From positions 1-50,164 of IMG/VR virus record IMGVR_UViG_3300021197_000796: DNA of 50,164 nucleotides; one strand, 5' to 3'. The notes under the pieces were generated by a model. It was not told the origin of the DNA, did no database searches, and saw only the letters and a list, made by a program, of their open reading frames with translations. Source of the stretch: a virus. Positions 1-50,164 of this stretch are shown piece by piece (positions within the stretch are counted from its first letter, which is position 1; each line of letters begins with the position of its first letter). The translations under genes and the position numbers were made by a program.

Positions 1-127
1 GTCGCTGGAGGTGTTATCAACTGACTTGCATCTAAATCATTCGCAATAAAGTTGGCATTTGCCACTCTGAAGTCAAAGTTTTTGTTCAGATTAGTCTGGT
101 TTGCATCTGTATTTGGGAAAGGTCTAA
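1..127. repeat. 127-bp exact copy of 49183-49309 at the window edge
   Basis: Bases 1-127 are identical to 49183-49309 and the first difference is base 128 (t versus g at 49310). Beyond it the two copies stay very similar for about 300 bp, with mostly silent differences, then diverge. An exact match of 127 that ends at a branch is what a k=127 de Bruijn assembler leaves at a graph vertex, so this edge is probably an assembly break and not a biological end. Confidence 0.85.
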
Positions 128-3100
128 TACCTGCACAACCTACATAAACACTTACCCATTCACCTATTGACACCTGTCCAATTAGTTTTTCAGCTGCGTT
201 AGGAGAACCTGCACCCCAAGCAAAGTAAATGTCACCTCCACTATTTACGTACAAGTGAATATCTTGACTTTGACTACCGCCCATACTCCAAATGTATTGG
301 TCAGATGAACCGCCACCCCACTTAAAAGTAACTGTTGATGCCCAAGTCCGTGCCTGACCATTTGAAGATGTATAACCTTCTGTTAAAATTGAATCTGCAT
401 TAATTTGCCTATCAATTGGAAGCATCATCGGTATGCGAGAGAAGTTATCACTTACCGTTTTAAGGTAGTCATTGCTTCCATCAAAATCGACAGCTTTAGT
501 CCAACTTGTTGCATTTGATGTTGGGGGAACAGGAACAGCTATTTCAGAAAGAGCAGTCCAATCAATGTCATCTGCATCTGTCGTACCAGCGTCAACTGAC
601 AGAGGAAGACCTTTTATCATAACATCAAGTTCAGTAATCCCGAAACCTTGATCACCTGATGCTACCTTAGCGGTGGAAGCCCAGTCTGCATAAGTTTCTG
701 TATTTGCATTATGATCGCTTGTTAGTGCATGTCCAACTCTGATGTTGTTGCCAGAAGATGTGACTTCTAGGAAGGCATTGTAGTTAAGGAACTGCGAAGA
801 GTTATAAAGATGAGTGCCGATCACCTTCGTTGTCATGGTACTAGTAGCGATATTGTATCCATACATCTGGAAGTTAGTGGCGCTAATTCTATAAATGGTG
901 AGCATCATGCCACCTTCAAAGCCAGTAGGAACAGCGTTACCTATGGTGTTTGCCCAAGCTCCGTCTTTTAGGCCGATCATAAGCAGGTTTTGATCGCCCA
1001 TTGCATCAGCAAGATCAGCGAGGAATGCGCCTGACAATACCAGTCGTTGCCCTGCTCCAAGTGGCTCGTCGATTGACAACCAACCGTGCTGACCAGCAGC
1101 ATCAAAGATGTTAGTACCTGTCTGGTTAGCCGATGGACCTTCTAGAGTAACCCCAGTAACAGTTTCCGTGTAGCTTGAACCAGCAAGGGTCAACGGTACG
1201 TTAGCGTATGCGGTGCTTGTTGCGCCGTCTGTGAAGGTCAGGAATTTACTTGGTTCTACATCAGAAGGAATAACGTACTGGAAGTATGTTCCAGCATATC
1301 CTGCACCTGAACCACCCAACATAGACAGTCCATCGTTTCCTGTGACTGCATTGCCGTTGGCATCTACAATGTCAAACACATCATTGGTCTGCATTGTCGC
1401 ACCGTCCACATAGAACTTGTAGGTGCTACCTGCATTGAATGTTACCGTGTTAAAGTCCAACACAGTAGCTCCACCGTCTTGAGTGAACTTGATGGCTCCA
1501 GCTTGGTCTACAATAGTAAACTCATTACCTGCTAAGTCAGCCAACACGTTGATAGTGATCGTGCCTTGAACCGAACCAAAAGCGTTAGCCTTTGTGACAT
1601 TGATAACATGCTGGACAGATTGACCATAGCCGTTTGTGATGTCTTCAGCAGTAGCAACAATCGAAGAACCATTGTCAGCGTAGCCAGCAGGAACACCTGT
1701 GAGGTTAAACGTGTCAGTCATACCAGCAGGTTTATACTGGATGTTGATCGCGCTACCTTCTTGCACATTATAAGTAATGTTAGTGAAAGTTGGCAGGTAG
1801 TTAGCGTCATCATCTGTTGGCTGGATGTTCCAGATGACGTTCGAAACAGACTCACCATTAGGCGCAGTGTACAAACCGTTGACAGGTGCAGACGAAGCGT
1901 TCATATGGTTGCTTACGTTTGGCATGTACCAAGTGGTGCCTGTCGTGTCGTCTGCGTAAGTGTGCGTATGGCTTTCACCTGCACCAGTTAGGTCAGTATC
2001 GACTTGGTTAGCTTCTGCTGCTGTCTTGAACAACGGATAGTGGAATACACCATCAGGAGATTCAATGTAGTAGAAAGTTGCATTGTCGTCAGAACCTTCA
2101 ACACCAACTTCTGTCTCAATGAAGTCTTTGTATTGCACGAGGTCCATGTTGAAAGCACCGTTCATGCTGTCGTTCATGGTCGCCAAGTTAGTACCTGCAA
2201 CAACACCGTTGATGTACACGTTGCCCAAAGTAAGACCACGCAACTGAATCTTATCAGAAGCACGTTGAATGATGTCTACCTTAGTTCCAGCCAGTACCGA
2301 CTGTAGCTCATTCATGTTGTAGACGTTGATGACGTTACCGCCGACACCTTCATGCAGAGCAATAGTCTGTTTGAGAGTATCAACAACGATGTCAACTTCA
2401 GGAACAGACATGACGTGGTTAGAGAATGGGAGTTCACTGTAGTTACCCGCGAGAGGTGCCTTAACAGCTTTCTGACCGATAGTCTGGTAGGAGTTGTCAC
2501 CCAGAGATACACGCAGGTTAGTCAGGTCAACCTCAGAGAAGTCAATCGCATAGTCTTGACCGATAAAACCTACGTCATCTACCTTGATGATGTTCTTGTC
2601 GTTATCAGCGATAGCACCAACAGCAGACGTAATCAGGAAGCCGATTCTGTCAGTATTGGAACCGAGACCAGTGTAGTGAACCTGAGTATCCAGAATCTCA
2701 GCGATAAAGCGGAAGTCTGGGTTGTATGTAATCTGTGTGCCCAGCAGGTTATACGCATCGTTGATCTGGATGGACGCCTTAGCATCACCAGTGTTACCGA
2801 TACCGTTGTACGTGCTACGGTTGTTGTCGTACAAGCCACAGTCACGGACTGTAAGGTTAGAAGAACCCCAACCACAGACACCTGCGTTCCAGTTGCCGTT
2901 TACTTCGATCTGAGAGAACTTGTTGTTGATACCACCGATAACCAGCAGACCGTTGTTCGCGTTGTATGCCGAAGAGTTAATAGCTGCGACAACATTGTGA
3001 CAACCACCCAAAGCACCAGCAGCAACGTAGATACCAGACTCGATGTTCTGGTGTGCTTGGTTACGAGTGATGAAGCCAGCGCCGCCAATGCCACAGTCTT

Positions 3101-4205
3101 GTACACGGATACCACGAAGGTTCTTCTGTACGAGGTTATTACCGATCATAACCATTGTAGCTTCTTGGATACGCATAGCGCCACCGTTAGAAGCCTCAGA
3201 GCCAGCGTAGAAAGCCTGAAGGTCTACAGCAGCAGAGTCGTAACCCAGTACACCTGTCATAGACGAAGGAAGCACAGTGTTCAGACCGTTACCAGACCAA
3301 CCATTGTTTTCTAGTGTGCTGTCACGAACTTCAGTACGAGCGGTCTTAGAAGTGAAGATACCGTAGCCACCAGCGTACTTAATGGTCAGACCTTCGAAGA
3401 GGAACTTCTGGGTGTTGTCCGTGCCTGTGAAGTGAAACAAGTCACCGTTAGTTGCATCGTAGGAGGCAAAGCGAACAACAGCCTTAGAGTTACCGTAGAA
3501 CTCAAGACTGTGAGGTAGAACAAAAGCATCAGAAGAACTGTTCGGGACAATTACTTCACCTTTGATAAGGATCGAGTCGTTTGCGTTTGAGTTAGCAATA
3601 GCTACTGCGAGATCAGTGTATGGCTGAAGGGAAGAGCCTGTACGCACGGAGCCTGTGAAGGAAGGGTCAACATGGATGTCGTACTGGTCGAGGGCAGAAC
3701 CTTCGATCTCACCAATAGAAACATTAGCGTTACGGATGACTTCCCACTGAGAGGATGTCGCGTTGAACTTAACAATATCGTTTACGTTGAGGTCATAGTC
3801 TACACTATCGAAGGTGACAGTAGCAGCTACACCAACGTAGAACCAATCGCCATTGCTATAAGAGGACGTATCTGTTGTGATGTCAGTGACAGTATCCCAG
3901 ATACCACTGTAGTTAGCGTTGAGGCTGTTAGCGCCTGCTGCGTTAGCTGCTGTATTGATATAAGACAAGCAAGCGTCTACGTCAGCGAAAGCATCACCGT
4001 TAGCGTCTACGAAGCTAGTGAAGGGTTCGTTGAAGAACTCAAAAGCCTCCGCACCGTCACTCTTGATGTTGTTTCTGATGTTGATGTTGTCAGGGTTTGT
4101 GTCGTGAGCAAAAGCCGTAAGACAAGAGTTCCAGTAAACAGGAGTGTCTGCACCTTGGAAGTTAACACAGTTACCAGCTTCGTTACGAATAATTCTAATA
4201 GTCAT
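1..4205 (-). CDS. Beta-helix / LamG tail spike or virion fibre, 3' end cut by the window edge
   Basis: The frame is open from the ATG at 4205 to base 1, about 1401 codons, with no stop. The start overlaps the stop of the upstream gene (ATGA). Residues about 200-570 have pectate-lyase-like right-handed beta-helix character: many short N/G-rich strands such as NNGLLVIGGINN. Residues about 790-885 look like a cadherin/Ig-like module. Residues from about 1235 begin with VDFDGSNDYL, the usual opening of a LamG/concanavalin-like lectin domain. I infer a receptor-binding or glycan-degrading spike. Its place between portal and prohead protease is unusual for a tail fibre, so a head-attached fibre is possible. 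The C-terminus is missing here but is supplied in frame by 49182-48744, giving 1547 aa. Confidence 0.8.
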   Translation of the reverse strand, partial: MTIRIIRNEAGNCVNFQGADTPVYWNSCLTAFAHDTNPDNINIRNNIKSDGAEAFEFFNEPFTSFVDANGDAFADVDACLSYINTAANAAGANSLNANYSGIWDTVTDITTDTSSYSNGDWFYVGVAATVTFDSVDYDLNVNDIVKFNATSSQWEVIRNANVSIGEIEGSALDQYDIHVDPSFTGSVRTGSSLQPYTDLAVAIANSNANDSILIKGEVIVPNSSSDAFVLPHSLEFYGNSKAVVRFASYDATNGDLFHFTGTDNTQKFLFEGLTIKYAGGYGIFTSKTARTEVRDSTLENNGWSGNGLNTVLPSSMTGVLGYDSAAVDLQAFYAGSEASNGGAMRIQEATMVMIGNNLVQKNLRGIRVQDCGIGGAGFITRNQAHQNIESGIYVAAGALGGCHNVVAAINSSAYNANNGLLVIGGINNKFSQIEVNGNWNAGVCGWGSSNLTVRDCGLYDNNRSTYNGIGNTGDAKASIQINDAYNLLGTQITYNPDFRFIAEILDTQVHYTGLGSNTDRIGFLITSAVGAIADNDKNIIKVDDVGFIGQDYAIDFSEVDLTNLRVSLGDNSYQTIGQKAVKAPLAGNYSELPFSNHVMSVPEVDIVVDTLKQTIALHEGVGGNVINVYNMNELQSVLAGTKVDIIQRASDKIQLRGLTLGNVYINGVVAGTNLATMNDSMNGAFNMDLVQYKDFIETEVGVEGSDDNATFYYIESPDGVFHYPLFKTAAEANQVDTDLTGAGESHTHTYADDTTGTTWYMPNVSNHMNASSAPVNGLYTAPNGESVSNVIWNIQPTDDDANYLPTFTNITYNVQEGSAINIQYKPAGMTDTFNLTGVPAGYADNGSSIVATAEDITNGYGQSVQHVINVTKANAFGSVQGTITINVLADLAGNEFTIVDQAGAIKFTQDGGATVLDFNTVTFNAGSTYKFYVDGATMQTNDVFDIVDANGNAVTGNDGLSMLGGSGAGYAGTYFQYVIPSDVEPSKFLTFTDGATSTAYANVPLTLAGSSYTETVTGVTLEGPSANQTGTNIFDAAGQHGWLSIDEPLGAGQRLVLSGAFLADLADAMGDQNLLMIGLKDGAWANTIGNAVPTGFEGGMMLTIYRISATNFQMYGYNIATSTMTTKVIGTHLYNSSQFLNYNAFLEVTSSGNNIRVGHALTSDHNANTETYADWASTAKVASGDQGFGITELDVMIKGLPLSVDAGTTDADDIDWTALSEIAVPVPPTSNATSWTKAVDFDGSNDYLKTVSDNFSRIPMMLPIDRQINADSILTEGYTSSNGQARTWASTVTFKWGGGSSDQYIWSMGGSQSQDIHLYVNSGGDIYFAWGAGSPNAAEKLIGQVSIGEWVSVYVGCAGIRPFPNTDANQTNLNKNFDFRVANANFIANDLDASQLITPPA

Positions 4206-4777
4206 CAGTTGGAACCCTTGTTGTAAACTTTAATTGCCATACCCGCGTTAACCACAGAGCCACCCGAAGACAGTTTGACCTGTGGGTAGATAGGGTTATT
4301 TCTGGTGTTTGTATCACCAAGGTAGATATAGTCCGTAAGAAGTGACTGGCGGTAAGGTAGACCTGCACCCTCGTCCAGACGACCTACAGCACGTTCCAAG
4401 AAGTAAGTCCCCGCACCTGAACCTAGTTGGTAACGGAAGCTCAAGGCTGCGTTGTTCACGTTTGGTGTTACAGTGTAGTCTAAGCGAATAAGAAGGTCTG
4501 AGTGCAAAGGTAGAGCAGAGCAGTTGATAGCACCACTAGCATCTAGGATAGTAGAGCTGCCGTTAGGCAGTTGGTTCTGAGAGAAGGAACCTAGACCGTC
4601 GTTAGGCAGGTTAGTCCAAGTCTCAGCAACTAAGGCTACAGGGGATGCAGCGGAACTCGTATCGTTGTAGTCTGCGTAACCTAAGTGGTTATCTAGAACC
4701 TCTGAAGTAGGTGCAAAAGGAAGCAGCAGTCTTGCGCTGTCCCCGAACTTAGCTCTTAGAATGTTAATAGATGACAT
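4205..4777 (-). CDS. Beta-rich virion protein of unknown function
   Basis: 190 aa, starting after AGGAGTGA just downstream of the portal gene. It has no signal peptide or membrane segment. It is rich in S, T, N, G and alternating hydrophobics, as in small jelly-roll or TNF-like virion domains. It sits between the portal and the long spike and its stop overlaps the spike start, so the two are translationally coupled. I infer a structural partner of the spike (adaptor or small fibre). I do not recognise a named family. Confidence 0.7.
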   Translation of the reverse strand: MSSINILRAKFGDSARLLLPFAPTSEVLDNHLGYADYNDTSSAASPVALVAETWTNLPNDGLGSFSQNQLPNGSSTILDASGAINCSALPLHSDLLIRLDYTVTPNVNNAALSFRYQLGSGAGTYFLERAVGRLDEGAGLPYRQSLLTDYIYLGDTNTRNNPIYPQVKLSSGGSVVNAGMAIKVYNKGSN

Positions 4778-4781
4778 CTAG

Positions 4782-6197
4782 TCACTCCTGATCTTTAGAT
4801 TTATCTTCGTCGGGGTTTTCTTCTTCCTCTGGTTCCTCTTGAACTGGAGCTAAAGCAGCCTGACGAGCCACCTGAAGTGACTCCTCGTACTTCTCGCGAT
4901 CCAGTTCAGGAAGTTCAGCATTATGAAGGAGAGCATCAACGATCTCAGGCTGGTCAGCTAAGTTAATGTTAGCGCCATTGAGATTACGAAGGTACGCACC
5001 TAGCTCTTTTAGGTCATGGGGAGCAACGTCACCAGCGACTAGCTTAGGCATCAGATCGGGGTTAAGATTATTGAGTTCCCACAGAGGTTCTATGAGTTGC
5101 TTATTAAGCGTGTCTACCACCTGAGTGATATAGCTCTCTAGGGCACGTAGGAATAAGTCTGTCTTGCTCTTAGAGAGCGCGTAGGAGCCATTAGAACCCC
5201 CACCTAGCATAAGGAACTCAGAGAGTACACTACGGGCTATGTCGTGCTGGTAGCGACGGATGATAGGGTCTATGTCGATGTTACGAGTGCCGCTAGATGA
5301 CATAAGCTCTACGTCAACCAAACGCTCTCCTGTAGGCGCACCATCCTTATCTGGGTAGGTATCACTAGGGAGAATGATATAACCTTGGTCATTGAACTTG
5401 ACATCACGTAGGATAGACTGCAATTCATTACGGAAGGCAATTTGACCTTCAGTAGCATCAGGGGAGAGGTACTCAGCAGGAACACGAGCAACTGGGATAC
5501 CAGCCAACTCACGCTCAACACCTACAGCCTCAATAGACTGCATATTGTTAAGGTACTGATAGCTCGTGTAGGCGTTGCGTAGGATAGACCTACCTGAAGG
5601 ATCACCGTTGATAGTAGTTGTTCTGTAGTAAACAGACTTACGGCTAGGAATGTAGTTCTTACCTGCGCCATAACCTGTGCTTTGGTAGATACCAAGGATG
5701 TCCCCAGTTTTATGCTCTACGTCAAAGCGATCTATAGTCCAAGGAGAACGACAAGCTAACTTACGGACACCCATGCGTCCATCAGAGTGCTTAGACTTCT
5801 TCTTAGGGTTCTGACCGAGACCCTCACGACGCTTATACACCACTTCAAACCAAGAGAACCCATACGACAGAAAGCTAAGTGCCTCTGCGATGTGGTCATC
5901 AAGAGTGTGTTCCATGTCCTCTAGGATGCTCTCTACGAACTCCTGCTCTTTCTTAGCAGCTTCACTGTCATCAGCAGGCTTGACGTTGATCTCTACGTCC
6001 CGAAGCATCTGCTCAACTGCATAAATCACTGCGCCGATTGTGCTATCATTCTCACGCATCTCTCGGAACTTCTTAATAGCCTCGCGGCCTTTGAGTTCAC
6101 GTAAGAACTCATCAGAGCGAAAGTTGCCATTATGGACATTCTGCCCAGCCACACCTAAGATTTGAGTCGATTCTGTTTTACTTAGGCTCTTAGCCAT
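4782..6197 (-). CDS. Portal protein (DUF935 / Mu gp29-like)
   Basis: 471 aa, the usual length for a portal. It forms the dodecameric ring at the capsid vertex through which DNA is packaged and ejected. The N-terminal third has the DUF935-like pattern: FREMRENDSTIGAVIYAVE, then LSFLSYGFSWFEVVYKRRE at about residues 107-125. The C-terminus is very acidic (EEPEEEENPDEDKSKDQE). It starts after AGGAA. It lies in late order behind TerL, interrupted only by an HNH gene. The family assignment is from memory of the pattern; the role is well supported by position and length. Confidence 0.88.
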   Translation of the reverse strand: MAKSLSKTESTQILGVAGQNVHNGNFRSDEFLRELKGREAIKKFREMRENDSTIGAVIYAVEQMLRDVEINVKPADDSEAAKKEQEFVESILEDMEHTLDDHIAEALSFLSYGFSWFEVVYKRREGLGQNPKKKSKHSDGRMGVRKLACRSPWTIDRFDVEHKTGDILGIYQSTGYGAGKNYIPSRKSVYYRTTTINGDPSGRSILRNAYTSYQYLNNMQSIEAVGVERELAGIPVARVPAEYLSPDATEGQIAFRNELQSILRDVKFNDQGYIILPSDTYPDKDGAPTGERLVDVELMSSSGTRNIDIDPIIRRYQHDIARSVLSEFLMLGGGSNGSYALSKSKTDLFLRALESYITQVVDTLNKQLIEPLWELNNLNPDLMPKLVAGDVAPHDLKELGAYLRNLNGANINLADQPEIVDALLHNAELPELDREKYEESLQVARQAALAPVQEEPEEEENPDEDKSKDQE

Positions 6198-6208
6198 GAT
6201 TCAGGTTC

Positions 6209-6682
6209 CTAGAATTTGTTGGATTTAGATAGGTTCATTGAAGCAGGGATAATAGCTAAGTTCCAAGGTACGTGAAGACCACAAATGTTTTCACCCTGCA
6301 AAGGTACAATGTGATCTACGTGGTGAGGCTTACCTGTGCGTTCAGTTACGTTTGTACAAGTTGTGTATATACGTTTGACTTGCGTTTGGTCTTTTTCGGA
6401 CAACCAAGAAGGTGTAGCTTGGAGTTTAGAGGCTCGGCGTTTGGCTGTGATAGAGTTTCTAACTCCTGAATTATCTTTAGCCCAAACCTTAGCTTTTTTT
6501 AACTCTTTGCTTTTGTTCTTAAGGTAGTATTCAGACCTATAGTTGGGATTGCTTGCTTTCCAAGACTTACTTTTAGATTGAGTGCAGGACTTGCAGGAGG
6601 AGTACAAACCATCAGACTTTCTTTTGTCTTTGTAGAAATCCGACTTCTGTTTCTCAGTCTGACAAGCTGCACAAATCTTCAT
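6209..6682 (-). CDS. HNH endonuclease with N-terminal zinc ribbon
   Basis: 157 aa. The N-terminus carries CAACQ and CKSCTQ (two CxxC pairs, a zinc ribbon). The C-terminus holds the HNH core: [11 protein letters not shown], then [12 protein letters not shown], then N-x-SKSNKF. The start overlaps the TerL stop (ATGA). HNH nucleases next to terminases are common in phages; some assist terminase cleavage and others are free-standing homing nucleases. The basic, lysine-rich middle fits DNA binding. Which of the two roles applies cannot be told from sequence. Confidence 0.85.
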
Positions 6683-8043
6683 CGTAGTCCCTTGCTGTTA
6701 CTGTAAACCAACTGGAGTTGAGGCTTCTGATACCCGTTAAGCATAAGTTCAGTTAATGCCCATACAAGGGCGTCAAGTCTGTCAGGAGAACCTATAGAAC
6801 CTAGCGGCTCCCAAGTGGTAAGTTGAACTTGAAGTTCGTTCAGGCTTGCTTCAGGGTCATCAGTGTCACTTACGTGGTGTACCAGACCTCTTTCGTATAG
6901 TGCAGAGACAGGTTCAGCCCTTGCGTACTTACCTCTGGAAGCTCTGACCATCTTGAGTGGGACCGTTTCGTCCTCGCCATGAATAGTATGCTTAACGAGA
7001 TCACCACCCTGATTGACTTCCGCAACAATCCTGTCAGCTTCAAACTTGTGGTAGAGTTCAATAGCTTTAGACGCCCAACCTTGAGGTGTTAGCTTGTCCG
7101 TGTAGTCACCTAAAATATAACCTTTGCCGTTCACATCAACACCAGCCACCACAATACCCGTCATGTCAGACTCAGCGTTAGAGGTAACAGCAGGGTCAAC
7201 CGACACAACGACACGTGTGAGGTCTGGTAAGTCCTTGCGATCTATCTGGCAAGCATCTAAAACTTCAAGGGTCCACAAAGCACCCTCGTTTTCCTCAAGA
7301 ACCTCTGCGTAAAGCTCTTGTCGCCCTAGACGAGTACCTTCGTACTGCTCTTTAACCGCAGTTAGGTATGTGTCAGCTAAGTTCGCGGCGTTATCAAAAG
7401 TGGAACCCACAGTAACGCAAGTTTTAGGGTCTTTTAGTAGTTTTCGTACCAATTTAGTAGATTTTGGGGTAGTAGTGACACAAACCTTCGGGTGTTTACC
7501 TAATCGTAGGCAGAACTGAAGCATATCCCACGTTGAGATGTCTTTATTCCAAGCAGCAAGCTCATCACACCATGCAGCGGAGAACTGTGGGCCACGGAGA
7601 CGCTCAGGTTCTTCTGCTGAGTAGAACTCTACCTTAGCGCCATTAGCCCACGTCAAGGTACGCTTAGTAGGGGACCACTCAGGGAAACCCATCTCTTTGT
7701 TCTTGTAGGTCTTGTCGTACTTAGAGCATAAAGCCAAGAAACCACTCTCGCCTTTAACCATAACTCGTTCGATGTCAGAGTTCGTAGAGGCTACACAAGC
7801 AATTCGCTTATGGCCTTCCTTTACCTTCTCTCGTACCCACTGTGCGCCAGTCCAAGTCTTACCGAAGCCACGACCACAGTTCAGGAACCACACATTATGC
7901 TCACCCTCTGGCTCTATCTGCTCAGGTCTAGCCCAGAAGGTGTACTCTTTCTGTAGAGCCTCTAGCTGGTTCTTAGACATCTTAGCGAGAGCTTCTTGGA
8001 CCTCTAGGTCAGGCATCTCTCGTAGCGATTGAGCAGTTAGCAT
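6679..8043 (-). CDS. terL: Terminase large subunit
   Basis: 454 aa, the DNA-packaging motor. The ATPase domain has Walker A GRGFGKT at residues 57-63 and Walker B AAWCDE at 156-161. The nuclease domain has SVDPA at 281-285 with the metal-binding Asp, and further acidic motifs after it. A start at 8043 is supported by AAAGGAA upstream. It lies 130 bp downstream of TerS and overlaps the HNH gene. The protein drives DNA into the prohead through the portal and cuts concatemers. Whether it is headful or cos cutting cannot be decided here, although a circular assembly fits headful packaging. Confidence 0.95.
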
Positions 8044-8173
8044 ATCGGGTTCCTTTTAAGTTTGACTGCCGCTGCCAGTCTCTCACTACTTGACCTTTAC
8101 GATCTGGCCGTGACGCGCTACGCGGGATACTTCTGATCTTTAAAGAGCGGGGTATCTCAATCACACTCTACGC

Positions 8174-8551
8174 TTACTCCTCGTCAGTACCCTTACCCAG
8201 AGCAGCCATCAAGGCACTCACTGCACCTTCGTTCTCTTCGTCATCAGTACCAACCTCTTGCTCCTGTACGTGGGAACTAGGGGACCAACCAGCACGAGAA
8301 CGCAGGTATAGCTCTTGAGACTTGAAGTCACCTTCTAATGCTTGGTCAATAACAGTCTTGCCTACCTTAGCATCAAGAGTGAACTTAACCTCATCCATAT
8401 CCTCTCTGTACAACTTATAGAAAGTCGTGTAGGACTGAGGTGCATCCTTCATGTGCAACACAGAAGCAAAGATCTGTCTGACAGTAACACCACCACTGAT
8501 ACCTTCTCGTACCTTACGTGCGATGTTAGGGTTCTTAGGGAGTTTAGCCAT
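8174..8551 (-). CDS. terS: Terminase small subunit (probable)
   Basis: 125 aa from the ATG at 8551, chosen because GGAGCC precedes it and the start overlaps the stop of the upstream gene. Longer readings in the same frame lack a ribosome site and give an atypical arginine/serine-rich extension. The N-terminal half resembles a helix-turn-helix (REGISGGVTVRQIFASV), followed by FKSQELYLRSRAGWSPS, typical of TerS proteins that end in an acidic tail (here GTDDEENEG). It recognises the packaging site and loads TerL. Called from pattern and from its position directly before TerL. Confidence 0.75.
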   Translation of the reverse strand: MAKLPKNPNIARKVREGISGGVTVRQIFASVLHMKDAPQSYTTFYKLYREDMDEVKFTLDAKVGKTVIDQALEGDFKSQELYLRSRAGWSPSSHVQEQEVGTDDEENEGAVSALMAALGKGTDEE

Positions 8552-8783
8552 CAGTAGGCTCCGTTTGTGTAAGGCGCTTGTACTGCGCCGGATAGTTAAG
8601 GTGCGTCCACTCTGTAGCACCGCGATTGAAAGCGACCTCGACGGCACTCTCAAGGTCGGACTCAAGGTCTTCGATCCAAGCTGCCGCAGCAACGGCCACA
8701 GAAGCATCGGCTGCACTGGACGATTTGCGCTTACTTATGAAGTCCAAAGAATTTAGTAGCTGCTCCGTATTGCCTCTAAACAT
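8544..8783 (-). CDS. Unknown protein, first gene of the late block
   Basis: 79 aa, starting after AAGGAGC. It has an alanine-rich helix (DASVAVAAAAWIEDLESDLE) and a polar C-terminus. Its stop overlaps the TerS start by 8 bp, so the two are translationally coupled and probably act together, perhaps in packaging. I do not recognise a family. It is the first gene after a long leader that contains the shared control elements. Confidence 0.65.
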   Translation of the reverse strand: MFRGNTEQLLNSLDFISKRKSSSAADASVAVAAAAWIEDLESDLESAVEVAFNRGATEWTHLNYPAQYKRLTQTEPTDG

Positions 8784-8824
8784 CTGTTTTTTGCTCCTTA
8801 CTATTAGTTGCGTCCCGCTCCTTT

Positions 8825-8837
8825 GTTACTCAGTAAC
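8825..8837. promoter_or_regulatory. Perfect palindrome in the late leader
   Basis: GTTACT and AGTAAC are separated by one base, about 42 bp upstream of the first late gene. It could be an operator or a small RNA hairpin near the ribosome site. Function unknown. Confidence 0.35.
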
Positions 8838-8862
8838 GTATGTTGTGTTGTGGGGTTGTCTG

Positions 8863-8892
8863 GAGCCTTTCCACAAAATTGTGGATTGCCAC
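8863..8892 (-). promoter_or_regulatory. 30-bp element, inverted exact copy of 15836-15865
   Basis: This 30-bp stretch is the exact reverse complement of 15836-15865, inside the ParB-like gene. The core is CCACAA-AA-TTGTGG, extended by one further pair on each side. A 30-base match is not expected by chance in 50 kb. It lies in the leader of the late block, in the same orientation relative to transcription as its partner. I infer a protein-binding site, possibly for the ParB-like protein itself. Confidence 0.7.
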
Positions 8893-9001
8893 CTGTCTCT
8901 ACCACAACGCTATAGTTACCCCGTCACTCACAGCTTAATTGCTGGTGGAAACAGGGTTCCCTCTTGGGGAGGAAATTCTTATGGGGGAATATTATAATAC
9001 C

Positions 9002-9027
9002 ACCCCTAATAAGTAATTCTTAGGGGT
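9002..9027. terminator. Hairpin, possible weak terminator or regulatory stem
   Basis: ACCCCTAA at 9002-9009 pairs perfectly with TTAGGGGT at 9020-9027 around a 10-base loop. No T-run follows on either strand, so termination is uncertain. It lies inside the late leader, downstream of the putative promoter element. Confidence 0.3.
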
Positions 9028-9156
9028 CGCTAGGAATCTGCCCTAGGACTGCACCATGAATCACATTGGTGTAACTTAAGTATAGCTTAAGTATAACTTA
9101 CTTTACGTAAGAACTTATATCTTAATGATTAATAATTATAGATTATAATACTGTTG

Positions 9157-9221
9157 TGATTCTTATGTATAACTTAAGTACCTCTTACTTATATGTAGTT
9201 ATGGATTTCAGATCACACAAG
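9157..9221 (-). promoter_or_regulatory. 65-bp control element upstream of the late block (copy of 15335-15399)
   Basis: Reading leftward, these 65 bases match 15335-15399 at 57 positions without gaps. The longest identical blocks are CCATAACTACATATA and TATACATAAGAATCA, with GTAAGAG and ACTTAAG between them. It has no TTGACA box. A TATTATAAT stretch follows about 6 bp past the element. I infer a phage-specific promoter or activator site driving terS and downstream late genes, perhaps read by the sigma-like factor at 14737-15324. Confidence 0.65.
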
Positions 9222-9518
9222 CAGTTTCTTCTCTAGTGCGTCATTTTGTAGCAATATTATACTATACTGTGACATAAATAACACTACTATAGGTATTTTC
9301 CTTTTGTTTTTATTTCTAGGGGTCGCTTCATATGTGATTCTTGGGGTGGTACATATGAGATTCATGTAGGGTGTGGTATCTAAAGAACACATAGGGGCTT
9401 CAGCGCCGGAATGACGTAGCGTCACCCTGAAGTATTTTCTTTCTTTTGGATTCCGACTGGTGTACCCCACACCCCTAGCGAATCACCTGAGAATCCAGAG
9501 GGACCCTAATGTCAAGAC

Positions 9519-9790
9519 CCAATGCACACCCCGCGCCATTATCTTTAGATGTGTTGCATCTGTGCACTAGTGTAGCCCCAATGCAACTAACATAAGGATT
9601 CCAATGGTTTACGCTTGACAACCAAAGAAATTCATGGGCCGAGGATAGGCGAATCGCAGCACCACAGTTAATTGTAACACGTTCCAACATTAGCCTACCC
9701 AATGCGTGCACCTGCGCACATTACCAATGCAACCCAATGATAACGTGCGCAAATGTCCAATGCCTCTCACAAGCGATATAAGCGCCAATG
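9519..9790. repeat. Cluster of eight same-strand CCAATG motifs
   Basis: CCAATG occurs at 9519, 9578, 9601, 9699, 9724, 9734, 9757 and 9785, all on the + strand in 272 bp. Several extend to CCCAATGC. Random expectation for a hexamer here is well under one. Spacing is irregular (10-98 bp, with several of 23-28). This looks like iterons or a multi-site binding region for a phage or host protein. Confidence 0.6.
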
Positions 9791-9879
9791 AAGGCCATGT
9801 AACTTGTCAGGCTAGGGCTATAGCCAAAGTGCCCCGTATAGCATCACAAATAGGCTTATAGCGGCTATGCTATCGCGGA

Positions 9880-10116
9880 TCATACTAATTCAACCCGCCA
9901 GTAACCCCGACGTTGCATGCCCTTAAACGTACTATAATCTTTCCCTTTGATAGCTGTATCAATCTTGCGGCGCATATCCATAGATTGACCAAACGAAACA
10001 CCTTGCCAATCCCACGTTTTAGACCAGCGCTGATTGACTATCACTTGCGCAATGGCCTCTTTTTCACATGTGATTGATTGATTCTTATCCATCGGCTTTA
10101 CGTTAATGTGACTCAT
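9880..10116 (-). CDS. Unknown small protein
   Basis: 78 aa, last gene of the small leftward cassette. It starts after GGAG located inside the previous gene, whose stop it overlaps. It has a central W-rich stretch (NQRWSKTWDWQGVSFGQ) and a basic C-terminus (GMQRRGYWRVELV). No membrane segment. The compact basic and aromatic make-up could suit nucleic acid or protein binding, but I do not recognise it. Confidence 0.6.
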   Translation of the reverse strand: MSHINVKPMDKNQSITCEKEAIAQVIVNQRWSKTWDWQGVSFGQSMDMRRKIDTAIKGKDYSTFKGMQRRGYWRVELV

Positions 10117-10117
10117 A

Positions 10118-10285
10118 TCAAGACTCCTTCATCATACGGCAATATGACTCATGGCATTCACAGCCTAGTCGGATAAGTGTTGAGGCTTGCTTAAGTGTTA
10201 GCCCATTGTGATCCGCATAGGCTCGCATAGTCAGATAATTGTTGACATATTCCAGATAGGCTTCGCGTAGTTTATCGAATTGCAT
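10118..10285 (-). CDS. Unknown 55-aa protein with possible HTH
   Basis: 55 aa from the ATG at 10285, preceded by AAGGA. A second ATG at 10290 is in another frame and stops early. The stretch MRAYADHNGLTLKQASTLI resembles a helix-turn-helix, and the C-terminus has three cysteines (GCECHESYC). It is followed by an overlapping gene start. The tight gene packing and clean ribosome sites support a real gene. Function unknown. Confidence 0.55.
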   Translation of the reverse strand: MQFDKLREAYLEYVNNYLTMRAYADHNGLTLKQASTLIRLGCECHESYCRMMKES

Positions 10286-10326
10286 TGCATTAATCCTTAT
10301 TTAAACCGAAGTTTTCTGATTCCCTT

Positions 10327-10584
10327 TTATCCGTAAGGGCAATATTCCATTTTAGGGCCAGCGGGTTCTAGTCGAGTAACCGCGATACCGTCCAAACCTT
10401 TGGATACTTTGCGCTTAGGGTTAGCGCAAATGTTTACGCAAGCGTGCAATCTGGCCTCTCGTTCAAGCGTGGTGGACTCGTTCCAGAGTCTACCCCTTGT
10501 TACCCCGTTGACGTAAACCTTTTTACCGCTTGGGGTGTAGTATTCTGCGGAGAAGTAAAACAGTTGTGTTTGCCTTTTAATCAT
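10327..10584 (-). CDS. Unknown small protein
   Basis: 85 aa, starting 2 bp after the previous gene ends. It begins with a beta-like segment (QLFYFSAEYYTPSGKKVYVNG) and continues with an Arg/Glu helix holding two Cys (HACVNICANPKRK). No signal peptide or membrane segment. It is part of the six-gene leftward cassette of small proteins. I do not recognise the family. Confidence 0.6.
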   Translation of the reverse strand: MIKRQTQLFYFSAEYYTPSGKKVYVNGVTRGRLWNESTTLEREARLHACVNICANPKRKVSKGLDGIAVTRLEPAGPKMEYCPYG

Positions 10585-10585
10585 A

Positions 10586-10882
10586 TCAAGACTCCATCTT
10601 GCGTTTCATCTGCTCGCCTGCGTCAATCCAAGCGTTGATAACGTCGTATGTTTCCCTAGCGGTTCCACGTGGTGACAAGTCGCGCTCACCTGTACCACCA
10701 CTAAAACAAACCATTTGGGACAAGCGGTGCCCGCCATAGGCCGAGTTAAGGACGAACGTGCCGTGATTGCCTTTGACATTGCCTTGCGAGTCGCGTGTGT
10801 AAGGTTCAAGGTCATATCCGAAAACATCGTTCAGAATATCCAAGCGCTTTTGCAGAATTGCCATAGTTATACGTTGTGTCAT
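10586..10882 (-). CDS. Conserved phage-type hypothetical protein
   Basis: 98 aa. It has the layout of a small family I recall from varied phages: an N-terminal helix LQKRLDILNDVFG, then LEPYTRD, a short GNxGxFxLxxAYGG motif (NHGTFVLNSAYGG), and a C-terminal helix ARETYDVINAWIDAG. The function of that family is unknown to me. It is the largest gene of the leftward cassette and overlaps nothing. The start at 10882 has only a moderate ribosome site. Confidence 0.6.
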   Translation of the reverse strand: MTQRITMAILQKRLDILNDVFGYDLEPYTRDSQGNVKGNHGTFVLNSAYGGHRLSQMVCFSGGTGERDLSPRGTARETYDVINAWIDAGEQMKRKMES

Positions 10883-10904
10883 GATGTAGATTCCTTTGAT
10901 TAGA

Positions 10905-11075
10905 TTAAATAGATTGCGTGTTGACGATAGCTAGCTGAAAAAACTCGCCTTTGCGTGTTGCCAGTTCTAACGCCTTTTCAGCTTGCGCGCGGCTCATTAA
11001 GGGCAAGCCATCAATCGGCATGAATTGCTCTTTGATATTGTTGCGGGCTGCTAGGGTATAAGTTGCGTTAGACAT
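10905..11075 (-). CDS. Unknown 56-aa protein
   Basis: 56 aa from the ATG at 11075. This start is chosen because it overlaps the stop of the gene before it (TAATG) with AAGGAGAC upstream. A longer in-frame reading to 11195 would overlap that gene completely. The helix SRAQAEKALELATRKGEFFQLAIV is amphipathic. Second gene of the leftward cassette. Function unknown. Confidence 0.6.
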   Translation of the reverse strand: MSNATYTLAARNNIKEQFMPIDGLPLMSRAQAEKALELATRKGEFFQLAIVNTQSI

Positions 11076-11245
11076 TATTTCGTCTCCTTGTTTGTTAGGT
11101 ACGTTCCGCCATCCGCATTGCTTTTCATAACAAAGCGCGCGGGCATTTTCTTGCGACCCTTTTGGATAAGGCGGAAGCGGTGCTGTTGGTCCCATAGGCC
11201 CATAATATAGTCCGTTAGGTCTTGTTCGATGTTGCGTGCTTGCAT
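11075..11245 (-). CDS. Unknown 56-aa basic protein, first gene of the leftward cassette
   Basis: 56 aa, ATG at 11245 preceded by AGGAAATTATAAC. It begins MQARNIEQDLTDYIMGLWDQ and has a basic middle (RFRLIQKGRKK). It opens the leftward set of six small genes facing away from the rightward early genes. Its TAA overlaps the next ATG. It may be an early host-takeover protein, judged only from position and size. Confidence 0.6.
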   Translation of the reverse strand: MQARNIEQDLTDYIMGLWDQQHRFRLIQKGRKKMPARFVMKSNADGGTYLTNKETK

Positions 11246-11540
11246 GTTATAATTTCCTAATTGATTGACTCGCGTTATTGCAAGCCAATGAAAAGGGAAA
11301 GTATTAATCCGGCCCCGTGAATCAACCGTGGGCGCTAGACAGGCCCGTCAGACCCGTTCCCCCGTTCCCTATATGGGCGGCGGCATAAGGGAACACTAGC
11401 GGCAAGATTCGGGGGCCGCAAGCCCTAAAATGGTAAAATGTGAAAAACACGAAAAAAGATTCTAGGGGGCGAGTCCGGGACTCTTTCCGATTAGGCATAA
11501 GAAGGATATAGAATCGCGGGCGCGCGTTATCTCAGAACGC

Positions 11541-11639
11541 CATGAGTCGTCAATAGTTATTCGGTGACGCAACGTTAACTAGATGCCCTATTGACAAAAC
11601 ATGATTCGCCCTGCTATGTTAGAGGTTCTGCGACTCATG
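11541..11639. repeat. 9-bp inverted repeat flanking P1
   Basis: CATGAGTCG at 11541-11549 and CGACTCATG at 11631-11639 are exact reverse complements. One abuts the possible leftward -35 and the other lies just downstream of the P1 -10. This layout suits operators for divergent promoters, but no repressor gene is identified. Confidence 0.4.
11591..11620 (+). promoter_or_regulatory. Promoter P1 (sigma-70 type)
   Basis: TTGACA at 11591-11596, an 18-bp spacer, and TATGTT at 11615-11620. The spacer contains GATTCG, the reverse complement of the CGAATC found in P2-P6. It probably starts rightward early transcription using the host polymerase. Confidence 0.55.
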
Positions 11640-11776
11640 TGAAATACGAATCGTTGGCGTGCAATAATAAACAGGTGAATCTGATATGGCAACCCGTTGT
11701 AACATACATCACAAAACTGTTACCTATTGTAACAATCTGAAACAAACAGCGAGTCAGGCACAGGAATCACCCGACA

Positions 11777-11864
11777 CCCCACCGAGGGAATTAGAGACCC
11801 CCACAGGGGAATTAGAGACCCCACCGAGGGAATTAGAGCTGCACCCCCACAGGGGAATTAGAGA
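11777..11864. repeat. Four 21-bp repeats of two alternating types
   Basis: Units lie at 11777-11797, 11798-11818, 11819-11839 and 11844-11864. All share GGGGAATTAGAG or GAGGGAATTAGAG. The type alternates between CCCCACCGAGGG and CCCCCACAGGGG starts, and the second type forms a small CCCC/GGGG hairpin. The fourth copy is shifted by 4 bp. Iteron-like; could be a binding array, origin or recombination-prone tract. Confidence 0.7.
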
Positions 11865-11908
11865 TTGTTTGTAGTATAACCTGTTGATAACAAAATAAAA
11901 TAAAACTG

Positions 11909-11937
11909 TTGACATCTAACCCGAATCACGTCATAAG
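11909..11937 (+). promoter_or_regulatory. Promoter P2 with CGAATC spacer
   Basis: TTGACA at 11909-11914 with a weak -10 (CATAAG, 11932-11937) 17 bp on. The spacer has CCGAATCACG. It lies about 50 bp upstream of the first small rightward gene. Confidence 0.45.
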
Positions 11938-11960
11938 TAATTCATACAAGGAGACAACAC

Positions 11961-12050
11961 TTGACAGACCAAGATGACCCATGCGATGACTGGTCAGACT
12001 ATAAGATCCCAGAGACCGACGACACAAGTAAGGAGAAACCAGATGACTAA
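11961..12050 (+). CDS. Possible 29-aa acidic peptide (TTG start)
   Basis: A TTG at 11961 follows AAGGAGACAACAC and opens a 29-codon frame rich in D (DQDDPCDDWSDY), ending TAA at 12048-12050 over the start of the next gene. The ribosome site and overlap favour a real small gene. The TTG start and short length keep confidence low. Confidence 0.35.
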   Translation: MTDQDDPCDDWSDYKIPETDDTSKEKPDD

Positions 12051-12201
12051 GAAAACATGCGACTCCTTTCTCTGCACCAACAAGTGCCCTAAGAAGTACA
12101 GATACTGCTATGACTGCGCAAAGAGAAAAGGTTTGATTGGCGGGGGTAATAACTGGGGTCTTGTTGTCCTCGTGATAATCCTTTTGCTTTGGTTCCTTTA
12201 G
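12043..12201 (+). CDS. Small Cys-rich membrane protein
   Basis: 52 aa from the ATG at 12043, preceded by AAGGAG. The N-terminal half has six cysteines (CDSFLCTNKCPKKYRYCYDC), suggesting a zinc knuckle or disulphide cluster. A GGGNN linker follows, then a strong transmembrane segment to the end (WGLVVLVIILLLWFL). It is probably inserted in the inner membrane as a single-pass protein. An early phage gene of this kind may act on host envelope proteins, but this is a guess. No family recognised. Confidence 0.65.
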   Translation: MTKKTCDSFLCTNKCPKKYRYCYDCAKRKGLIGGGNNWGLVVLVIILLLWFL

Positions 12202-12204
12202 CTC

Positions 12205-12234
12205 TTGACAACCCTGAACGAATCATGCTATAAT
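12205..12234 (+). promoter_or_regulatory. Promoter P3, consensus boxes with CGAATC spacer
   Basis: TTGACA at 12205-12210 and a perfect TATAAT at 12229-12234, spacer 18. The spacer includes ACGAATCA. It is 57 bp upstream of the next start codon. Confidence 0.75.
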
Positions 12235-12261
12235 GAACGCACACTAACAAGGAGAACACTA

Positions 12262-12501
12262 ATGACTAAAACAGCAACATACTACACCGAAGACGACCTC
12301 ATCTGTGTCACCTTTGAATCAGAAGGTCGCATGAACGACTACGGTGTGTCTCGCAGCCCTGTGTGGTGGGAGCCTACAGATATCACAGTGCATACACTAG
12401 AGATCGCTGGTGAAGAGGAAAACTTCAGTGAGTTGTCTGCTACGGTACAAAAAGCTATCCTTTCTCTCGCTGACGGGTTAAACAACGACGATTGGGAATA
12501 A
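12262..12501 (+). CDS. Unknown acidic early protein
   Basis: 79 aa. The ATG at 12262 is chosen because AAGGAG lies 8 bp upstream. An earlier in-frame start at 12205 would lie in the promoter. It is strongly acidic, with an N-terminal beta-like half (TYYTEDDLICVTFE) and a C-terminal helix ending DGLNNDDWE. It has its own promoter (P3). Acidic small early proteins of phages are often inhibitors or DNA mimics, but nothing here proves that. Confidence 0.65.
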   Translation: MTKTATYYTEDDLICVTFESEGRMNDYGVSRSPVWWEPTDITVHTLEIAGEEENFSELSATVQKAILSLADGLNNDDWE

Positions 12502-12504
12502 CAC

Positions 12505-12533
12505 TTTACAATACCTCACGAATCACCTACACT
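12505..12533 (+). promoter_or_regulatory. Promoter P4 with CGAATC spacer
   Basis: TTTACA at 12505-12510 and TACACT at 12528-12533, spacer 17. The spacer has CACGAATCACC. It is 63 bp upstream of the next start. Confidence 0.5.
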
Positions 12534-12567
12534 TAAGACATACCAACAAAGAACAGGAGAATAACTA

Positions 12568-12924
12568 ATGACTAACCAAGAAGCTTTTGATAAAATGATG
12601 AACCACCTGCGTAGCCTCAAGGGACGTAGTGTTAACAAAGATGGTTTTTGTGTGTACAACGGCCTTAAGTGTCCTGTTGGTGTTCTTATGACTGACGAAG
12701 AACAAGAACAGTTTGGTGATTTCAAGGGTAGTGTAGACCACCTCCTTGAGGAAATGTGGTCAAACGGACACGAATCCATGCTTCATGGTTTGAACTTTGC
12801 GTTATTAAGCTATACGCAAGCTCTTCATGATGATGGCGGGTACTGGGATGCCCGAGGTTTTGCTGCTGAAGAGTCAGCTAAAAAAATCGCTATTCAGTTT
12901 GGACTGACCTACAATAAGCCTTGA
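12568..12924 (+). CDS. Unknown protein, first of a tandem duplicated pair
   Basis: 118 aa, starting after AGGAG. It and the next gene share most residues (MTNQEAFDKMMNHLRSLK; VYNG.KCPVG.LMTDEEQE; EESAKK.A..FGLTYT.P). It has a CPVG turn in the middle and is mostly helical. No membrane segment. The duplication includes the promoter, so each copy is a separate promoter-gene unit. The N-terminal helix and conserved V-Y-N-G-x-K-C-P-V-G motif resemble small host-control proteins of T7-like phages only loosely. Function unknown. Confidence 0.75.
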   Translation: MTNQEAFDKMMNHLRSLKGRSVNKDGFCVYNGLKCPVGVLMTDEEQEQFGDFKGSVDHLLEEMWSNGHESMLHGLNFALLSYTQALHDDGGYWDARGFAAEESAKKIAIQFGLTYNKP

Positions 12925-12949
12925 CACTGACTCACGAATCACCTATACT
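12921..12949 (+). promoter_or_regulatory. Promoter P5 with CGAATC spacer
   Basis: TTGACA at 12921-12926, 17-bp spacer with CACGAATCACC, and TATACT at 12944-12949. It overlaps the stop of the gene before and lies 57 bp upstream of the next start. Confidence 0.75.
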
Positions 12950-12977
12950 TAGGACATATCAACAAGGAGAATAACTA

Positions 12978-13334
12978 ATGACCAACCAAGAAGCTTTTGA
13001 TAAAATGATGAACCACCTACGTAGCCTCAAGGTACGTAGTATGAGCGAAGGTGGTTCTTGTGTGTACAACGGTTCTAAGTGTCCGGTTGGCTTTCTTATG
13101 ACTGACGAGGAACAAGAGAAGTGGGGTACATTCGAAGGTGATGTTCACGAACTTCTTGAGGACATGAGCCGCAAAGGTCACAAGTCTTTGCTTCATGATT
13201 TGGACCCCGATTTCTTAGAAAATGTGCAAATTCTTCACGATCAGCGGTGGCGATGGGATGAGAGAGGGTTTGTCGGTGAAGAGTCAGCTAAAAAAACCGC
13301 TGAACATTTCGGACTGACCTACACTAATCCTTGA
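12978..13334 (+). CDS. Unknown protein, second of the duplicated pair
   Basis: 118 aa, the same length as the copy at 12568-12924. It differs mainly in the middle third (residues about 50-95), where it reads GTFEGDVHELLEDMSRKG. The ends are nearly identical. That pattern suggests duplication followed by divergence of the interaction surface while the fold is kept. It is driven by P5. Function unknown. Confidence 0.75.
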   Translation: MTNQEAFDKMMNHLRSLKVRSMSEGGSCVYNGSKCPVGFLMTDEEQEKWGTFEGDVHELLEDMSRKGHKSLLHDLDPDFLENVQILHDQRWRWDERGFVGEESAKKTAEHFGLTYTNP

Positions 13335-13359
13335 CAATACCTCACGAATCGCTGTAGCA
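13331..13359 (+). promoter_or_regulatory. Promoter P6 with CGAATC spacer
   Basis: TTGACA at 13331-13336, then CTCACGAATCGC. The -10 is weak (GTAGCA at 13354-13359). It lies 55 bp upstream of the next start codon. Confidence 0.5.
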
Positions 13360-13385
13360 ACACTTATATTAACAAGGAGACTAAC

Positions 13386-13661
13386 ATGCTTACTAAAGAA
13401 ACAGTACAACAAGCCCTAGACACAATCAAAGGCACGATGTTCACGATTGACTTCCTAACGGTAGCTGGTGAGCCTCGTACGTACAACGGACGCCTTAACA
13501 CTAAGAAAGGTCTCAAGGACAACGAGCGTAGTGCTGTCGTACGTGCTGCATTCGAAGCTAATGGTGTTGTCCCTATTAAACTAACAGACGGAATTAGCTA
13601 CAAAGCCTTTAAGCTAGACCGTGTTGTGGCTATCCGTGGTGCAGGTCAGGAGTGGACATAA
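13386..13661 (+). CDS. Small beta-barrel protein (possibly SH3-like, DUF2693-type)
   Basis: 91 aa, starting after AAGGAG. The pattern MFTIDFLTVAGEPRTYNGRL, then an RSAVVRAAFEA segment, then YKAFKLDRVVAIRG resembles the short SH3-like beta-barrel proteins common in phages (DUF2693-like). These set basic and hydrophobic strands around a small core and are thought to bind nucleic acid, although their role is not settled. The stop TAA overlaps the next ATG. Family assignment is by pattern only. Confidence 0.6.
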   Translation: MLTKETVQQALDTIKGTMFTIDFLTVAGEPRTYNGRLNTKKGLKDNERSAVVRAAFEANGVVPIKLTDGISYKAFKLDRVVAIRGAGQEWT

Positions 13662-13882
13662 TGAACATCACCATACTTAAGAGTAAGGAGATCCAAGACC
13701 CGTTGCCTGACCGTATACATATTCAAAATGCACACCTAGCAGCTACAAAGGAAGATTGGGGTTATACTATTATCAAAGACAGGATTAACGATAAGGTAGG
13801 TGTACATATGACACATCAAGAGTTTTGGACTTATGTGTCGGACTTGGAGAAAGAACGAGTATATAACACGCGATATCAATAG
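13661..13882 (+). CDS. Unknown 73-aa protein
   Basis: 73 aa from the ATG at 13661, whose A is the last base of the previous stop (TAATG). GGAG lies upstream. An ATG 9 bp earlier lacks spacing. Predicted alpha/beta, ending in a charged helix (FWTYVSDLEKERVYNT). Translationally coupled to the SH3-like gene. No family recognised. Confidence 0.6.
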   Translation: MNITILKSKEIQDPLPDRIHIQNAHLAATKEDWGYTIIKDRINDKVGVHMTHQEFWTYVSDLEKERVYNTRYQ

Positions 13883-13902
13883 AAACTAAGAAGGAATAAC
13901 TT

Positions 13903-14301
13903 ATGACACCCCTGATGTGCATGGCAGTAGCGGTATTCTTTGAAGCCAGAGGAGAACCTATGGTCGGCAAGGAGGCAGTAGCTAACGTAATCATCAACCG
14001 AGTGGAAGACAAACGTTACCCTAACTCAGTTTGTGCAGTGGTGAACGAACATAAAGCCTTCAGCTACACTCACGATGGCCTCTCAGACGACCCTACGCGC
14101 CACACAGGGCATCAGGACAAGATTGCATGGGTAGAGTCTCAAGAGGTAGCTAAGGACGCTCTTAGTGGTGATCTGTTAGGTATCACCAGTACGCACTACC
14201 ACACAACAAATGTCTTGCCTTTCTGGGCTAAGCACTATAGTTTTGACGCAAGGATCGGGGAGAATCACCTGTTCTACACTAACGAAACACCTTATAAATA
14301 G
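13903..14301 (+). CDS. Cell wall hydrolase, SleB/CwlJ (Hydrolase_2) family
   Basis: 132 aa. The family signature is clear: MAVAVFFEARGEPMVGKEAVANVIINRV, with the catalytic Glu in FEARGE, then YPNSVCAVVNEHKAFSYT and a late THYHT motif. The family cleaves the glycan backbone of peptidoglycan as a transglycosylase or amidase-like hydrolase. There is no clear signal peptide. It lies in the early region, far from the lysis cassette at 32.7-33.7 kb. So it may help late lysis, alter the wall during infection, or be a remnant of an older lysis module. Confidence 0.85.
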   Translation: MTPLMCMAVAVFFEARGEPMVGKEAVANVIINRVEDKRYPNSVCAVVNEHKAFSYTHDGLSDDPTRHTGHQDKIAWVESQEVAKDALSGDLLGITSTHYHTTNVLPFWAKHYSFDARIGENHLFYTNETPYK

Positions 14302-14310
14302 GATACACAC

Positions 14311-14472
14311 ATGACATTCGAACTAGAGCAACAACTCCGAGAACTAGGCATCATGCCAGCAGATACATTCACAGAACTAGCAGCGCCCGTACAGGACTAC
14401 CGTGAGAAGTTCTTAGCTAAAGGTTACTACAACGATCCACGCGACCCCTTGACTGGTGAAGTACCTTTCTAA
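14311..14472 (+). CDS. Unknown 53-aa protein
   Basis: 53 aa, starting 10 bp after the hydrolase ends, with AGGATACACAC upstream. Helical N-terminal half (FELEQQLRELG), acidic, ending GEVPF. It shares the operon of the hydrolase. Function unknown. Confidence 0.5.
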   Translation: MTFELEQQLRELGIMPADTFTELAAPVQDYREKFLAKGYYNDPRDPLTGEVPF

Positions 14473-14498
14473 TAACATAAGAAACTGGAGAATAACAC

Positions 14499-14735
14499 AT
14501 GAATATCTACTATATGGGTGAGAATATCACAAAGAGCCGTTTCCCTATCAAGGTCTGGAACGAGCAAGTCAAACGTGACGTAGGGGCTACGAAATGTCCA
14601 GCAGAGGAATACCAACCTCACTCAGAGCGTTGGGGTGAGCCAGAGCCTGATGGTGTAGGTCCAGATGCAGGGTTGCGTTGGGTGAACAACACAGACGACA
14701 CACGAGTAGACACATTCCCAAAGGAAGACAAATAA
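14499..14735 (+). CDS. Unknown 78-aa protein
   Basis: 78 aa, after ACTGGAG. It is rich in P, E, D and W (GEPEPDGVGPDAGLRW) and probably has little fixed structure beyond the first 30 residues. It ends one base before the sigma-like gene, so it is probably co-transcribed with it. No family recognised. Confidence 0.55.
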   Translation: MNIYYMGENITKSRFPIKVWNEQVKRDVGATKCPAEEYQPHSERWGEPEPDGVGPDAGLRWVNNTDDTRVDTFPKEDK

Positions 14736-14736
14736 C

Positions 14737-15324
14737 ATGACACCTGAGTTCATCACTACACTATCCAAGAAGAGTGCCTTTAAGTATCGCAACTCAAGCC
14801 ACCACGACGATTTGGTATCCGAAGGGATCATGGCTGCATACGAGGAGCTAACAGAGAACCCTGAGACGACAGAGCAGCGTATGTATCAGGTTATCAACTG
14901 GGCGCAGTGGAAGTTTCTTAATGTAGATCGACTGCCTGTCACGATCCCTTTTCAGCTTGTAAGGGTAGCCAAAGGTTTCGGTGATCCTGATGACAAGCAG
15001 GGTTTCTCAGATGAAACTATTGCTTGGGCAAAGGTTATTTTATCTCAAGGTCAGATGAAATCTGAACACCACGATGTAGATCAAGAGTCAGATCAAGCCC
15101 AAGAGTATTCTGATGCAGACCTTTTGGACAGCATCTGGGAATCTGCTAAAGAGTGTCTTACAGAAGAGGATTACGGTTTGTTTCACTCTCACTTTGAAGT
15201 GGGACTAGATCAAAAGTCTTTAGGGGGTATGCTTGAGGTATCGCAACAGTCTGTCAGTCTCCGACTACTTAAAATAAACGAAAAGGTCCGAAAGCACGTT
15301 GTGAACAAAAAATGGGAGTTGTAA
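14737..15324 (+). CDS. Sigma-70-like RNA polymerase sigma factor
   Basis: 195 aa. The N-terminal half resembles sigma region 2: HHDDLVSEGIMAAYEELTE, then YQVINWAQWKFLNVDRLPV. Next comes TIPFQLVRVAK, like region 3. The C-terminal 50 residues end in a region 4-type helix-turn-helix (LGGMLEVSQQSVSLRLLKINEKVRK). I infer it directs host RNA polymerase to phage middle or late promoters. It lies immediately upstream of one copy of the 65-bp control element (15335-15399); the second copy lies before terS. It is short for a housekeeping factor and closer to ECF-size or phage sigma factors. Confidence 0.75.
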   Translation: MTPEFITTLSKKSAFKYRNSSHHDDLVSEGIMAAYEELTENPETTEQRMYQVINWAQWKFLNVDRLPVTIPFQLVRVAKGFGDPDDKQGFSDETIAWAKVILSQGQMKSEHHDVDQESDQAQEYSDADLLDSIWESAKECLTEEDYGLFHSHFEVGLDQKSLGGMLEVSQQSVSLRLLKINEKVRKHVVNKKWEL

Positions 15325-15483
15325 CATTACGTGACTTGTGGAATCTGGAACCCATAACTACATATAGGTAAGAGACACTTAAGGTATACATAAGAATCAA
15401 CACAAGTTCTTTTAGTACATAATCATCATGGTTATAAATACTAAAGAATAACATAAGTAATACATAAGAAAGGAAGGAAGAGG
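15325..15483 (+). promoter_or_regulatory. Control region upstream of the ParB/replication operon
   Basis: AT-rich 159-bp gap. Positions 15335-15399 hold the 65-bp element shared (57/65) with 9157-9221. It is followed by TACATAAT (15416-15423) and TTATAAAT (15432-15439), possible -10 boxes, and by two ACATAAG repeats before the ribosome site AAGGAAGGAAGAGG. I infer this is the middle promoter for replication genes. Confidence 0.6.
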
Positions 15484-16335
15484 ATGCTTTACGAGTATCA
15501 TGAAATCTGTCTGTGGCTACCACACAAGCCTGAGACGGTAGAAGACATCGCTGCTGACATCAAGGATAATGGTTTCAGACCTGATCGGGCTATTGTAACC
15601 TATGAGGGTAAGATTCTAGATGGTCGTCACCGTTATGAGGCTGCACTAGAAGCAGGTGTTGACCCTGTGTTCACGGAGTTCAGTGGCGATAAGCGAGAGG
15701 CTATCAACTATGTTACCTCTGAGAATGTCGCACGGCGGCACTTGAACAACAAAGAGAAGGAGTATTTCTACATTAAATCTGCCGCGTTTTTTGGTGTACA
15801 GTCACGCGGTGGAGAGAGGGGTAATCAGTACCAAAGTGGCAATCCACAAAATTGTGGAAAGGCTCTACCCCAAGGAGAACATGCAAAGGCTTTAGGAGTC
15901 CACGTAAACACCATAACAAGCTGGGAGAAAGACCGTAAGGAGATCGTGGCTGACGAAGAACTGGCAGAAAAGGCGAAGACCCCTGAAGGTTATCAAGAGG
16001 CTAAGAAGACCGTAAAAGAACGCAGGGTGAGCAAGCAGCAACAAACAAGAGAGGCTATTGCTAATACTGTCGCACCTAACGTGATTGACCTACACGCTAT
16101 CGCTAAGGACAAGAGTTCTGTAGACATTCGTAACATTGCTCCAGCTTTCGTTGGTCAGATGGAGATGCTTTGTACGAAGTTCGATGAGCTAGACATCAAG
16201 ATGGAAATCGCAGCTTTTATGCACCCAGACCCTCTTGGACTAAAGGTAAAAGCCTTACATGAGATGGCAAATATTCTAGACGACCTACGAGCAGACTTTC
16301 CTGTTGAAACGCAGGATCACCAGAAACTAAACTAA
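15484..16335 (+). CDS. ParB-like nuclease/DNA-binding domain protein
   Basis: 283 aa. The N-terminal 90 residues have the ParB/sulfiredoxin fold signature: ETVEDIAADIKDNGF, then ILDGRHRYEAALEAG, then NYVTSENVARRHLN. Next come a Gly/Gln-rich linker and a helix-turn-helix (HAKALGVHVNTITSWEKDR). The C-terminal 100 residues are helical and charged. Such proteins in phages act as transcription regulators or DNA-binding nucleases. Codons for SGNPQNCGKA overlap an exact 30-bp element that also occurs before the terS operon, so the protein may bind its own gene. First gene of the replication operon. Confidence 0.8.
   Translation: MLYEYHEICLWLPHKPETVEDIAADIKDNGFRPDRAIVTYEGKILDGRHRYEAALEAGVDPVFTEFSGDKREAINYVTSENVARRHLNNKEKEYFYIKSAAFFGVQSRGGERGNQYQSGNPQNCGKALPQGEHAKALGVHVNTITSWEKDRKEIVADEELAEKAKTPEGYQEAKKTVKERRVSKQQQTREAIANTVAPNVIDLHAIAKDKSSVDIRNIAPAFVGQMEMLCTKFDELDIKMEIAAFMHPDPLGLKVKALHEMANILDDLRADFPVETQDHQKLN
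15836..15865 (+). promoter_or_regulatory. 30-bp element inside the ParB-like gene
   Basis: Exact reverse complement of 8863-8892, with palindromic core CCACAA-AA-TTGTGG. Identity includes all third codon positions, so it is kept at the DNA level and not only as protein. It is a candidate operator or parS-like site. Confidence 0.7.
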
Positions 16336-16349
16336 TAAGGAACCCGACA

Positions 16350-16781
16350 ATGCAAGATCAACAAACATTCTTTAATTTCGCAGTAGAGAAAATGGACGAA
16401 CATTCTGTTTTCAAGTTCTACGGGGATAAGAAAACACCCCACGATGCTGTAGAGGCAGGTGCTAAGACCCTAAGCAGTATCAAAGCTACTCAACTTCGAG
16501 GACAAGCCTTTTCTAGTAAGGATACACTACAAGAGCTTAACTCCCCAACCTTCTGTAGTGCGGTAGATGGTTACGTACCTTTCTGGTGGGCGGTTAAGAA
16601 CTACCCCAAGGAAACTTTCGAGGCTTGGGAGAAACGCGCTGACATGGCTGCTGCCCTACAAAAGAAGCAGTTTGTGTTTATGACAACCGCTCAGCTTTAT
16701 CTTGGTGGTGTTAGTGACCCAAACCAAGAGAGTCTTCTCCCAGAGGACTACTACACTGAAGAGCTGTCAACTAAAGGTTAA
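16350..16781 (+). CDS. Unknown 143-aa protein of the replication operon
   Basis: 143 aa, after AAGGAACCCGAC. It has aromatic and charged helices (TFFNFAVEKMDEH, FWWAVKNYPKETFEAWEKR), with no Cys cluster and no membrane segment. It lies between the ParB-like gene and primase-helicase, 14 and 23 bp away, so it probably serves in replication or its control. No family recognised. Confidence 0.65.
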   Translation: MQDQQTFFNFAVEKMDEHSVFKFYGDKKTPHDAVEAGAKTLSSIKATQLRGQAFSSKDTLQELNSPTFCSAVDGYVPFWWAVKNYPKETFEAWEKRADMAAALQKKQFVFMTTAQLYLGGVSDPNQESLLPEDYYTEELSTKG

Positions 16782-16804
16782 TTAGGCCAAGGAGGGCCAC
16801 AAGT

Positions 16805-18394
16805 ATGAATAGAACTGGTTTACCCTGTCCCTTCTCTGGTTGTGGCTCTTCTGACGCTTTCAGTTGGCACACAGAGAAACAAGTAGGCAAATGCTTCAGT
16901 TGCGACGAGAGTTACCCACATAAGGGTATGGTTTTACAGAGTTGGGCTGCTCAAGAGTACCCGCTTAAGGACAATAAGAATATGACTGTAGACGACATGA
17001 TACCTAACGTACCAAAGACAGTGCATGACAACACGCCTTCTGAGGGTCTGGTGTATAAAGAGTTCAGAGGTATCTCCCCAGCGACTATGGAGTTCTTTGG
17101 TGTTAAGACTAACGACCTCAAGCAAGTCTACCCTTACCCTAACGGGACCAATAAGGTTCGTATGCTACCTAAAGACTTCAGCCGTAACGCTGGGTTCAAA
17201 GCAGACAGCCTATTCGGTAGTAACCTGTTCCCTGTAGGTTGCGCTCGTAAGGTAACTGTATGCGAAGGTGAACTAGATGCCATGAGCGCCCATCAGATGC
17301 TCTCTGGTGGTGGCTACATCAACCCTGTGGTGTCTCTGCCTTCTGCAAGCCCTAACGGTAAGCTCTGGGGCAACGTATCGGCTTATCTGGACAGTTTCGA
17401 TCAGATCATTCTGTCGGTTGACAACGATGACGCTGGACGTGAGGTCGCTGAGGTTCTGTTTGATCTGTTCCCTGAGAAGGTTCACATCATGGACCACGGT
17501 ATCCATAAGGACGCTAACGACTTCTTGTTAGCTAGTGCAGGTCGGGCATACAAGAGTGCTTGGTGGTCAGCTAAGAAGTACAGCCCAGCAGGGTTCACAG
17601 CGGGTGCAGAGGATTGGTTGAAGGCTGTTCATGAGGAGACGCCCTACGAGTACACACCTACGTTCTCTGAGGCTCTTAATGACGTCACACGAGGTTGGGT
17701 CAAGGGTGGCATCACAGTAGTAAAGGCACCGCCGGGAACGGGTAAAACTTCTGTGTTCCGAGCAGCACAGCACGATCTGGTAGTAAAGAAGAACATGCGT
17801 GTAGGCGTCCTGCACATGGAGGAAATGAAGAGTACAACAGCGCGGGGTATGGCAACGTATCACTTAGGTAAGAATGTGAACACACAGGAAGACCAAGAGT
17901 TCTACGATGTGAGTAACGAATCGCTTGACATTGCTATCTCTGAGGTAGTAGAAGATAACAAGTTCGTTGCTTTTGAGGTCAACCCTCAAGACCCTATTGA
18001 AGATACGCTTAAGCAAGCTAAGTATGCAGTAACAGTCTACGGTTGTGACTACCTGTTTATCGACCACTTGCAACGACTAGCGTATTTATCTGGTGTTGAT
18101 GGTGCCACTGCTGCCCTGACGGAATTAGGGGTTCGGTTGGTTGAGTTCTCTAAGCGGCGTAACGTAGGGATCATATGTATCTCACACGTCAACGACGATG
18201 GCAAAACTAAGTATGCCAAGTCAATCGAAGAGGAAGCTATTATGCTAATTGAACTAAAGCGAGACATGAAGGCTGAAGGTGCAGACGCTAACTACACTGA
18301 CGTAGAAGTCACTAAGAACCGTCCGTATTCACGTCTAGGAGAAGCTGGTCGTTTGCACTACAACCCTGAGACTACTATTGTAAAGGGAGTTTAG
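16805..18394 (+). CDS. Fused DNA primase-helicase (T7 gp4-like)
   Basis: 529 aa. It unwinds the fork and primes lagging-strand synthesis. The N-terminal zinc-binding domain has C8, C13, C30 and C33. The TOPRIM domain shows VTVCEGELDAMSA and LSVDNDDAGREVAE. The C-terminal RecA-like hexameric helicase has Walker A APPGTGKTS (about residues 309-317), Walker B-like YLFIDHLQRL and ICISHVNDDG. Length and domain order match T7 gp4 (about 566 aa). It should work with the family A polymerase downstream. Confidence 0.93.
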   Translation: MNRTGLPCPFSGCGSSDAFSWHTEKQVGKCFSCDESYPHKGMVLQSWAAQEYPLKDNKNMTVDDMIPNVPKTVHDNTPSEGLVYKEFRGISPATMEFFGVKTNDLKQVYPYPNGTNKVRMLPKDFSRNAGFKADSLFGSNLFPVGCARKVTVCEGELDAMSAHQMLSGGGYINPVVSLPSASPNGKLWGNVSAYLDSFDQIILSVDNDDAGREVAEVLFDLFPEKVHIMDHGIHKDANDFLLASAGRAYKSAWWSAKKYSPAGFTAGAEDWLKAVHEETPYEYTPTFSEALNDVTRGWVKGGITVVKAPPGTGKTSVFRAAQHDLVVKKNMRVGVLHMEEMKSTTARGMATYHLGKNVNTQEDQEFYDVSNESLDIAISEVVEDNKFVAFEVNPQDPIEDTLKQAKYAVTVYGCDYLFIDHLQRLAYLSGVDGATAALTELGVRLVEFSKRRNVGIICISHVNDDGKTKYAKSIEEEAIMLIELKRDMKAEGADANYTDVEVTKNRPYSRLGEAGRLHYNPETTIVKGV

Positions 18395-18396
18395 TT

Positions 18397-18507
18397 ATGG
18401 AAAAGCTGTTCGGTGTGTGGTTTGTGATTGTGGCAATCCTGAGTGTTAGTTGGGTGTCGTTTCTAATGTGGTGCCTGTATCGGGTTGTAACTTGGTTGAC
18501 AGCGTAA
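18397..18507 (+). CDS. 36-aa single-pass membrane peptide
   Basis: After AAGGGAG. Almost all of it is one hydrophobic segment (VWFVIVAILSVSWVSFLMWCL), ending VVTWLTA. The same ending and the same following sequence occur in the next gene, so the two look like a tandem duplication. Membrane peptides inside a replication operon could anchor replication or alter the host membrane. Function unknown. Confidence 0.5.
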   Translation: MEKLFGVWFVIVAILSVSWVSFLMWCLYRVVTWLTA

Positions 18508-18518
18508 GGAGTTTAGGT

Positions 18519-18632
18519 ATGACTGATCTATTAGCTGCTGGAATTTATGCCCTCTGCATAATCTTAGGTCTTATCTGGACGTTTTTTCTGGTGTGGTCGA
18601 TTTGCAGTGTCGTGATCTGGTTGACAGCGTAA
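18519..18632 (+). CDS. 37-aa single-pass membrane peptide, tandem relative
   Basis: ATG at 18519 preceded by AAGGAG. The segment AGIYALCIILGLIWTFFLVWS spans a membrane and the end is VVIWLTA, almost as in the gene before. The DNA around both stops (tggttgacagcgtaaggag) is the same. Function unknown. Confidence 0.5.
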   Translation: MTDLLAAGIYALCIILGLIWTFFLVWSICSVVIWLTA

Positions 18633-18643
18633 GGAGTTTAGTT

Positions 18644-18802
18644 ATGACTTTCAAGGAACTTAAGGAAGCCCTAGAAGAGTTTGAACGCTTAGGTGTGGAT
18701 TTAGACACTACTGCTAACATAGCTCTTCAGGAAGGAGTAACTAAGTGCAAGAAGTTGTTTACTAACAGCCAAGGTTATTTGTTTATTGACACCCGCCCTT
18801 AA
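18644..18802 (+). CDS. Unknown 52-aa protein
   Basis: ATG at 18644 after AAGGAG. N-terminal charged helix (FKELKEALEEFERLG), then a TKCKKLF segment and a beta-like end (GYLFIDTRP). Third member of the run of tiny genes between helicase and exonuclease. No family recognised. Confidence 0.55.
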   Translation: MTFKELKEALEEFERLGVDLDTTANIALQEGVTKCKKLFTNSQGYLFIDTRP

Positions 18803-18817
18803 GAAAGGAGTTCAGGT

Positions 18818-19018
18818 ATGACACCTATGAAAGCTATTAGAGCTAAATGTCTTGACTGCAACGGTACAGCTAACGAGGTTAAACTTTGTCCTTGTACAGA
18901 CTGTCCTCTGTGGCCCTTTCGTTTAGGTAAGAACCCTAACATTAAACCTCGGAACTTGACTGACGAACAACGTAAGGCCGCAGCAGAAAGGCTTAGAAAT
19001 GCTAGAAACAATCTTTGA
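18818..19018 (+). CDS. Small zinc-ribbon protein
   Basis: 66 aa, after AAAGGAG. It has two cysteine pairs, AKCLDCNG and LCPCTDCPLWPFRLG, which should bind one zinc, and a basic C-terminal helix (QRKAAAERLRNARN). Proteins with a CxDC...C-x-CxxCPLWPFRxG pattern are common in phages of proteobacteria and sit near replication genes. Their role is not known to me. It overlaps the exonuclease gene by 20 bp. Confidence 0.7.
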   Translation: MTPMKAIRAKCLDCNGTANEVKLCPCTDCPLWPFRLGKNPNIKPRNLTDEQRKAAAERLRNARNNL

Positions 19019-19460
19019 CATAGAAACCAACGGTCTGCTAGATGTAGTTAACAGGGTTCACGTAGTAAGTTACAAAGATGAAACAACACGTGATCCTGTG
19101 TCTATCTACGACTACAATGACATCAAGGAGTTCTTCAAGCAAGACCGTACCTTCATTGGGCATCACATCATCGGGTATGACTTCCCAGCACTGGCTAAGG
19201 TGCTACAGGTGTCTAAGCCTGAGCGTCTGGTGGATACCTACCCCTTGTCAGTTACTCTGATGCCTAACAGAAAAAGTTATGGTCTCGAAGGGTTTGGGGT
19301 TGACTACGGTGTACCTAAGCCTGTAGTAAAGGATTGGGAGAGCCTGACAAGAGAAGACTACACGTTCCGTTGCGAAAGTGACGTTAAGATCAACTGGCGT
19401 CTCTGGGAAGACCTAAGACGTAAACTAATGGAGTTATACGGTGAAGCAGTTACACGATGA
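18999..19460 (+). CDS. DnaQ-like 3'-5' exonuclease (proofreading domain as a separate gene)
   Basis: 153 aa. Exo I DIETNG (residues 7-12), Exo II IGHHIIGYDFPAL, and Exo III YTFRCESDV are all present, so the two-metal active site looks complete. In T7-like phages this domain is the N-terminus of the polymerase. Here it is a separate frame that overlaps the polymerase gene by 20 bp (+1 frame). Together they would total about 620 aa, near the T7 enzyme (704). The start overlaps the zinc-ribbon gene. Confidence 0.88.
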   Translation: MLETIFDIETNGLLDVVNRVHVVSYKDETTRDPVSIYDYNDIKEFFKQDRTFIGHHIIGYDFPALAKVLQVSKPERLVDTYPLSVTLMPNRKSYGLEGFGVDYGVPKPVVKDWESLTREDYTFRCESDVKINWRLWEDLRRKLMELYGEAVTR

Positions 19461-20856
19461 CGCATGGCGCTACATCCAGTATCTTAACTTCAAGATGCAA
19501 TGCGCTGCCGATCAGGAGAGATTGAAGTGGAAGGTAGATGTACCTAAAGCTGAGGCTCTGTTGGAAACACTAGAAACGATTGAGCAACAGAAGCACAAGG
19601 AACTCGTTAAGTCTATGCCTAAGAAGGTCATCTTCAAGGCAGTCAATCGTCCGAAGGTTATGTACAAAAAGGACGGCACTCTTTCTTCACACGGTCTTAA
19701 GTTCGAGACTGCACGTAAAGAGAACTGCCAGCCAGAGGACGTACAGAGCTTCAACGTGATCGACGGTTACGAGGATGGCAACCCAGCTAGTCACGTACAA
19801 GTTAAGGACTGGTTGTATAGCTTAGGTTGGCAACCGTGTACCTTTGATTATAAACGGGAGCCTAATGGGGACACTAGGACTATCCCACAGGTAAGGGAAG
19901 ACGGAGAGCTAACTGACAGCGTAGTTAGGTTAGCTGACGTAGACCCTGCTGTTTCGGTTCTTGAGGGACTGTCTATCGTGCAGCACCGCAAGAGTGTCGT
20001 GAAGGGCTTCCTAGCGGCTCTAGATGACGAGGGTTATGTGTTCGCTGGAGTGCATGGCTTAACTAACACACTACGCTTTAAGCATGTGAAGCCTCTGGCT
20101 AACATCCCTAGTGTAGACAAGGTATACGGAAAGGAGATAAGAGGACTACTTATTGCACCTGAAGGTTATGTACTTTGCGGGGCTGATATGGACAGCTTGG
20201 AACAAAACACCAAGATGCATTATATGACGCCATATGACCCTGAGTATGTAGCCACACAGCAAACTGAGGACTTCGATGCACACCTAGACCTCGCTAAGTT
20301 CGCTGGGGTAGTAACACAAGACGACATCAACCAGCACAACAAGACTGGTAGTCTAAAGACACTACGGAAGGCATATAAGGTAACGAACTACTCAGCAACG
20401 TATGGAATTAAGCCTTTGGGTCTGTCTCGTAGGGGTGGCTTCTCTGTAGCTGATGCTGAGGAACTGCTGGAATCGTTCTGGCAACGCAACTGGTCCCTTG
20501 AGGCTATCGCTAAGGATACTAAAACTAAGACCACTAGAGATGGTCAACTGTGGTTGTTTAACCCTGTTTCTGGTTTTTGGTATTCCCTGCGACATGACAA
20601 GGATAAGTTCTCTACGCTTAACCAAGGTACAGGGGTTTATTGCTTCGATACGTGGTTAGGGTATTGCATCCAGTTAGGGTTGTCTGCTATAGGTCAATTC
20701 CACGATGAGTCGATCTTCTTGGTTAAGTCTGGAGATGAGCCTAAGACATCAGAAGTTGTCTATGAGGCTATGGATAGAACTAACGAGAAGCTAAAGCTCA
20801 ACGTAACACTTTCAACCGCCCCAGAGTTCGGGCTTAATTATTCGGAGATACACTAA
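19441..20856 (+). CDS. Family A DNA polymerase, exonuclease-less (T7-like)
   Basis: 471 aa with a GTG start at 19441. Motif A is LCGADMDSLEQ (about residue 247; the usual form is DYSQIE), motif B is RKAYKVTNYSATYG (about 309-322), and motif C is GQFHDES (about 419-425). The catalytic aspartates of motifs A and C are present. It lacks its own 3'-5' exonuclease, which is the overlapping gene upstream. It is the replicative enzyme acting with the primase-helicase. The motif A variation (DMDSLE) is seen in some phage polymerases but is worth noting. Confidence 0.92.
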   Translation: MKQLHDDAWRYIQYLNFKMQCAADQERLKWKVDVPKAEALLETLETIEQQKHKELVKSMPKKVIFKAVNRPKVMYKKDGTLSSHGLKFETARKENCQPEDVQSFNVIDGYEDGNPASHVQVKDWLYSLGWQPCTFDYKREPNGDTRTIPQVREDGELTDSVVRLADVDPAVSVLEGLSIVQHRKSVVKGFLAALDDEGYVFAGVHGLTNTLRFKHVKPLANIPSVDKVYGKEIRGLLIAPEGYVLCGADMDSLEQNTKMHYMTPYDPEYVATQQTEDFDAHLDLAKFAGVVTQDDINQHNKTGSLKTLRKAYKVTNYSATYGIKPLGLSRRGGFSVADAEELLESFWQRNWSLEAIAKDTKTKTTRDGQLWLFNPVSGFWYSLRHDKDKFSTLNQGTGVYCFDTWLGYCIQLGLSAIGQFHDESIFLVKSGDEPKTSEVVYEAMDRTNEKLKLNVTLSTAPEFGLNYSEIH

Positions 20857-21164
20857 TGAAAAACATCATCACAGCAGCAGCATTCGCAACAGTAACTCTC
20901 ACAGCAACCACAGCTTCAGCCTACACGGCGAAAGACTGCCCTTCCATCGCAGAAGCAGCAGGTGCTATTGCTCAAGGTCGTGACGACGGGCTAAGCCTCA
21001 ACATGTCTAAGGCTATTGTTGGGATGGCAGGCTTCCCCGTTGCTGTCGAATACCTACTACTTGAAATCACAGGCCTTGCTTTTGAAACACCTGAGCTCAC
21101 ACCAGCTATTATGGAGGCCCTCACCCTGCAAACATGCGTTGATCACTTCTCAACCGACACTTAA
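20856..21164 (+). CDS. Secreted/periplasmic small protein
   Basis: 102 aa. Typical Sec signal peptide: MKN, hydrophobic ITAAAFATVTLTATT, then ASA-Y as cleavage site (about residue 22). The mature part of about 80 aa has two cysteines (KDCPSI and QTCVDHF) that could form a disulphide. The ATG shares a base with the polymerase stop. An exported phage protein could act in superinfection exclusion or envelope change, but this is a guess. No family recognised. Confidence 0.65.
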   Translation: MKNIITAAAFATVTLTATTASAYTAKDCPSIAEAAGAIAQGRDDGLSLNMSKAIVGMAGFPVAVEYLLLEITGLAFETPELTPAIMEALTLQTCVDHFSTDT

Positions 21165-21176
21165 GAGGATAACAGT

Positions 21177-21542
21177 ATGACTGAACTTAAAACAAATCTA
21201 ACACAATCACAACTGGACCAACTCGTTGAACTGATCACTTTTAGGGAGGATTTGGGCGGACGTCTGGTTATTGAGCACGTCAACGGCGACGTCAACGGCA
21301 ACGTCAACGGCGACGTCAACGGCAACGTCTTGGGTAACGTCAAGGGCGACGTCTGGGGCAACGTCAACGGCGACGTCGAGGGCAACGTCAGGGGCGACGT
21401 AGGAGGCAGTGTCTTGGGCGACATCAAGTATCACGTCTTGGGTAACGTCAAGGGCCACGTCAAGGGCAACGTCGAGTGCAGTGTCTTGGGCAGTGTCTTG
21501 GGCAGTGTCTGGGGCGACGTCAAGGGCATAAGGGACACATAA
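21177..21542 (+). CDS. Tandem-repeat protein with GNV/GDV repeats
   Basis: 121 aa, after AAGAGGATAACAGT. The first 38 residues are helical (SQLDQLVELITFRED). Residues about 38-118 are a chain of four-residue units (N/D-V-x-G) such as NVNGDVNGNVNGDV. Regular Val every four residues suits a narrow beta-solenoid or bactofilin-like fold. It is encoded by a 12-bp minisatellite (21277-21535). It lies just before the tRNA gene. Function unknown; polymer-forming or sticky virion-associated roles are possible. Confidence 0.7.
   Translation: MTELKTNLTQSQLDQLVELITFREDLGGRLVIEHVNGDVNGNVNGDVNGNVLGNVKGDVWGNVNGDVEGNVRGDVGGSVLGDIKYHVLGNVKGHVKGNVECSVLGSVLGSVWGDVKGIRDT
21277..21535 (+). repeat. 12-bp minisatellite inside the GNV/GDV gene
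   Basis: About 20 units of the type GGCGACGTCAAC / GGCAACGTCTTG follow in register, so the frame is kept whatever the unit number. The central units (21277-21330) are the most perfect. Expected to vary in length between isolates. Confidence 0.8.
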
Positions 21543-21554
21543 TAACTAAACAAT

Positions 21555-21631
21555 CCTCACGTAGCTCAACTGGATAGAGCAAGTGCCTTCTAAGCACTAG
21601 GTTGCAGGTTCGAATCCTGCCGTGAGGACCA
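21555..21631 (+). tRNA. tRNA-Arg (anticodon TCT)
   Basis: Cloverleaf: acceptor CCTCACG (21555-21561) pairs with CGTGAGG (21621-21627), discriminator A, encoded CCA 21629-21631. D stem GCTC/GAGC, anticodon stem AGTGC/GCACT with loop CTTCTAA (TCT at 21589-21591), and T stem GCAGG/CCTGC with TTCGAAT. It reads AGA and AGG. It stands alone between protein genes, and I see no integrase that would make it an attachment site. Confidence 0.95.
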
Positions 21632-21680
21632 TAAATTACTAACTAACTAACTACTCAACGCCAGCATAAAGGATATACAC

Positions 21681-22163
21681 ATGGCTAATGTAGACTTCGT
21701 AGGAACCGCTAAGTTCGCTAAGGTTTTTGAGAGCAACCGTGACATGGGTGAGAACCTACAAGACGGAGATCAAAAGAGTAAGATCGTGTCAGAGCAAGGA
21801 CATTACGTTCTTACTGTTGAGATCACACCAGAAACAAAAGCAAAGATGATTGCTGATGGTGTGCCTGACAAGGGTATGGTGGGTCAACTGTTCAAGCAAG
21901 ACGATCAAGGGAACCTGTCCTATAAGTGCAAACGACCGCACTTCAACCCGCGTATCAATAAGGGTGAAGGGGATGTCATGGGTGCACCTCACGTCATGGA
22001 CGCAACTAATGACCCTTGGGATGAAGGTGTCGTGATCGGCAATGGTTCTCAACTCAAGGTCCGACTTGATGTGTGGGAAGGTAAGATCGTAACGCTTCAC
22101 GCTGTTAAGGTTCTTGAACTCCAAGAGTACACACCTGACACAACTGGCCTCGTAGGATTCTAA
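21681..22163 (+). CDS. Single-stranded DNA-binding protein (probable)
   Basis: 160 aa, after AAAGGATATACAC. The middle is beta-rich and OB-fold-like (HYVLTVEITPETKAKM; LKVRLDVWEGKIVTLHAVKVLEL). It has aromatic and basic residues (NLSYKCKRPHFNPRIN) and an acidic, flexible start and end. In T7-like replication modules the SSB is encoded near the polymerase and exonuclease, as here. I see no exact family motif, so the call rests on fold-like pattern and place. Confidence 0.6.
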   Translation: MANVDFVGTAKFAKVFESNRDMGENLQDGDQKSKIVSEQGHYVLTVEITPETKAKMIADGVPDKGMVGQLFKQDDQGNLSYKCKRPHFNPRINKGEGDVMGAPHVMDATNDPWDEGVVIGNGSQLKVRLDVWEGKIVTLHAVKVLELQEYTPDTTGLVGF

Positions 22164-22217
22164 TTAACTAGGGGTCAGCTTAGGTTGGCCCCTACCTTAA
22201 CCTAACGGAGATAACAA

Positions 22218-22523
22218 ATGATCGAATACACAGTAAAAGTTCATGCTAATGGCTCTAAGCATTGGTACTTGAATGATAAACGACATCGTGAAGATGGTCC
22301 TGCTGTAGAGCATGCTGATGGTGGCAAGTCTTGGTACTTGGGTGGTAAACTACACCGTGAAGATGGCCCTGCTATGGAGTATGCTGATGGTGACAAGTCT
22401 TGGTACTTGAATGGTAAGTGCATGACAGAAGAAGAGCATAAAGAAGCTATGAACCCTGTAGAAGAAATGACTATGGAAGAGATCTGTAAGGCTCTAGGAA
22501 AGAACGTAAAGGTGAAGAAATGA
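22218..22523 (+). CDS. HREDGPA-repeat protein 1 (MORN-like/YwqK-type repeats)
   Basis: 101 aa after ACGGAG. Two units of a 23-residue repeat (G-K-x-HREDGPAxExADGxKSWYLN) are followed by a conserved tail, MTEEEHKEAMNPVEEMTMEE...GKNVKVKK. Three more genes in this window (25071, 26718, 32053) carry the same repeats. Similar repeats are found in phages and in bacterial YwqK-like antitoxins, where they form a flat beta-sheet. Role unknown. It overlaps the next start (ATGA). Confidence 0.8.
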   Translation: MIEYTVKVHANGSKHWYLNDKRHREDGPAVEHADGGKSWYLGGKLHREDGPAMEYADGDKSWYLNGKCMTEEEHKEAMNPVEEMTMEEICKALGKNVKVKK

Positions 22524-22711
22524 CTGAGAAATACACAATGACCTACGAAGGTCCAGAAGGCACTAAGGTAACACGAGAGTTCAACTCTGAAGATCTGTAT
22601 GAAGTAGCTTATCACACACTTGAGTTCATTCGAGGTACAGGCTTTGACTACGTGGATATGCTAGAGTTCAGCACACCTGACGGAAGCATCTATCGTGCGG
22701 AGTCTCTGTGA
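22520..22711 (+). CDS. Unknown 63-aa protein
   Basis: Overlaps both neighbours by 4 bp. Predicted beta start (KYTMTYEGPEGTKVTREF) then a helix (EVAYHTLEFIRG). Acidic. Translationally coupled to the 5'-3' exonuclease, so it may be a partner or a simple moron. No family recognised. Confidence 0.6.
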   Translation: MTEKYTMTYEGPEGTKVTREFNSEDLYEVAYHTLEFIRGTGFDYVDMLEFSTPDGSIYRAESL

Positions 22712-23400
22712 CTAAGGTACTCGTAGACGCAGACATCATCGCTTATCGTGCAGCATTCTCAGCAAAGGATGACACAGAGAAACAAGCACGTAAGACAACT
22801 GACGATATTTGCAGTAGTATCATGTACGACTGTTTCTACCCTTACGATTATGAGTTAAGCAAAGACGCTTTCTTTTATCTAACGGGTAGGACTAACTATC
22901 GTTTTGATATCGCAACTATCAAGCCATACAAAGGAAAGAGAGGTGATAAACCTGTGCACCTCAATGCCACACGAGACCAACTACAGACACGTTGGTTAGC
23001 TGAGGTCATTGAGGGTCAGGAAGCAGATGACGCACTGGGGATTAAGGCTACTGAGTTAAACGGAGACTGCACTATCGTCTCTATCGACAAAGACTTGCTT
23101 ATGATACCTTGTACGCATTATAACTTCGTGAAGAAAGAGTGGACAGAGGTAAGCCAAGAGCAAGGTGACTACTTCTTCTACAAGCAACTTCTAACAGGAG
23201 ATCAAGTGGATAACATTCAAGGAGTAAAAGGCATCGGCCCTAAGAAGGCTGAGAAGGCTTACGAAGGGTGTACTACCGTGCAGGAGATGTACGTTAAGGC
23301 ACTAGAGATGTACAACGGTGACGTAGATGAGCTACTAGAGAACGCTAGGTTGCTGTGGTTGCGTCGTTATGAAGGTGAAATGTGGGAGCCACCAGTATGA
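22708..23400 (+). CDS. 5'-3' exonuclease / flap endonuclease (T7 gp6-like)
   Basis: 230 aa with a GTG start at 22708. The PIN-like core begins KVLVDADIIAYRAAF. It has EGQEADDALG and IVSIDKDLLMIP as metal-binding motifs, and an H3TH DNA-binding motif GDQVDNIQGVKGIGPKKAEKA. It removes RNA primers and degrades host DNA in T7-like replication. It overlaps both neighbours (4 bp). Length is near the family minimum (T7 gp6 is 300 aa). Confidence 0.9.
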   Translation: MTKVLVDADIIAYRAAFSAKDDTEKQARKTTDDICSSIMYDCFYPYDYELSKDAFFYLTGRTNYRFDIATIKPYKGKRGDKPVHLNATRDQLQTRWLAEVIEGQEADDALGIKATELNGDCTIVSIDKDLLMIPCTHYNFVKKEWTEVSQEQGDYFFYKQLLTGDQVDNIQGVKGIGPKKAEKAYEGCTTVQEMYVKALEMYNGDVDELLENARLLWLRRYEGEMWEPPV

Positions 23401-23627
23401 TTTATAAAAGTGCGAAAGAACTTTGTGACGCGGGTGCTGAACTTGTAAGCCATAACTGGGGGTCAACATGGAATGATGGCGGGAGGTGGAACATCTGGAT
23501 TTACGAGTTGCCAGACGGTACATTTTGGAAGGTCCATCAGCGTAGCGACTACTCGTCATCAGTAGAGTTGTCAAAAGTCAAAAAAGTTGTAAAGGAGGTA
23601 GTGTCTTTTATTAATGAACAAACGTAA
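23397..23627 (+). CDS. Unknown 76-aa protein
   Basis: ATG at 23397 overlaps the exonuclease stop by 4 bp. Beta-rich and tryptophan-rich middle (NWGSTWNDGGRWNIWIYELPDG), charged C-terminal helix. Overlaps the resolvase gene by 14 bp. It lies between two nucleases, so a DNA role is plausible. Not recognised. Confidence 0.55.
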   Translation: MIYKSAKELCDAGAELVSHNWGSTWNDGGRWNIWIYELPDGTFWKVHQRSDYSSSVELSKVKKVVKEVVSFINEQT

Positions 23628-24045
23628 GGCAGCACAACTAAAGTATGGGGTACGATCAGGACTTGAGGCTGACAACTGTAAGTACCTTGAAGACAAAGGT
23701 ATCCCATACGAATATGAGAAGCATAAGATCAAGTGGGAGGATCACCAGTGGCGTTCCTATACACCTGACTTTGTGCTAGATAGTAACGGTATCATCGTAG
23801 AAACTAAAGGGCGGTTCGTAGCCGCAGATAGACGAAAGCACTTGAAGGTTAAGGAGCAGTATCCTAAGTTAGACATTAGGTTCGTGTTCACTAACTCTAA
23901 GACCAAGATCAACAAAGGGAGTAAGACATCTTACGGTGATTGGTGCGAACGTCATGGGTTCCAGTATTCTGATAAGTTCATTCCTAGTGAATGGCTACTA
24001 GAACCTGAAGTTGAGATGAGAATTGAAAGGACTAAGGATGACTAA
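23614..24045 (+). CDS. Endonuclease I-type Holliday junction resolvase (T7 gp3-like)
   Basis: 143 aa, close to T7 gp3 (149). The PD-(D/E)XK core is visible: SGLEADNCKYLEDKGI with the first Glu, YTPDFVLDSNGIIVETKGRF with D and ExK, followed by basic residues. It resolves branched DNA before packaging and breaks host DNA. It lies directly in the replication-recombination block and overlaps the next start. Confidence 0.88.
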   Translation: MNKRKAAQLKYGVRSGLEADNCKYLEDKGIPYEYEKHKIKWEDHQWRSYTPDFVLDSNGIIVETKGRFVAADRRKHLKVKEQYPKLDIRFVFTNSKTKINKGSKTSYGDWCERHGFQYSDKFIPSEWLLEPEVEMRIERTKDD

Positions 24046-24142
24046 GAAGATCGTAGACCTACTCAAAACAAACGGTATCAACCCAGAGGACGCTTTGTTC
24101 TATCTCGGTGCGTACATTCAAGATCAAGAGGAAACAGTATGA
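24038..24142 (+). CDS. 34-aa peptide
   Basis: ATG at 24038 preceded by AAAGGACTAAGG inside the resolvase gene. It is a single charged helix (KKIVDLLKTNGINPEDALFYLG) and overlaps the next gene by 4 bp. Chain of overlaps supports a real gene. Function unknown. Confidence 0.5.
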   Translation: MTKKIVDLLKTNGINPEDALFYLGAYIQDQEETV

Positions 24143-24306
24143 CTAAGTTTAAGATAGGCCGCAGTTTTGGTTACGTAGGAACTGAAGATTATGACATAAT
24201 TAGCGCTGAGACATTAGAGGAAGCTGAACAACAGGCTTGGGAATGGGCTCTGGATATGGTAGAGAGTTGGGCTGAGGTTGTGGAAGAGGGGTCTGAAAAT
24301 GACTAA
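24139..24306 (+). CDS. Unknown 55-aa acidic protein
   Basis: Overlaps the neighbours by 4 and 8 bp. A long acidic helix (LEEAEQQAWEWALDMVESWAEVVEE) with three Trp follows a short beta start. It could be a small interaction or inhibitor protein. Not recognised. Confidence 0.55.
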   Translation: MTKFKIGRSFGYVGTEDYDIISAETLEEAEQQAWEWALDMVESWAEVVEEGSEND

Positions 24307-25078
24307 AGATATCCTAGTATTCAGTTGTGCCCATACGGCACCTGAAGTAAGCAACGAGCGTTTCGATTGGCTCGGACAGTACATCGCTGACGCTAAACCT
24401 GATATGGTTATCGACTTAGGTGACGGCGCTGACATGTGCAGTCTGAATAGCTTTGACACTCGTTATCCGCAGGCTGTAGTAATGCAGAACTACGGTGACG
24501 ACATCAACCACTACAACGAGGCTCAGGATCGTCTACGGTCTCCATACAAGAAACTAAAGCGTAAGAAATTGCACTGGGTAGGATTTGAGGGCAACCATGA
24601 AAATCGGATCAAGAAGGCTATTGCGGAGAGTCCCCGAACGGAAGACAGAACGGGACAAGGCTACGGGGTTTCCTTTGGGCATCTTCAAACGGACCACTGG
24701 TTCGATGACTACCACGAATACTACAATAGCGCCCCCTCAATCGCTGGCTACTCTGGTGTTGACTTTGCTCACTTCTTTAGTTCTGGTAACTTTGGGACAG
24801 CTACTTCTGGTATTCACCATGCTTATGCCGTCATCAACAACCGTCACAATTCTTCTGTGTGTGGTCACACCCATAAACGTAGTGTTCACTTCAAGGATGA
24901 CGCTAATAGTATTGGGATGGTGGTCGGCTGCTACAAAGGACATGAGGAAAGCTGGGCGGGCCAAGCGAACTTGAGCTGGTGGAACGGCGTAGTTATGATG
25001 CGAGAGACTGAAAACGGTATGTTTGAGCCACAGTTCATCTCTATGGATATGCTTGAGAAGGAGTACAGCAATGGATGA
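24299..25078 (+). CDS. Calcineurin-like metallophosphoesterase
   Basis: 259 aa from the ATG at 24299, overlapping the previous gene. Metal-binding motifs are in order: SCAHT (DxH-like, first Asp replaced), DLGDGADM, FEGNHENR, and late VCGHTHKR. It hydrolyses a phosphate ester or DNA/RNA ends; phage members include DNA repair nucleases and 2',3'-cyclic phosphatases. The first motif lacks the usual Asp, which may lower or change activity. Its substrate is unknown. It overlaps the next gene by 8 bp. Confidence 0.82.
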   Translation: MTKDILVFSCAHTAPEVSNERFDWLGQYIADAKPDMVIDLGDGADMCSLNSFDTRYPQAVVMQNYGDDINHYNEAQDRLRSPYKKLKRKKLHWVGFEGNHENRIKKAIAESPRTEDRTGQGYGVSFGHLQTDHWFDDYHEYYNSAPSIAGYSGVDFAHFFSSGNFGTATSGIHHAYAVINNRHNSSVCGHTHKRSVHFKDDANSIGMVVGCYKGHEESWAGQANLSWWNGVVMMRETENGMFEPQFISMDMLEKEYSNG

Positions 25079-25730
25079 TAAACCTACTATGACAGTTGAT
25101 TCTGATGGCGATAAGTCTTGGTGGTTGTATGGTAAACTACATCGTGAAGATGGTCCTGCTGTAGAGCATGCTGATGGCTATAAGGGTTGGCGTTTGAATG
25201 GTAAACGACATCGTGAAGATGGTCCTGCTGTAGAGCATGCTGATGGCACTAAGTGTTGGCACTTGAACGATAAACTACACCGTGAAGACGGACCTGCTGT
25301 AAAGTATGCTGATGGCGATGAGTGTTGGTACTTAAATGATAAACGACACCGTGAAGATGGTCCTGCTGTAGAGTGTGCTGATGGTGGCAAGTCTTGGTAC
25401 TTGGGTGGTAAACTACACCGTGAAGATGGCCCTGCTGTAGAGTATGTTAATGGCGGTAAGTCTTGGTTCTTGAATGGTGAAAAGGTAACTGAAGAAGAGG
25501 TTATGAGTAACGATACTAAAGACAACGTGAACAACCCTAGTCACTACAATCAAGCTGGTGTCGAGTGCATTGATGCTATCAAGGCTTCTCTCGGTGACGA
25601 GTACCCTGCCTATTGCAAGGGTAATGTGATGAAGTATCTCTGGCGATACAAGTACAAGAACGGCATTGAGGACTTAAAGAAGGCTCAGTGGTATTTGAAC
25701 TCAATGGTAGAAAGCGTAGAAAATGGTTGA
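25071..25730 (+). CDS. HREDGPA-repeat protein 2 fused to a DUF3310 domain
   Basis: 219 aa from the ATG at 25071. Residues about 15-140 are five HREDGPA units of 23 residues. After TEEEVMSNDTKDN comes a DUF3310-like domain: NNPSHYNQAGVECIDAI, then CKGNVMKYLWRYKYK and DLKKAQWYLNSMVE. DUF3310 is found in T7 gp1.7, a nucleotide kinase, and in many phages. The fused part could also start alone at the ATG at 25504 in the same frame. The fusion suggests the repeats work beside nucleotide metabolism. Confidence 0.82.
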   Translation: MDDKPTMTVDSDGDKSWWLYGKLHREDGPAVEHADGYKGWRLNGKRHREDGPAVEHADGTKCWHLNDKLHREDGPAVKYADGDECWYLNDKRHREDGPAVECADGGKSWYLGGKLHREDGPAVEYVNGGKSWFLNGEKVTEEEVMSNDTKDNVNNPSHYNQAGVECIDAIKASLGDEYPAYCKGNVMKYLWRYKYKNGIEDLKKAQWYLNSMVESVENG

Positions 25731-25908
25731 AACAGTCTTTATGTCCTTGACACTAGTGTTACTAGTGTATATTGCTTATGTACAGCATAAATCTTATATG
25801 TACACACAGTACATTCTGGTAGCAACAGCGAATCTTCTGATTACATTTCAGGAAGCAGCGGAGCTTAACAAAGGAGAGAACTATGGGGAAACGCAGCAAT
25901 TTCACTAG
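25723..25908 (+). CDS. Small membrane protein
   Basis: 61 aa, overlapping both neighbours. N-terminal transmembrane segment (VFMSLTLVLLVYIAYVQ), then a partly hydrophobic second helix (TQYILVATANLLITF) and a polar end. Inner membrane protein of unknown role. Confidence 0.55.
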   Translation: MVETVFMSLTLVLLVYIAYVQHKSYMYTQYILVATANLLITFQEAAELNKGENYGETQQFH

Positions 25909-26419
25909 GAACGAACGGGACTTCTACCCGACACCTATTAAAGCTGTAGAACCTCTTATCGACCATCTCCCGTATGAGGACTTTACTTATGTAGAGCCTT
26001 GTGCTGGCGATGGTCGCCTCGTGAACCACCTCTCAGAGCTTACAGCAGGCTCTGGGTTGTGTGTTCATAAGAGCGACATAGAACCTCAAGCACCTGATGT
26101 CCTTCGTCTGGATGCAATGGGTTTACTGGCGATAGAGGACGTAGACTTCTGCATTACTAATCCACCTTGGGATACGGACTTTCTGCACCCTTTCCTTGAG
26201 TGGTATGCCACACAGATGCCCACTTGGGTGCTGAATAAGGCAGATTGGATGCACACTAAGAAGTCAGCGGAGTATATGCAGTATTGCAAGAAGGTTGTGT
26301 CTATCGGTAGGGTCAAGTGGATCGAAGACAGCAAAAGCACAGGTATGGACAATAGTTGTTGGTATCTCTTTGATTATCACCACGAAGGGCCAACAGAATT
26401 TTATGGGAGACTAATATGA
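25883..26419 (+). CDS. N6-adenine DNA methyltransferase-like protein
   Basis: 178 aa. It begins FTRNERDFYPTPIKAVEPL, the usual opening of phage adenine methyltransferases. SAM-binding motif I is YVEPCAGDGRLVNHL and catalytic motif IV is CITNPPWDTDF (NPPW). It modifies adenine in DNA, probably to block host restriction or mark phage DNA. It lacks a visible target-recognition domain, so it is short and may have low specificity. It overlaps both neighbours. Confidence 0.85.
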   Translation: MGKRSNFTRNERDFYPTPIKAVEPLIDHLPYEDFTYVEPCAGDGRLVNHLSELTAGSGLCVHKSDIEPQAPDVLRLDAMGLLAIEDVDFCITNPPWDTDFLHPFLEWYATQMPTWVLNKADWMHTKKSAEYMQYCKKVVSIGRVKWIEDSKSTGMDNSCWYLFDYHHEGPTEFYGRLI

Positions 26420-26721
26420 AAGATTACGCAGATTTCGTGGAGTCGATGATTTTAACTGAAGGTGCTGACCGTCTAGTTGAGAATACACTAGGTCTTGTAG
26501 GTGAGGCTGGTGAGGTAGCTGAGAAGATCAAGAAGAAAGTACGCGACGGAAATATTGATATTCAGGGGTTGCAAGGGGAACTCGGAGATGTTATCTTCTA
26601 TTGGTACGCACTTCACGGTGCACTAGGTTTAGACCCAGAGGAGACTATCAAGATGAACAAAGAGAAACTAACCTCACGTAAGGAACGTGGGACTTTGCAA
26701 GGAAGTGGAGATAACCGATGA
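26416..26721 (+). CDS. MazG-like nucleotide pyrophosphohydrolase
   Basis: 101 aa. The MazG core is visible: LGLVGEAGEVAEKIKKK, with EE-like metal residues, and LQGELGDVIFYWYALHG (E-x-x-D). It hydrolyses NTPs or ppGpp-like alarmones; in phages it is thought to keep the host in a growth-like state or to clean the dNTP pool. Placed between methyltransferase and repeat protein 3, with 4-bp overlaps to each. Confidence 0.9.
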   Translation: MKDYADFVESMILTEGADRLVENTLGLVGEAGEVAEKIKKKVRDGNIDIQGLQGELGDVIFYWYALHGALGLDPEETIKMNKEKLTSRKERGTLQGSGDNR

Positions 26722-27161
26722 TTGAGTATACAGTAAAAGTTCATGCTAATGGTAGCAAGCATTGGTACTTGGAGGGTAAACTACATCGTGAAGATGGACC
26801 TGCTGTAGAGTATGCTGATGGCTATAAGTCTTGGTTCTTGAACGATAAACTACACCGTGAAGAGGGTCCTGCTTTAGAGCATGCTGATGGTAGCAAGTGT
26901 TGGTACTTGAATGATAAACGACACCGTGAAGATGGACCTGCTATAGAGTATGCTAATGGCTATAAGTCTTGGTTCTTGAATGGTAAACGACACCGTGAAG
27001 ATGGTCCTGCTATAGAGTATGCTGATGGCGATAAGGTTTGGTACTTGAATGGTGCTCGGATGACAGAAGAAGGGCATAAAGAAGCTATGAATCCTTCTGT
27101 AGAAATGACTATGGAAGAGATCTGTAAGGCTCTAGGTAAGAACGTAAAGGTGAAGAAATGA
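26718..27161 (+). CDS. HREDGPA-repeat protein 3
   Basis: 147 aa with four 23-residue HREDGPA units and the same tail as proteins 1 and 4 (KEAMNPSVEMTMEE...GKNVKVKK). The first 11 residues (MIEYTVKVHAN) are identical to protein 1. Differences between units are mostly L/R/K and Y/H swaps at fixed positions. Overlaps the gene before and after by 4 bp. Function unknown. Confidence 0.8.
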   Translation: MIEYTVKVHANGSKHWYLEGKLHREDGPAVEYADGYKSWFLNDKLHREEGPALEHADGSKCWYLNDKRHREDGPAIEYANGYKSWFLNGKRHREDGPAIEYADGDKVWYLNGARMTEEGHKEAMNPSVEMTMEEICKALGKNVKVKK

Positions 27162-27361
27162 TAGAAGACAAAGATGTAAACATTCAGGTGTACTCGTGTG
27201 GAGAGGGTCACACCATCCAAGTTCTAAAGGCAGAGGGAGATCAAATCCTTTTTATTAAACACTGGCAGCCAAGAGAGGACTACCTAGATTTTGGCGAGGG
27301 CAACTTCGTAAAACTTCTTGAGTTCCTTGGCTACAGGGTATACCACGAGGAGATGGAATAA
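27158..27361 (+). CDS. Unknown 67-aa protein
   Basis: Mixed beta/alpha, acidic, with GEGHTIQVLKAEGDQILFIKHW in the middle. Its stop overlaps the DUF1127 gene start (TAATG). The small size and position suit an accessory moron. Not recognised. Confidence 0.55.
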   Translation: MIEDKDVNIQVYSCGEGHTIQVLKAEGDQILFIKHWQPREDYLDFGEGNFVKLLEFLGYRVYHEEME

Positions 27362-27537
27362 TGAGCATGTTCTGGAGATACGTTAACTTCTTGGCGACTT
27401 GGCGAGAACATCGTAAAACTATCAAGCAGTTGAACCAACTGACAGACCGTGAGCTACGGGACATCGGTATCAGCCGAGCAGACATAGACCGTTTGGTGTG
27501 GCTAGAGGAAGACAAGACAATGCGAGGACGTGGGTAA
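27361..27537 (+). CDS. DUF1127 (YjiS-like) small protein
   Basis: 58 aa. The C-terminal half carries the DUF1127 signature: RKTIKQLNQLTDRELRDIGI then SRADIDRLVW. DUF1127 proteins are small, basic and Arg-rich, abundant in alphaproteobacteria, and reported to affect RNA turnover and phosphate or carbon stress. In a phage it may mimic the host protein. Start at 27361 overlaps the upstream stop, and its own TAA overlaps the next ATG. Confidence 0.85.
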   Translation: MSMFWRYVNFLATWREHRKTIKQLNQLTDRELRDIGISRADIDRLVWLEEDKTMRGRG

Positions 27538-27713
27538 TGACTAAGTTAGAAGAACTAAGGCTTGCTTGGATTGCGGCCTCCGATGAGGAAGATCTCGCTA
27601 CAATTGTCAAAGAGAGAGCTGAGGTTGCCTTGGAAGCTGCTCAAGACGCCGAGTTTTATGCTAGGTTAGCGTATGGTGCTGAACTAGAGAGACAGGAGGA
27701 CTCTAATGACTAA
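27537..27713 (+). CDS. Helical protein, related to the next gene
   Basis: 58 aa from the ATG at 27537. All-helix and acidic (EDLATIVKERAEVALEAAQDAEFYARLAYGAELE). The start MTKLEELRLAW matches MTKLQELKAAW in the next gene, so the pair looks duplicated. A coiled-coil dimer is likely. Function unknown. Confidence 0.6.
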   Translation: MTKLEELRLAWIAASDEEDLATIVKERAEVALEAAQDAEFYARLAYGAELERQEDSND

Positions 27714-27873
27714 GTTACAAGAATTAAAGGCTGCTTGGTTAGATGCGGAAATTAAAGCAACCGCTGCTCATCGTGAAGCAACCGACTGCTGGATAGGCTG
27801 GAGGGCTGAACTAAAGAAACAAGAAACAGCACCACGGGAGCCTGTAGAAGACGAAGGCAACCCGCTAGTATAG
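27706..27873 (+). CDS. Helical protein, second of a related pair
   Basis: 55 aa from the ATG at 27706, after GGAGG. One long helix (LQELKAAWLDAEIKATAAHREATDCWIGWRAELKKQ) then a disordered Pro/Glu end. Overlaps its relative by 8 bp. Function unknown. Confidence 0.55.
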   Translation: MTKLQELKAAWLDAEIKATAAHREATDCWIGWRAELKKQETAPREPVEDEGNPLV

Positions 27874-27888
27874 CAAAAGGAATAACTA

Positions 27889-29802
27889 ATGACAAACAAC
27901 GTACTACCAACTGACTACCAAACATTCATCGCGCTATCTCGTTATGCTAAGTGGCTAGACGACGAAGGACGCCGTGAGACATTCTCTGAGACTGTACAGA
28001 GGTATATCACTAATGTGGTTGACTCCGTAATCTACGAGGATAAGAAACTTGTAGCTAACGAACTATGGGATGCCATCATGAGCCTTGAGGTTATGCCTTC
28101 CATGCGTTCTCTCATGACAGCAGGGGCAGCAGCTAACCGTGACAACACTTGTATGTACAACTGCTCGTACTTGCCAGTAGATGACCCTAAGTCCTTCGAT
28201 GAGGCTATGTTCATCCTGTTGTGTGGTACAGGTGTAGGGTTCTCAGTAGAGCGTCAGTTCATCTCTAAGCTACCTGATGTACCTGATCAACTATTCGTGA
28301 GTGACACCACAATCGTAGTTAAGGATAGCAAAGAGGGTTGGGCTAAGGCTTACCGTCAACTACTGTCTCTGCTGTGGGCTGGTGAAGTGCCTAAGTGGGA
28401 TGTGTCTAAGGTTCGCCCTGCTGGTGCTAAACTCAAGACATTCGGTGGTCGTGCCTCTGGTCCTGCCCCTCTGGTTGATCTCTTTCGCTTCACTATTGAG
28501 AAGTTCAAGGGTGCCACAGGTCGTAAGCTCTCTTCTATTGAGTGCCATGACATCATGTGTAAGATCGGTGAGGTAGTAGTCGTAGGTGGTGTTCGTCGTT
28601 CTGCTATGATCAGCTTGAGCAACCTAAGTGATGACCGCATGCGTCACGCTAAGTCAGGTCAGTGGTGGGAGAACCAAGGGCAACGCGCCCTAGCTAATAA
28701 CTCCGTGTGCTACACTGAGAAGCCAGACATGGAGACCTACATGCGTGAGTGGCTTGCGCTAGTCGAGAGTAAGTCGGGTGAGCGTGGTGTATTCAACCGT
28801 AAGGCAAGTAAGGTACAGGCAGCTAAGAATGGTCGTCGTGACCCTAACTTTGAGTTCGGTACTAACCCTTGCTCAGAGATTATCTTGCGTCCTTATCAGT
28901 TCTGTAACTTGACAGAGGTAGTTGTACGTGCCACAGATACTATTGAGGACTTGGAGCGTAAGGTTCGCCTTGCAACTATTCTAGGGACGATCCAGTCAAC
29001 CTATACGCACTTCCCATACTTGCGTAAGATCTGGCAGAAGAACACAGAAGAAGAACGTTTGTTGGGTGTTAGCTTGACAGGTATCATGGACAACCCGCTG
29101 ATGACTTCAGCTAACAAAGGGCTGGAGGAAACTCTTGAGCATCTTAAAAGTGTCGCTGTTGATACTAATGCTGAGTGGGCAGAGCGTCTTGGTGTACCAG
29201 TGTCTGCTGCAATTACTTGCGTTAAGCCTTCTGGGACCGTCTCTCAGCTTGTTGATTCTGCTTCTGGTATTCACACTCGTCATAGCCCTTACTACATCCG
29301 TACAGTACGAGGTGATAACAAAGACCCACTGACGCAGTTCATGAAGGATCAAGGTATCCCTAGCGAGCCTTGTGTTATGAAGCCAGATCAAACTACAGTC
29401 TTCAGCTTCCCTGTGAAGTCCCCAGAAGGTGCTGTAGTACGTGATGACGTATCAGCTATGGAACAGCTAGAGACTTGGCTGCTATATCAGCGTTATTGGT
29501 GTGAGCATAAGCCTTCGGTCACTGTGTCCGTAAAGGACAACGAGTGGATGGAAGTAGGTGCTTTTGTTTATGAGCACTTCGATGAGATGTCTGGTGTATC
29601 CTTTCTACCGTATGACGGTGGTACATACCAACAGGCACCTTATCAAGAGTGTGGTAAGTCAGACTATGAGACACTGAAAGATTTAATGCCTTCGTCTATT
29701 GACTGGTCTAAACTTTCGGAGTATGAACAAGAGGACAACACATCTGGTAGTCAGACTATGGCATGTTCTGGTGACAGTTGTGAGATTGTTGACTTGACAT
29801 AA
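27889..29802 (+). CDS. nrdJ: Class II (B12-dependent) ribonucleoside-triphosphate reductase
   Basis: 637 aa, one chain. It reduces ribonucleotides to deoxyribonucleotides for phage DNA synthesis. Key parts: CMYNCSYLPVDD near residue 88, GTGVGFSVERQF, the active-site loop GTNPCSEI (about 322-329), and a redox-active C-terminal Cys pair (MACSGDSCEIVDLT). No small-subunit (NrdB) gene is present, as expected for the adenosylcobalamin enzyme. The length fits the monomeric phage form. It needs host cobalamin and a reductant, perhaps the phage glutaredoxin at 32355. Confidence 0.93.
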   Translation: MTNNVLPTDYQTFIALSRYAKWLDDEGRRETFSETVQRYITNVVDSVIYEDKKLVANELWDAIMSLEVMPSMRSLMTAGAAANRDNTCMYNCSYLPVDDPKSFDEAMFILLCGTGVGFSVERQFISKLPDVPDQLFVSDTTIVVKDSKEGWAKAYRQLLSLLWAGEVPKWDVSKVRPAGAKLKTFGGRASGPAPLVDLFRFTIEKFKGATGRKLSSIECHDIMCKIGEVVVVGGVRRSAMISLSNLSDDRMRHAKSGQWWENQGQRALANNSVCYTEKPDMETYMREWLALVESKSGERGVFNRKASKVQAAKNGRRDPNFEFGTNPCSEIILRPYQFCNLTEVVVRATDTIEDLERKVRLATILGTIQSTYTHFPYLRKIWQKNTEEERLLGVSLTGIMDNPLMTSANKGLEETLEHLKSVAVDTNAEWAERLGVPVSAAITCVKPSGTVSQLVDSASGIHTRHSPYYIRTVRGDNKDPLTQFMKDQGIPSEPCVMKPDQTTVFSFPVKSPEGAVVRDDVSAMEQLETWLLYQRYWCEHKPSVTVSVKDNEWMEVGAFVYEHFDEMSGVSFLPYDGGTYQQAPYQECGKSDYETLKDLMPSSIDWSKLSEYEQEDNTSGSQTMACSGDSCEIVDLT

Positions 29803-29803
29803 C

Positions 29804-29846
29804 TTACGCTATGGCGTAAAGATCATAAAGTTACGCTATGACGTAA
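29804..29846 (+). repeat. Two 27-bp-spaced hairpin repeats after nrdJ
   Basis: TTACGCTATGGCGTAA (29804-29819) and TTACGCTATGACGTAA (29831-29846) are each followed by AGATCATAA. The first forms a perfect 6-bp stem with a TATG loop; the second has one mismatch. TTGACA at 29794-29799 sits just before. They could be operators for a promoter of the following genes or RNA processing/stability stems. Confidence 0.55.
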
Positions 29847-29908
29847 AGATCATAAGTGACCCTGTGACAAGCATGGGGTCACTACTAACTCAGATAAGGA
29901 TTAAAGAT

Positions 29909-30292
29909 ATGGAAATCGACGAAATCTTTAAAGCAAAAGAGGTTCTAAATGTCGCCCTGTTTGGGAGTAGGTTGGTAGGGTGCGCTAAGGAAGATAGTGA
30001 CTATGACTACCTTGTTCTTGTAAGGGAACGTCCCTGTACTAACTCCTGTTGGTTTGAGCTGGGGTTTACACCTGACACTGATGACCCCTTGTACGGCGTA
30101 GACTTCTCTTCTTGGCGCAAAGGGAATATGAACCTTGTGTTCACGGACAACCATGATTACTTCAAGGTGACACTAGAAGCCTCTGAATTCTGCCGTAAGT
30201 ATGAGGTATTTGATAAGGCAGACCGTTGCAAGGTTCACGAGTCTTTTAGAGATCAGCAGAAGTTTCTAACTACAGATCAGTGGCTGTTCTAA
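29909..30292 (+). CDS. Nucleotidyltransferase-fold protein
   Basis: 127 aa from the ATG at 29909, preceded by AAGGATTAAAGAT. Motif VALFGSRLVGCAKEDSDYDYLVLV has the GS and DxD residues that bind the metal and NTP in the polymerase-beta-like fold. This 127-residue form resembles phage 'nucleotidyltransferase' genes of unknown substrate, perhaps modifying a tRNA or protein. An earlier in-frame ATG at 29864 lacks a ribosome site. Confidence 0.75.
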   Translation: MEIDEIFKAKEVLNVALFGSRLVGCAKEDSDYDYLVLVRERPCTNSCWFELGFTPDTDDPLYGVDFSSWRKGNMNLVFTDNHDYFKVTLEASEFCRKYEVFDKADRCKVHESFRDQQKFLTTDQWLF

Positions 30293-30326
30293 TAGATATT
30301 AGGCTGACAGGAAAAGGATTAAAGAT

Positions 30327-30518
30327 ATGATGTGCTACAAAGATATGACGTTTTGCAATGCCGAGTGTGACAACAAAGAGTGCTTCAGGCAGTTCACCAA
30401 AGAAGTAGAGGAGGGTGCCCGTAAGTGGTGGGATCACGACCCTGATAATGCCCCTGTAGCCTTCAGTGACTTCTCTGAGACTTGCCCTGCGTATGTAACC
30501 CCTAAGAATTGGAATTGA
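30327..30518 (+). CDS. Cys-rich small protein
   Basis: 63 aa after AAGGATTAAAGAT, the same leader as the gene before. Five Cys lie in the first 20 residues and one later (MCYKDMTFCNAECDNKECFRQF ... ETCPAY in outline), suggesting a metal knuckle. Acidic and Trp-containing middle. Function unknown. Confidence 0.6.
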   Translation: MMCYKDMTFCNAECDNKECFRQFTKEVEEGARKWWDHDPDNAPVAFSDFSETCPAYVTPKNWN

Positions 30519-30519
30519 T

Positions 30520-30831
30520 ATGTCTAAGAAATGTTCAGAATGCGATTACGCGATTTGCGCAGAGTACGGGTACTCAAACTATACCGTTGAGGGAACCACT
30601 GTGTATTGTTCTTTAAAATTAAATCCGCACGGTGAATTTGACCGATGGTACGGCGAAGATTTACGCGATAAATACGCCGAAAGCTGTGACGAATATTCGA
30701 ACACAGGAGGCCCTTCCTACGTGGATTGTGACTGTGAGGATGTTCGCGGTGATAGTAAAGACCCTAATTCTTGGGTCGAGTATGCAACCGCAAAAGTTCC
30801 GGCTGAAAAGTTGGTTGAGATTTTAACATAA
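30520..30831 (+). CDS. Cys-rich protein with unusual codon use
   Basis: 103 aa, about 11 cysteine or acidic-cluster positions, including CSECDYAIC and YVDCDCEDV. Codons such as AAA, TTA and GAT are more frequent here than in neighbours that favour AAG, CTA and GAC. That hints at a recent arrival. It ends just before thyX. A metal-binding or disulphide-rich role is possible. Not recognised. Confidence 0.6.
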   Translation: MSKKCSECDYAICAEYGYSNYTVEGTTVYCSLKLNPHGEFDRWYGEDLRDKYAESCDEYSNTGGPSYVDCDCEDVRGDSKDPNSWVEYATAKVPAEKLVEILT

Positions 30832-30842
30832 GGAGATCACCT

Positions 30843-31646
30843 ATGAAAGCAACATACATAGATTCGATGGGGACTGACTTGTCTGTAGTTAATGCAGCTA
30901 AGGTATCCTTTGGTAAACGTAGTGAGTGGGAGGTTTTAGAGTGGGATTTCTGGGACAACGAGGAGGGTGAAACTTCTCACTACAAGGAACTACAGCTTTC
31001 CAAGCAAGACCAAGGGCTAATCCAGTTCCTTGCTCGTGGTTGTACGTCTGGTGATTGGGAGATTTTGAAAGGGGATTTGGCCCAGATTGTATCTTTTAAA
31101 GATGACGTAGACTGGCAAAAGATTGAAGAGCTACTGAATCACATCCGTAAGATGCCTAGGCATTGGTCGCCCTTCGCCCACACAGCAGTCACGTTGCACC
31201 TCAAGATGCCTATCTTCGTAGCACGTCAGATCATGAAGCATACTACAGGTATTGAGTACAACGAGGTCAGTCGTCGTTATGTCGATAGCCGGCCTGAGTT
31301 CTATGTACCTGATGTATGGCGTAAGAAGGCTGATGATGTTAAGCAAGGGAGTTCAGAGGAAGGTATAAACCCTGAGTACAATCCTGCACACCTCTACAAC
31401 AAAATACTTCACACTTACTTAGAGGCAACGAGGGACTACGGAGTAGCACCAGAGCAAGCACGTATGATCCTACCACAGTCTATGTACACTGAGGTAATTG
31501 CTACTGGTAATCTCTACGCTTGGGCTAACCTGTATATCCAACGTACTGACAGCCATGCACAGAAGGAGACACAAGACTTAGCGGAACAGATCGGTAAGAT
31601 CATACAACCGTTGTATCCTGTATCATGGAAGGAACTAACTAAATGA
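30843..31646 (+). CDS. thyX: FAD-dependent thymidylate synthase ThyX
   Basis: 267 aa. It makes dTMP from dUMP using FAD and NADPH. Typical segments: RHWSPFAHTAVTLHLKMP, then RQIMKHTTGIEYNEVSRRYV, then a C-terminal EATRDYGVAPEQARMILPQ. The canonical RHRx7S motif appears as KHT with an extra residue before the Ser, as in several phage ThyX proteins. NEVSRRYVD is kept. It works with nrdJ and MazG to fill the dTTP pool. After AAGGAGATCACCT. Confidence 0.93.
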   Translation: MKATYIDSMGTDLSVVNAAKVSFGKRSEWEVLEWDFWDNEEGETSHYKELQLSKQDQGLIQFLARGCTSGDWEILKGDLAQIVSFKDDVDWQKIEELLNHIRKMPRHWSPFAHTAVTLHLKMPIFVARQIMKHTTGIEYNEVSRRYVDSRPEFYVPDVWRKKADDVKQGSSEEGINPEYNPAHLYNKILHTYLEATRDYGVAPEQARMILPQSMYTEVIATGNLYAWANLYIQRTDSHAQKETQDLAEQIGKIIQPLYPVSWKELTK

Positions 31647-31849
31647 ACAACAAACTTATTATAATGTTTCTGGGGAGCCTGATAGTCTTCCCTGTAGTGC
31701 TTATTTGTCTTGTCTTGGCGGTAATGGCGGTACTATCCTTTCTTGCTTGGGACTGGTATTTCTTCTTAAACCTCACCGATTACTTGACAATGTTCAGGTT
31801 TTGCTGTATTATAGGGTGGGCGGCTTCAATAATTAATTTGTCGGAGTAG
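31643..31849 (+). CDS. Two-segment membrane protein
   Basis: 68 aa, overlapping thyX by 4 bp. A strong membrane segment (IIMFLGSLIVFPVVLICLVLAVMAVLSF) is followed by a second, shorter one near the end (FRFCCIIGWAASII). Inner membrane protein; a holin-like role is possible but it is far from the lysis cassette. A promoter for the next gene lies in its 3' end. Confidence 0.55.
   Translation: MNNKLIIMFLGSLIVFPVVLICLVLAVMAVLSFLAWDWYFFLNLTDYLTMFRFCCIIGWAASIINLSE
31784..31812 (+). promoter_or_regulatory. Internal promoter before the last early genes
   Basis: TTGACA at 31784-31789, 17-bp spacer, TATTAT at 31807-31812. It is inside the membrane gene and about 60 bp upstream of 31873. It has no CGAATC in the spacer, unlike P2-P6. 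Confidence 0.6.
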
Positions 31850-31872
31850 ACATGTATAGAGGAATCAAATAA

Positions 31873-32052
31873 ATGAGCGTCTATACAGCAGAAGAGACTG
31901 ACAGTGGGGTTTGGTCAGTCATTGACGAGAGCATGGGTGGGACAGGCTCACGTGTGTTAGATTTACAAAGCAAAGAAGCCGCAGATTTCTACACAGAGAT
32001 GATGAACCTCGTGTACGACAGAGTTATGACGGATATAAAGGAGGGTTACTAA
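31873..32052 (+). CDS. Unknown 59-aa protein
   Basis: ATG at 31873 after GAGGAATCAAATAA. Acidic, mixed beta and helix (GVWSVIDESMGGTGSRVLDLQSKE in outline). It ends one base before repeat protein 4. Driven by the promoter at 31784. Not recognised. Confidence 0.55.
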   Translation: MSVYTAEETDSGVWSVIDESMGGTGSRVLDLQSKEAADFYTEMMNLVYDRVMTDIKEGY

Positions 32053-32358
32053 ATGATAGAGTATACAGTAAAAGTCTATTACAATGGCGATAAGGCTTGG
32101 TTCTTGAATGGTAAACTACATCGTGAAGATGGACCTGCTATAGAGGGTACTAATGGTTATAAGGCTTGGTATTTGAATAATAAACGACACCGTGAAGACG
32201 GTCCTGCTTTAGAGTATTCTAGAGGCAAAAAGTATTGGTACTTGAATGGTACTGAGATGACAGAAGAAGAGCATAAAGAAGCTATGAATCCTGTTGAAGA
32301 AATGACTATGGAAGAGATCTGTAAGGCTCTAGGCAAGAACGTAAAGGTGAAGAAATGA
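32053..32358 (+). CDS. HREDGPA-repeat protein 4
   Basis: 101 aa, two full 23-residue units and the common tail (MTEEEHKEAMNPVEEMTMEE...). Starts MIEYTVKVYYN, nearly as proteins 1 and 3. The tail DNA is almost identical in the three genes, which points to recent copying or gene conversion. Overlaps the glutaredoxin gene by 4 bp. Function unknown. Confidence 0.8.
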   Translation: MIEYTVKVYYNGDKAWFLNGKLHREDGPAIEGTNGYKAWYLNNKRHREDGPALEYSRGKKYWYLNGTEMTEEEHKEAMNPVEEMTMEEICKALGKNVKVKK

Positions 32359-32612
32359 GAGTAGTAGTATATGGAGCTGTGTGGTGTGAGCCCTGCCGTA
32401 AGGTAAAACAAGAGCTAGAGGCTGCTGATGTACCCTACATCTACAGGGATATCAATAGTAGCCTAGTGGCTAAACAACACGCGCTGTCAGTACAAGACAC
32501 TATCCCCTTAGTGGAAATAGAGGCTAACAGTGGAAACAGGGTTGTCATCGGTGGTTACGAGGACACTAAAGACACCTTAGACATCTTGCAGTTCATTATG
32601 CAGGAAGTATAA
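32355..32612 (+). CDS. Glutaredoxin/thioredoxin-like protein
   Basis: 85 aa. Redox motif CEPC at residues 11-14 (VYGAVWCEPCRKVKQEL), then DTIPLVEIE with the cis-Pro (about residues 52-60) and GGYEDT. Typical length for a phage glutaredoxin. It probably reduces the class II ribonucleotide reductase. Last rightward gene; a terminator follows. Confidence 0.88.
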   Translation: MRVVVYGAVWCEPCRKVKQELEAADVPYIYRDINSSLVAKQHALSVQDTIPLVEIEANSGNRVVIGGYEDTKDTLDILQFIMQEV

Positions 32613-32617
32613 ACGAA

Positions 32618-32667
32618 AAAAGCCCCCCTTCAGGTTTCCACTTAAGGATTCCCGAAGGGGGGCTTTT
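32618..32667. terminator. Bidirectional terminator between convergent blocks
   Basis: AAAAGCCCCCCTTC (32618-32631) pairs perfectly with GAAGGGGGGCTTTT (32654-32667), a 14-bp stem with a 22-base loop. A-tract on one side and T-tract on the other let it end transcription from both glutaredoxin and spanin sides. Confidence 0.92.
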
Positions 32668-32673
32668 GTGATT

Positions 32674-33021
32674 CTAACGTCCTCTCAGACGCTTTATGTA
32701 AGTAGCTGGTGTATCCGTTACCCAACCTATGACAAGTAGCAACAGACCTGCGATCCATACCCAATAAGGTAGCTCATTGTTGGTAACAGTCTTCACGCTC
32801 TGGTCTACAGTGTCTACCCTAGCGTTAGGTCTTACGCTAACCGTAGGGCTTATGTTATTAGTCTGCCCTATAGTCTGGGTGTTAGTCTTACCTACCTGAG
32901 TATTAGCGGCTACATTAGGTCCGCCTCCAGTTAGGAACGAGGGGATCTTACCGCAACTGCTTAACGGCAGACATACCAAAAGCACCAGCAGCAAACCCGA
33001 TAATCGGCCAGACCACAACAT
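32674..33021 (-). CDS. Unimolecular spanin-like lipoprotein (u-spanin)
   Basis: 115 aa. It has a lipoprotein signal peptide with lipobox LPLSSC near residue 23, a Thr/Asn/Val-rich periplasmic stretch, and a C-terminal membrane segment (YWVWIAGLLLLVIGWV). A protein with lipid anchor at one end and membrane helix at the other is the layout of u-spanins such as T1 gp11. It disrupts the outer membrane at lysis. Its start is inside the gene before it (74-bp overlap), common for spanins. Confidence 0.75.
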   Translation of the reverse strand: MLWSGRLSGLLLVLLVCLPLSSCGKIPSFLTGGGPNVAANTQVGKTNTQTIGQTNNISPTVSVRPNARVDTVDQSVKTVTNNELPYWVWIAGLLLLVIGWVTDTPATYIKRLRGR

Positions 33022-33112
33022 TCACCATCTCCAAATTGTTAGTAAATACCAGATAGCCTAACCCTAGCAATAGAGCCGCAGCTACCTCACGTTTATATGT
33101 CTTCTCTTTCAT
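32948..33112 (-). CDS. Holin-like two-segment membrane protein
   Basis: 54 aa from the ATG at 33112, chosen for AGGAGG upstream. An earlier in-frame start at 33139 has no site. Two hydrophobic segments (AAALLLGLGYLVFTN and VNVVVWPIIGFAAGAFGM) with a basic N-terminus suit a class II holin. It sits between the XhlA-like and spanin genes. Experimental role unproven. Confidence 0.6.
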   Translation of the reverse strand: MKEKTYKREVAAALLLGLGYLVFTNNLEMVNVVVWPIIGFAAGAFGMSAVKQLR

Positions 33113-33345
33113 AGTCCTAAACCTCCTCTGATAATCCAAGCTCCAAATGCGGAGACTGCAACACTCACAACAAACAGCATAACTCTGTCGTAGAATGTCT
33201 GTCGTTTCTCTTCCCGTTTAGCCATAGCCTCTACTGTTTGATTAAGTAAAGCGATGGTTGTATTCAGGCTGCTCAGGCTGTCCTCAATGCTCTCGTTAGA
33301 TTCCTCTAACCTAGACAGACGCCTATCAAAATCTATGTCACTCAC
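33109..33345 (-). CDS. XhlA-like coiled-coil membrane protein
   Basis: 78 aa with a GTG start at 33345 that overlaps the endolysin stop (GTGA). N-terminal coiled coil (FDRRLSRLEESNESIEDSLS), C-terminal transmembrane segment (VMLFVVSVAVSAFGAWII). That order matches haemolysin XhlA-type lysis proteins, which work with holins. Part of the compact lysis cassette. Confidence 0.68.
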   Translation of the reverse strand: MSDIDFDRRLSRLEESNESIEDSLSSLNTTIALLNQTVEAMAKREEKRQTFYDRVMLFVVSVAVSAFGAWIIRGGLGL

Positions 33346-33749
33346 GGGTACACCTTTCTTGAGAGTTGCCAGTGCGGCCCATCCTTGAAGGATTTCCAAT
33401 CGCCGCCCCACTCAAGATCAACCCCTAGCTCATCTGCTGCTAGTTTCATGGCCTCTTCGATGGGGTAGTATTGATCCCAATCTTCAATATTAACTACACC
33501 GTCTTCATCAACGTCTCCATTGAACGGGTAGGGTGAGATGTCTACTGCGTGGCCTGTTAGGTGTCTTGAGTTCATTGTAGTAGATCTGCCTAACTTAAAC
33601 AGTTTCCTCTGACGATTGATATTACGGATGCCTTCGATCACCGTGAAGTCTTGGTCAGTGATTTCGATTGCACGCTTAACTACAGCCACCAAGTCAGGAT
33701 GAACACCCGATAAGTTCTGTAGACTTCTAGTTCCTAGTTTATATGCCAT
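33342..33749 (-). CDS. Endolysin, M15 peptidase (VanY/T5-type L-Ala-D-Glu peptidase)
   Basis: 135 aa after GGAGAAACG. Zinc ligands and catalytic residues: SRHLTGHAVDI with His and Asp, then LEWGGDWKSFKDGPHWQL with the last His. It cuts peptide cross-links of peptidoglycan. Length and motifs match small phage endolysins of this family. No signal peptide, so it relies on the holin. It leads the lysis cassette. Confidence 0.92.
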   Translation of the reverse strand: MAYKLGTRSLQNLSGVHPDLVAVVKRAIEITDQDFTVIEGIRNINRQRKLFKLGRSTTMNSRHLTGHAVDISPYPFNGDVDEDGVVNIEDWDQYYPIEEAMKLAADELGVDLEWGGDWKSFKDGPHWQLSRKVYP

Positions 33750-33770
33750 TCGTTTCTCCTTGAGTCTTCA

Positions 33771-34553
33771 TTAAGTCTTCATGATGTAAGCAAGAGCATA
33801 GTACGGAGGTCTGTTTTCGTGGGATTCGGTGTCTCCCGTTGAACCTGTACTACCTCCAGTTAGGGAAACGTTATGGCTGTGACTACCTGCGGAGCCTGTA
33901 TTGTAACCACTTTGTACATCGCCTTTACCAGCACCGTAGTCATTACTGCTCCCCGCGAAAAAGTCACTGCGGCCCGAACCGACCCCCCCAACCATTCCGT
34001 GAATGTGATCACCTGTCGTGTTCGTTACGCCACTAAGGGTTCCACTAGAGTGCGAGTGGGATGGCATTTGTGCTTGCGTAAGCGTAACAGTAGAGGTGCC
34101 ACCTGTATCTCCAACATCATAAGCGCTACCTGCACCCACAACAAATCGGTCACGGAGGTCAGGTGTACTGTCTGTTCCGTCACATAATGTCCAACCTGTA
34201 GGTATATTAAGTACAGACCCAGACCACATGATGATACCACCTATGGGTACATAATGTGTAGCGGCTGTATTGATTTGGGCAGCGGAAACCTCGACGCCTT
34301 GGATCCCAGAGGGTGGTATAGTGTACTCACCTGTGCTGCTGTTAAGGGTTATAAAGTCTATCCAAGCAGTATTATCAGGGTTGCGTATCTTGAGAATACC
34401 GTTAGTTTCGTCGTACCACCATTGGTTTGAGTACGTTGTGCTTGGGGCGCTAGTGCCACTACTATTAGTGGCTAAAGCTTGATAAGCAGAGTTCATATCT
34501 GCCCTCATAGATGGAAAACCTTGGTTCCCTAAGTTAAAGTCGTTCTGGCTCAT
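33771..34553 (-). CDS. Tail fibre protein with phage tail collar domain
   Basis: 260 aa. Middle: GGIIMWSGSVLNIPTGWTLCDG then TPDLRDRFVVGAG, the signature of the tail collar domain. The C-terminal part is Gly/Ser-rich with HSHSSG and SHSHNVSL-type H-x-H clusters that bind metal in trimeric fibre tips. It likely forms a host-binding fibre at the tail tip. It follows the tip protein with adjacent stop and start. Confidence 0.9.
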   Translation of the reverse strand: MSQNDFNLGNQGFPSMRADMNSAYQALATNSSGTSAPSTTYSNQWWYDETNGILKIRNPDNTAWIDFITLNSSTGEYTIPPSGIQGVEVSAAQINTAATHYVPIGGIIMWSGSVLNIPTGWTLCDGTDSTPDLRDRFVVGAGSAYDVGDTGGTSTVTLTQAQMPSHSHSSGTLSGVTNTTGDHIHGMVGGVGSGRSDFFAGSSNDYGAGKGDVQSGYNTGSAGSHSHNVSLTGGSTGSTGDTESHENRPPYYALAYIMKT

Positions 34554-37313
34554 TTAAACTACCTTTCTACCGTAGCCTTTAGCCACGTAATCAAACAGTG
34601 CAGAGTTAGTGCTGACACTAGTTCCTGTGTAAGTGGTGATAGTGAAACCTGAACTGGTTTTATTCGAGATTTCATATCTGTCTCCGTTAGCGAGTGTCGC
34701 AGCGATACCTAATGCTGGCGCTTCTTTGAACTCTACAGGGAACGTAACTGTCTCTGAACCTGTGTAAGTGATGTCGTTAGCAGAAGCTACTCTGTCTGGC
34801 ATATCTACTGTTGCAGACAAAGAGGTAACAGCGGGTGCCATACCTTCGGACTGAGTTTCAAGTAAAACCCTGAACCTAAAGGCTCTAGTTGTGATGTCAC
34901 TGACCGTTAAGTCCTGCCAGTCTGACCAAGTAGGTGTACCACTAGGATCGTCATCTGTGTAAGAAACTTGACTCCTTACGTCAATCAGGTCAAACTTACT
35001 TGGGTCTCCATCGAAATCTCCCTCTCTTACGTCAAAGTTTCCAGTTGCATCATCAAAAGTGTCGATGTAGTCGAGTAAAACTACGTCCATATCTATCTGA
35101 ACACGGCTTGTGAACTTAGCACCTAAGTCTACCTCATCTTCAAAGTAGTAGATACCTAAGAGTGCAGCCCTGTCTGTTAACGTAAGTCCGTCAACCAAGG
35201 CCCCACCAACAACCTCTACGTTATCTTTAATACCAAGGAAATTCGGATCTTCTTCTAAAAGCTCAACTGCATTCAAAGATTCCACCCCAGCCACGTCAGT
35301 AGACACAACAAAGCTAGCATCTGCCTCGCTGAGCTTCCCAAGTTTATCTACAGCTTTAATGAAGTAAGTTCCAGACCTTGCAGGTACAGTGACGCTAACA
35401 GCAGGTCTAGAGACCTTCTCAACTAAGCTGACAGAGTTTTGATACAAGGCACCTGAAGTCTTCTTAGAGTACCTGATTTTGTAGTGAGATAAGTCTAAGT
35501 CTCCTACCGCCTTCCAATTCAAGTGCAACAAGCTTCCAACAACATTACCTGTGAAGTTCTGTACATCCTCGGGAGGATCAGAGAATGCGGAGGAATACCA
35601 GTTCTCTACTGTGTTGTAAGAGCTTTTTACATTAAAGATGTTTACGGTTCTAGTTCGAACGTCATAGTAGCCGTCTTGAATGAGGTTCACCCTGAACTCT
35701 CTACTAGAAGACTGACCTACAAAAATCCAATTGGCGCTACCTGAAGGTTTGTACTCCACCTCGTAGGTATTACTGAAGCCTCCTACAGAGCCAGTGAGAT
35801 CAATAACAAGAACCCCAACAACCTCTTCGTTAACAATAGAGAGTTCACTACTCAAGGAAATACCAGAAGCCACAGAAAGAAGTGGATCTGGCAGGTTAGC
35901 GTTATCCCTTTCGTAAACAGCACCGTCGTCTACTTCATCGAAGATAGATTCAGAGGTCTCTTTAAGCGTCAGGTTCACTTGTAGGTCAAGGCCCTCAACA
36001 AGACCGAAGGTCCAAGAGATAACTTCGAACTCTTTGTCTTGCCAACCAAACCTAGAGTTAGTTAAAGTGACATTATCGCCAACCTGAACCTCTAGCGCTC
36101 TTAGGCCAAAAGCTGCGGTAACGACAAGCTGCTGCCTGTTGCTCTCAAGGGTAATCCGAGCTAAACGTCTAGCTTCAACAAAGGTGCTTGTGAAAGGTAG
36201 GTCTACGTCAACTACAGATTCCTGCCCGTTGTCCGCTACGAGAAAAGCGTTGTTAGTTACCTGTGGGTAGTCTGTGACCTCCCAGTTAGACTCCTGACCT
36301 CGAAAGGTTCCCTTTACAACATTAAAGTTGTCTCTACGAGAGTGTCTTGTGGAAACACTTACACTAGATCTCAGGTCGTCTTCATTGAAATTAAGCACGG
36401 GTGCTGTCCAGTAAGCAGGCTTCATGCGCCACTTACCCTGAGAGTACCACAAACTTCCACCCATAGAACTCAGAACATCCTCCATGATGTCTGAAGGGAT
36501 CTCAGCGGTTGTGAACACGCCATTACAACTGAACTTGTCTTTACCATTGATGTGAGCGTCGCATACGTTTTTAGCGGCTATCACTAAGTCATCGTCGATG
36601 TTAGCGTCGGCTTCCCCTAATCCATAAGCAGTGTTAGTTAGGTAGTCCCGTAGGCACAGTGCAGGGTTGTCTGACCAAGCTACGGCTCCCGTGCTAGGGT
36701 CTTCTACCTTCTTACCTTTTACAAGTGCAGTTACTGTAGGTACGCCGTTAGGGAAGGAGTCTGAGTCATATGTGAACTTCACGTAGATATAAGCGATCCC
36801 ACGGAGCCTGTGGTTATTTGTCCACAAATTGTTAGAGGAGGCTACAAGGGAAGATTGAGCTGTTTGATTGTCTGTACCAGACTTCGTGCGAATGACGACC
36901 TTATCTGCGTACTTAGCAGGAGATGTAACTATCCCGCTACTGTCAATCGTGACCTCTTCTCCATTCAGATAGAACTCGCTGAACTCTTCGACCTCATGCC
37001 CAGCAACAGCAATAACCCTGTGCAGGTATTGGTTGTTGTCGCCTGTAGCTTCGTCATAAACTATCGCACCACCAGTACGAACCTCTCCGTAGATTATTTG
37101 GTGGTCGAGCGCAGCTCCTCTGGTGTTTACTTGATAGCCCCTATTGGCAACACTTGTTGCTCTAGGTTTAGGCATCAAAGCCCTCATAGCAGCACCAAGG
37201 ACTAAGTGTGTAGCAGCGCCAACAGCAGCCAAGACGCCTAAGTATGAAGTGCTAAGACCTACAGCGGCTAAAACCGAACCTCCTAGACCTATAAGGGAGC
37301 TTATGATAACCAT
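34554..37313 (-). CDS. Tail tip attachment protein (lambda gpJ-like central hub)
   Basis: 919 aa. It begins with a hydrophobic stretch (about residues 5-45), then a hub part starting ALDHQIIYGEVRTGGAIVY. A region about 575-680 looks like a fibronectin type III domain (DVQNFTGNVVGSLLHLNW...). The C-terminus has small beta domains (DGLTLTDRAALLG; FRFRVLLETQSEG). It caps the tail and presents the receptor-binding fibres. Between GNAT and collar-fibre genes, as expected for the end of the tail module. Confidence 0.85.
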   Translation of the reverse strand: MVIISSLIGLGGSVLAAVGLSTSYLGVLAAVGAATHLVLGAAMRALMPKPRATSVANRGYQVNTRGAALDHQIIYGEVRTGGAIVYDEATGDNNQYLHRVIAVAGHEVEEFSEFYLNGEEVTIDSSGIVTSPAKYADKVVIRTKSGTDNQTAQSSLVASSNNLWTNNHRLRGIAYIYVKFTYDSDSFPNGVPTVTALVKGKKVEDPSTGAVAWSDNPALCLRDYLTNTAYGLGEADANIDDDLVIAAKNVCDAHINGKDKFSCNGVFTTAEIPSDIMEDVLSSMGGSLWYSQGKWRMKPAYWTAPVLNFNEDDLRSSVSVSTRHSRRDNFNVVKGTFRGQESNWEVTDYPQVTNNAFLVADNGQESVVDVDLPFTSTFVEARRLARITLESNRQQLVVTAAFGLRALEVQVGDNVTLTNSRFGWQDKEFEVISWTFGLVEGLDLQVNLTLKETSESIFDEVDDGAVYERDNANLPDPLLSVASGISLSSELSIVNEEVVGVLVIDLTGSVGGFSNTYEVEYKPSGSANWIFVGQSSSREFRVNLIQDGYYDVRTRTVNIFNVKSSYNTVENWYSSAFSDPPEDVQNFTGNVVGSLLHLNWKAVGDLDLSHYKIRYSKKTSGALYQNSVSLVEKVSRPAVSVTVPARSGTYFIKAVDKLGKLSEADASFVVSTDVAGVESLNAVELLEEDPNFLGIKDNVEVVGGALVDGLTLTDRAALLGIYYFEDEVDLGAKFTSRVQIDMDVVLLDYIDTFDDATGNFDVREGDFDGDPSKFDLIDVRSQVSYTDDDPSGTPTWSDWQDLTVSDITTRAFRFRVLLETQSEGMAPAVTSLSATVDMPDRVASANDITYTGSETVTFPVEFKEAPALGIAATLANGDRYEISNKTSSGFTITTYTGTSVSTNSALFDYVAKGYGRKVV

Positions 37314-37314
37314 G

Positions 37315-37764
37315 TTATAACACCTTTTCGTACTTAGTTTCTATCTCGTTGTACCCGAGGCGATTAAGAAATGCACCAATAGGGTTCTTCTTAGAGGAAG
37401 ACGCGACAACCCTGTAGATGCCATCCTCTTTAATGCAAGCCTCTACGAAACTAAACAGCCGTCTAGCTACCATAGACTTCCTGTAGTCCTTATGTACATA
37501 CACAGCGTCATAAGATGCTACAAGCTGCCCTTTTGTTGTGAAAGGTTGAGACACTAGGACCACGAAGTACCCCACTAGGACACCTTCTTTTCTTGCAGTG
37601 AAGAACTTCAGGATTCCTGCCTCTTCTAAACCGAAGTAGCTATCCCAGTCAATAACCAAAGCCTCTGTAGGATGCCCTGACTCTTCCCACTCAAGCTCTG
37701 CTAGGGGTCTAACTTCGTCCTCGCAATGACACAAGAACTCTTGTTGATAAGTAGTAGAACTCAT
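37315..37764 (-). CDS. GNAT-family acetyltransferase
   Basis: 149 aa. GNAT core: GVLVGYFVVLVSQP (beta4), then SYDAVYVHKDYRKSMVARRLFSFVEA (acetyl-CoA-binding Q/RxxGxG-like loop, here RKSMVA) and FLNRLGYNEIE near the end. It transfers an acetyl group to an unknown target. Many siphophages carry such a gene among tail genes, perhaps to modify a virion or host protein. It overlaps its neighbour by 4 bp. Confidence 0.85.
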   Translation of the reverse strand: MSSTTYQQEFLCHCEDEVRPLAELEWEESGHPTEALVIDWDSYFGLEEAGILKFFTARKEGVLVGYFVVLVSQPFTTKGQLVASYDAVYVHKDYRKSMVARRLFSFVEACIKEDGIYRVVASSSKKNPIGAFLNRLGYNEIETKYEKVL

Positions 37765-38387
37765 TCTTTACGCCCCCAAGGCACTGTCTTGTCCTGCATG
37801 GACTCCACGAAATCTAAACCTAGGTCTCCCGCGAACTTAGACTTCTGGTATCCAGAGGTGAATCTTGCAACCCTTGCTCGTTCTAGGTTAATCAGCTTAT
37901 TCTCTACCGTGAGTTCAATAGTAGAAGTTTGTGGACCCTCTTCTATGTTCATCTGATCCATGTAACCTGAGAACATCTGGTTGAACCCTGTCTTGTTAGA
38001 CTCTAGACCAACCTTAGATCCGTCTTCGTACAAGATGAAAGCCCCGCCCTCCTGAAGCAACCTGCCCCGTAGGAAGTTACCGAAGTAAATATTGCACACA
38101 CGACCCTGATAAGGCTCACTGAGTGCTAAGGAGAGAAGTTCACTAGGGATGCCAGACATAGTTACGGTAGCACCCTTAGCGGCCATCTCTTGTGTCTCTT
38201 CGACAGAGGATATCTCAATGAGTTCCCCTGCCCCATACCACTCTGTACCGTCTTCAAGCGTAAGTAGACCTACACCTGTCCAAGTACGGACTGTGTTGTC
38301 GTCAAACAAAAGTTCTACTGCAAAGAAGGGATAAAAGACTTCTTCACCTAGAGCGTCTAGGGTGTTGAGAGATAGGTCGCGAGACAT
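37761..38387 (-). CDS. Tail hub protein (DUF2163/BR0599-like)
   Basis: 208 aa after GAGGAG. Pattern: FFAVELLFDDNTVRTWTGVG, WYGAGELIEISSVEETQEMA, TMSGIPSELLSLALSEPYQGR. This strongly resembles the short tail hub proteins of alphaproteobacterial phages and gene transfer agents. It probably joins the distal tail to the tip protein. The C-terminus has DLGLDFVESMQDKTVPWG. Confidence 0.72.
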   Translation of the reverse strand: MSRDLSLNTLDALGEEVFYPFFAVELLFDDNTVRTWTGVGLLTLEDGTEWYGAGELIEISSVEETQEMAAKGATVTMSGIPSELLSLALSEPYQGRVCNIYFGNFLRGRLLQEGGAFILYEDGSKVGLESNKTGFNQMFSGYMDQMNIEEGPQTSTIELTVENKLINLERARVARFTSGYQKSKFAGDLGLDFVESMQDKTVPWGRKE

Positions 38388-38524
38388 TAGTTACTCCTCA
38401 TTCGGGTTAGGGTGTGTGTTGAACTTATTATGACGGGCGCTCATCAACAGGTATGTACGGTGTCCACCACTCTAAGTTTTCTTAAATATGACCTTCATCA
38501 TATGTATTCAGTACCGTCTTAATC
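38388..38524. other. 137-bp gap between fibre and hub genes
   Basis: I see no gene or strong hairpin. It is AT-rich with the ribosome site of the hub gene at its right end. Low signal. Confidence 0.4.
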
Positions 38525-39589
38525 TCACTTGACACCTTCTACTACCGCGAGTCTTGTTTCAAGGTCTTCAACCTTTATAAGTGCTTCTTTCAAGGCGGCA
38601 GTTAGGATCGGAGTCAGCTTAGAGTAATCTACGCTTTGGTATTGGGGGGTGCTACGGATACCCATTACCGCCCCCTCTGTTTCCGTAGCTGGTGTGATTT
38701 CGTACTCTTCGTCACGCATGGCATCTTTCTCACCAGATACAGCGCGGGGGTGTAGATCCTGTAGTTCATGAGCTAAGAAACCGTCGTGCCACTCTGCACT
38801 GTCACTTTTAAAGGTGTAAGTACACGGATTCATTGCTTTAACGATATCAGAAGCACCCTGAATAGGGGTGACATTATCCTTGAGGCGGTAATCTGACGTA
38901 GTGTTGTATGTTGTCGAGGATCCTGACGTGTTAATGTTTCCTATAGTGCCGTTCGGGTTAACAAAACCTACCGCATTCGTGGATGTCGTTGCTGTAGAAA
39001 TAACTGCAATGCCTGCGAAAGAACCTGTATCGGCGTTTACTTGGAAAACAGGGTTTCCGATAGTACCATCAGAATATGGTGTGGCTCTGTTTACCAGAAC
39101 TTTACTATCGCTGTCGATACGCATGGCTTCCACAAGAGCAGCATCGTTAGCAGCAGTATTGAATATCAAAGCTGTGTCGGAATTGCTGTCAGTGTCGCTA
39201 GTTTTAACCGCAAAAATAGCTGCGCCTTCATGGGAGCTGTAAACCGCCTCGGGAATATAGAAAGACATCTTAACGCCGTCACCTACAACAAGGTTAGGGT
39301 TTGGCAAGGCTTCTTTTACCTCTAACCTCAGAACCTCAACAGGCTCCCCCGAGGGGGTTGTATCATTGTGAGGTTCACTAATGTGCATAGGTGCTTGTGG
39401 GGCATCTGTACCAATACCTAAGCTCTCAGCAGTGACAGTACCTGTGACGTCTACATCAGTGAATAGTTCATTAACTGTGATCTTCTTAGTAGCTGACTCA
39501 CTCGTGTCTACAACAGGGAGGACGTCATTGGCTTTATCTAATGCAGCATTAGTAATACTAGGTAGTTCAGAGATTTTCTTATCTGCCAT
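38525..39589 (-). CDS. Tail fibre with C-terminal intramolecular chaperone (peptidase S74)
   Basis: 354 aa. N-terminal attachment part (MADKKISELPSIT). The end is the self-cleaving endosialidase chaperone: TTSDYRLKDNVTPI (cleavage before Ser at the SDYRLK motif), FLAHELQDLHPRAV, and LKEALIKVEDLETRLAVVEG as coiled coil. It folds a trimeric fibre and is then cut off. Early in the tail module before the hub, an unusual spot for a fibre. Confidence 0.9.
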   Translation of the reverse strand: MADKKISELPSITNAALDKANDVLPVVDTSESATKKITVNELFTDVDVTGTVTAESLGIGTDAPQAPMHISEPHNDTTPSGEPVEVLRLEVKEALPNPNLVVGDGVKMSFYIPEAVYSSHEGAAIFAVKTSDTDSNSDTALIFNTAANDAALVEAMRIDSDSKVLVNRATPYSDGTIGNPVFQVNADTGSFAGIAVISTATTSTNAVGFVNPNGTIGNINTSGSSTTYNTTSDYRLKDNVTPIQGASDIVKAMNPCTYTFKSDSAEWHDGFLAHELQDLHPRAVSGEKDAMRDEEYEITPATETEGAVMGIRSTPQYQSVDYSKLTPILTAALKEALIKVEDLETRLAVVEGVK

Positions 39590-39600
39590 GTTCTTATCCT

Positions 39601-40188
39601 TTAAGTAACAGATTCTACGGCTTCAAAAGATATACCGTAGGAACTTGCGTTGTTTATTGACCATGCTGTGATACTTTCGTTTAATCGAAAAACACCTTTT
39701 GCTTCGTTAAAGATCACTACTTCTGATGTGTAGTCGGACCTAAGCGGCGGCCAGATCTCTAATGACCCATCGCCATCTTGATCTAGAAGAACCTGATGCA
39801 GCTTAGCTGTTGCCCCTGCCCCTAGCTGAATGTAATCTCCAGCCTTAAAAGTGCCTGTCATGACCACATCAACAGACTCTTCACCAGCAACCCCCGTTAG
39901 GGTACAGGAACTCACAGTACCTTGTGGTGTAGCGTAGTCAGGGTCTCCTAGTAGGAATGTTCCAGTTTGACCCTTAAGACCCACCAGCATAGCCTTCCAC
40001 TCAGCAGCCTTGTCTCTACGAACAGAAGGTATGCTCACAGAGGCTTCCCACTTCTGGCCTCCATGAGAAATAACCTGCTGTTTGAAGGTAAAGGGAGACT
40101 GAGAGACAGCTACAGAATTAACTGCTCTTAGCTCAATATTCTCAATACCTATTGATGTTGGGGTACTCAGTGGATAACTCAATGCCAT
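39601..40188 (-). CDS. Minor tail / distal tail protein
   Basis: 195 aa after AGAGGAC. Beta-rich: FTFKQQVISHGGQKWEASVSIPSV, TGTFLLGDPDYATPQGTV. It follows the tape measure, where distal tail (Dit-like) proteins lie. The pattern GGxxWxASVxxP then FLLGDPD is frequent in roseophage-type tail genes. Probable baseplate part. Confidence 0.7.
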   Translation of the reverse strand: MALSYPLSTPTSIGIENIELRAVNSVAVSQSPFTFKQQVISHGGQKWEASVSIPSVRRDKAAEWKAMLVGLKGQTGTFLLGDPDYATPQGTVSSCTLTGVAGEESVDVVMTGTFKAGDYIQLGAGATAKLHQVLLDQDGDGSLEIWPPLRSDYTSEVVIFNEAKGVFRLNESITAWSINNASSYGISFEAVESVT

Positions 40189-40202
40189 GTTCTTTTGTCC
40201 TC

Positions 40203-42170
40203 TTACCCGAAGGCTGCTTTCATAGAGCCACCACGTCTGCGGCTGTCCATGATTTGTTTCTGTGTCACGTTAGCGATCTGTGGGATAGCTTGTGCGATAA
40301 TCTTCTTAACACTATCGTCACCATTAGCTTGGAAGGTGAATGACTGATGTATCACAACATTACCCTGAGAAGACCCTTCAGCTTGAACGCCCAGCTTACC
40401 ATTAGCACCACGCTTCAGTGGCATAATAGCTTCAGGTCCAGCTTCTCCCATGAGGCCAGTTTTACCGCCAGCCATAGGGAAGAACGTAGGACCACCAACG
40501 ACACCTCCGTCAGCATAGGCTTGGATTTGAGAACCGCCTGAGAAGGCACCACCATCAGCGAAACCGAAGAACGAGGTTACACTAGAAACAAGTTTCTTGA
40601 CGACTAGGACCCTATAGAGTTCCTTAATGATGTCACGAGCCATATCCCTGAAGGCATCTTTGACTGACTTAGTACCATCAATCATAGACATGAAACCATC
40701 TTCTAAGGTAGACTCCATGAAGCCTACGAGTTGCTTGCGTTGTTGTTCAGCTTCCTCAAAGACACGCTGGCGTTCCTTGTCTGCTGCAATCAAAGCTAGT
40801 GTACCCCTTAGCTCCGCTTCCTGTGCTGGACCGAATGCCTCCTTGTACTTCTGTTGTGCTTTGATTACTGCCTCTTGGACCTCACGTTTTGAACCAGAAA
40901 GGCCCACGAGCTTACCCTCTAGAGTAGCCTGTTGTTTAAGGCCTGCTAGGTACTCTCCGAGCGCTTCAGCGTCAGACTTTTTGGAACCGCCTCCACCTTT
41001 GCTGGGCTTCTTGGTTTTATGCTCAACAGGTGTTTTTGGTGCTGCTGCCCTACTTTGTCCATACTCTTGGTACATCAACGCTTGCATAGCCTCTGGCGTA
41101 CTCGAACCAGAGAAAGCTATTTTAGCCCTTCTTGCATCTGCATCTGCCGCAGAATTAAGAGCGTTTGCTAGATCTACAGCCAAAGATTTCTGTTTTAACA
41201 AACCTTGGATAAGGTCTGGGTGCAACTTTAGTTGCTTAAGTTCTGCCTGGTAGATATCAATAGCTTGTGCCTTCTTCAGTCGTCGCACCTCCAGAGATTT
41301 TTCGCCGTGTTTGCCAATCAGAGTAAGTAGGCTTATTTCACGCCTTAAAGTTGTTTTTTCTTGATGGGCGTGTTCGTTACGGAGGTCTATTAGGGAACTT
41401 TGGTAGTCTCCAATCTTCTTGTGAATCGCTTCACGCTTACTTACGGCCCTGTTAACAGCATCCTCGGAATCTACAAGTAGCGCCTGCGCATTTAGACCCA
41501 TTCGGGTTTGTGCTAGCCCTTTTTCTACAAAGTCGTTATACAAACGCTTTTTCTTGATCTGCTCGTCTTGTAGTTTCAGAATCTCTATGTGTAGGTCCCC
41601 CTCTTTTTTAAGGAGTTCGTCTACGTTCGCTGAAACAGTGGGAGTATTTTGCAGTTCCGCCAGTTCCGCCTTAAGACTTTTGATCTCTTCAGTTAGCCCT
41701 TTAGCTGCCTTTTTTCCCTTCATCAAGGGTGCAATTAAGGCAGTACCAATGGCTAGGGCAGCACCAGCTAAAGCGCCTCCTGCACCAAAGATGCCTAACA
41801 ACTGAGCACCCTGTTGTCCGAGGGCAACCATGACGTTAGTGCCACCTTGCACCTGAACAGCAAAGTCGCCAACCTGATAACCAACCTGTTGTAAGTTAGC
41901 ACCCATTCGGTTAATTCTTTTACCCGCAAGAGCTTGTGCAGCAGCGTGCTGTTTTGTTGAAGCAGTAAGTTGGTTGGTGGTTTTAGTTAAAGATTTGTAC
42001 TTTGCGTCTAGCTGTGCAACACCTTTGGAATACTGTTGGGCTGTCATCTTGCCTTTATTAAAAGTCTTGTCTAGCCTCTTGTACTCTCGCTCCATGCGTT
42101 CAGCAAGACTAATGGCTTTCACCATATCCTGCTGTCCGACCACTTCCATAATTACCTGTATATCAGCCAT
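40203..42170 (-). CDS. Tape measure protein
   Basis: 655 aa. Long helical protein with a hydrophobic stretch (IFGAGGALAGAALAIGTALIAPL, about residues 125-148) and many charged coiled-coil parts. Near the end are Gly-rich segments (GFADGGAFSGGSQIQAYADGG...FMAGEAGPEAIMPL type). It sets tail length; at 0.15 nm per residue about 100 nm. It overlaps the chaperone frame by 8 bp. Shorter than many siphophage tape measures. Confidence 0.92.
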   Translation of the reverse strand: MADIQVIMEVVGQQDMVKAISLAERMEREYKRLDKTFNKGKMTAQQYSKGVAQLDAKYKSLTKTTNQLTASTKQHAAAQALAGKRINRMGANLQQVGYQVGDFAVQVQGGTNVMVALGQQGAQLLGIFGAGGALAGAALAIGTALIAPLMKGKKAAKGLTEEIKSLKAELAELQNTPTVSANVDELLKKEGDLHIEILKLQDEQIKKKRLYNDFVEKGLAQTRMGLNAQALLVDSEDAVNRAVSKREAIHKKIGDYQSSLIDLRNEHAHQEKTTLRREISLLTLIGKHGEKSLEVRRLKKAQAIDIYQAELKQLKLHPDLIQGLLKQKSLAVDLANALNSAADADARRAKIAFSGSSTPEAMQALMYQEYGQSRAAAPKTPVEHKTKKPSKGGGGSKKSDAEALGEYLAGLKQQATLEGKLVGLSGSKREVQEAVIKAQQKYKEAFGPAQEAELRGTLALIAADKERQRVFEEAEQQRKQLVGFMESTLEDGFMSMIDGTKSVKDAFRDMARDIIKELYRVLVVKKLVSSVTSFFGFADGGAFSGGSQIQAYADGGVVGGPTFFPMAGGKTGLMGEAGPEAIMPLKRGANGKLGVQAEGSSQGNVVIHQSFTFQANGDDSVKKIIAQAIPQIANVTQKQIMDSRRRGGSMKAAFG

Positions 42171-42495
42171 TGGCTACCCCCATATAAACTGTATCAAGAC
42201 GTATAATCGCTTCCACTTCCCAAGTAGCGACAGGTGTCTCAGTCAGTTCCTTCCATGCTTTAATTTGTTCGTATGTTATCGGGTTAGGGCCAGAAAACCC
42301 AGCGGTTCTACTGTTGTTCAAAACGCAAAAGGCAGACCAGACATGAGACAAAAGCTGAGGAAATACTGTCGGGGATTCCAGTGCTTCAAGTCTACGTCCG
42401 ATCTGCCCTTCTACTTGTTCAAGATGTTGTCGTTCCGTAATGCCGTCCTTGTCAGGCTTGTTGAGTTTGAACTGGTGTTCAGACCACTCGCACAA
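42163..42495 (-). CDS. Tail assembly chaperone, T-like part
   Basis: 110 aa from the first start-type codon TTG at 42495. The frame stays open upstream to codons GGA TTT TAC GAA AGC in -1 relative to the previous gene. So it is probably read as the C-terminal half of a frameshift fusion (lambda G-GT type), not from its own start. Content is helical (FPQLLSHVWSAFCVLNN). It overlaps the tape measure start, which it would chaperone. Confidence 0.7.
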   Translation of the reverse strand: MCEWSEHQFKLNKPDKDGITERQHLEQVEGQIGRRLEALESPTVFPQLLSHVWSAFCVLNNSRTAGFSGPNPITYEQIKAWKELTETPVATWEVEAIIRLDTVYMGVANG

Positions 42496-42503
42496 CTGAG
42501 AAG

Positions 42504-42902
42504 TTAGGCTTTCGTAAAATCCAGAGAGTTAGCTAAAGCCTCCTCAATTTGGTCCTTAATCCAGAACACTTCTTCGTACAACTCTTTGGCTTTAGCAACT
42601 GTGAGCTTAGGGTTATTACCACCGTAAGTGATGTTCCACTCTGACGTAACCTCTGATAGTAACGTAAGGGATGCATCTTCAAGATCTTGAGCTGTAACCT
42701 CTTGCTTCTTGCCAGACTGCATAGCCTTAATACGCTTGTTTGTCTGTTTGTGTAGCGCAGATTTATACTCCTTAGCATGGCTTGCGTGTACTGTAATAGT
42801 CATGTCAGACTTGTCGTCATTCTTAAGGACGTCGCCAGTGTTAGGGTGCACTAATGTAACTTCTAAAGTGTCACTAGAAGGTTTAAGGTTCATCAAATCC
42901 AT
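42504..42902 (-). CDS. Tail assembly chaperone, G-like part
   Basis: 132 aa from the ATG at 42902, preceded by AAAGGAA. A longer in-frame start at 42965 lacks a site and adds an unrelated stretch. Beta-rich N-terminus (LEVTLVHPNTGDVLKN) and helical C-terminus (DLEDASLTLLSEVTSEWN). The stop is at 42504-42506; a TTTT run at 42516-42519 just before it is the likely -1 slip site that makes the longer G-T form. Confidence 0.75.
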   Translation of the reverse strand: MDLMNLKPSSDTLEVTLVHPNTGDVLKNDDKSDMTITVHASHAKEYKSALHKQTNKRIKAMQSGKKQEVTAQDLEDASLTLLSEVTSEWNITYGGNNPKLTVAKAKELYEEVFWIKDQIEEALANSLDFTKA

Positions 42903-42992
42903 TGTCGGGTTCCTTTGGTTTATAAAGTCGGGTATGAGATAATTGGGGCCAGCACCACCCGACACAGCGCCAGCCCCTCCCTTGCGGGATTC

Positions 42993-43913
42993 TTATGAAC
43001 GAGTAATCTCTAAGTTAGTATTCTCAGTTTCGTCATACAGAGCAACAAAAGACATATTGATGATACGGCTGTTAGGGCCATCTACACCAACGTCAGCAGA
43101 GTTGATCTTGACACGTGGGAACAAGAACGTATAAGAGTTACTACCTGTAGGGTCATCTACAGATACAGAAATAGCTGTCTCAGTTTCATCAAGGAAACGG
43201 TTGATAAGTGCAGCATCCTCGAAGTACGCAGTAAGAGTACCTTCGATCTCCGCACGACCAACTTCTAAACAAGGAGCACTGTCGTCACCGATAACAAAGG
43301 TAGGTGCGAAAGAGTTGTTCAGAGTGAAGTCGATACCAGTAACGATAGCTGAGGTAGTAGGAGAACCTACGTTACCGATAGCCAAGTCGCCTGAGTAAGC
43401 ATCGAACGGGGAGTTACCAGAGGGAGCATCTTGCGTCTTCTCTGTAGTACCCATGCTCATGTCTTTACCTACCATACTGAAGGTAGTAGCTACCATCTGG
43501 TTAGGTGCGATAGAAATAGCCATGCTAGACACTGTGCAACCAGTGAATACACGAGCTTGGTCGATATCCGCAGCGTAGTCTTCAATAGAGAAGTATTTAG
43601 GGGTAGTACCTACCTTTATAATTAGGGGGTTACCTAAATCCCAGTCGTTAAGCATGGCAGAGGCTATTAACGTATCGTAGTCACCTTTACGGAGGTCAGC
43701 AACGATATCACCACCTGCCTGACGGTTGCCATGACGGTCAACTCGTGTCATACGGTCAGCTTGGATGTCGTTACCTGCCACTCGTTCTTTAGTAAGGTTC
43801 AGTGAGTGCGTACTGAATGGTAGGTTCGTGAAGTTACCAGCAGGTGTAGTACCGAAAGTAGATTCGACAATATACGAAAGGCTGGAACGGGAACCCTGTG
43901 CGAAACAAGTCAT
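42993..43913 (-). CDS. Major tail tube protein
   Basis: 306 aa after AGGAGACTTAG. Opening SSLSYIVESTFGTTPAG and later ERVAGNDIQADRMTRVDRHGNRQAGGDIVADL are typical of phage tail tube proteins of this type. Beta-rich with an Ig-like C-terminal part (PTTSAIVTGIDFTLNN). It polymerises to form the tail tube. Large for a tube protein, so it probably has an added surface domain. Confidence 0.85.
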   Translation of the reverse strand: MTCFAQGSRSSLSYIVESTFGTTPAGNFTNLPFSTHSLNLTKERVAGNDIQADRMTRVDRHGNRQAGGDIVADLRKGDYDTLIASAMLNDWDLGNPLIIKVGTTPKYFSIEDYAADIDQARVFTGCTVSSMAISIAPNQMVATTFSMVGKDMSMGTTEKTQDAPSGNSPFDAYSGDLAIGNVGSPTTSAIVTGIDFTLNNSFAPTFVIGDDSAPCLEVGRAEIEGTLTAYFEDAALINRFLDETETAISVSVDDPTGSNSYTFLFPRVKINSADVGVDGPNSRIINMSFVALYDETENTNLEITRS

Positions 43914-43922
43914 CTAAGTCTC

Positions 43923-44342
43923 CTAATTGTAGATGAACCAGCCGATGTTGACTGGGATTAAATACCAAGGAGCATCAGTTATTCCAATGCTTCTCTCAGC
44001 GTAGTCTATGCAAACAGTGTAGTCGTCACTGCCGTCATTGTAGGTTATATCAGTAGTGGCCTCGAAGCCTCCTAGTAGTTTCTCTACAATATCTTCACAT
44101 ACAGCAGGGCCAGAGCCTTCAGGTGCATACACGTTTAATGCAAGAAGTCCTCTGTATTCCTGTTGTGGATTAAGTCCTCTTACAGCGGGTCTACGCACTG
44201 TAGGCATATAAGCTACACGAATGAAGCTCTGGCCAGTTGTAGGCTCGTAAGGGACGTTCTCGTAGGCAATGTCGGGTAGTCCTGAGATAGTCGATAGGTG
44301 CGTCTCTAGCGCAGCCCTAATCTTTTTGTTGATGTCACTCAT
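43923..44342 (-). CDS. Tail terminator protein (DUF4128-like)
   Basis: 139 aa. Begins MSDINKKIRAALETHLST, then beta strands with FIRVAYMPTVRRPAVRG and LNVYAPEGSGP. This fits tail completion proteins that cap the tube at the neck. It overlaps the preceding gene by 4 bp. Confidence 0.75.
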   Translation of the reverse strand: MSDINKKIRAALETHLSTISGLPDIAYENVPYEPTTGQSFIRVAYMPTVRRPAVRGLNPQQEYRGLLALNVYAPEGSGPAVCEDIVEKLLGGFEATTDITYNDGSDDYTVCIDYAERSIGITDAPWYLIPVNIGWFIYN

Positions 44343-44809
44343 GTCTTATCCGTAGCTCCTGCCTTTAATCTTCCAAAGATACGGTATCCGTTCTTAGGGG
44401 TGTGGTTTCCTTTAGGGCCAGTTGGCCCGTCAATACCATCCTCCACGAACCTAGCGTGATTAGAGTCATTCCTTAGAGTATAAAACTTTACTGAAAGAGG
44501 GTCGTTGTTAGCAAAAACTGCATTGATGTCACTCATGAGTAGTGCATGGCCCTCAGCTCTATCTGCCTCCGAACCTGTCTTCTTAGGAAACCTCCAGTTA
44601 GCGCCATCAACCCTGCGTCCTCTACTGCTAAAGTTACCCGCTTTAAAAGAGAAAGACTTAACGTAAGCACCAGACCAAACAGGAGACTCCCTGATGGCGA
44701 AGTTAGCCATACCTGTGAAGTGTTCCTTTAGTTCTGCGTTGACAATCTTAGTTGATCTATTTTTAATTTTATCAGATATACTAAGACCTTTAACTGTTAC
44801 TTGAGCCAT
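44339..44809 (-). CDS. Neck protein (HK97 gp10-like)
   Basis: 156 aa. Basic N-terminal helix then VWSGAYVKSFSFKAG and a late YTLRNDSNHARFVEDG motif (Y-x-x-x...N...HA-x-x-V-E-x-G), as in HK97 gp10-like tail-neck proteins. Located between head closure and tail terminator genes, the standard place. Confidence 0.78.
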   Translation of the reverse strand: MAQVTVKGLSISDKIKNRSTKIVNAELKEHFTGMANFAIRESPVWSGAYVKSFSFKAGNFSSRGRRVDGANWRFPKKTGSEADRAEGHALLMSDINAVFANNDPLSVKFYTLRNDSNHARFVEDGIDGPTGPKGNHTPKNGYRIFGRLKAGATDKT

Positions 44810-44810
44810 A

Positions 44811-45167
44811 TCACTCCCTCACTTGACATATGTAGCAGACAACACTAGCACTGCTGTAGATAGTCTGAGTAGAAACAACCCTCACAGTGTCTCCTGCGCC
44901 CACTAGGAGGTCTCCTTCGTCTGGGGTAGGGATAGGTACACCAGAGGTATCAAAGGCTGACAGGAGAGCTTTTCTGTCGCCCCTGACTATGTTGTCTAGT
45001 GTTAGCTCTGTGAGCGTGTATTGTGCCATGTAAGATTTAACAGGGTGGTCTACTGAAGTGCTACCTGCGGAACCTGTAGCGGGATCATAAGAACCCGTCT
45101 CGACCTTACGGAGCGTTACGTCCTGACCGAACTGGTTAATCAGGGAGTACATATCTTTACTTAGCAT
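44811..45167 (-). CDS. Head closure / stopper protein
   Basis: 118 aa. Starts MLSKDMYSLINQFGQDVTLRK and has PTPDEGDLLVGAGDTVRVV in the second half. Small beta-barrel of the head-tail stopper family that plugs the portal after packaging. The place between adaptor and neck gene supports this. Not proven by motif alone. Confidence 0.7.
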   Translation of the reverse strand: MLSKDMYSLINQFGQDVTLRKVETGSYDPATGSAGSTSVDHPVKSYMAQYTLTELTLDNIVRGDRKALLSAFDTSGVPIPTPDEGDLLVGAGDTVRVVSTQTIYSSASVVCYICQVRE

Positions 45168-45176
45168 GTGGACCTC

Positions 45177-45626
45177 TTAGCTGTAGCTATCAGAGTCGGG
45201 AGGGTTAGTAAATCTGTCTCTGCGGAACGCAGGCTTAACTCTAGTCGTGTCTTCTCTGACAACACCAACTCTTACCTTACTGATACCACCAGCCAAGACA
45301 CCTAACTGAGAACCAGCCTTCTTAGCTTGATAGTCTAGCTTGTCCGCCAGAGCTTTGTAGTTCTTGTAGAGGTCGCTGTAGTGAGCTGTTAGCTGACCGT
45401 CGAGTTCAATAGTAACCTTGCTGGCGTACTTAGAAGCTAAGGTCCGTGCTATGTAAGATGCAGCGGAATTAGTGTCGTCATTAGTTTGGGACAAAGAGAA
45501 AACGATCTCCTCATCTTGAACCTTCTGGTCAATAGTGTCTGTGTCACCAACCAGAAACCTCACAGTGTTAAGGCGACCTGAAGCAGTCGTCGTGTTTAGA
45601 TCAGTAGGGTCGTAGGACCAACTCAT
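45177..45626 (-). CDS. Head-tail adaptor protein
   Basis: 149 aa after AAGGAGACC. Pattern RFLVGDTDTIDQKVQDEEIVFSLSQ then AAASYIARTLASKYASKVT-like helix (SAASYIARTLASKYAS) is typical of connector (gp6-like) adaptors in this class of siphophages. It joins portal and stopper. Confidence 0.8.
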   Translation of the reverse strand: MSWSYDPTDLNTTTASGRLNTVRFLVGDTDTIDQKVQDEEIVFSLSQTNDDTNSAASYIARTLASKYASKVTIELDGQLTAHYSDLYKNYKALADKLDYQAKKAGSQLGVLAGGISKVRVGVVREDTTRVKPAFRRDRFTNPPDSDSYS

Positions 45627-45644
45627 ATCAGGTCTCCTTGTTAT

Positions 45645-46070
45645 TTACTCCCCGAGAATGTTGTCTCGGAACTTATAGAAGTCCTCGGTAATCCAAGGGT
45701 TCTTTCGTAGGAAGGATCTAAGTATCCCTCGCTGTTTATTATCAATCTTAGACTGACGACACCTTTTGTCCTTAAGCTCTTCCGCAGAGGTAGTACGTTT
45801 CTTTACCTCACCGTTCAGAAGACCTACAAGAGCATAAAGCTGATCTGTGTTCATCTCACTAAGACGATCACCAACCTTATTGTCTTTCTCTAAATCTTGA
45901 TTGTGGTACAGATAACCAGAGGCGTACAAGGTATAGATCTTATAAGGGTCCATCCGACGCTCTTGCCAGTTAAAATGTTGACCTCTTGTCCAAGACGTAT
46001 TAGCTGCTTGAAAAGAGTTCTTAACGAATACAGGCCAATCAACCTGAAAGCCTAACCATGTAGGGTGCAT
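45645..46070 (-). CDS. Unknown protein between capsid and adaptor genes
   Basis: 141 aa after AGGAAT. N-terminal Trp-rich (MHPTWLGFQVDWPVFVKN), helical and basic middle (KKRTTSAEELKDKRCRQSKIDNKQR). It follows a stem after the capsid gene. Possibly a minor head or neck protein, or a non-structural moron. Not recognised. Confidence 0.6.
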   Translation of the reverse strand: MHPTWLGFQVDWPVFVKNSFQAANTSWTRGQHFNWQERRMDPYKIYTLYASGYLYHNQDLEKDNKVGDRLSEMNTDQLYALVGLLNGEVKKRTTSAEELKDKRCRQSKIDNKQRGILRSFLRKNPWITEDFYKFRDNILGE

Positions 46071-46113
46071 ATCATATTCCTATTATATTGTTACGGTATT
46101 TTATCATTGGGTT

Positions 46114-46139
46114 AGACCCCAAGCCGAAGCTCAGGGTCT
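46114..46139 (-). terminator. UUCG-loop hairpin after the capsid gene
   Basis: On the leftward transcript AGACCCTGAGC pairs with GCTTGGGGTCT (11 bp, two G-U pairs) around the stable tetraloop TTCG. No clear T-run follows, so it may be a partial terminator or mRNA end that sets high capsid expression. Confidence 0.6.
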
Positions 46140-46155
46140 ACCTTTAGTAAATAGC

Positions 46156-47133
46156 TTACGCTACAACGCTTTCGAAGAAGTAGCCCAAGTCCGCACCGAT
46201 GACCTTCATATCATCTGAGCACTTAACTTGGATCATCTCAGCAACCTGCTGGCGCTTCAGAGCGTCGTCCGAGAAGGATTCAACTGTGATACCGAGGCCA
46301 CCAACACCAGGAATTGCATCCCATGTGAAGATAGCGCCAGAAGCAGGTGTCTTGAGGCCCATTGAAGAAGGCTTATACGCCAACATAGCGTGCTTGCCAC
46401 CGATGAAGTCGATGTTATCTGCAAGACCTTCTTTAGCGGTGTTGTGGACAGCTTCCATGACCAAGAACTGCTCGACCTCAAAGATCTCAGCCAACTTAGC
46501 GTCGGTGATCAAAGCGGTGTTATCAACAGTAGCGCCACCGTTCAAACGAGCAAGGATGTCTGGGTGGTTCACGAGGGTATCGCGTACCGCTTTCCCAACA
46601 ACCATACAGTTCGGCTTGTAACCACCAGACTTAAGCTGCATCTCACGACGAGCGTTAGTCACGTCAACGATTGGTGTAGAGTTCGTGTAGTCAGACCACA
46701 GGTTAGCAGGAGTAGTGTTTGAACCCCAGACGCCAGCCTTGAAGAATGTGTCAGCCCAACGGACTTCACGGTCAATGAGGATCTTTTCGATCAGGACGTT
46801 AGCACCCTGCGAACGGAACTCAAGCATTGTGTCTTCGTTAGCAAGCTCTTGCTCGTCAAAGTCCATGCCGATGCCGCGTACTTCAGCGAAGTAGTTGTCA
46901 TTCGAGAGGGACATACCAACGCGGTTCACTTCAGTACGTGGCGCGAGCAACTTAACGTCGCCATGACGAAGACCTTCACGGTCGTACTTGTAGAACTTGT
47001 TAGACTGCTTGTCAACAGAGATAGTGCCGAACACTTTGTCTGCTACGAAGTTAGATGTTTCCTGAGCGTAAGCAACGGTCAGGTTAGTCAGAGGTACATC
47101 AAGGTGTACCTGAGATGGTGTCAACATAGGCAT
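46156..47133 (-). CDS. Major capsid protein
   Basis: 325 aa after AAAGGAAAC. Pattern LTNLTVAYAQETSNFVADKVFGTI, then KFYKYDREGLRHGDV and a long E-loop-like part. A late stretch GASGAIFTWDAIPGVG type is in the C-terminal half, as in HK97-fold capsid proteins of the group with separate decoration protein. The largest head gene, with strong ribosome site and a hairpin right after. Length is typical. Confidence 0.9.
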   Translation of the reverse strand: MPMLTPSQVHLDVPLTNLTVAYAQETSNFVADKVFGTISVDKQSNKFYKYDREGLRHGDVKLLAPRTEVNRVGMSLSNDNYFAEVRGIGMDFDEQELANEDTMLEFRSQGANVLIEKILIDREVRWADTFFKAGVWGSNTTPANLWSDYTNSTPIVDVTNARREMQLKSGGYKPNCMVVGKAVRDTLVNHPDILARLNGGATVDNTALITDAKLAEIFEVEQFLVMEAVHNTAKEGLADNIDFIGGKHAMLAYKPSSMGLKTPASGAIFTWDAIPGVGGLGITVESFSDDALKRQQVAEMIQVKCSDDMKVIGADLGYFFESVVA

Positions 47134-47156
47134 AGTTTAGTTTCCTTTCAAACAGC

Positions 47157-47528
47157 TTACGCTTCTGCGTTGCCGCCTTGGATGAGTTCGATTTCGATAA
47201 CTTGGTTTACAACACCAGCTTCACGAGCGTAGCCCATGATGATGTCACCTGTAGTTGCGTCTACAGCACGACCAGTTGCGTCAGTAGCGACAGCGCCACC
47301 AGCAGTAACTGTACCGCCAGCTTCTACCATAACAGAGCCAGTCATTACGACTGTTACTGCACGAGCAGCAGCGCCTTCAACCAGAAGAACGCCTACGCAG
47401 TTCTCACCAGCAGAGTCCGCTAGATCAACTTGACCATCAGCTTCCAGAGTTACGAATTTGAATTGTGCAGCGGAAAGATCTTCACCTGCAACGAAAGTGC
47501 GTGTGTCACGCGATTGCATAGTAGCCAT
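47157..47528 (-). CDS. Capsid decoration / cement protein (DUF2190-like)
   Basis: 123 aa. Starts with QSRDTRTFVAGEDLSAAQFKFV, then NCVGVLLVEGAAARAVTVV and an A/G/V-rich barrel (VEAGGTVTAGGAVATDATG). This is the DUF2190 pattern. It binds the outside of capsid and strengthens it. Between scaffold and capsid genes, as is usual. Confidence 0.85.
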   Translation of the reverse strand: MATMQSRDTRTFVAGEDLSAAQFKFVTLEADGQVDLADSAGENCVGVLLVEGAAARAVTVVMTGSVMVEAGGTVTAGGAVATDATGRAVDATTGDIIMGYAREAGVVNQVIEIELIQGGNAEA

Positions 47529-47531
47529 GAG

Positions 47532-48347
47532 TTATTCTCCTTTGTAGGCTTTAGCGATAAGGGACTTGCCTTCTTCAGTCTTAGCGACAGCCGCGTAAGC
47601 CTTGGCGTAATCCTTTTTGGTAAGTCCATGCTCTTCCATGTGAGACTTAACCATATGTTCAACTTTATCAGATGCAGAGGAGAACTCTCCGTCTACGTCT
47701 GCTTTACCGAACTCTTCCATTTTGTCTGCAAACGCTTTGTCCGCAGCAGCAAGAGCTTCCATCAGCATATCTACTTCGTCCATCTTAGACACAGCAGACA
47801 GCAGACCTTTTGCAGCCTCAACAGAGAAATGCGGAAGGGTGTCTTCAGCTTTCTTAGTTAGGGCCATATCAGCTTTCTCAATCTCAGCCGCTTCCAATGC
47901 CTTCAAGATAGGCGCTGGGATATCAGCCTTGTTGATCTGCTCACCTTCGTACTCAACGAACTCCTCTGGAGCTTTCTTTTCGATGGATTCAGCAGCGATA
48001 ATGTAACCTTCTTCGATCAGACCCTTACGGAGACGCTCGTTCTCAAGAGTGAGCTTCTCAGCGTCAGCCTTAAGAGTTTCGATCTCAGCAGTGAGGTCTT
48101 CCGCAGGGGCAGCTTCTTCAGCCTTCTCTACGTCATAACCAAGTGCCTTCATGGCCTCACCTTTACCACATGAGTGCTTTTCCATGTAAGCCTTCACCTT
48201 GGCATCTTTTTCATCAGACATCTTATTGACTTCCTTTGTCTCTGGGGTATCGTCCCGTTTGAAAAGAGTAACCATCGCTTCTGCATTGGCTGGACGATCA
48301 ACCAAAGATAGCTCCTCTAGTTGTAGTTCGAGCAACTCAGTCGCCAT
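47532..48347 (-). CDS. Scaffold protein with XkdF C-terminal-like start
   Basis: 271 aa from the ATG at 48347, chosen for AAAGGAGAG upstream. A longer in-frame start at 48446 is inside the protease. N-terminus LQLEELSLVDRPANAEAMVTLFKRD resembles the end of XkdF-type proteases. Middle is a long acidic coiled coil (LTAEIETLKADAEKLTLENER). It should act as scaffold for the prohead and be cut by the protease. Overlaps the protease by 11 bp. Confidence 0.82.
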   Translation of the reverse strand: MATELLELQLEELSLVDRPANAEAMVTLFKRDDTPETKEVNKMSDEKDAKVKAYMEKHSCGKGEAMKALGYDVEKAEEAAPAEDLTAEIETLKADAEKLTLENERLRKGLIEEGYIIAAESIEKKAPEEFVEYEGEQINKADIPAPILKALEAAEIEKADMALTKKAEDTLPHFSVEAAKGLLSAVSKMDEVDMLMEALAAADKAFADKMEEFGKADVDGEFSSASDKVEHMVKSHMEEHGLTKKDYAKAYAAVAKTEEGKSLIAKAYKGE

Positions 48348-48744
48348 TGTACTCTCCTTTGACTGCACGACCCCCAATACTGAAGGCTGCGAGTTCTCCA
48401 CTTTTAACCTTAGCCCAGACCTCATCGTCATAGACCTTAAAAGCAACTAGCCAACCTTCACGGTCAGCCTCTAGCCCAACGGATTTATTGATCTCATTAG
48501 TGCAGGGCCACGAGTGAACCACTACACCTACTTGATCTCCGTCATGCATTTGTTTACCCACACGCACATGCTCCATGAAGTTATTCACGGCCTTCACGAG
48601 CGTATCAGGTTTAATTACGTCACCCTGACGATCCACTACCGGTTCGCCTTTCTCGGTGATAACAGAGGCCCATCCGTAGACTAGCCTCTGCTCTTCATCA
48701 GACTTAAGGATTTGACCCTCAATACCTTTTGTTATGTTTTCCAT
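48337..48744 (-). CDS. Prohead protease (XkdF / peptidase S78_2-like)
   Basis: 135 aa. Pattern RLVYGWASVITEKGEPVVDRQGDVI, then KQMHDGDQVGVVVHSWP with His, and VKSGELAAFSIGGRAV with the Ser. These match XkdF serine proteases. It cleaves scaffold and matures the head. Its ATG overlaps the spike stop (TAATG). Shorter than usual because the last part is in the scaffold gene. Confidence 0.88.
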   Translation of the reverse strand: MENITKGIEGQILKSDEEQRLVYGWASVITEKGEPVVDRQGDVIKPDTLVKAVNNFMEHVRVGKQMHDGDQVGVVVHSWPCTNEINKSVGLEADREGWLVAFKVYDDEVWAKVKSGELAAFSIGGRAVKGEYNGD

Positions 48745-50164
48745 TATGACAGTCCTGAGATGCTTACGTTCTGGATGTCGTTCGACTGCATGTTGTTGAA
48801 AGTCAACTTAGTCCAGTTCTGTTCTGTAGGTTCTACTTGGTTCCTGATGCCATTACCGTAACCATCATTAGTACCATCACCCATCAACCACACCTGTGTA
48901 GCTGTGTAAGCTGAGTTATCATTCAGTTGGAAGTTAGAGTACAGGTTCGACGAATGAGGTCGTCTGTAAGAGTTACCAATTTTGTAATCATTCAACCAAC
49001 CCATAGGGTCTAACATCATCATCTTGATTTCAGCATCTTGAGGCATTTGGTCATTTATCTTCAATGTAGTTGTAACCAAACTAGCTATTGTTCCCTTGAA
49101 CCTATCACCACTGTGGCTAGATCCAACAGTAAACTGACCATCAAGCTCTGCATACATAATAGGATTACCTGTACCTGCCCATGTCGCTGGAGGTGTTATC
49201 AACTGACTTGCATCTAAATCATTCGCAATAAAGTTGGCATTTGCCACTCTGAAGTCAAAGTTTTTGTTCAGATTAGTCTGGTTTGCATCTGTATTTGGGA
49301 AAGGTCTAAGACCTGCACAGCCTACATAAACACTTACCCATTCACCTATTGACACCTGTCCAATTAGTTTTTCAGCTGCGTTAGGAGAACCTGCACCCCA
49401 AGCAAAGTAAATGTCACCTCCACTATTTACGAACAAGTGAATATCTTGACTTTGACTACCACCCATACTCCAAATGTATTGGTCAGATGAACCACCACCC
49501 CACTTAAAAGTAACTGTTGATGCCCAAGTTCGTGCCTGACCATTTGAAGACGTATAACCTTCTGTTAAAATTGTATCTGCATTAATTTGTCTATCAATTG
49601 GAAGCATCATCGGTATGCGAGAGAAAGATTCTGTAGGTCCTTGTTTAAGGTAATCATTGCTACCATCAAAGTCTACTGCTTTAGTCCAACTTGTTGCATT
49701 TGCTGTCGAAGCAACTGGAATAGCTATTTCAGAAAGAGCTGTCCAATCAATGTCATCTGCATCTGTAGTATCATCGACAAACCTACCTGCGATTGGCCAA
49801 CCTAGAACCATAACATCAAGTTCAGTAATCCCGAATCCTTGATCACCTGTTTCTAACTTGCGGATTGAATTCCAGTCATCGTAAGTTTCTGTAGTTGCAT
49901 CATGAGTACTTGTCAAATCATACCCCATTCTAATGTTATTACCATCGCTTGTTACTTCTATAAATGCATTGTAGGGAGCGAACTGCAAAGGGCTAGTAAA
50001 ACTACCCAGTATCTGTGTATTCGTTCCTGCAACTTGATTGGCAATGTACATTGCATAAGCAGTAGTGTTGGACCTATATATGACAATTCTAATATCACCT
50101 TCAAATCCAGTAGGATTTTCATTAGCACTAGCGATAGTGTTTACCCACGCTCCATCTTTTAGAC
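48744..50164 (-). CDS. LamG spike C-terminal part, 5' end cut by the window edge
   Basis: The frame is open from base 50164 to the stop at 48744, about 473 codons. It aligns with the left-edge gene: VDFDGSNDYL, LPIDRQINAD, WASTVTFKWGGG and GEWVSVYVGCAG occur in both. Then come 146 C-terminal residues not seen at the left edge (NSYRRPHSSNLYSNFQLND; WLMGDGTNDGYGNG). The region before VDFDGSNDYL differs much more between the two. An internal ATG at 50051 is not a true start. I take it as another version of the same gene's C-terminal part or a second copy. Confidence 0.8.
   Translation of the reverse strand, partial: LKDGAWVNTIASANENPTGFEGDIRIVIYRSNTTAYAMYIANQVAGTNTQILGSFTSPLQFAPYNAFIEVTSDGNNIRMGYDLTSTHDATTETYDDWNSIRKLETGDQGFGITELDVMVLGWPIAGRFVDDTTDADDIDWTALSEIAIPVASTANATSWTKAVDFDGSNDYLKQGPTESFSRIPMMLPIDRQINADTILTEGYTSSNGQARTWASTVTFKWGGGSSDQYIWSMGGSQSQDIHLFVNSGGDIYFAWGAGSPNAAEKLIGQVSIGEWVSVYVGCAGLRPFPNTDANQTNLNKNFDFRVANANFIANDLDASQLITPPATWAGTGNPIMYAELDGQFTVGSSHSGDRFKGTIASLVTTTLKINDQMPQDAEIKMMMLDPMGWLNDYKIGNSYRRPHSSNLYSNFQLNDNSAYTATQVWLMGDGTNDGYGNGIRNQVEPTEQNWTKLTFNNMQSNDIQNVSISGLS
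49183..49309. repeat. 127-bp exact copy of the left edge (1-127)
   Basis: Identical to 1-127. Frame positions agree (codons start at 49184 and at 2), so the left-edge spike can continue into 49182-48744 without a shift. Confidence 0.85.

Follow-up and report, generated by a model that had tools for sequence, protein, structure and literature searches.

A phage ParB-like gene that probably carries its protein's own DNA address beside the codons of the recognition helix

We analyzed a 50,164-nucleotide stretch of viral DNA, hereafter called the window, in which a gene for a ParB-like protein contains a 16-bp palindrome shortly before the codons of its DNA-reading helix. Judging from sequence comparison, we consider with a probability of about 0.8 that this palindrome is a cognate parS- or operator-like site, and that site and helix form an exchangeable cassette; physical binding of the palindrome by the ParB-like protein appears very likely. 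Computational support comes from the fold of the protein, the geometry of the palindrome, its fixed place in the gene, its excess over a synonymous null, its co-variation with the helix, the exchange of both together, and a second copy in the late leader that is linked to the presence of the gene. The features concerned are listed below.

8174-8716, minus strand: TerS-like ORF.
8863-8892, minus strand: late-leader copy of a 30-bp segment, lying between the promoter-like element (on its upstream side) and the TerS-like ORF (on its downstream side).
8870-8885, no strand: late-leader 16-bp palindrome.
9152-9221, minus strand: 65-70-bp element, promoter-like, upstream of the late operon.
15335-15404, plus strand: second 65-70-bp element, preceding the ParB-like gene and replication operon.
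15484-16335, plus strand: ParB-like gene, 283 aa (ParB/Noc-type fold, linker, HTH, variable C part).
15836-15865, plus strand: gene copy of the 30-bp segment, an inverted match (28/30) to the late-leader copy.
15843-15858, no strand: in-gene 16-bp palindrome TCCACAA-AA-TTGTGGA (7-2-7), putative cognate binding site.
15895-15924, plus strand: codons for residues 138-147 (GVHVNTITSW), the recognition region of the HTH.
16350-16781, plus strand: 143-aa gene downstream of the ParB-like gene, missing jointly with it in three relatives (L067, L068, and L070).
16805-18394, plus strand: DNA primase/helicase (TOPRIM plus DnaB-like), in the replication module that includes the ParB-like gene.

The protein comprises an N-terminal ParB/Noc-type fold (residues ~1 to 103), a linker (109 to 124) that is disordered in the structure model, an HTH (130 to 156), and a variable C part. 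It matched ParB in PHROG, a profile search of the PDB returned Noc (7ng0; 5.6e-6), Spo0J (1vz0; 2e-4), and also ParB, and the top Foldseek matches were Spo0J, KorB (8qa9), Noc, and ParB with a probability of ~1, all in agreement with the ParB-like identity previously assigned from the letters alone. The invariant residues GRHR (47 to 50) correspond to the P motif GxxR (Box II), and ENVAR (80 to 84; EQVDR in some relatives) to the ENxxR motif of Box III. HTH_3 matches were obtained for relatives of the protein. By its N-terminal fold, its GxxR and ENxxR motifs, and its central HTH, the protein belongs to the ParB/Noc/KorB superfamily. Searches for the nearest phage genomes found none by DNA and, by protein, the distant Leptospira phage LE1 alone; phylum-wide searches of genomes with the Lysobacter protein found few matches.

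The in-gene palindrome encodes linker residues 120 to 125 (N-PQNCG) and has its first base 79 bp upstream of the W codon with which the recognition helix ends. Its 16-bp core follows the pattern T-N5-A-nn-T-N5'-A, a geometry shared by parS and NBS. The canonical parS TGTTTCACGTGAAACA was matched neither by the window nor by its relatives, the geometry being equal and the letters different. A 7-2-7 palindrome occupied the corresponding place of the ParB-like gene in 31/31 close relatives, one codon off in two of them, and pairing was at least 6/7 in 30 of the 31, with letters that differ by specificity type; imperfect sites in the close family include those of L014 (5/7) and of the GHR type (6/7). 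Place and palindromicity are conserved, and the letters of the 30-mer are not. The sequence-only reading had proposed a search for the 30-mer in relatives and had counted its non-conservation, together with a lack of binding, as a refutation; the conservation test would mislead because the letters of the site change with the protein's helix.

A wide set of 79 ParB-like phage genes was picked by N-domain motifs only, from the best 80 of 333 matching viral loci. Within this set, linker palindromes (up to 28 bp) beat synonymous recoding at p ≤ 0.01 in 28/79 genes, compared with 0/78 for control windows in the N domain and 0/78 in the C part. The window gene alone gave p = 0.086. About half of the genes from these best 80 of 333 loci had no significant palindrome, and the site was usually the sole copy within the stretch examined. 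One palindrome per gene is usual; the L278 gene has two. We rejected the idea that all ParB-like proteins have a linker palindrome, as none was found in plasmids Rts1 and pCAR1 or in phages AP1, LE1, P26218, and AD45-P1.

Across relatives, the half-site co-varies with the columns of residues 140 to 142 and 145 to 146. The signal reached z values of 9 to 13.5 at four recognition-helix columns in the close family (N-domain maximum, 4.1) and of 8 to 12 at four helix columns in the wide set from the best 80 of 333 loci (N-domain maximum, 2.9), and it persisted with one row per site plus helix. Furthermore, where two genes are otherwise almost the same, the differences are concentrated in a ~150-bp block that includes the site and the helix. 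In pairs such as L209 and L210, identity is 100% across the N part and 98% across the C part, against 43% within the cassette, and a DNA-level comparison agrees. The palindrome and the DNA-reading helix vary and swap together across many phages.

The two copies of the 30-bp segment, located correctly in the sequence-only reading but called exact reverse complements there, are identical at 28/30 positions when 8863-8892 is compared with the reverse complement of 15836-15865. Both mismatches are the dyad centre (GAGCCTTTCCACAA-AA-TTGTGGATTGCCAC versus GAGCCTTTCCACAA-TT-TTGTGGATTGCCAC). The 7-bp flanks are inverted between the copies, and the 16-bp core TCCACAAAATTGTGGA is oriented identically on the plus strand in both. 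By back-of-envelope arithmetic, the chance of any inverted pair of at least 28/30 in 50 kb is ~4e-6. When its two centre bases were allowed to vary, the 16-mer had two sites only and no third copy in the window; the reversed control pattern had 0. The 27-bp core was absent from all other viral contigs searched.

The leader palindrome is absent from the close relatives without a ParB-like gene (L067, L068, and L070), and the leader copies of L009 and L010 carry 27 to 34 contiguous bp of their own ParB-like gene. A leader copy was not found in L016 and L019, which have the gene; we thus rejected the idea that each relative has a further site in its leader, and a late-operon role is not general. 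Nor was a second copy found on the 17-kb contig L027. The earlier suggestion that the site is parS-like or an operator finds good support in the geometry, the fixed place, the co-variation with the helix, and the gene-linked leader copy; the copies are not exact, however, and the 30-mer is not conserved.

Both palindromes lie a few hundred base pairs downstream of the shared promoter-like element, one in the replication operon and the other in the late operon, and the earlier offsets of 265 and 437 bp from the 65-bp element agree with the coordinates. No sigma-70-like promoter was found in the element at 15335-15404. We rejected a tie of the 65-bp element to the ParB-like protein, since the element is present in L067, L068, L064, and L066, in none of which the gene was found. 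In gene-less relatives, the element stands directly upstream of the primase; it is separate from the gene because it precedes both operons there.

We propose that the palindrome would be bound by a dimer of the ParB-like protein encoded around it. The gene would keep its own DNA address in the linker, free of constraint, that joins the ParB fold to the HTH, and because this address would lie beside its reader, both would stay linked, diverge jointly, and move as one ~150-bp cassette. In the window phage, the 30-bp segment with the site would also have been duplicated into the late-operon leader. The protein would most likely nucleate at both sites, perhaps as a ParB/KorB-type clamp, and restrain the replication and late operons. 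Clamp loading and repression, the latter suggested by position alone, are tentative proposals that fall somewhat short of an even chance.

The alternative that survives best is that the in-gene site acts as an origin of replication, or as the site by which an origin is recognized, with the ParB-like protein as initiator; binding would be unchanged and only its consequence would differ. There is a precedent in phage lambda, whose ori lies inside gene O of the replication module, so that a DNA-binding protein likewise has its target in its own gene beside replication genes (PMC4488673). Consistent with an origin, the site is usually single in the wide set (best 80 of 333 loci), and unrelated replication enzymes are encoded immediately after the ParB-like gene in diverse phages, namely, a D5-type primase-helicase (L207 and L036) or a DEAD/ResIII helicase (L237 and L240); helicases also follow it in phages AP1 and LE1, and in the window one gene separates it from the TOPRIM-DnaB primase/helicase. 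However, the primase/helicases of L067 and L068 are 91 to 92% identical to that of the window, yet these relatives lack both the ParB-like gene and the leader site, and an origin role leaves the late-leader copy unexplained. Moreover, lambda has an iteron array next to an A-T-rich unwinding region, whereas the phage gene has no iteron array and one palindrome as a rule, and the lambda O protein is unrelated to the ParB-like protein. We consider an origin somewhat unlikely.

Much less probable is self/non-self marking, in which the protein would act on competing phage DNA and the fast-changing site would mark the phage's own, as with BstA, whose cognate aba element overlaps its own gene and whose defence function has been shown (PMC8585504). 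A hypervariable cognate element in its own gene and the exchange of cassettes would suit such a role. However, BstA is a different protein, aba has terminal direct repeats, PADLOC gave no defence-family match, and the leader copy is left unexplained. Slightly less probable again is a ParABS-like partition centromere that would serve a plasmid-like prophage or a carrier state. ParB-parS/Spo0J systems have the same combination of a ParB fold plus HTH and a 16-bp palindrome of this geometry, and B. subtilis has one parS inside spo0J. Against partition, the ParA-binding motif (LG-R/K-GL) is absent from the protein sequence, none of the scanned window ORFs encodes a ParA ATPase, and a late-leader site is no partition feature. 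Bacterial parS is nearly invariant, whereas the phage site is hypervariable, co-varies with the helix, and is placed in the linker just ahead of the HTH.

A still smaller probability attaches to the idea that the palindrome acts in mRNA as a hairpin, or is a mobile palindromic repeat that inserted there, and is no protein-binding DNA site. Many sites are long perfect inverted repeats, and L061 has repeated REP-like copies, but the bases of the site follow the residues of the DNA-reading helix. The hairpin was rejected since the mismatches have no G-U wobble bias (3/25), and perfect palindromes give little or no loop; the sequences vary from gene to gene and are usually single copy nearby. Finally, a 30-bp match by chance or by recent neutral copying, with which the restriction of the 27-bp core to this contig would agree, is very improbable in view of the ~4e-6 estimate, the same-place palindromes in all close relatives, the synonymous null, and the missing leader copy where the gene is missing.

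The reading that we prefer, a cognate site exchanged with its helix, can be set beside known ParB-type systems. KorB operators are spread across the plasmid and do not form a variable site in the korB linker. KorB of RK2, one of the best structural matches of the phage protein, is a ParB-type transcription repressor (PMC11790492); no KorA-like partner is known for the phage protein. In ParB and Noc, a few HTH residues alter the 16-bp site, of equal geometry, that is recognized; that work addressed one switch and two sites, whereas the phages offer many natural site/helix types, each written in the gene (PMC7383237). The phage protein is of the same broad class as the orphan ParB-CTPase-fold proteins, which the main text of a survey describes as found in phages and prophages, outside parAB operons, and fast diversifying; the word palindrome does not occur in that main text and no cognate sites are named there, whereas likely sites can be read here from the genes (PMC12704722). 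In the open-access literature other than preprints, we found no description of in-gene sites of phage ParB-like proteins. What is new here is probably a system of the ParB-parS kind with a hypervariable site embedded beside its own gene's helix codons.

Phages and prophages commonly encode orphan ParB-like proteins, most of whose DNA targets have, as far as we know, not been identified. It is nearly an even chance that a large class of these proteins each writes its recognition sequence beside its helix, with reader and address in one exchangeable cassette under diversifying selection. Were the embedded palindromes indeed the targets, every such gene would disclose the site of its protein, and a recognition code of the family would become testable; the targets of many orphan ParBs, and a general ParB recognition code, would then be readable straight from sequence. 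The cassette could serve replicon identity, whether in incompatibility, self-recognition, or origin specificity. It would also illustrate how simply a DNA-binding protein can stay matched to its site amid fast change of both, with one encoded inside the other and both swapped jointly.

A sequence-only reading had described an exact 30-bp inverted pair at 8863-8892, in the late leader, and 15836-15865, inside the ParB-like gene. The coordinates hold; the copies themselves are identical at 28/30 positions, and the two mismatches are the dyad bases, TT in the leader (in transcription order) and AA in the gene. Because the mismatches fall at the dyad, the flanks are inverted and the near-palindromic 16-mer TCCACAAAATTGTGGA keeps the same plus-strand orientation in both copies. 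With its center bases left free, the 16-mer occurs only twice in the 50-kb window, in the gene and in the late leader, and a reversed control pattern occurs 0 times there; the chance of such a pair in 50 kb is roughly estimated at ~4e-6.

The host gene and the parts of its AlphaFold model are as follows:
15484-16335, ParB-like gene, 283 residues
Residues 1-103, ParB-like domain
Residues 109-124, low-confidence linker
Residues 130-156, helix-turn-helix (HTH)

PHROGs matches of the protein were ParB-like and weak, and a profile built from 40 relatives retrieved Noc and Spo0J structures by sequence. The pentatricopeptide matches in the same search span only ~20 residues and were judged spurious. 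The model has a mean pLDDT of 74.5 (around 90 in the N domain and HTH), and its top Foldseek ranks were Spo0J, KorB, Noc, and ParB. The in-gene palindrome codes for linker residues 120-125, so its codons are largely free of protein-structure constraint.

Close relatives, encoded at 31 viral loci, all carry a 7-2-7 palindrome at the same place (31/31; shifted by a codon in L023 and L026), with pairing of 6/7 or 7/7 in 30/31 and poor pairing (5/7) in L014. The half-site varies: TCCACAA in the window and, elsewhere, TGTATCA, TGTAACA, TGTGACA, TGTAGTA, TACGCCA (6/7), TCCCTCA, TCCGACA, TCCGAAA, and TATGCAA. Recognition-helix residues SRP go with TGTATCA, SRM with TGTAACA, HRD with TGTAGTA, GHR with TACGCCA, and RRE/SRE mostly with TGTGACA; TCCCTCA is common to two different helices, GRA and GLS. 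With synonymous recoding of each gene from its own codons as the null, the palindrome, scored per gene, reached a p of ≤0.05 in 13/24 close-family genes. The window gene gave a p of 0.086 by the same measure, so its site alone is not decisive.

We also analyzed the best 80 of 333 matching viral loci, picked by N-domain peptide patterns only. In this best-80 set, which holds a few near-duplicate loci so that the genes are not all independent, linker-window palindromes reached, under the same synonymous null, a p of ≤0.01 in 28/79 genes and ≤0.05 in 44/79. Control windows from the same genes gave 0/78 and 1/78, respectively, in the N domain and 0/78 and 2/78 in the C part. Among 51 distinct sites, T stands at -8 in 33/51 and A at -2 in 45/51, with variable bases between; parS and the Noc site (NBS) share the layout of this common form. 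Longer perfect palindromes occupy the corresponding position in ParB-like genes of cellular genomes; those of L036 and L037, for example, measure 28 bp. One ParB-like gene, in L278, has two palindromes ~40 bp apart (10075-10133; GCGGCAAATTTGCCGC and TCGGCAAATTTGCCGA), and L061 has REP-like repeats (GCGCAA..TTGCGCGGAGTG) at 10307, 15082, and 16730, one of them inside the ParB-like gene.

The protein columns most informative on the half-site were those of the recognition helix in both sets, when ranked without the columns coded by the palindrome itself. By statistics that ignore the tree, four helix columns had z values of 10.4, 11.7, 13.5, and 9.2 in the close family (25 sequences; N-domain maximum, 4.1; Mann-Whitney p = 1e-7) and 8.2, 12.2, 10.9, and 8.1 in the wide set (50 sequences from the best 80; N-domain maximum, 2.9; p = 0.0015). 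The signal was kept with one row per site and helix (N-domain maxima, 4.8 and 3.9; p = 5e-5 and 0.004 for close and wide, respectively). The column of window N142 is coupled to bases -5/-4, and the column of S146 to base -3, in both sets.

Site and helix are also exchanged together, as a cassette, between otherwise similar genes. Identity in the N part, C part, and site-helix block is 100%, 98%, and 43% for L209/L210; 99%, 88%, and 46% for L017/L015; and 96%, 99%, and 54% for L031/L032. DNA identity drops from about 95-100% to 47-77% across ~120-200 bp at the site and helix and then rises again, and the GHR helix with TACGCCA is found in several different backbones (L003, L010, L017, and L028). 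Upstream of the ParB-like gene, 14737-15324 codes for a protein whose C-terminal HTH resembles sigma region 4 (weak matches to phrog_351 and HTH_ParB); between L031 and L032, this HTH part forms a second low-identity block in DNA that is otherwise ~95% identical.

Three relatives, L067, L068, and L070, lack the ParB-like gene and its neighbor (16350-16781), and their primases and terminases are 87-92% and 77-89% identical to those of the window. The leaders of all three can be aligned to that of the window, L067's the best, and contain no such palindrome. Among phages with gene and leader on the contig, L009 (=L008) and L010 also have a copy in the leader, near the start of TerS, and L016 and L019 have none. 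Flanks included, gene sequence spans a contiguous 27 bp in the L009 copy, a contiguous 34 bp, inverted, in that of L010, and 30 bp, inverted with a changed center, in the window's. Since the copies carry gene flanks, the leader sites appear to have arisen when a short stretch of the ParB-like gene was copied. Of the two palindromes in the L010 late leader (2098-2145), one copies the site in the gene and the other, TACACCAAATGGTGTA, is a perfect variant.

An AT-rich 65- to 70-bp element with ACTTAAG-type words lies ahead of the late and replication operons:
9152-9221, minus strand, promoter-like element
15335-15404, plus strand, promoter-like element

It is independent of the ParB-like gene, as L067 and L068 carry it at both positions, in the late leader and ahead of the primase gene. 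Copies were noted in L067, L068, L064, L066, and L097, phages without the ParB-like gene included. The sigma-region-4-like protein might read this element.

Other repeats were seen in the window. Its ends (1-804 and 49183-49995) repeat each other with an identity that declines over the length of the repeat, 99% at first, then 88%, then 74%, which suggests that variant reads went into the assembly of a circular or permuted genome. Several small genes share families of 69-bp tandem repeats (D1 and D3; 22173-27110 and 32051-32350), which have homologues at other places in L024 and L027. An array of 12-bp period (21241-21552, about 300 bp) overlaps an ORF, and a tandem pair of paralogous 118-aa genes (12497-13378; 76% DNA identity) is accompanied by a 56-bp segment present three times before and after it.

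That ParB-type proteins have 16-bp palindromes is already known, and in B. subtilis one parS lies inside spo0J, within the gene of its own protein. Targets within the protein's own gene are also described for BstA-aba (PMC8585504) and lambda ori (PMC4488673). In the open-access literature, we found no report of phage ParB-like proteins whose genes embed a hypervariable cognate site next to the helix, and the word "palindrome" is absent from the main text of a 2025 survey of the fold (PMC12704722).

From the fold, the geometry, the fixed place, the co-variation, and the lack of the leader site in phages without the gene, we infer that the encoded ParB-like protein binds the palindrome. The consequence of binding is less certain. 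A repressor or clamp role in the window phage, like that of KorB (PMC11790492), fits. Origin recognition, like that of lambda O at ori (PMC4488673), also fits, the wide set having one site per gene, beside genes for primases or helicases that are unrelated in type. Partition is unlikely, since the ParB-like protein lacks the ParA-binding motif and no ParA was found among the ORFs scanned. The repressor or clamp role fits because both window sites, one in the replication operon and one in the late operon, lie downstream of the shared promoter-like element.
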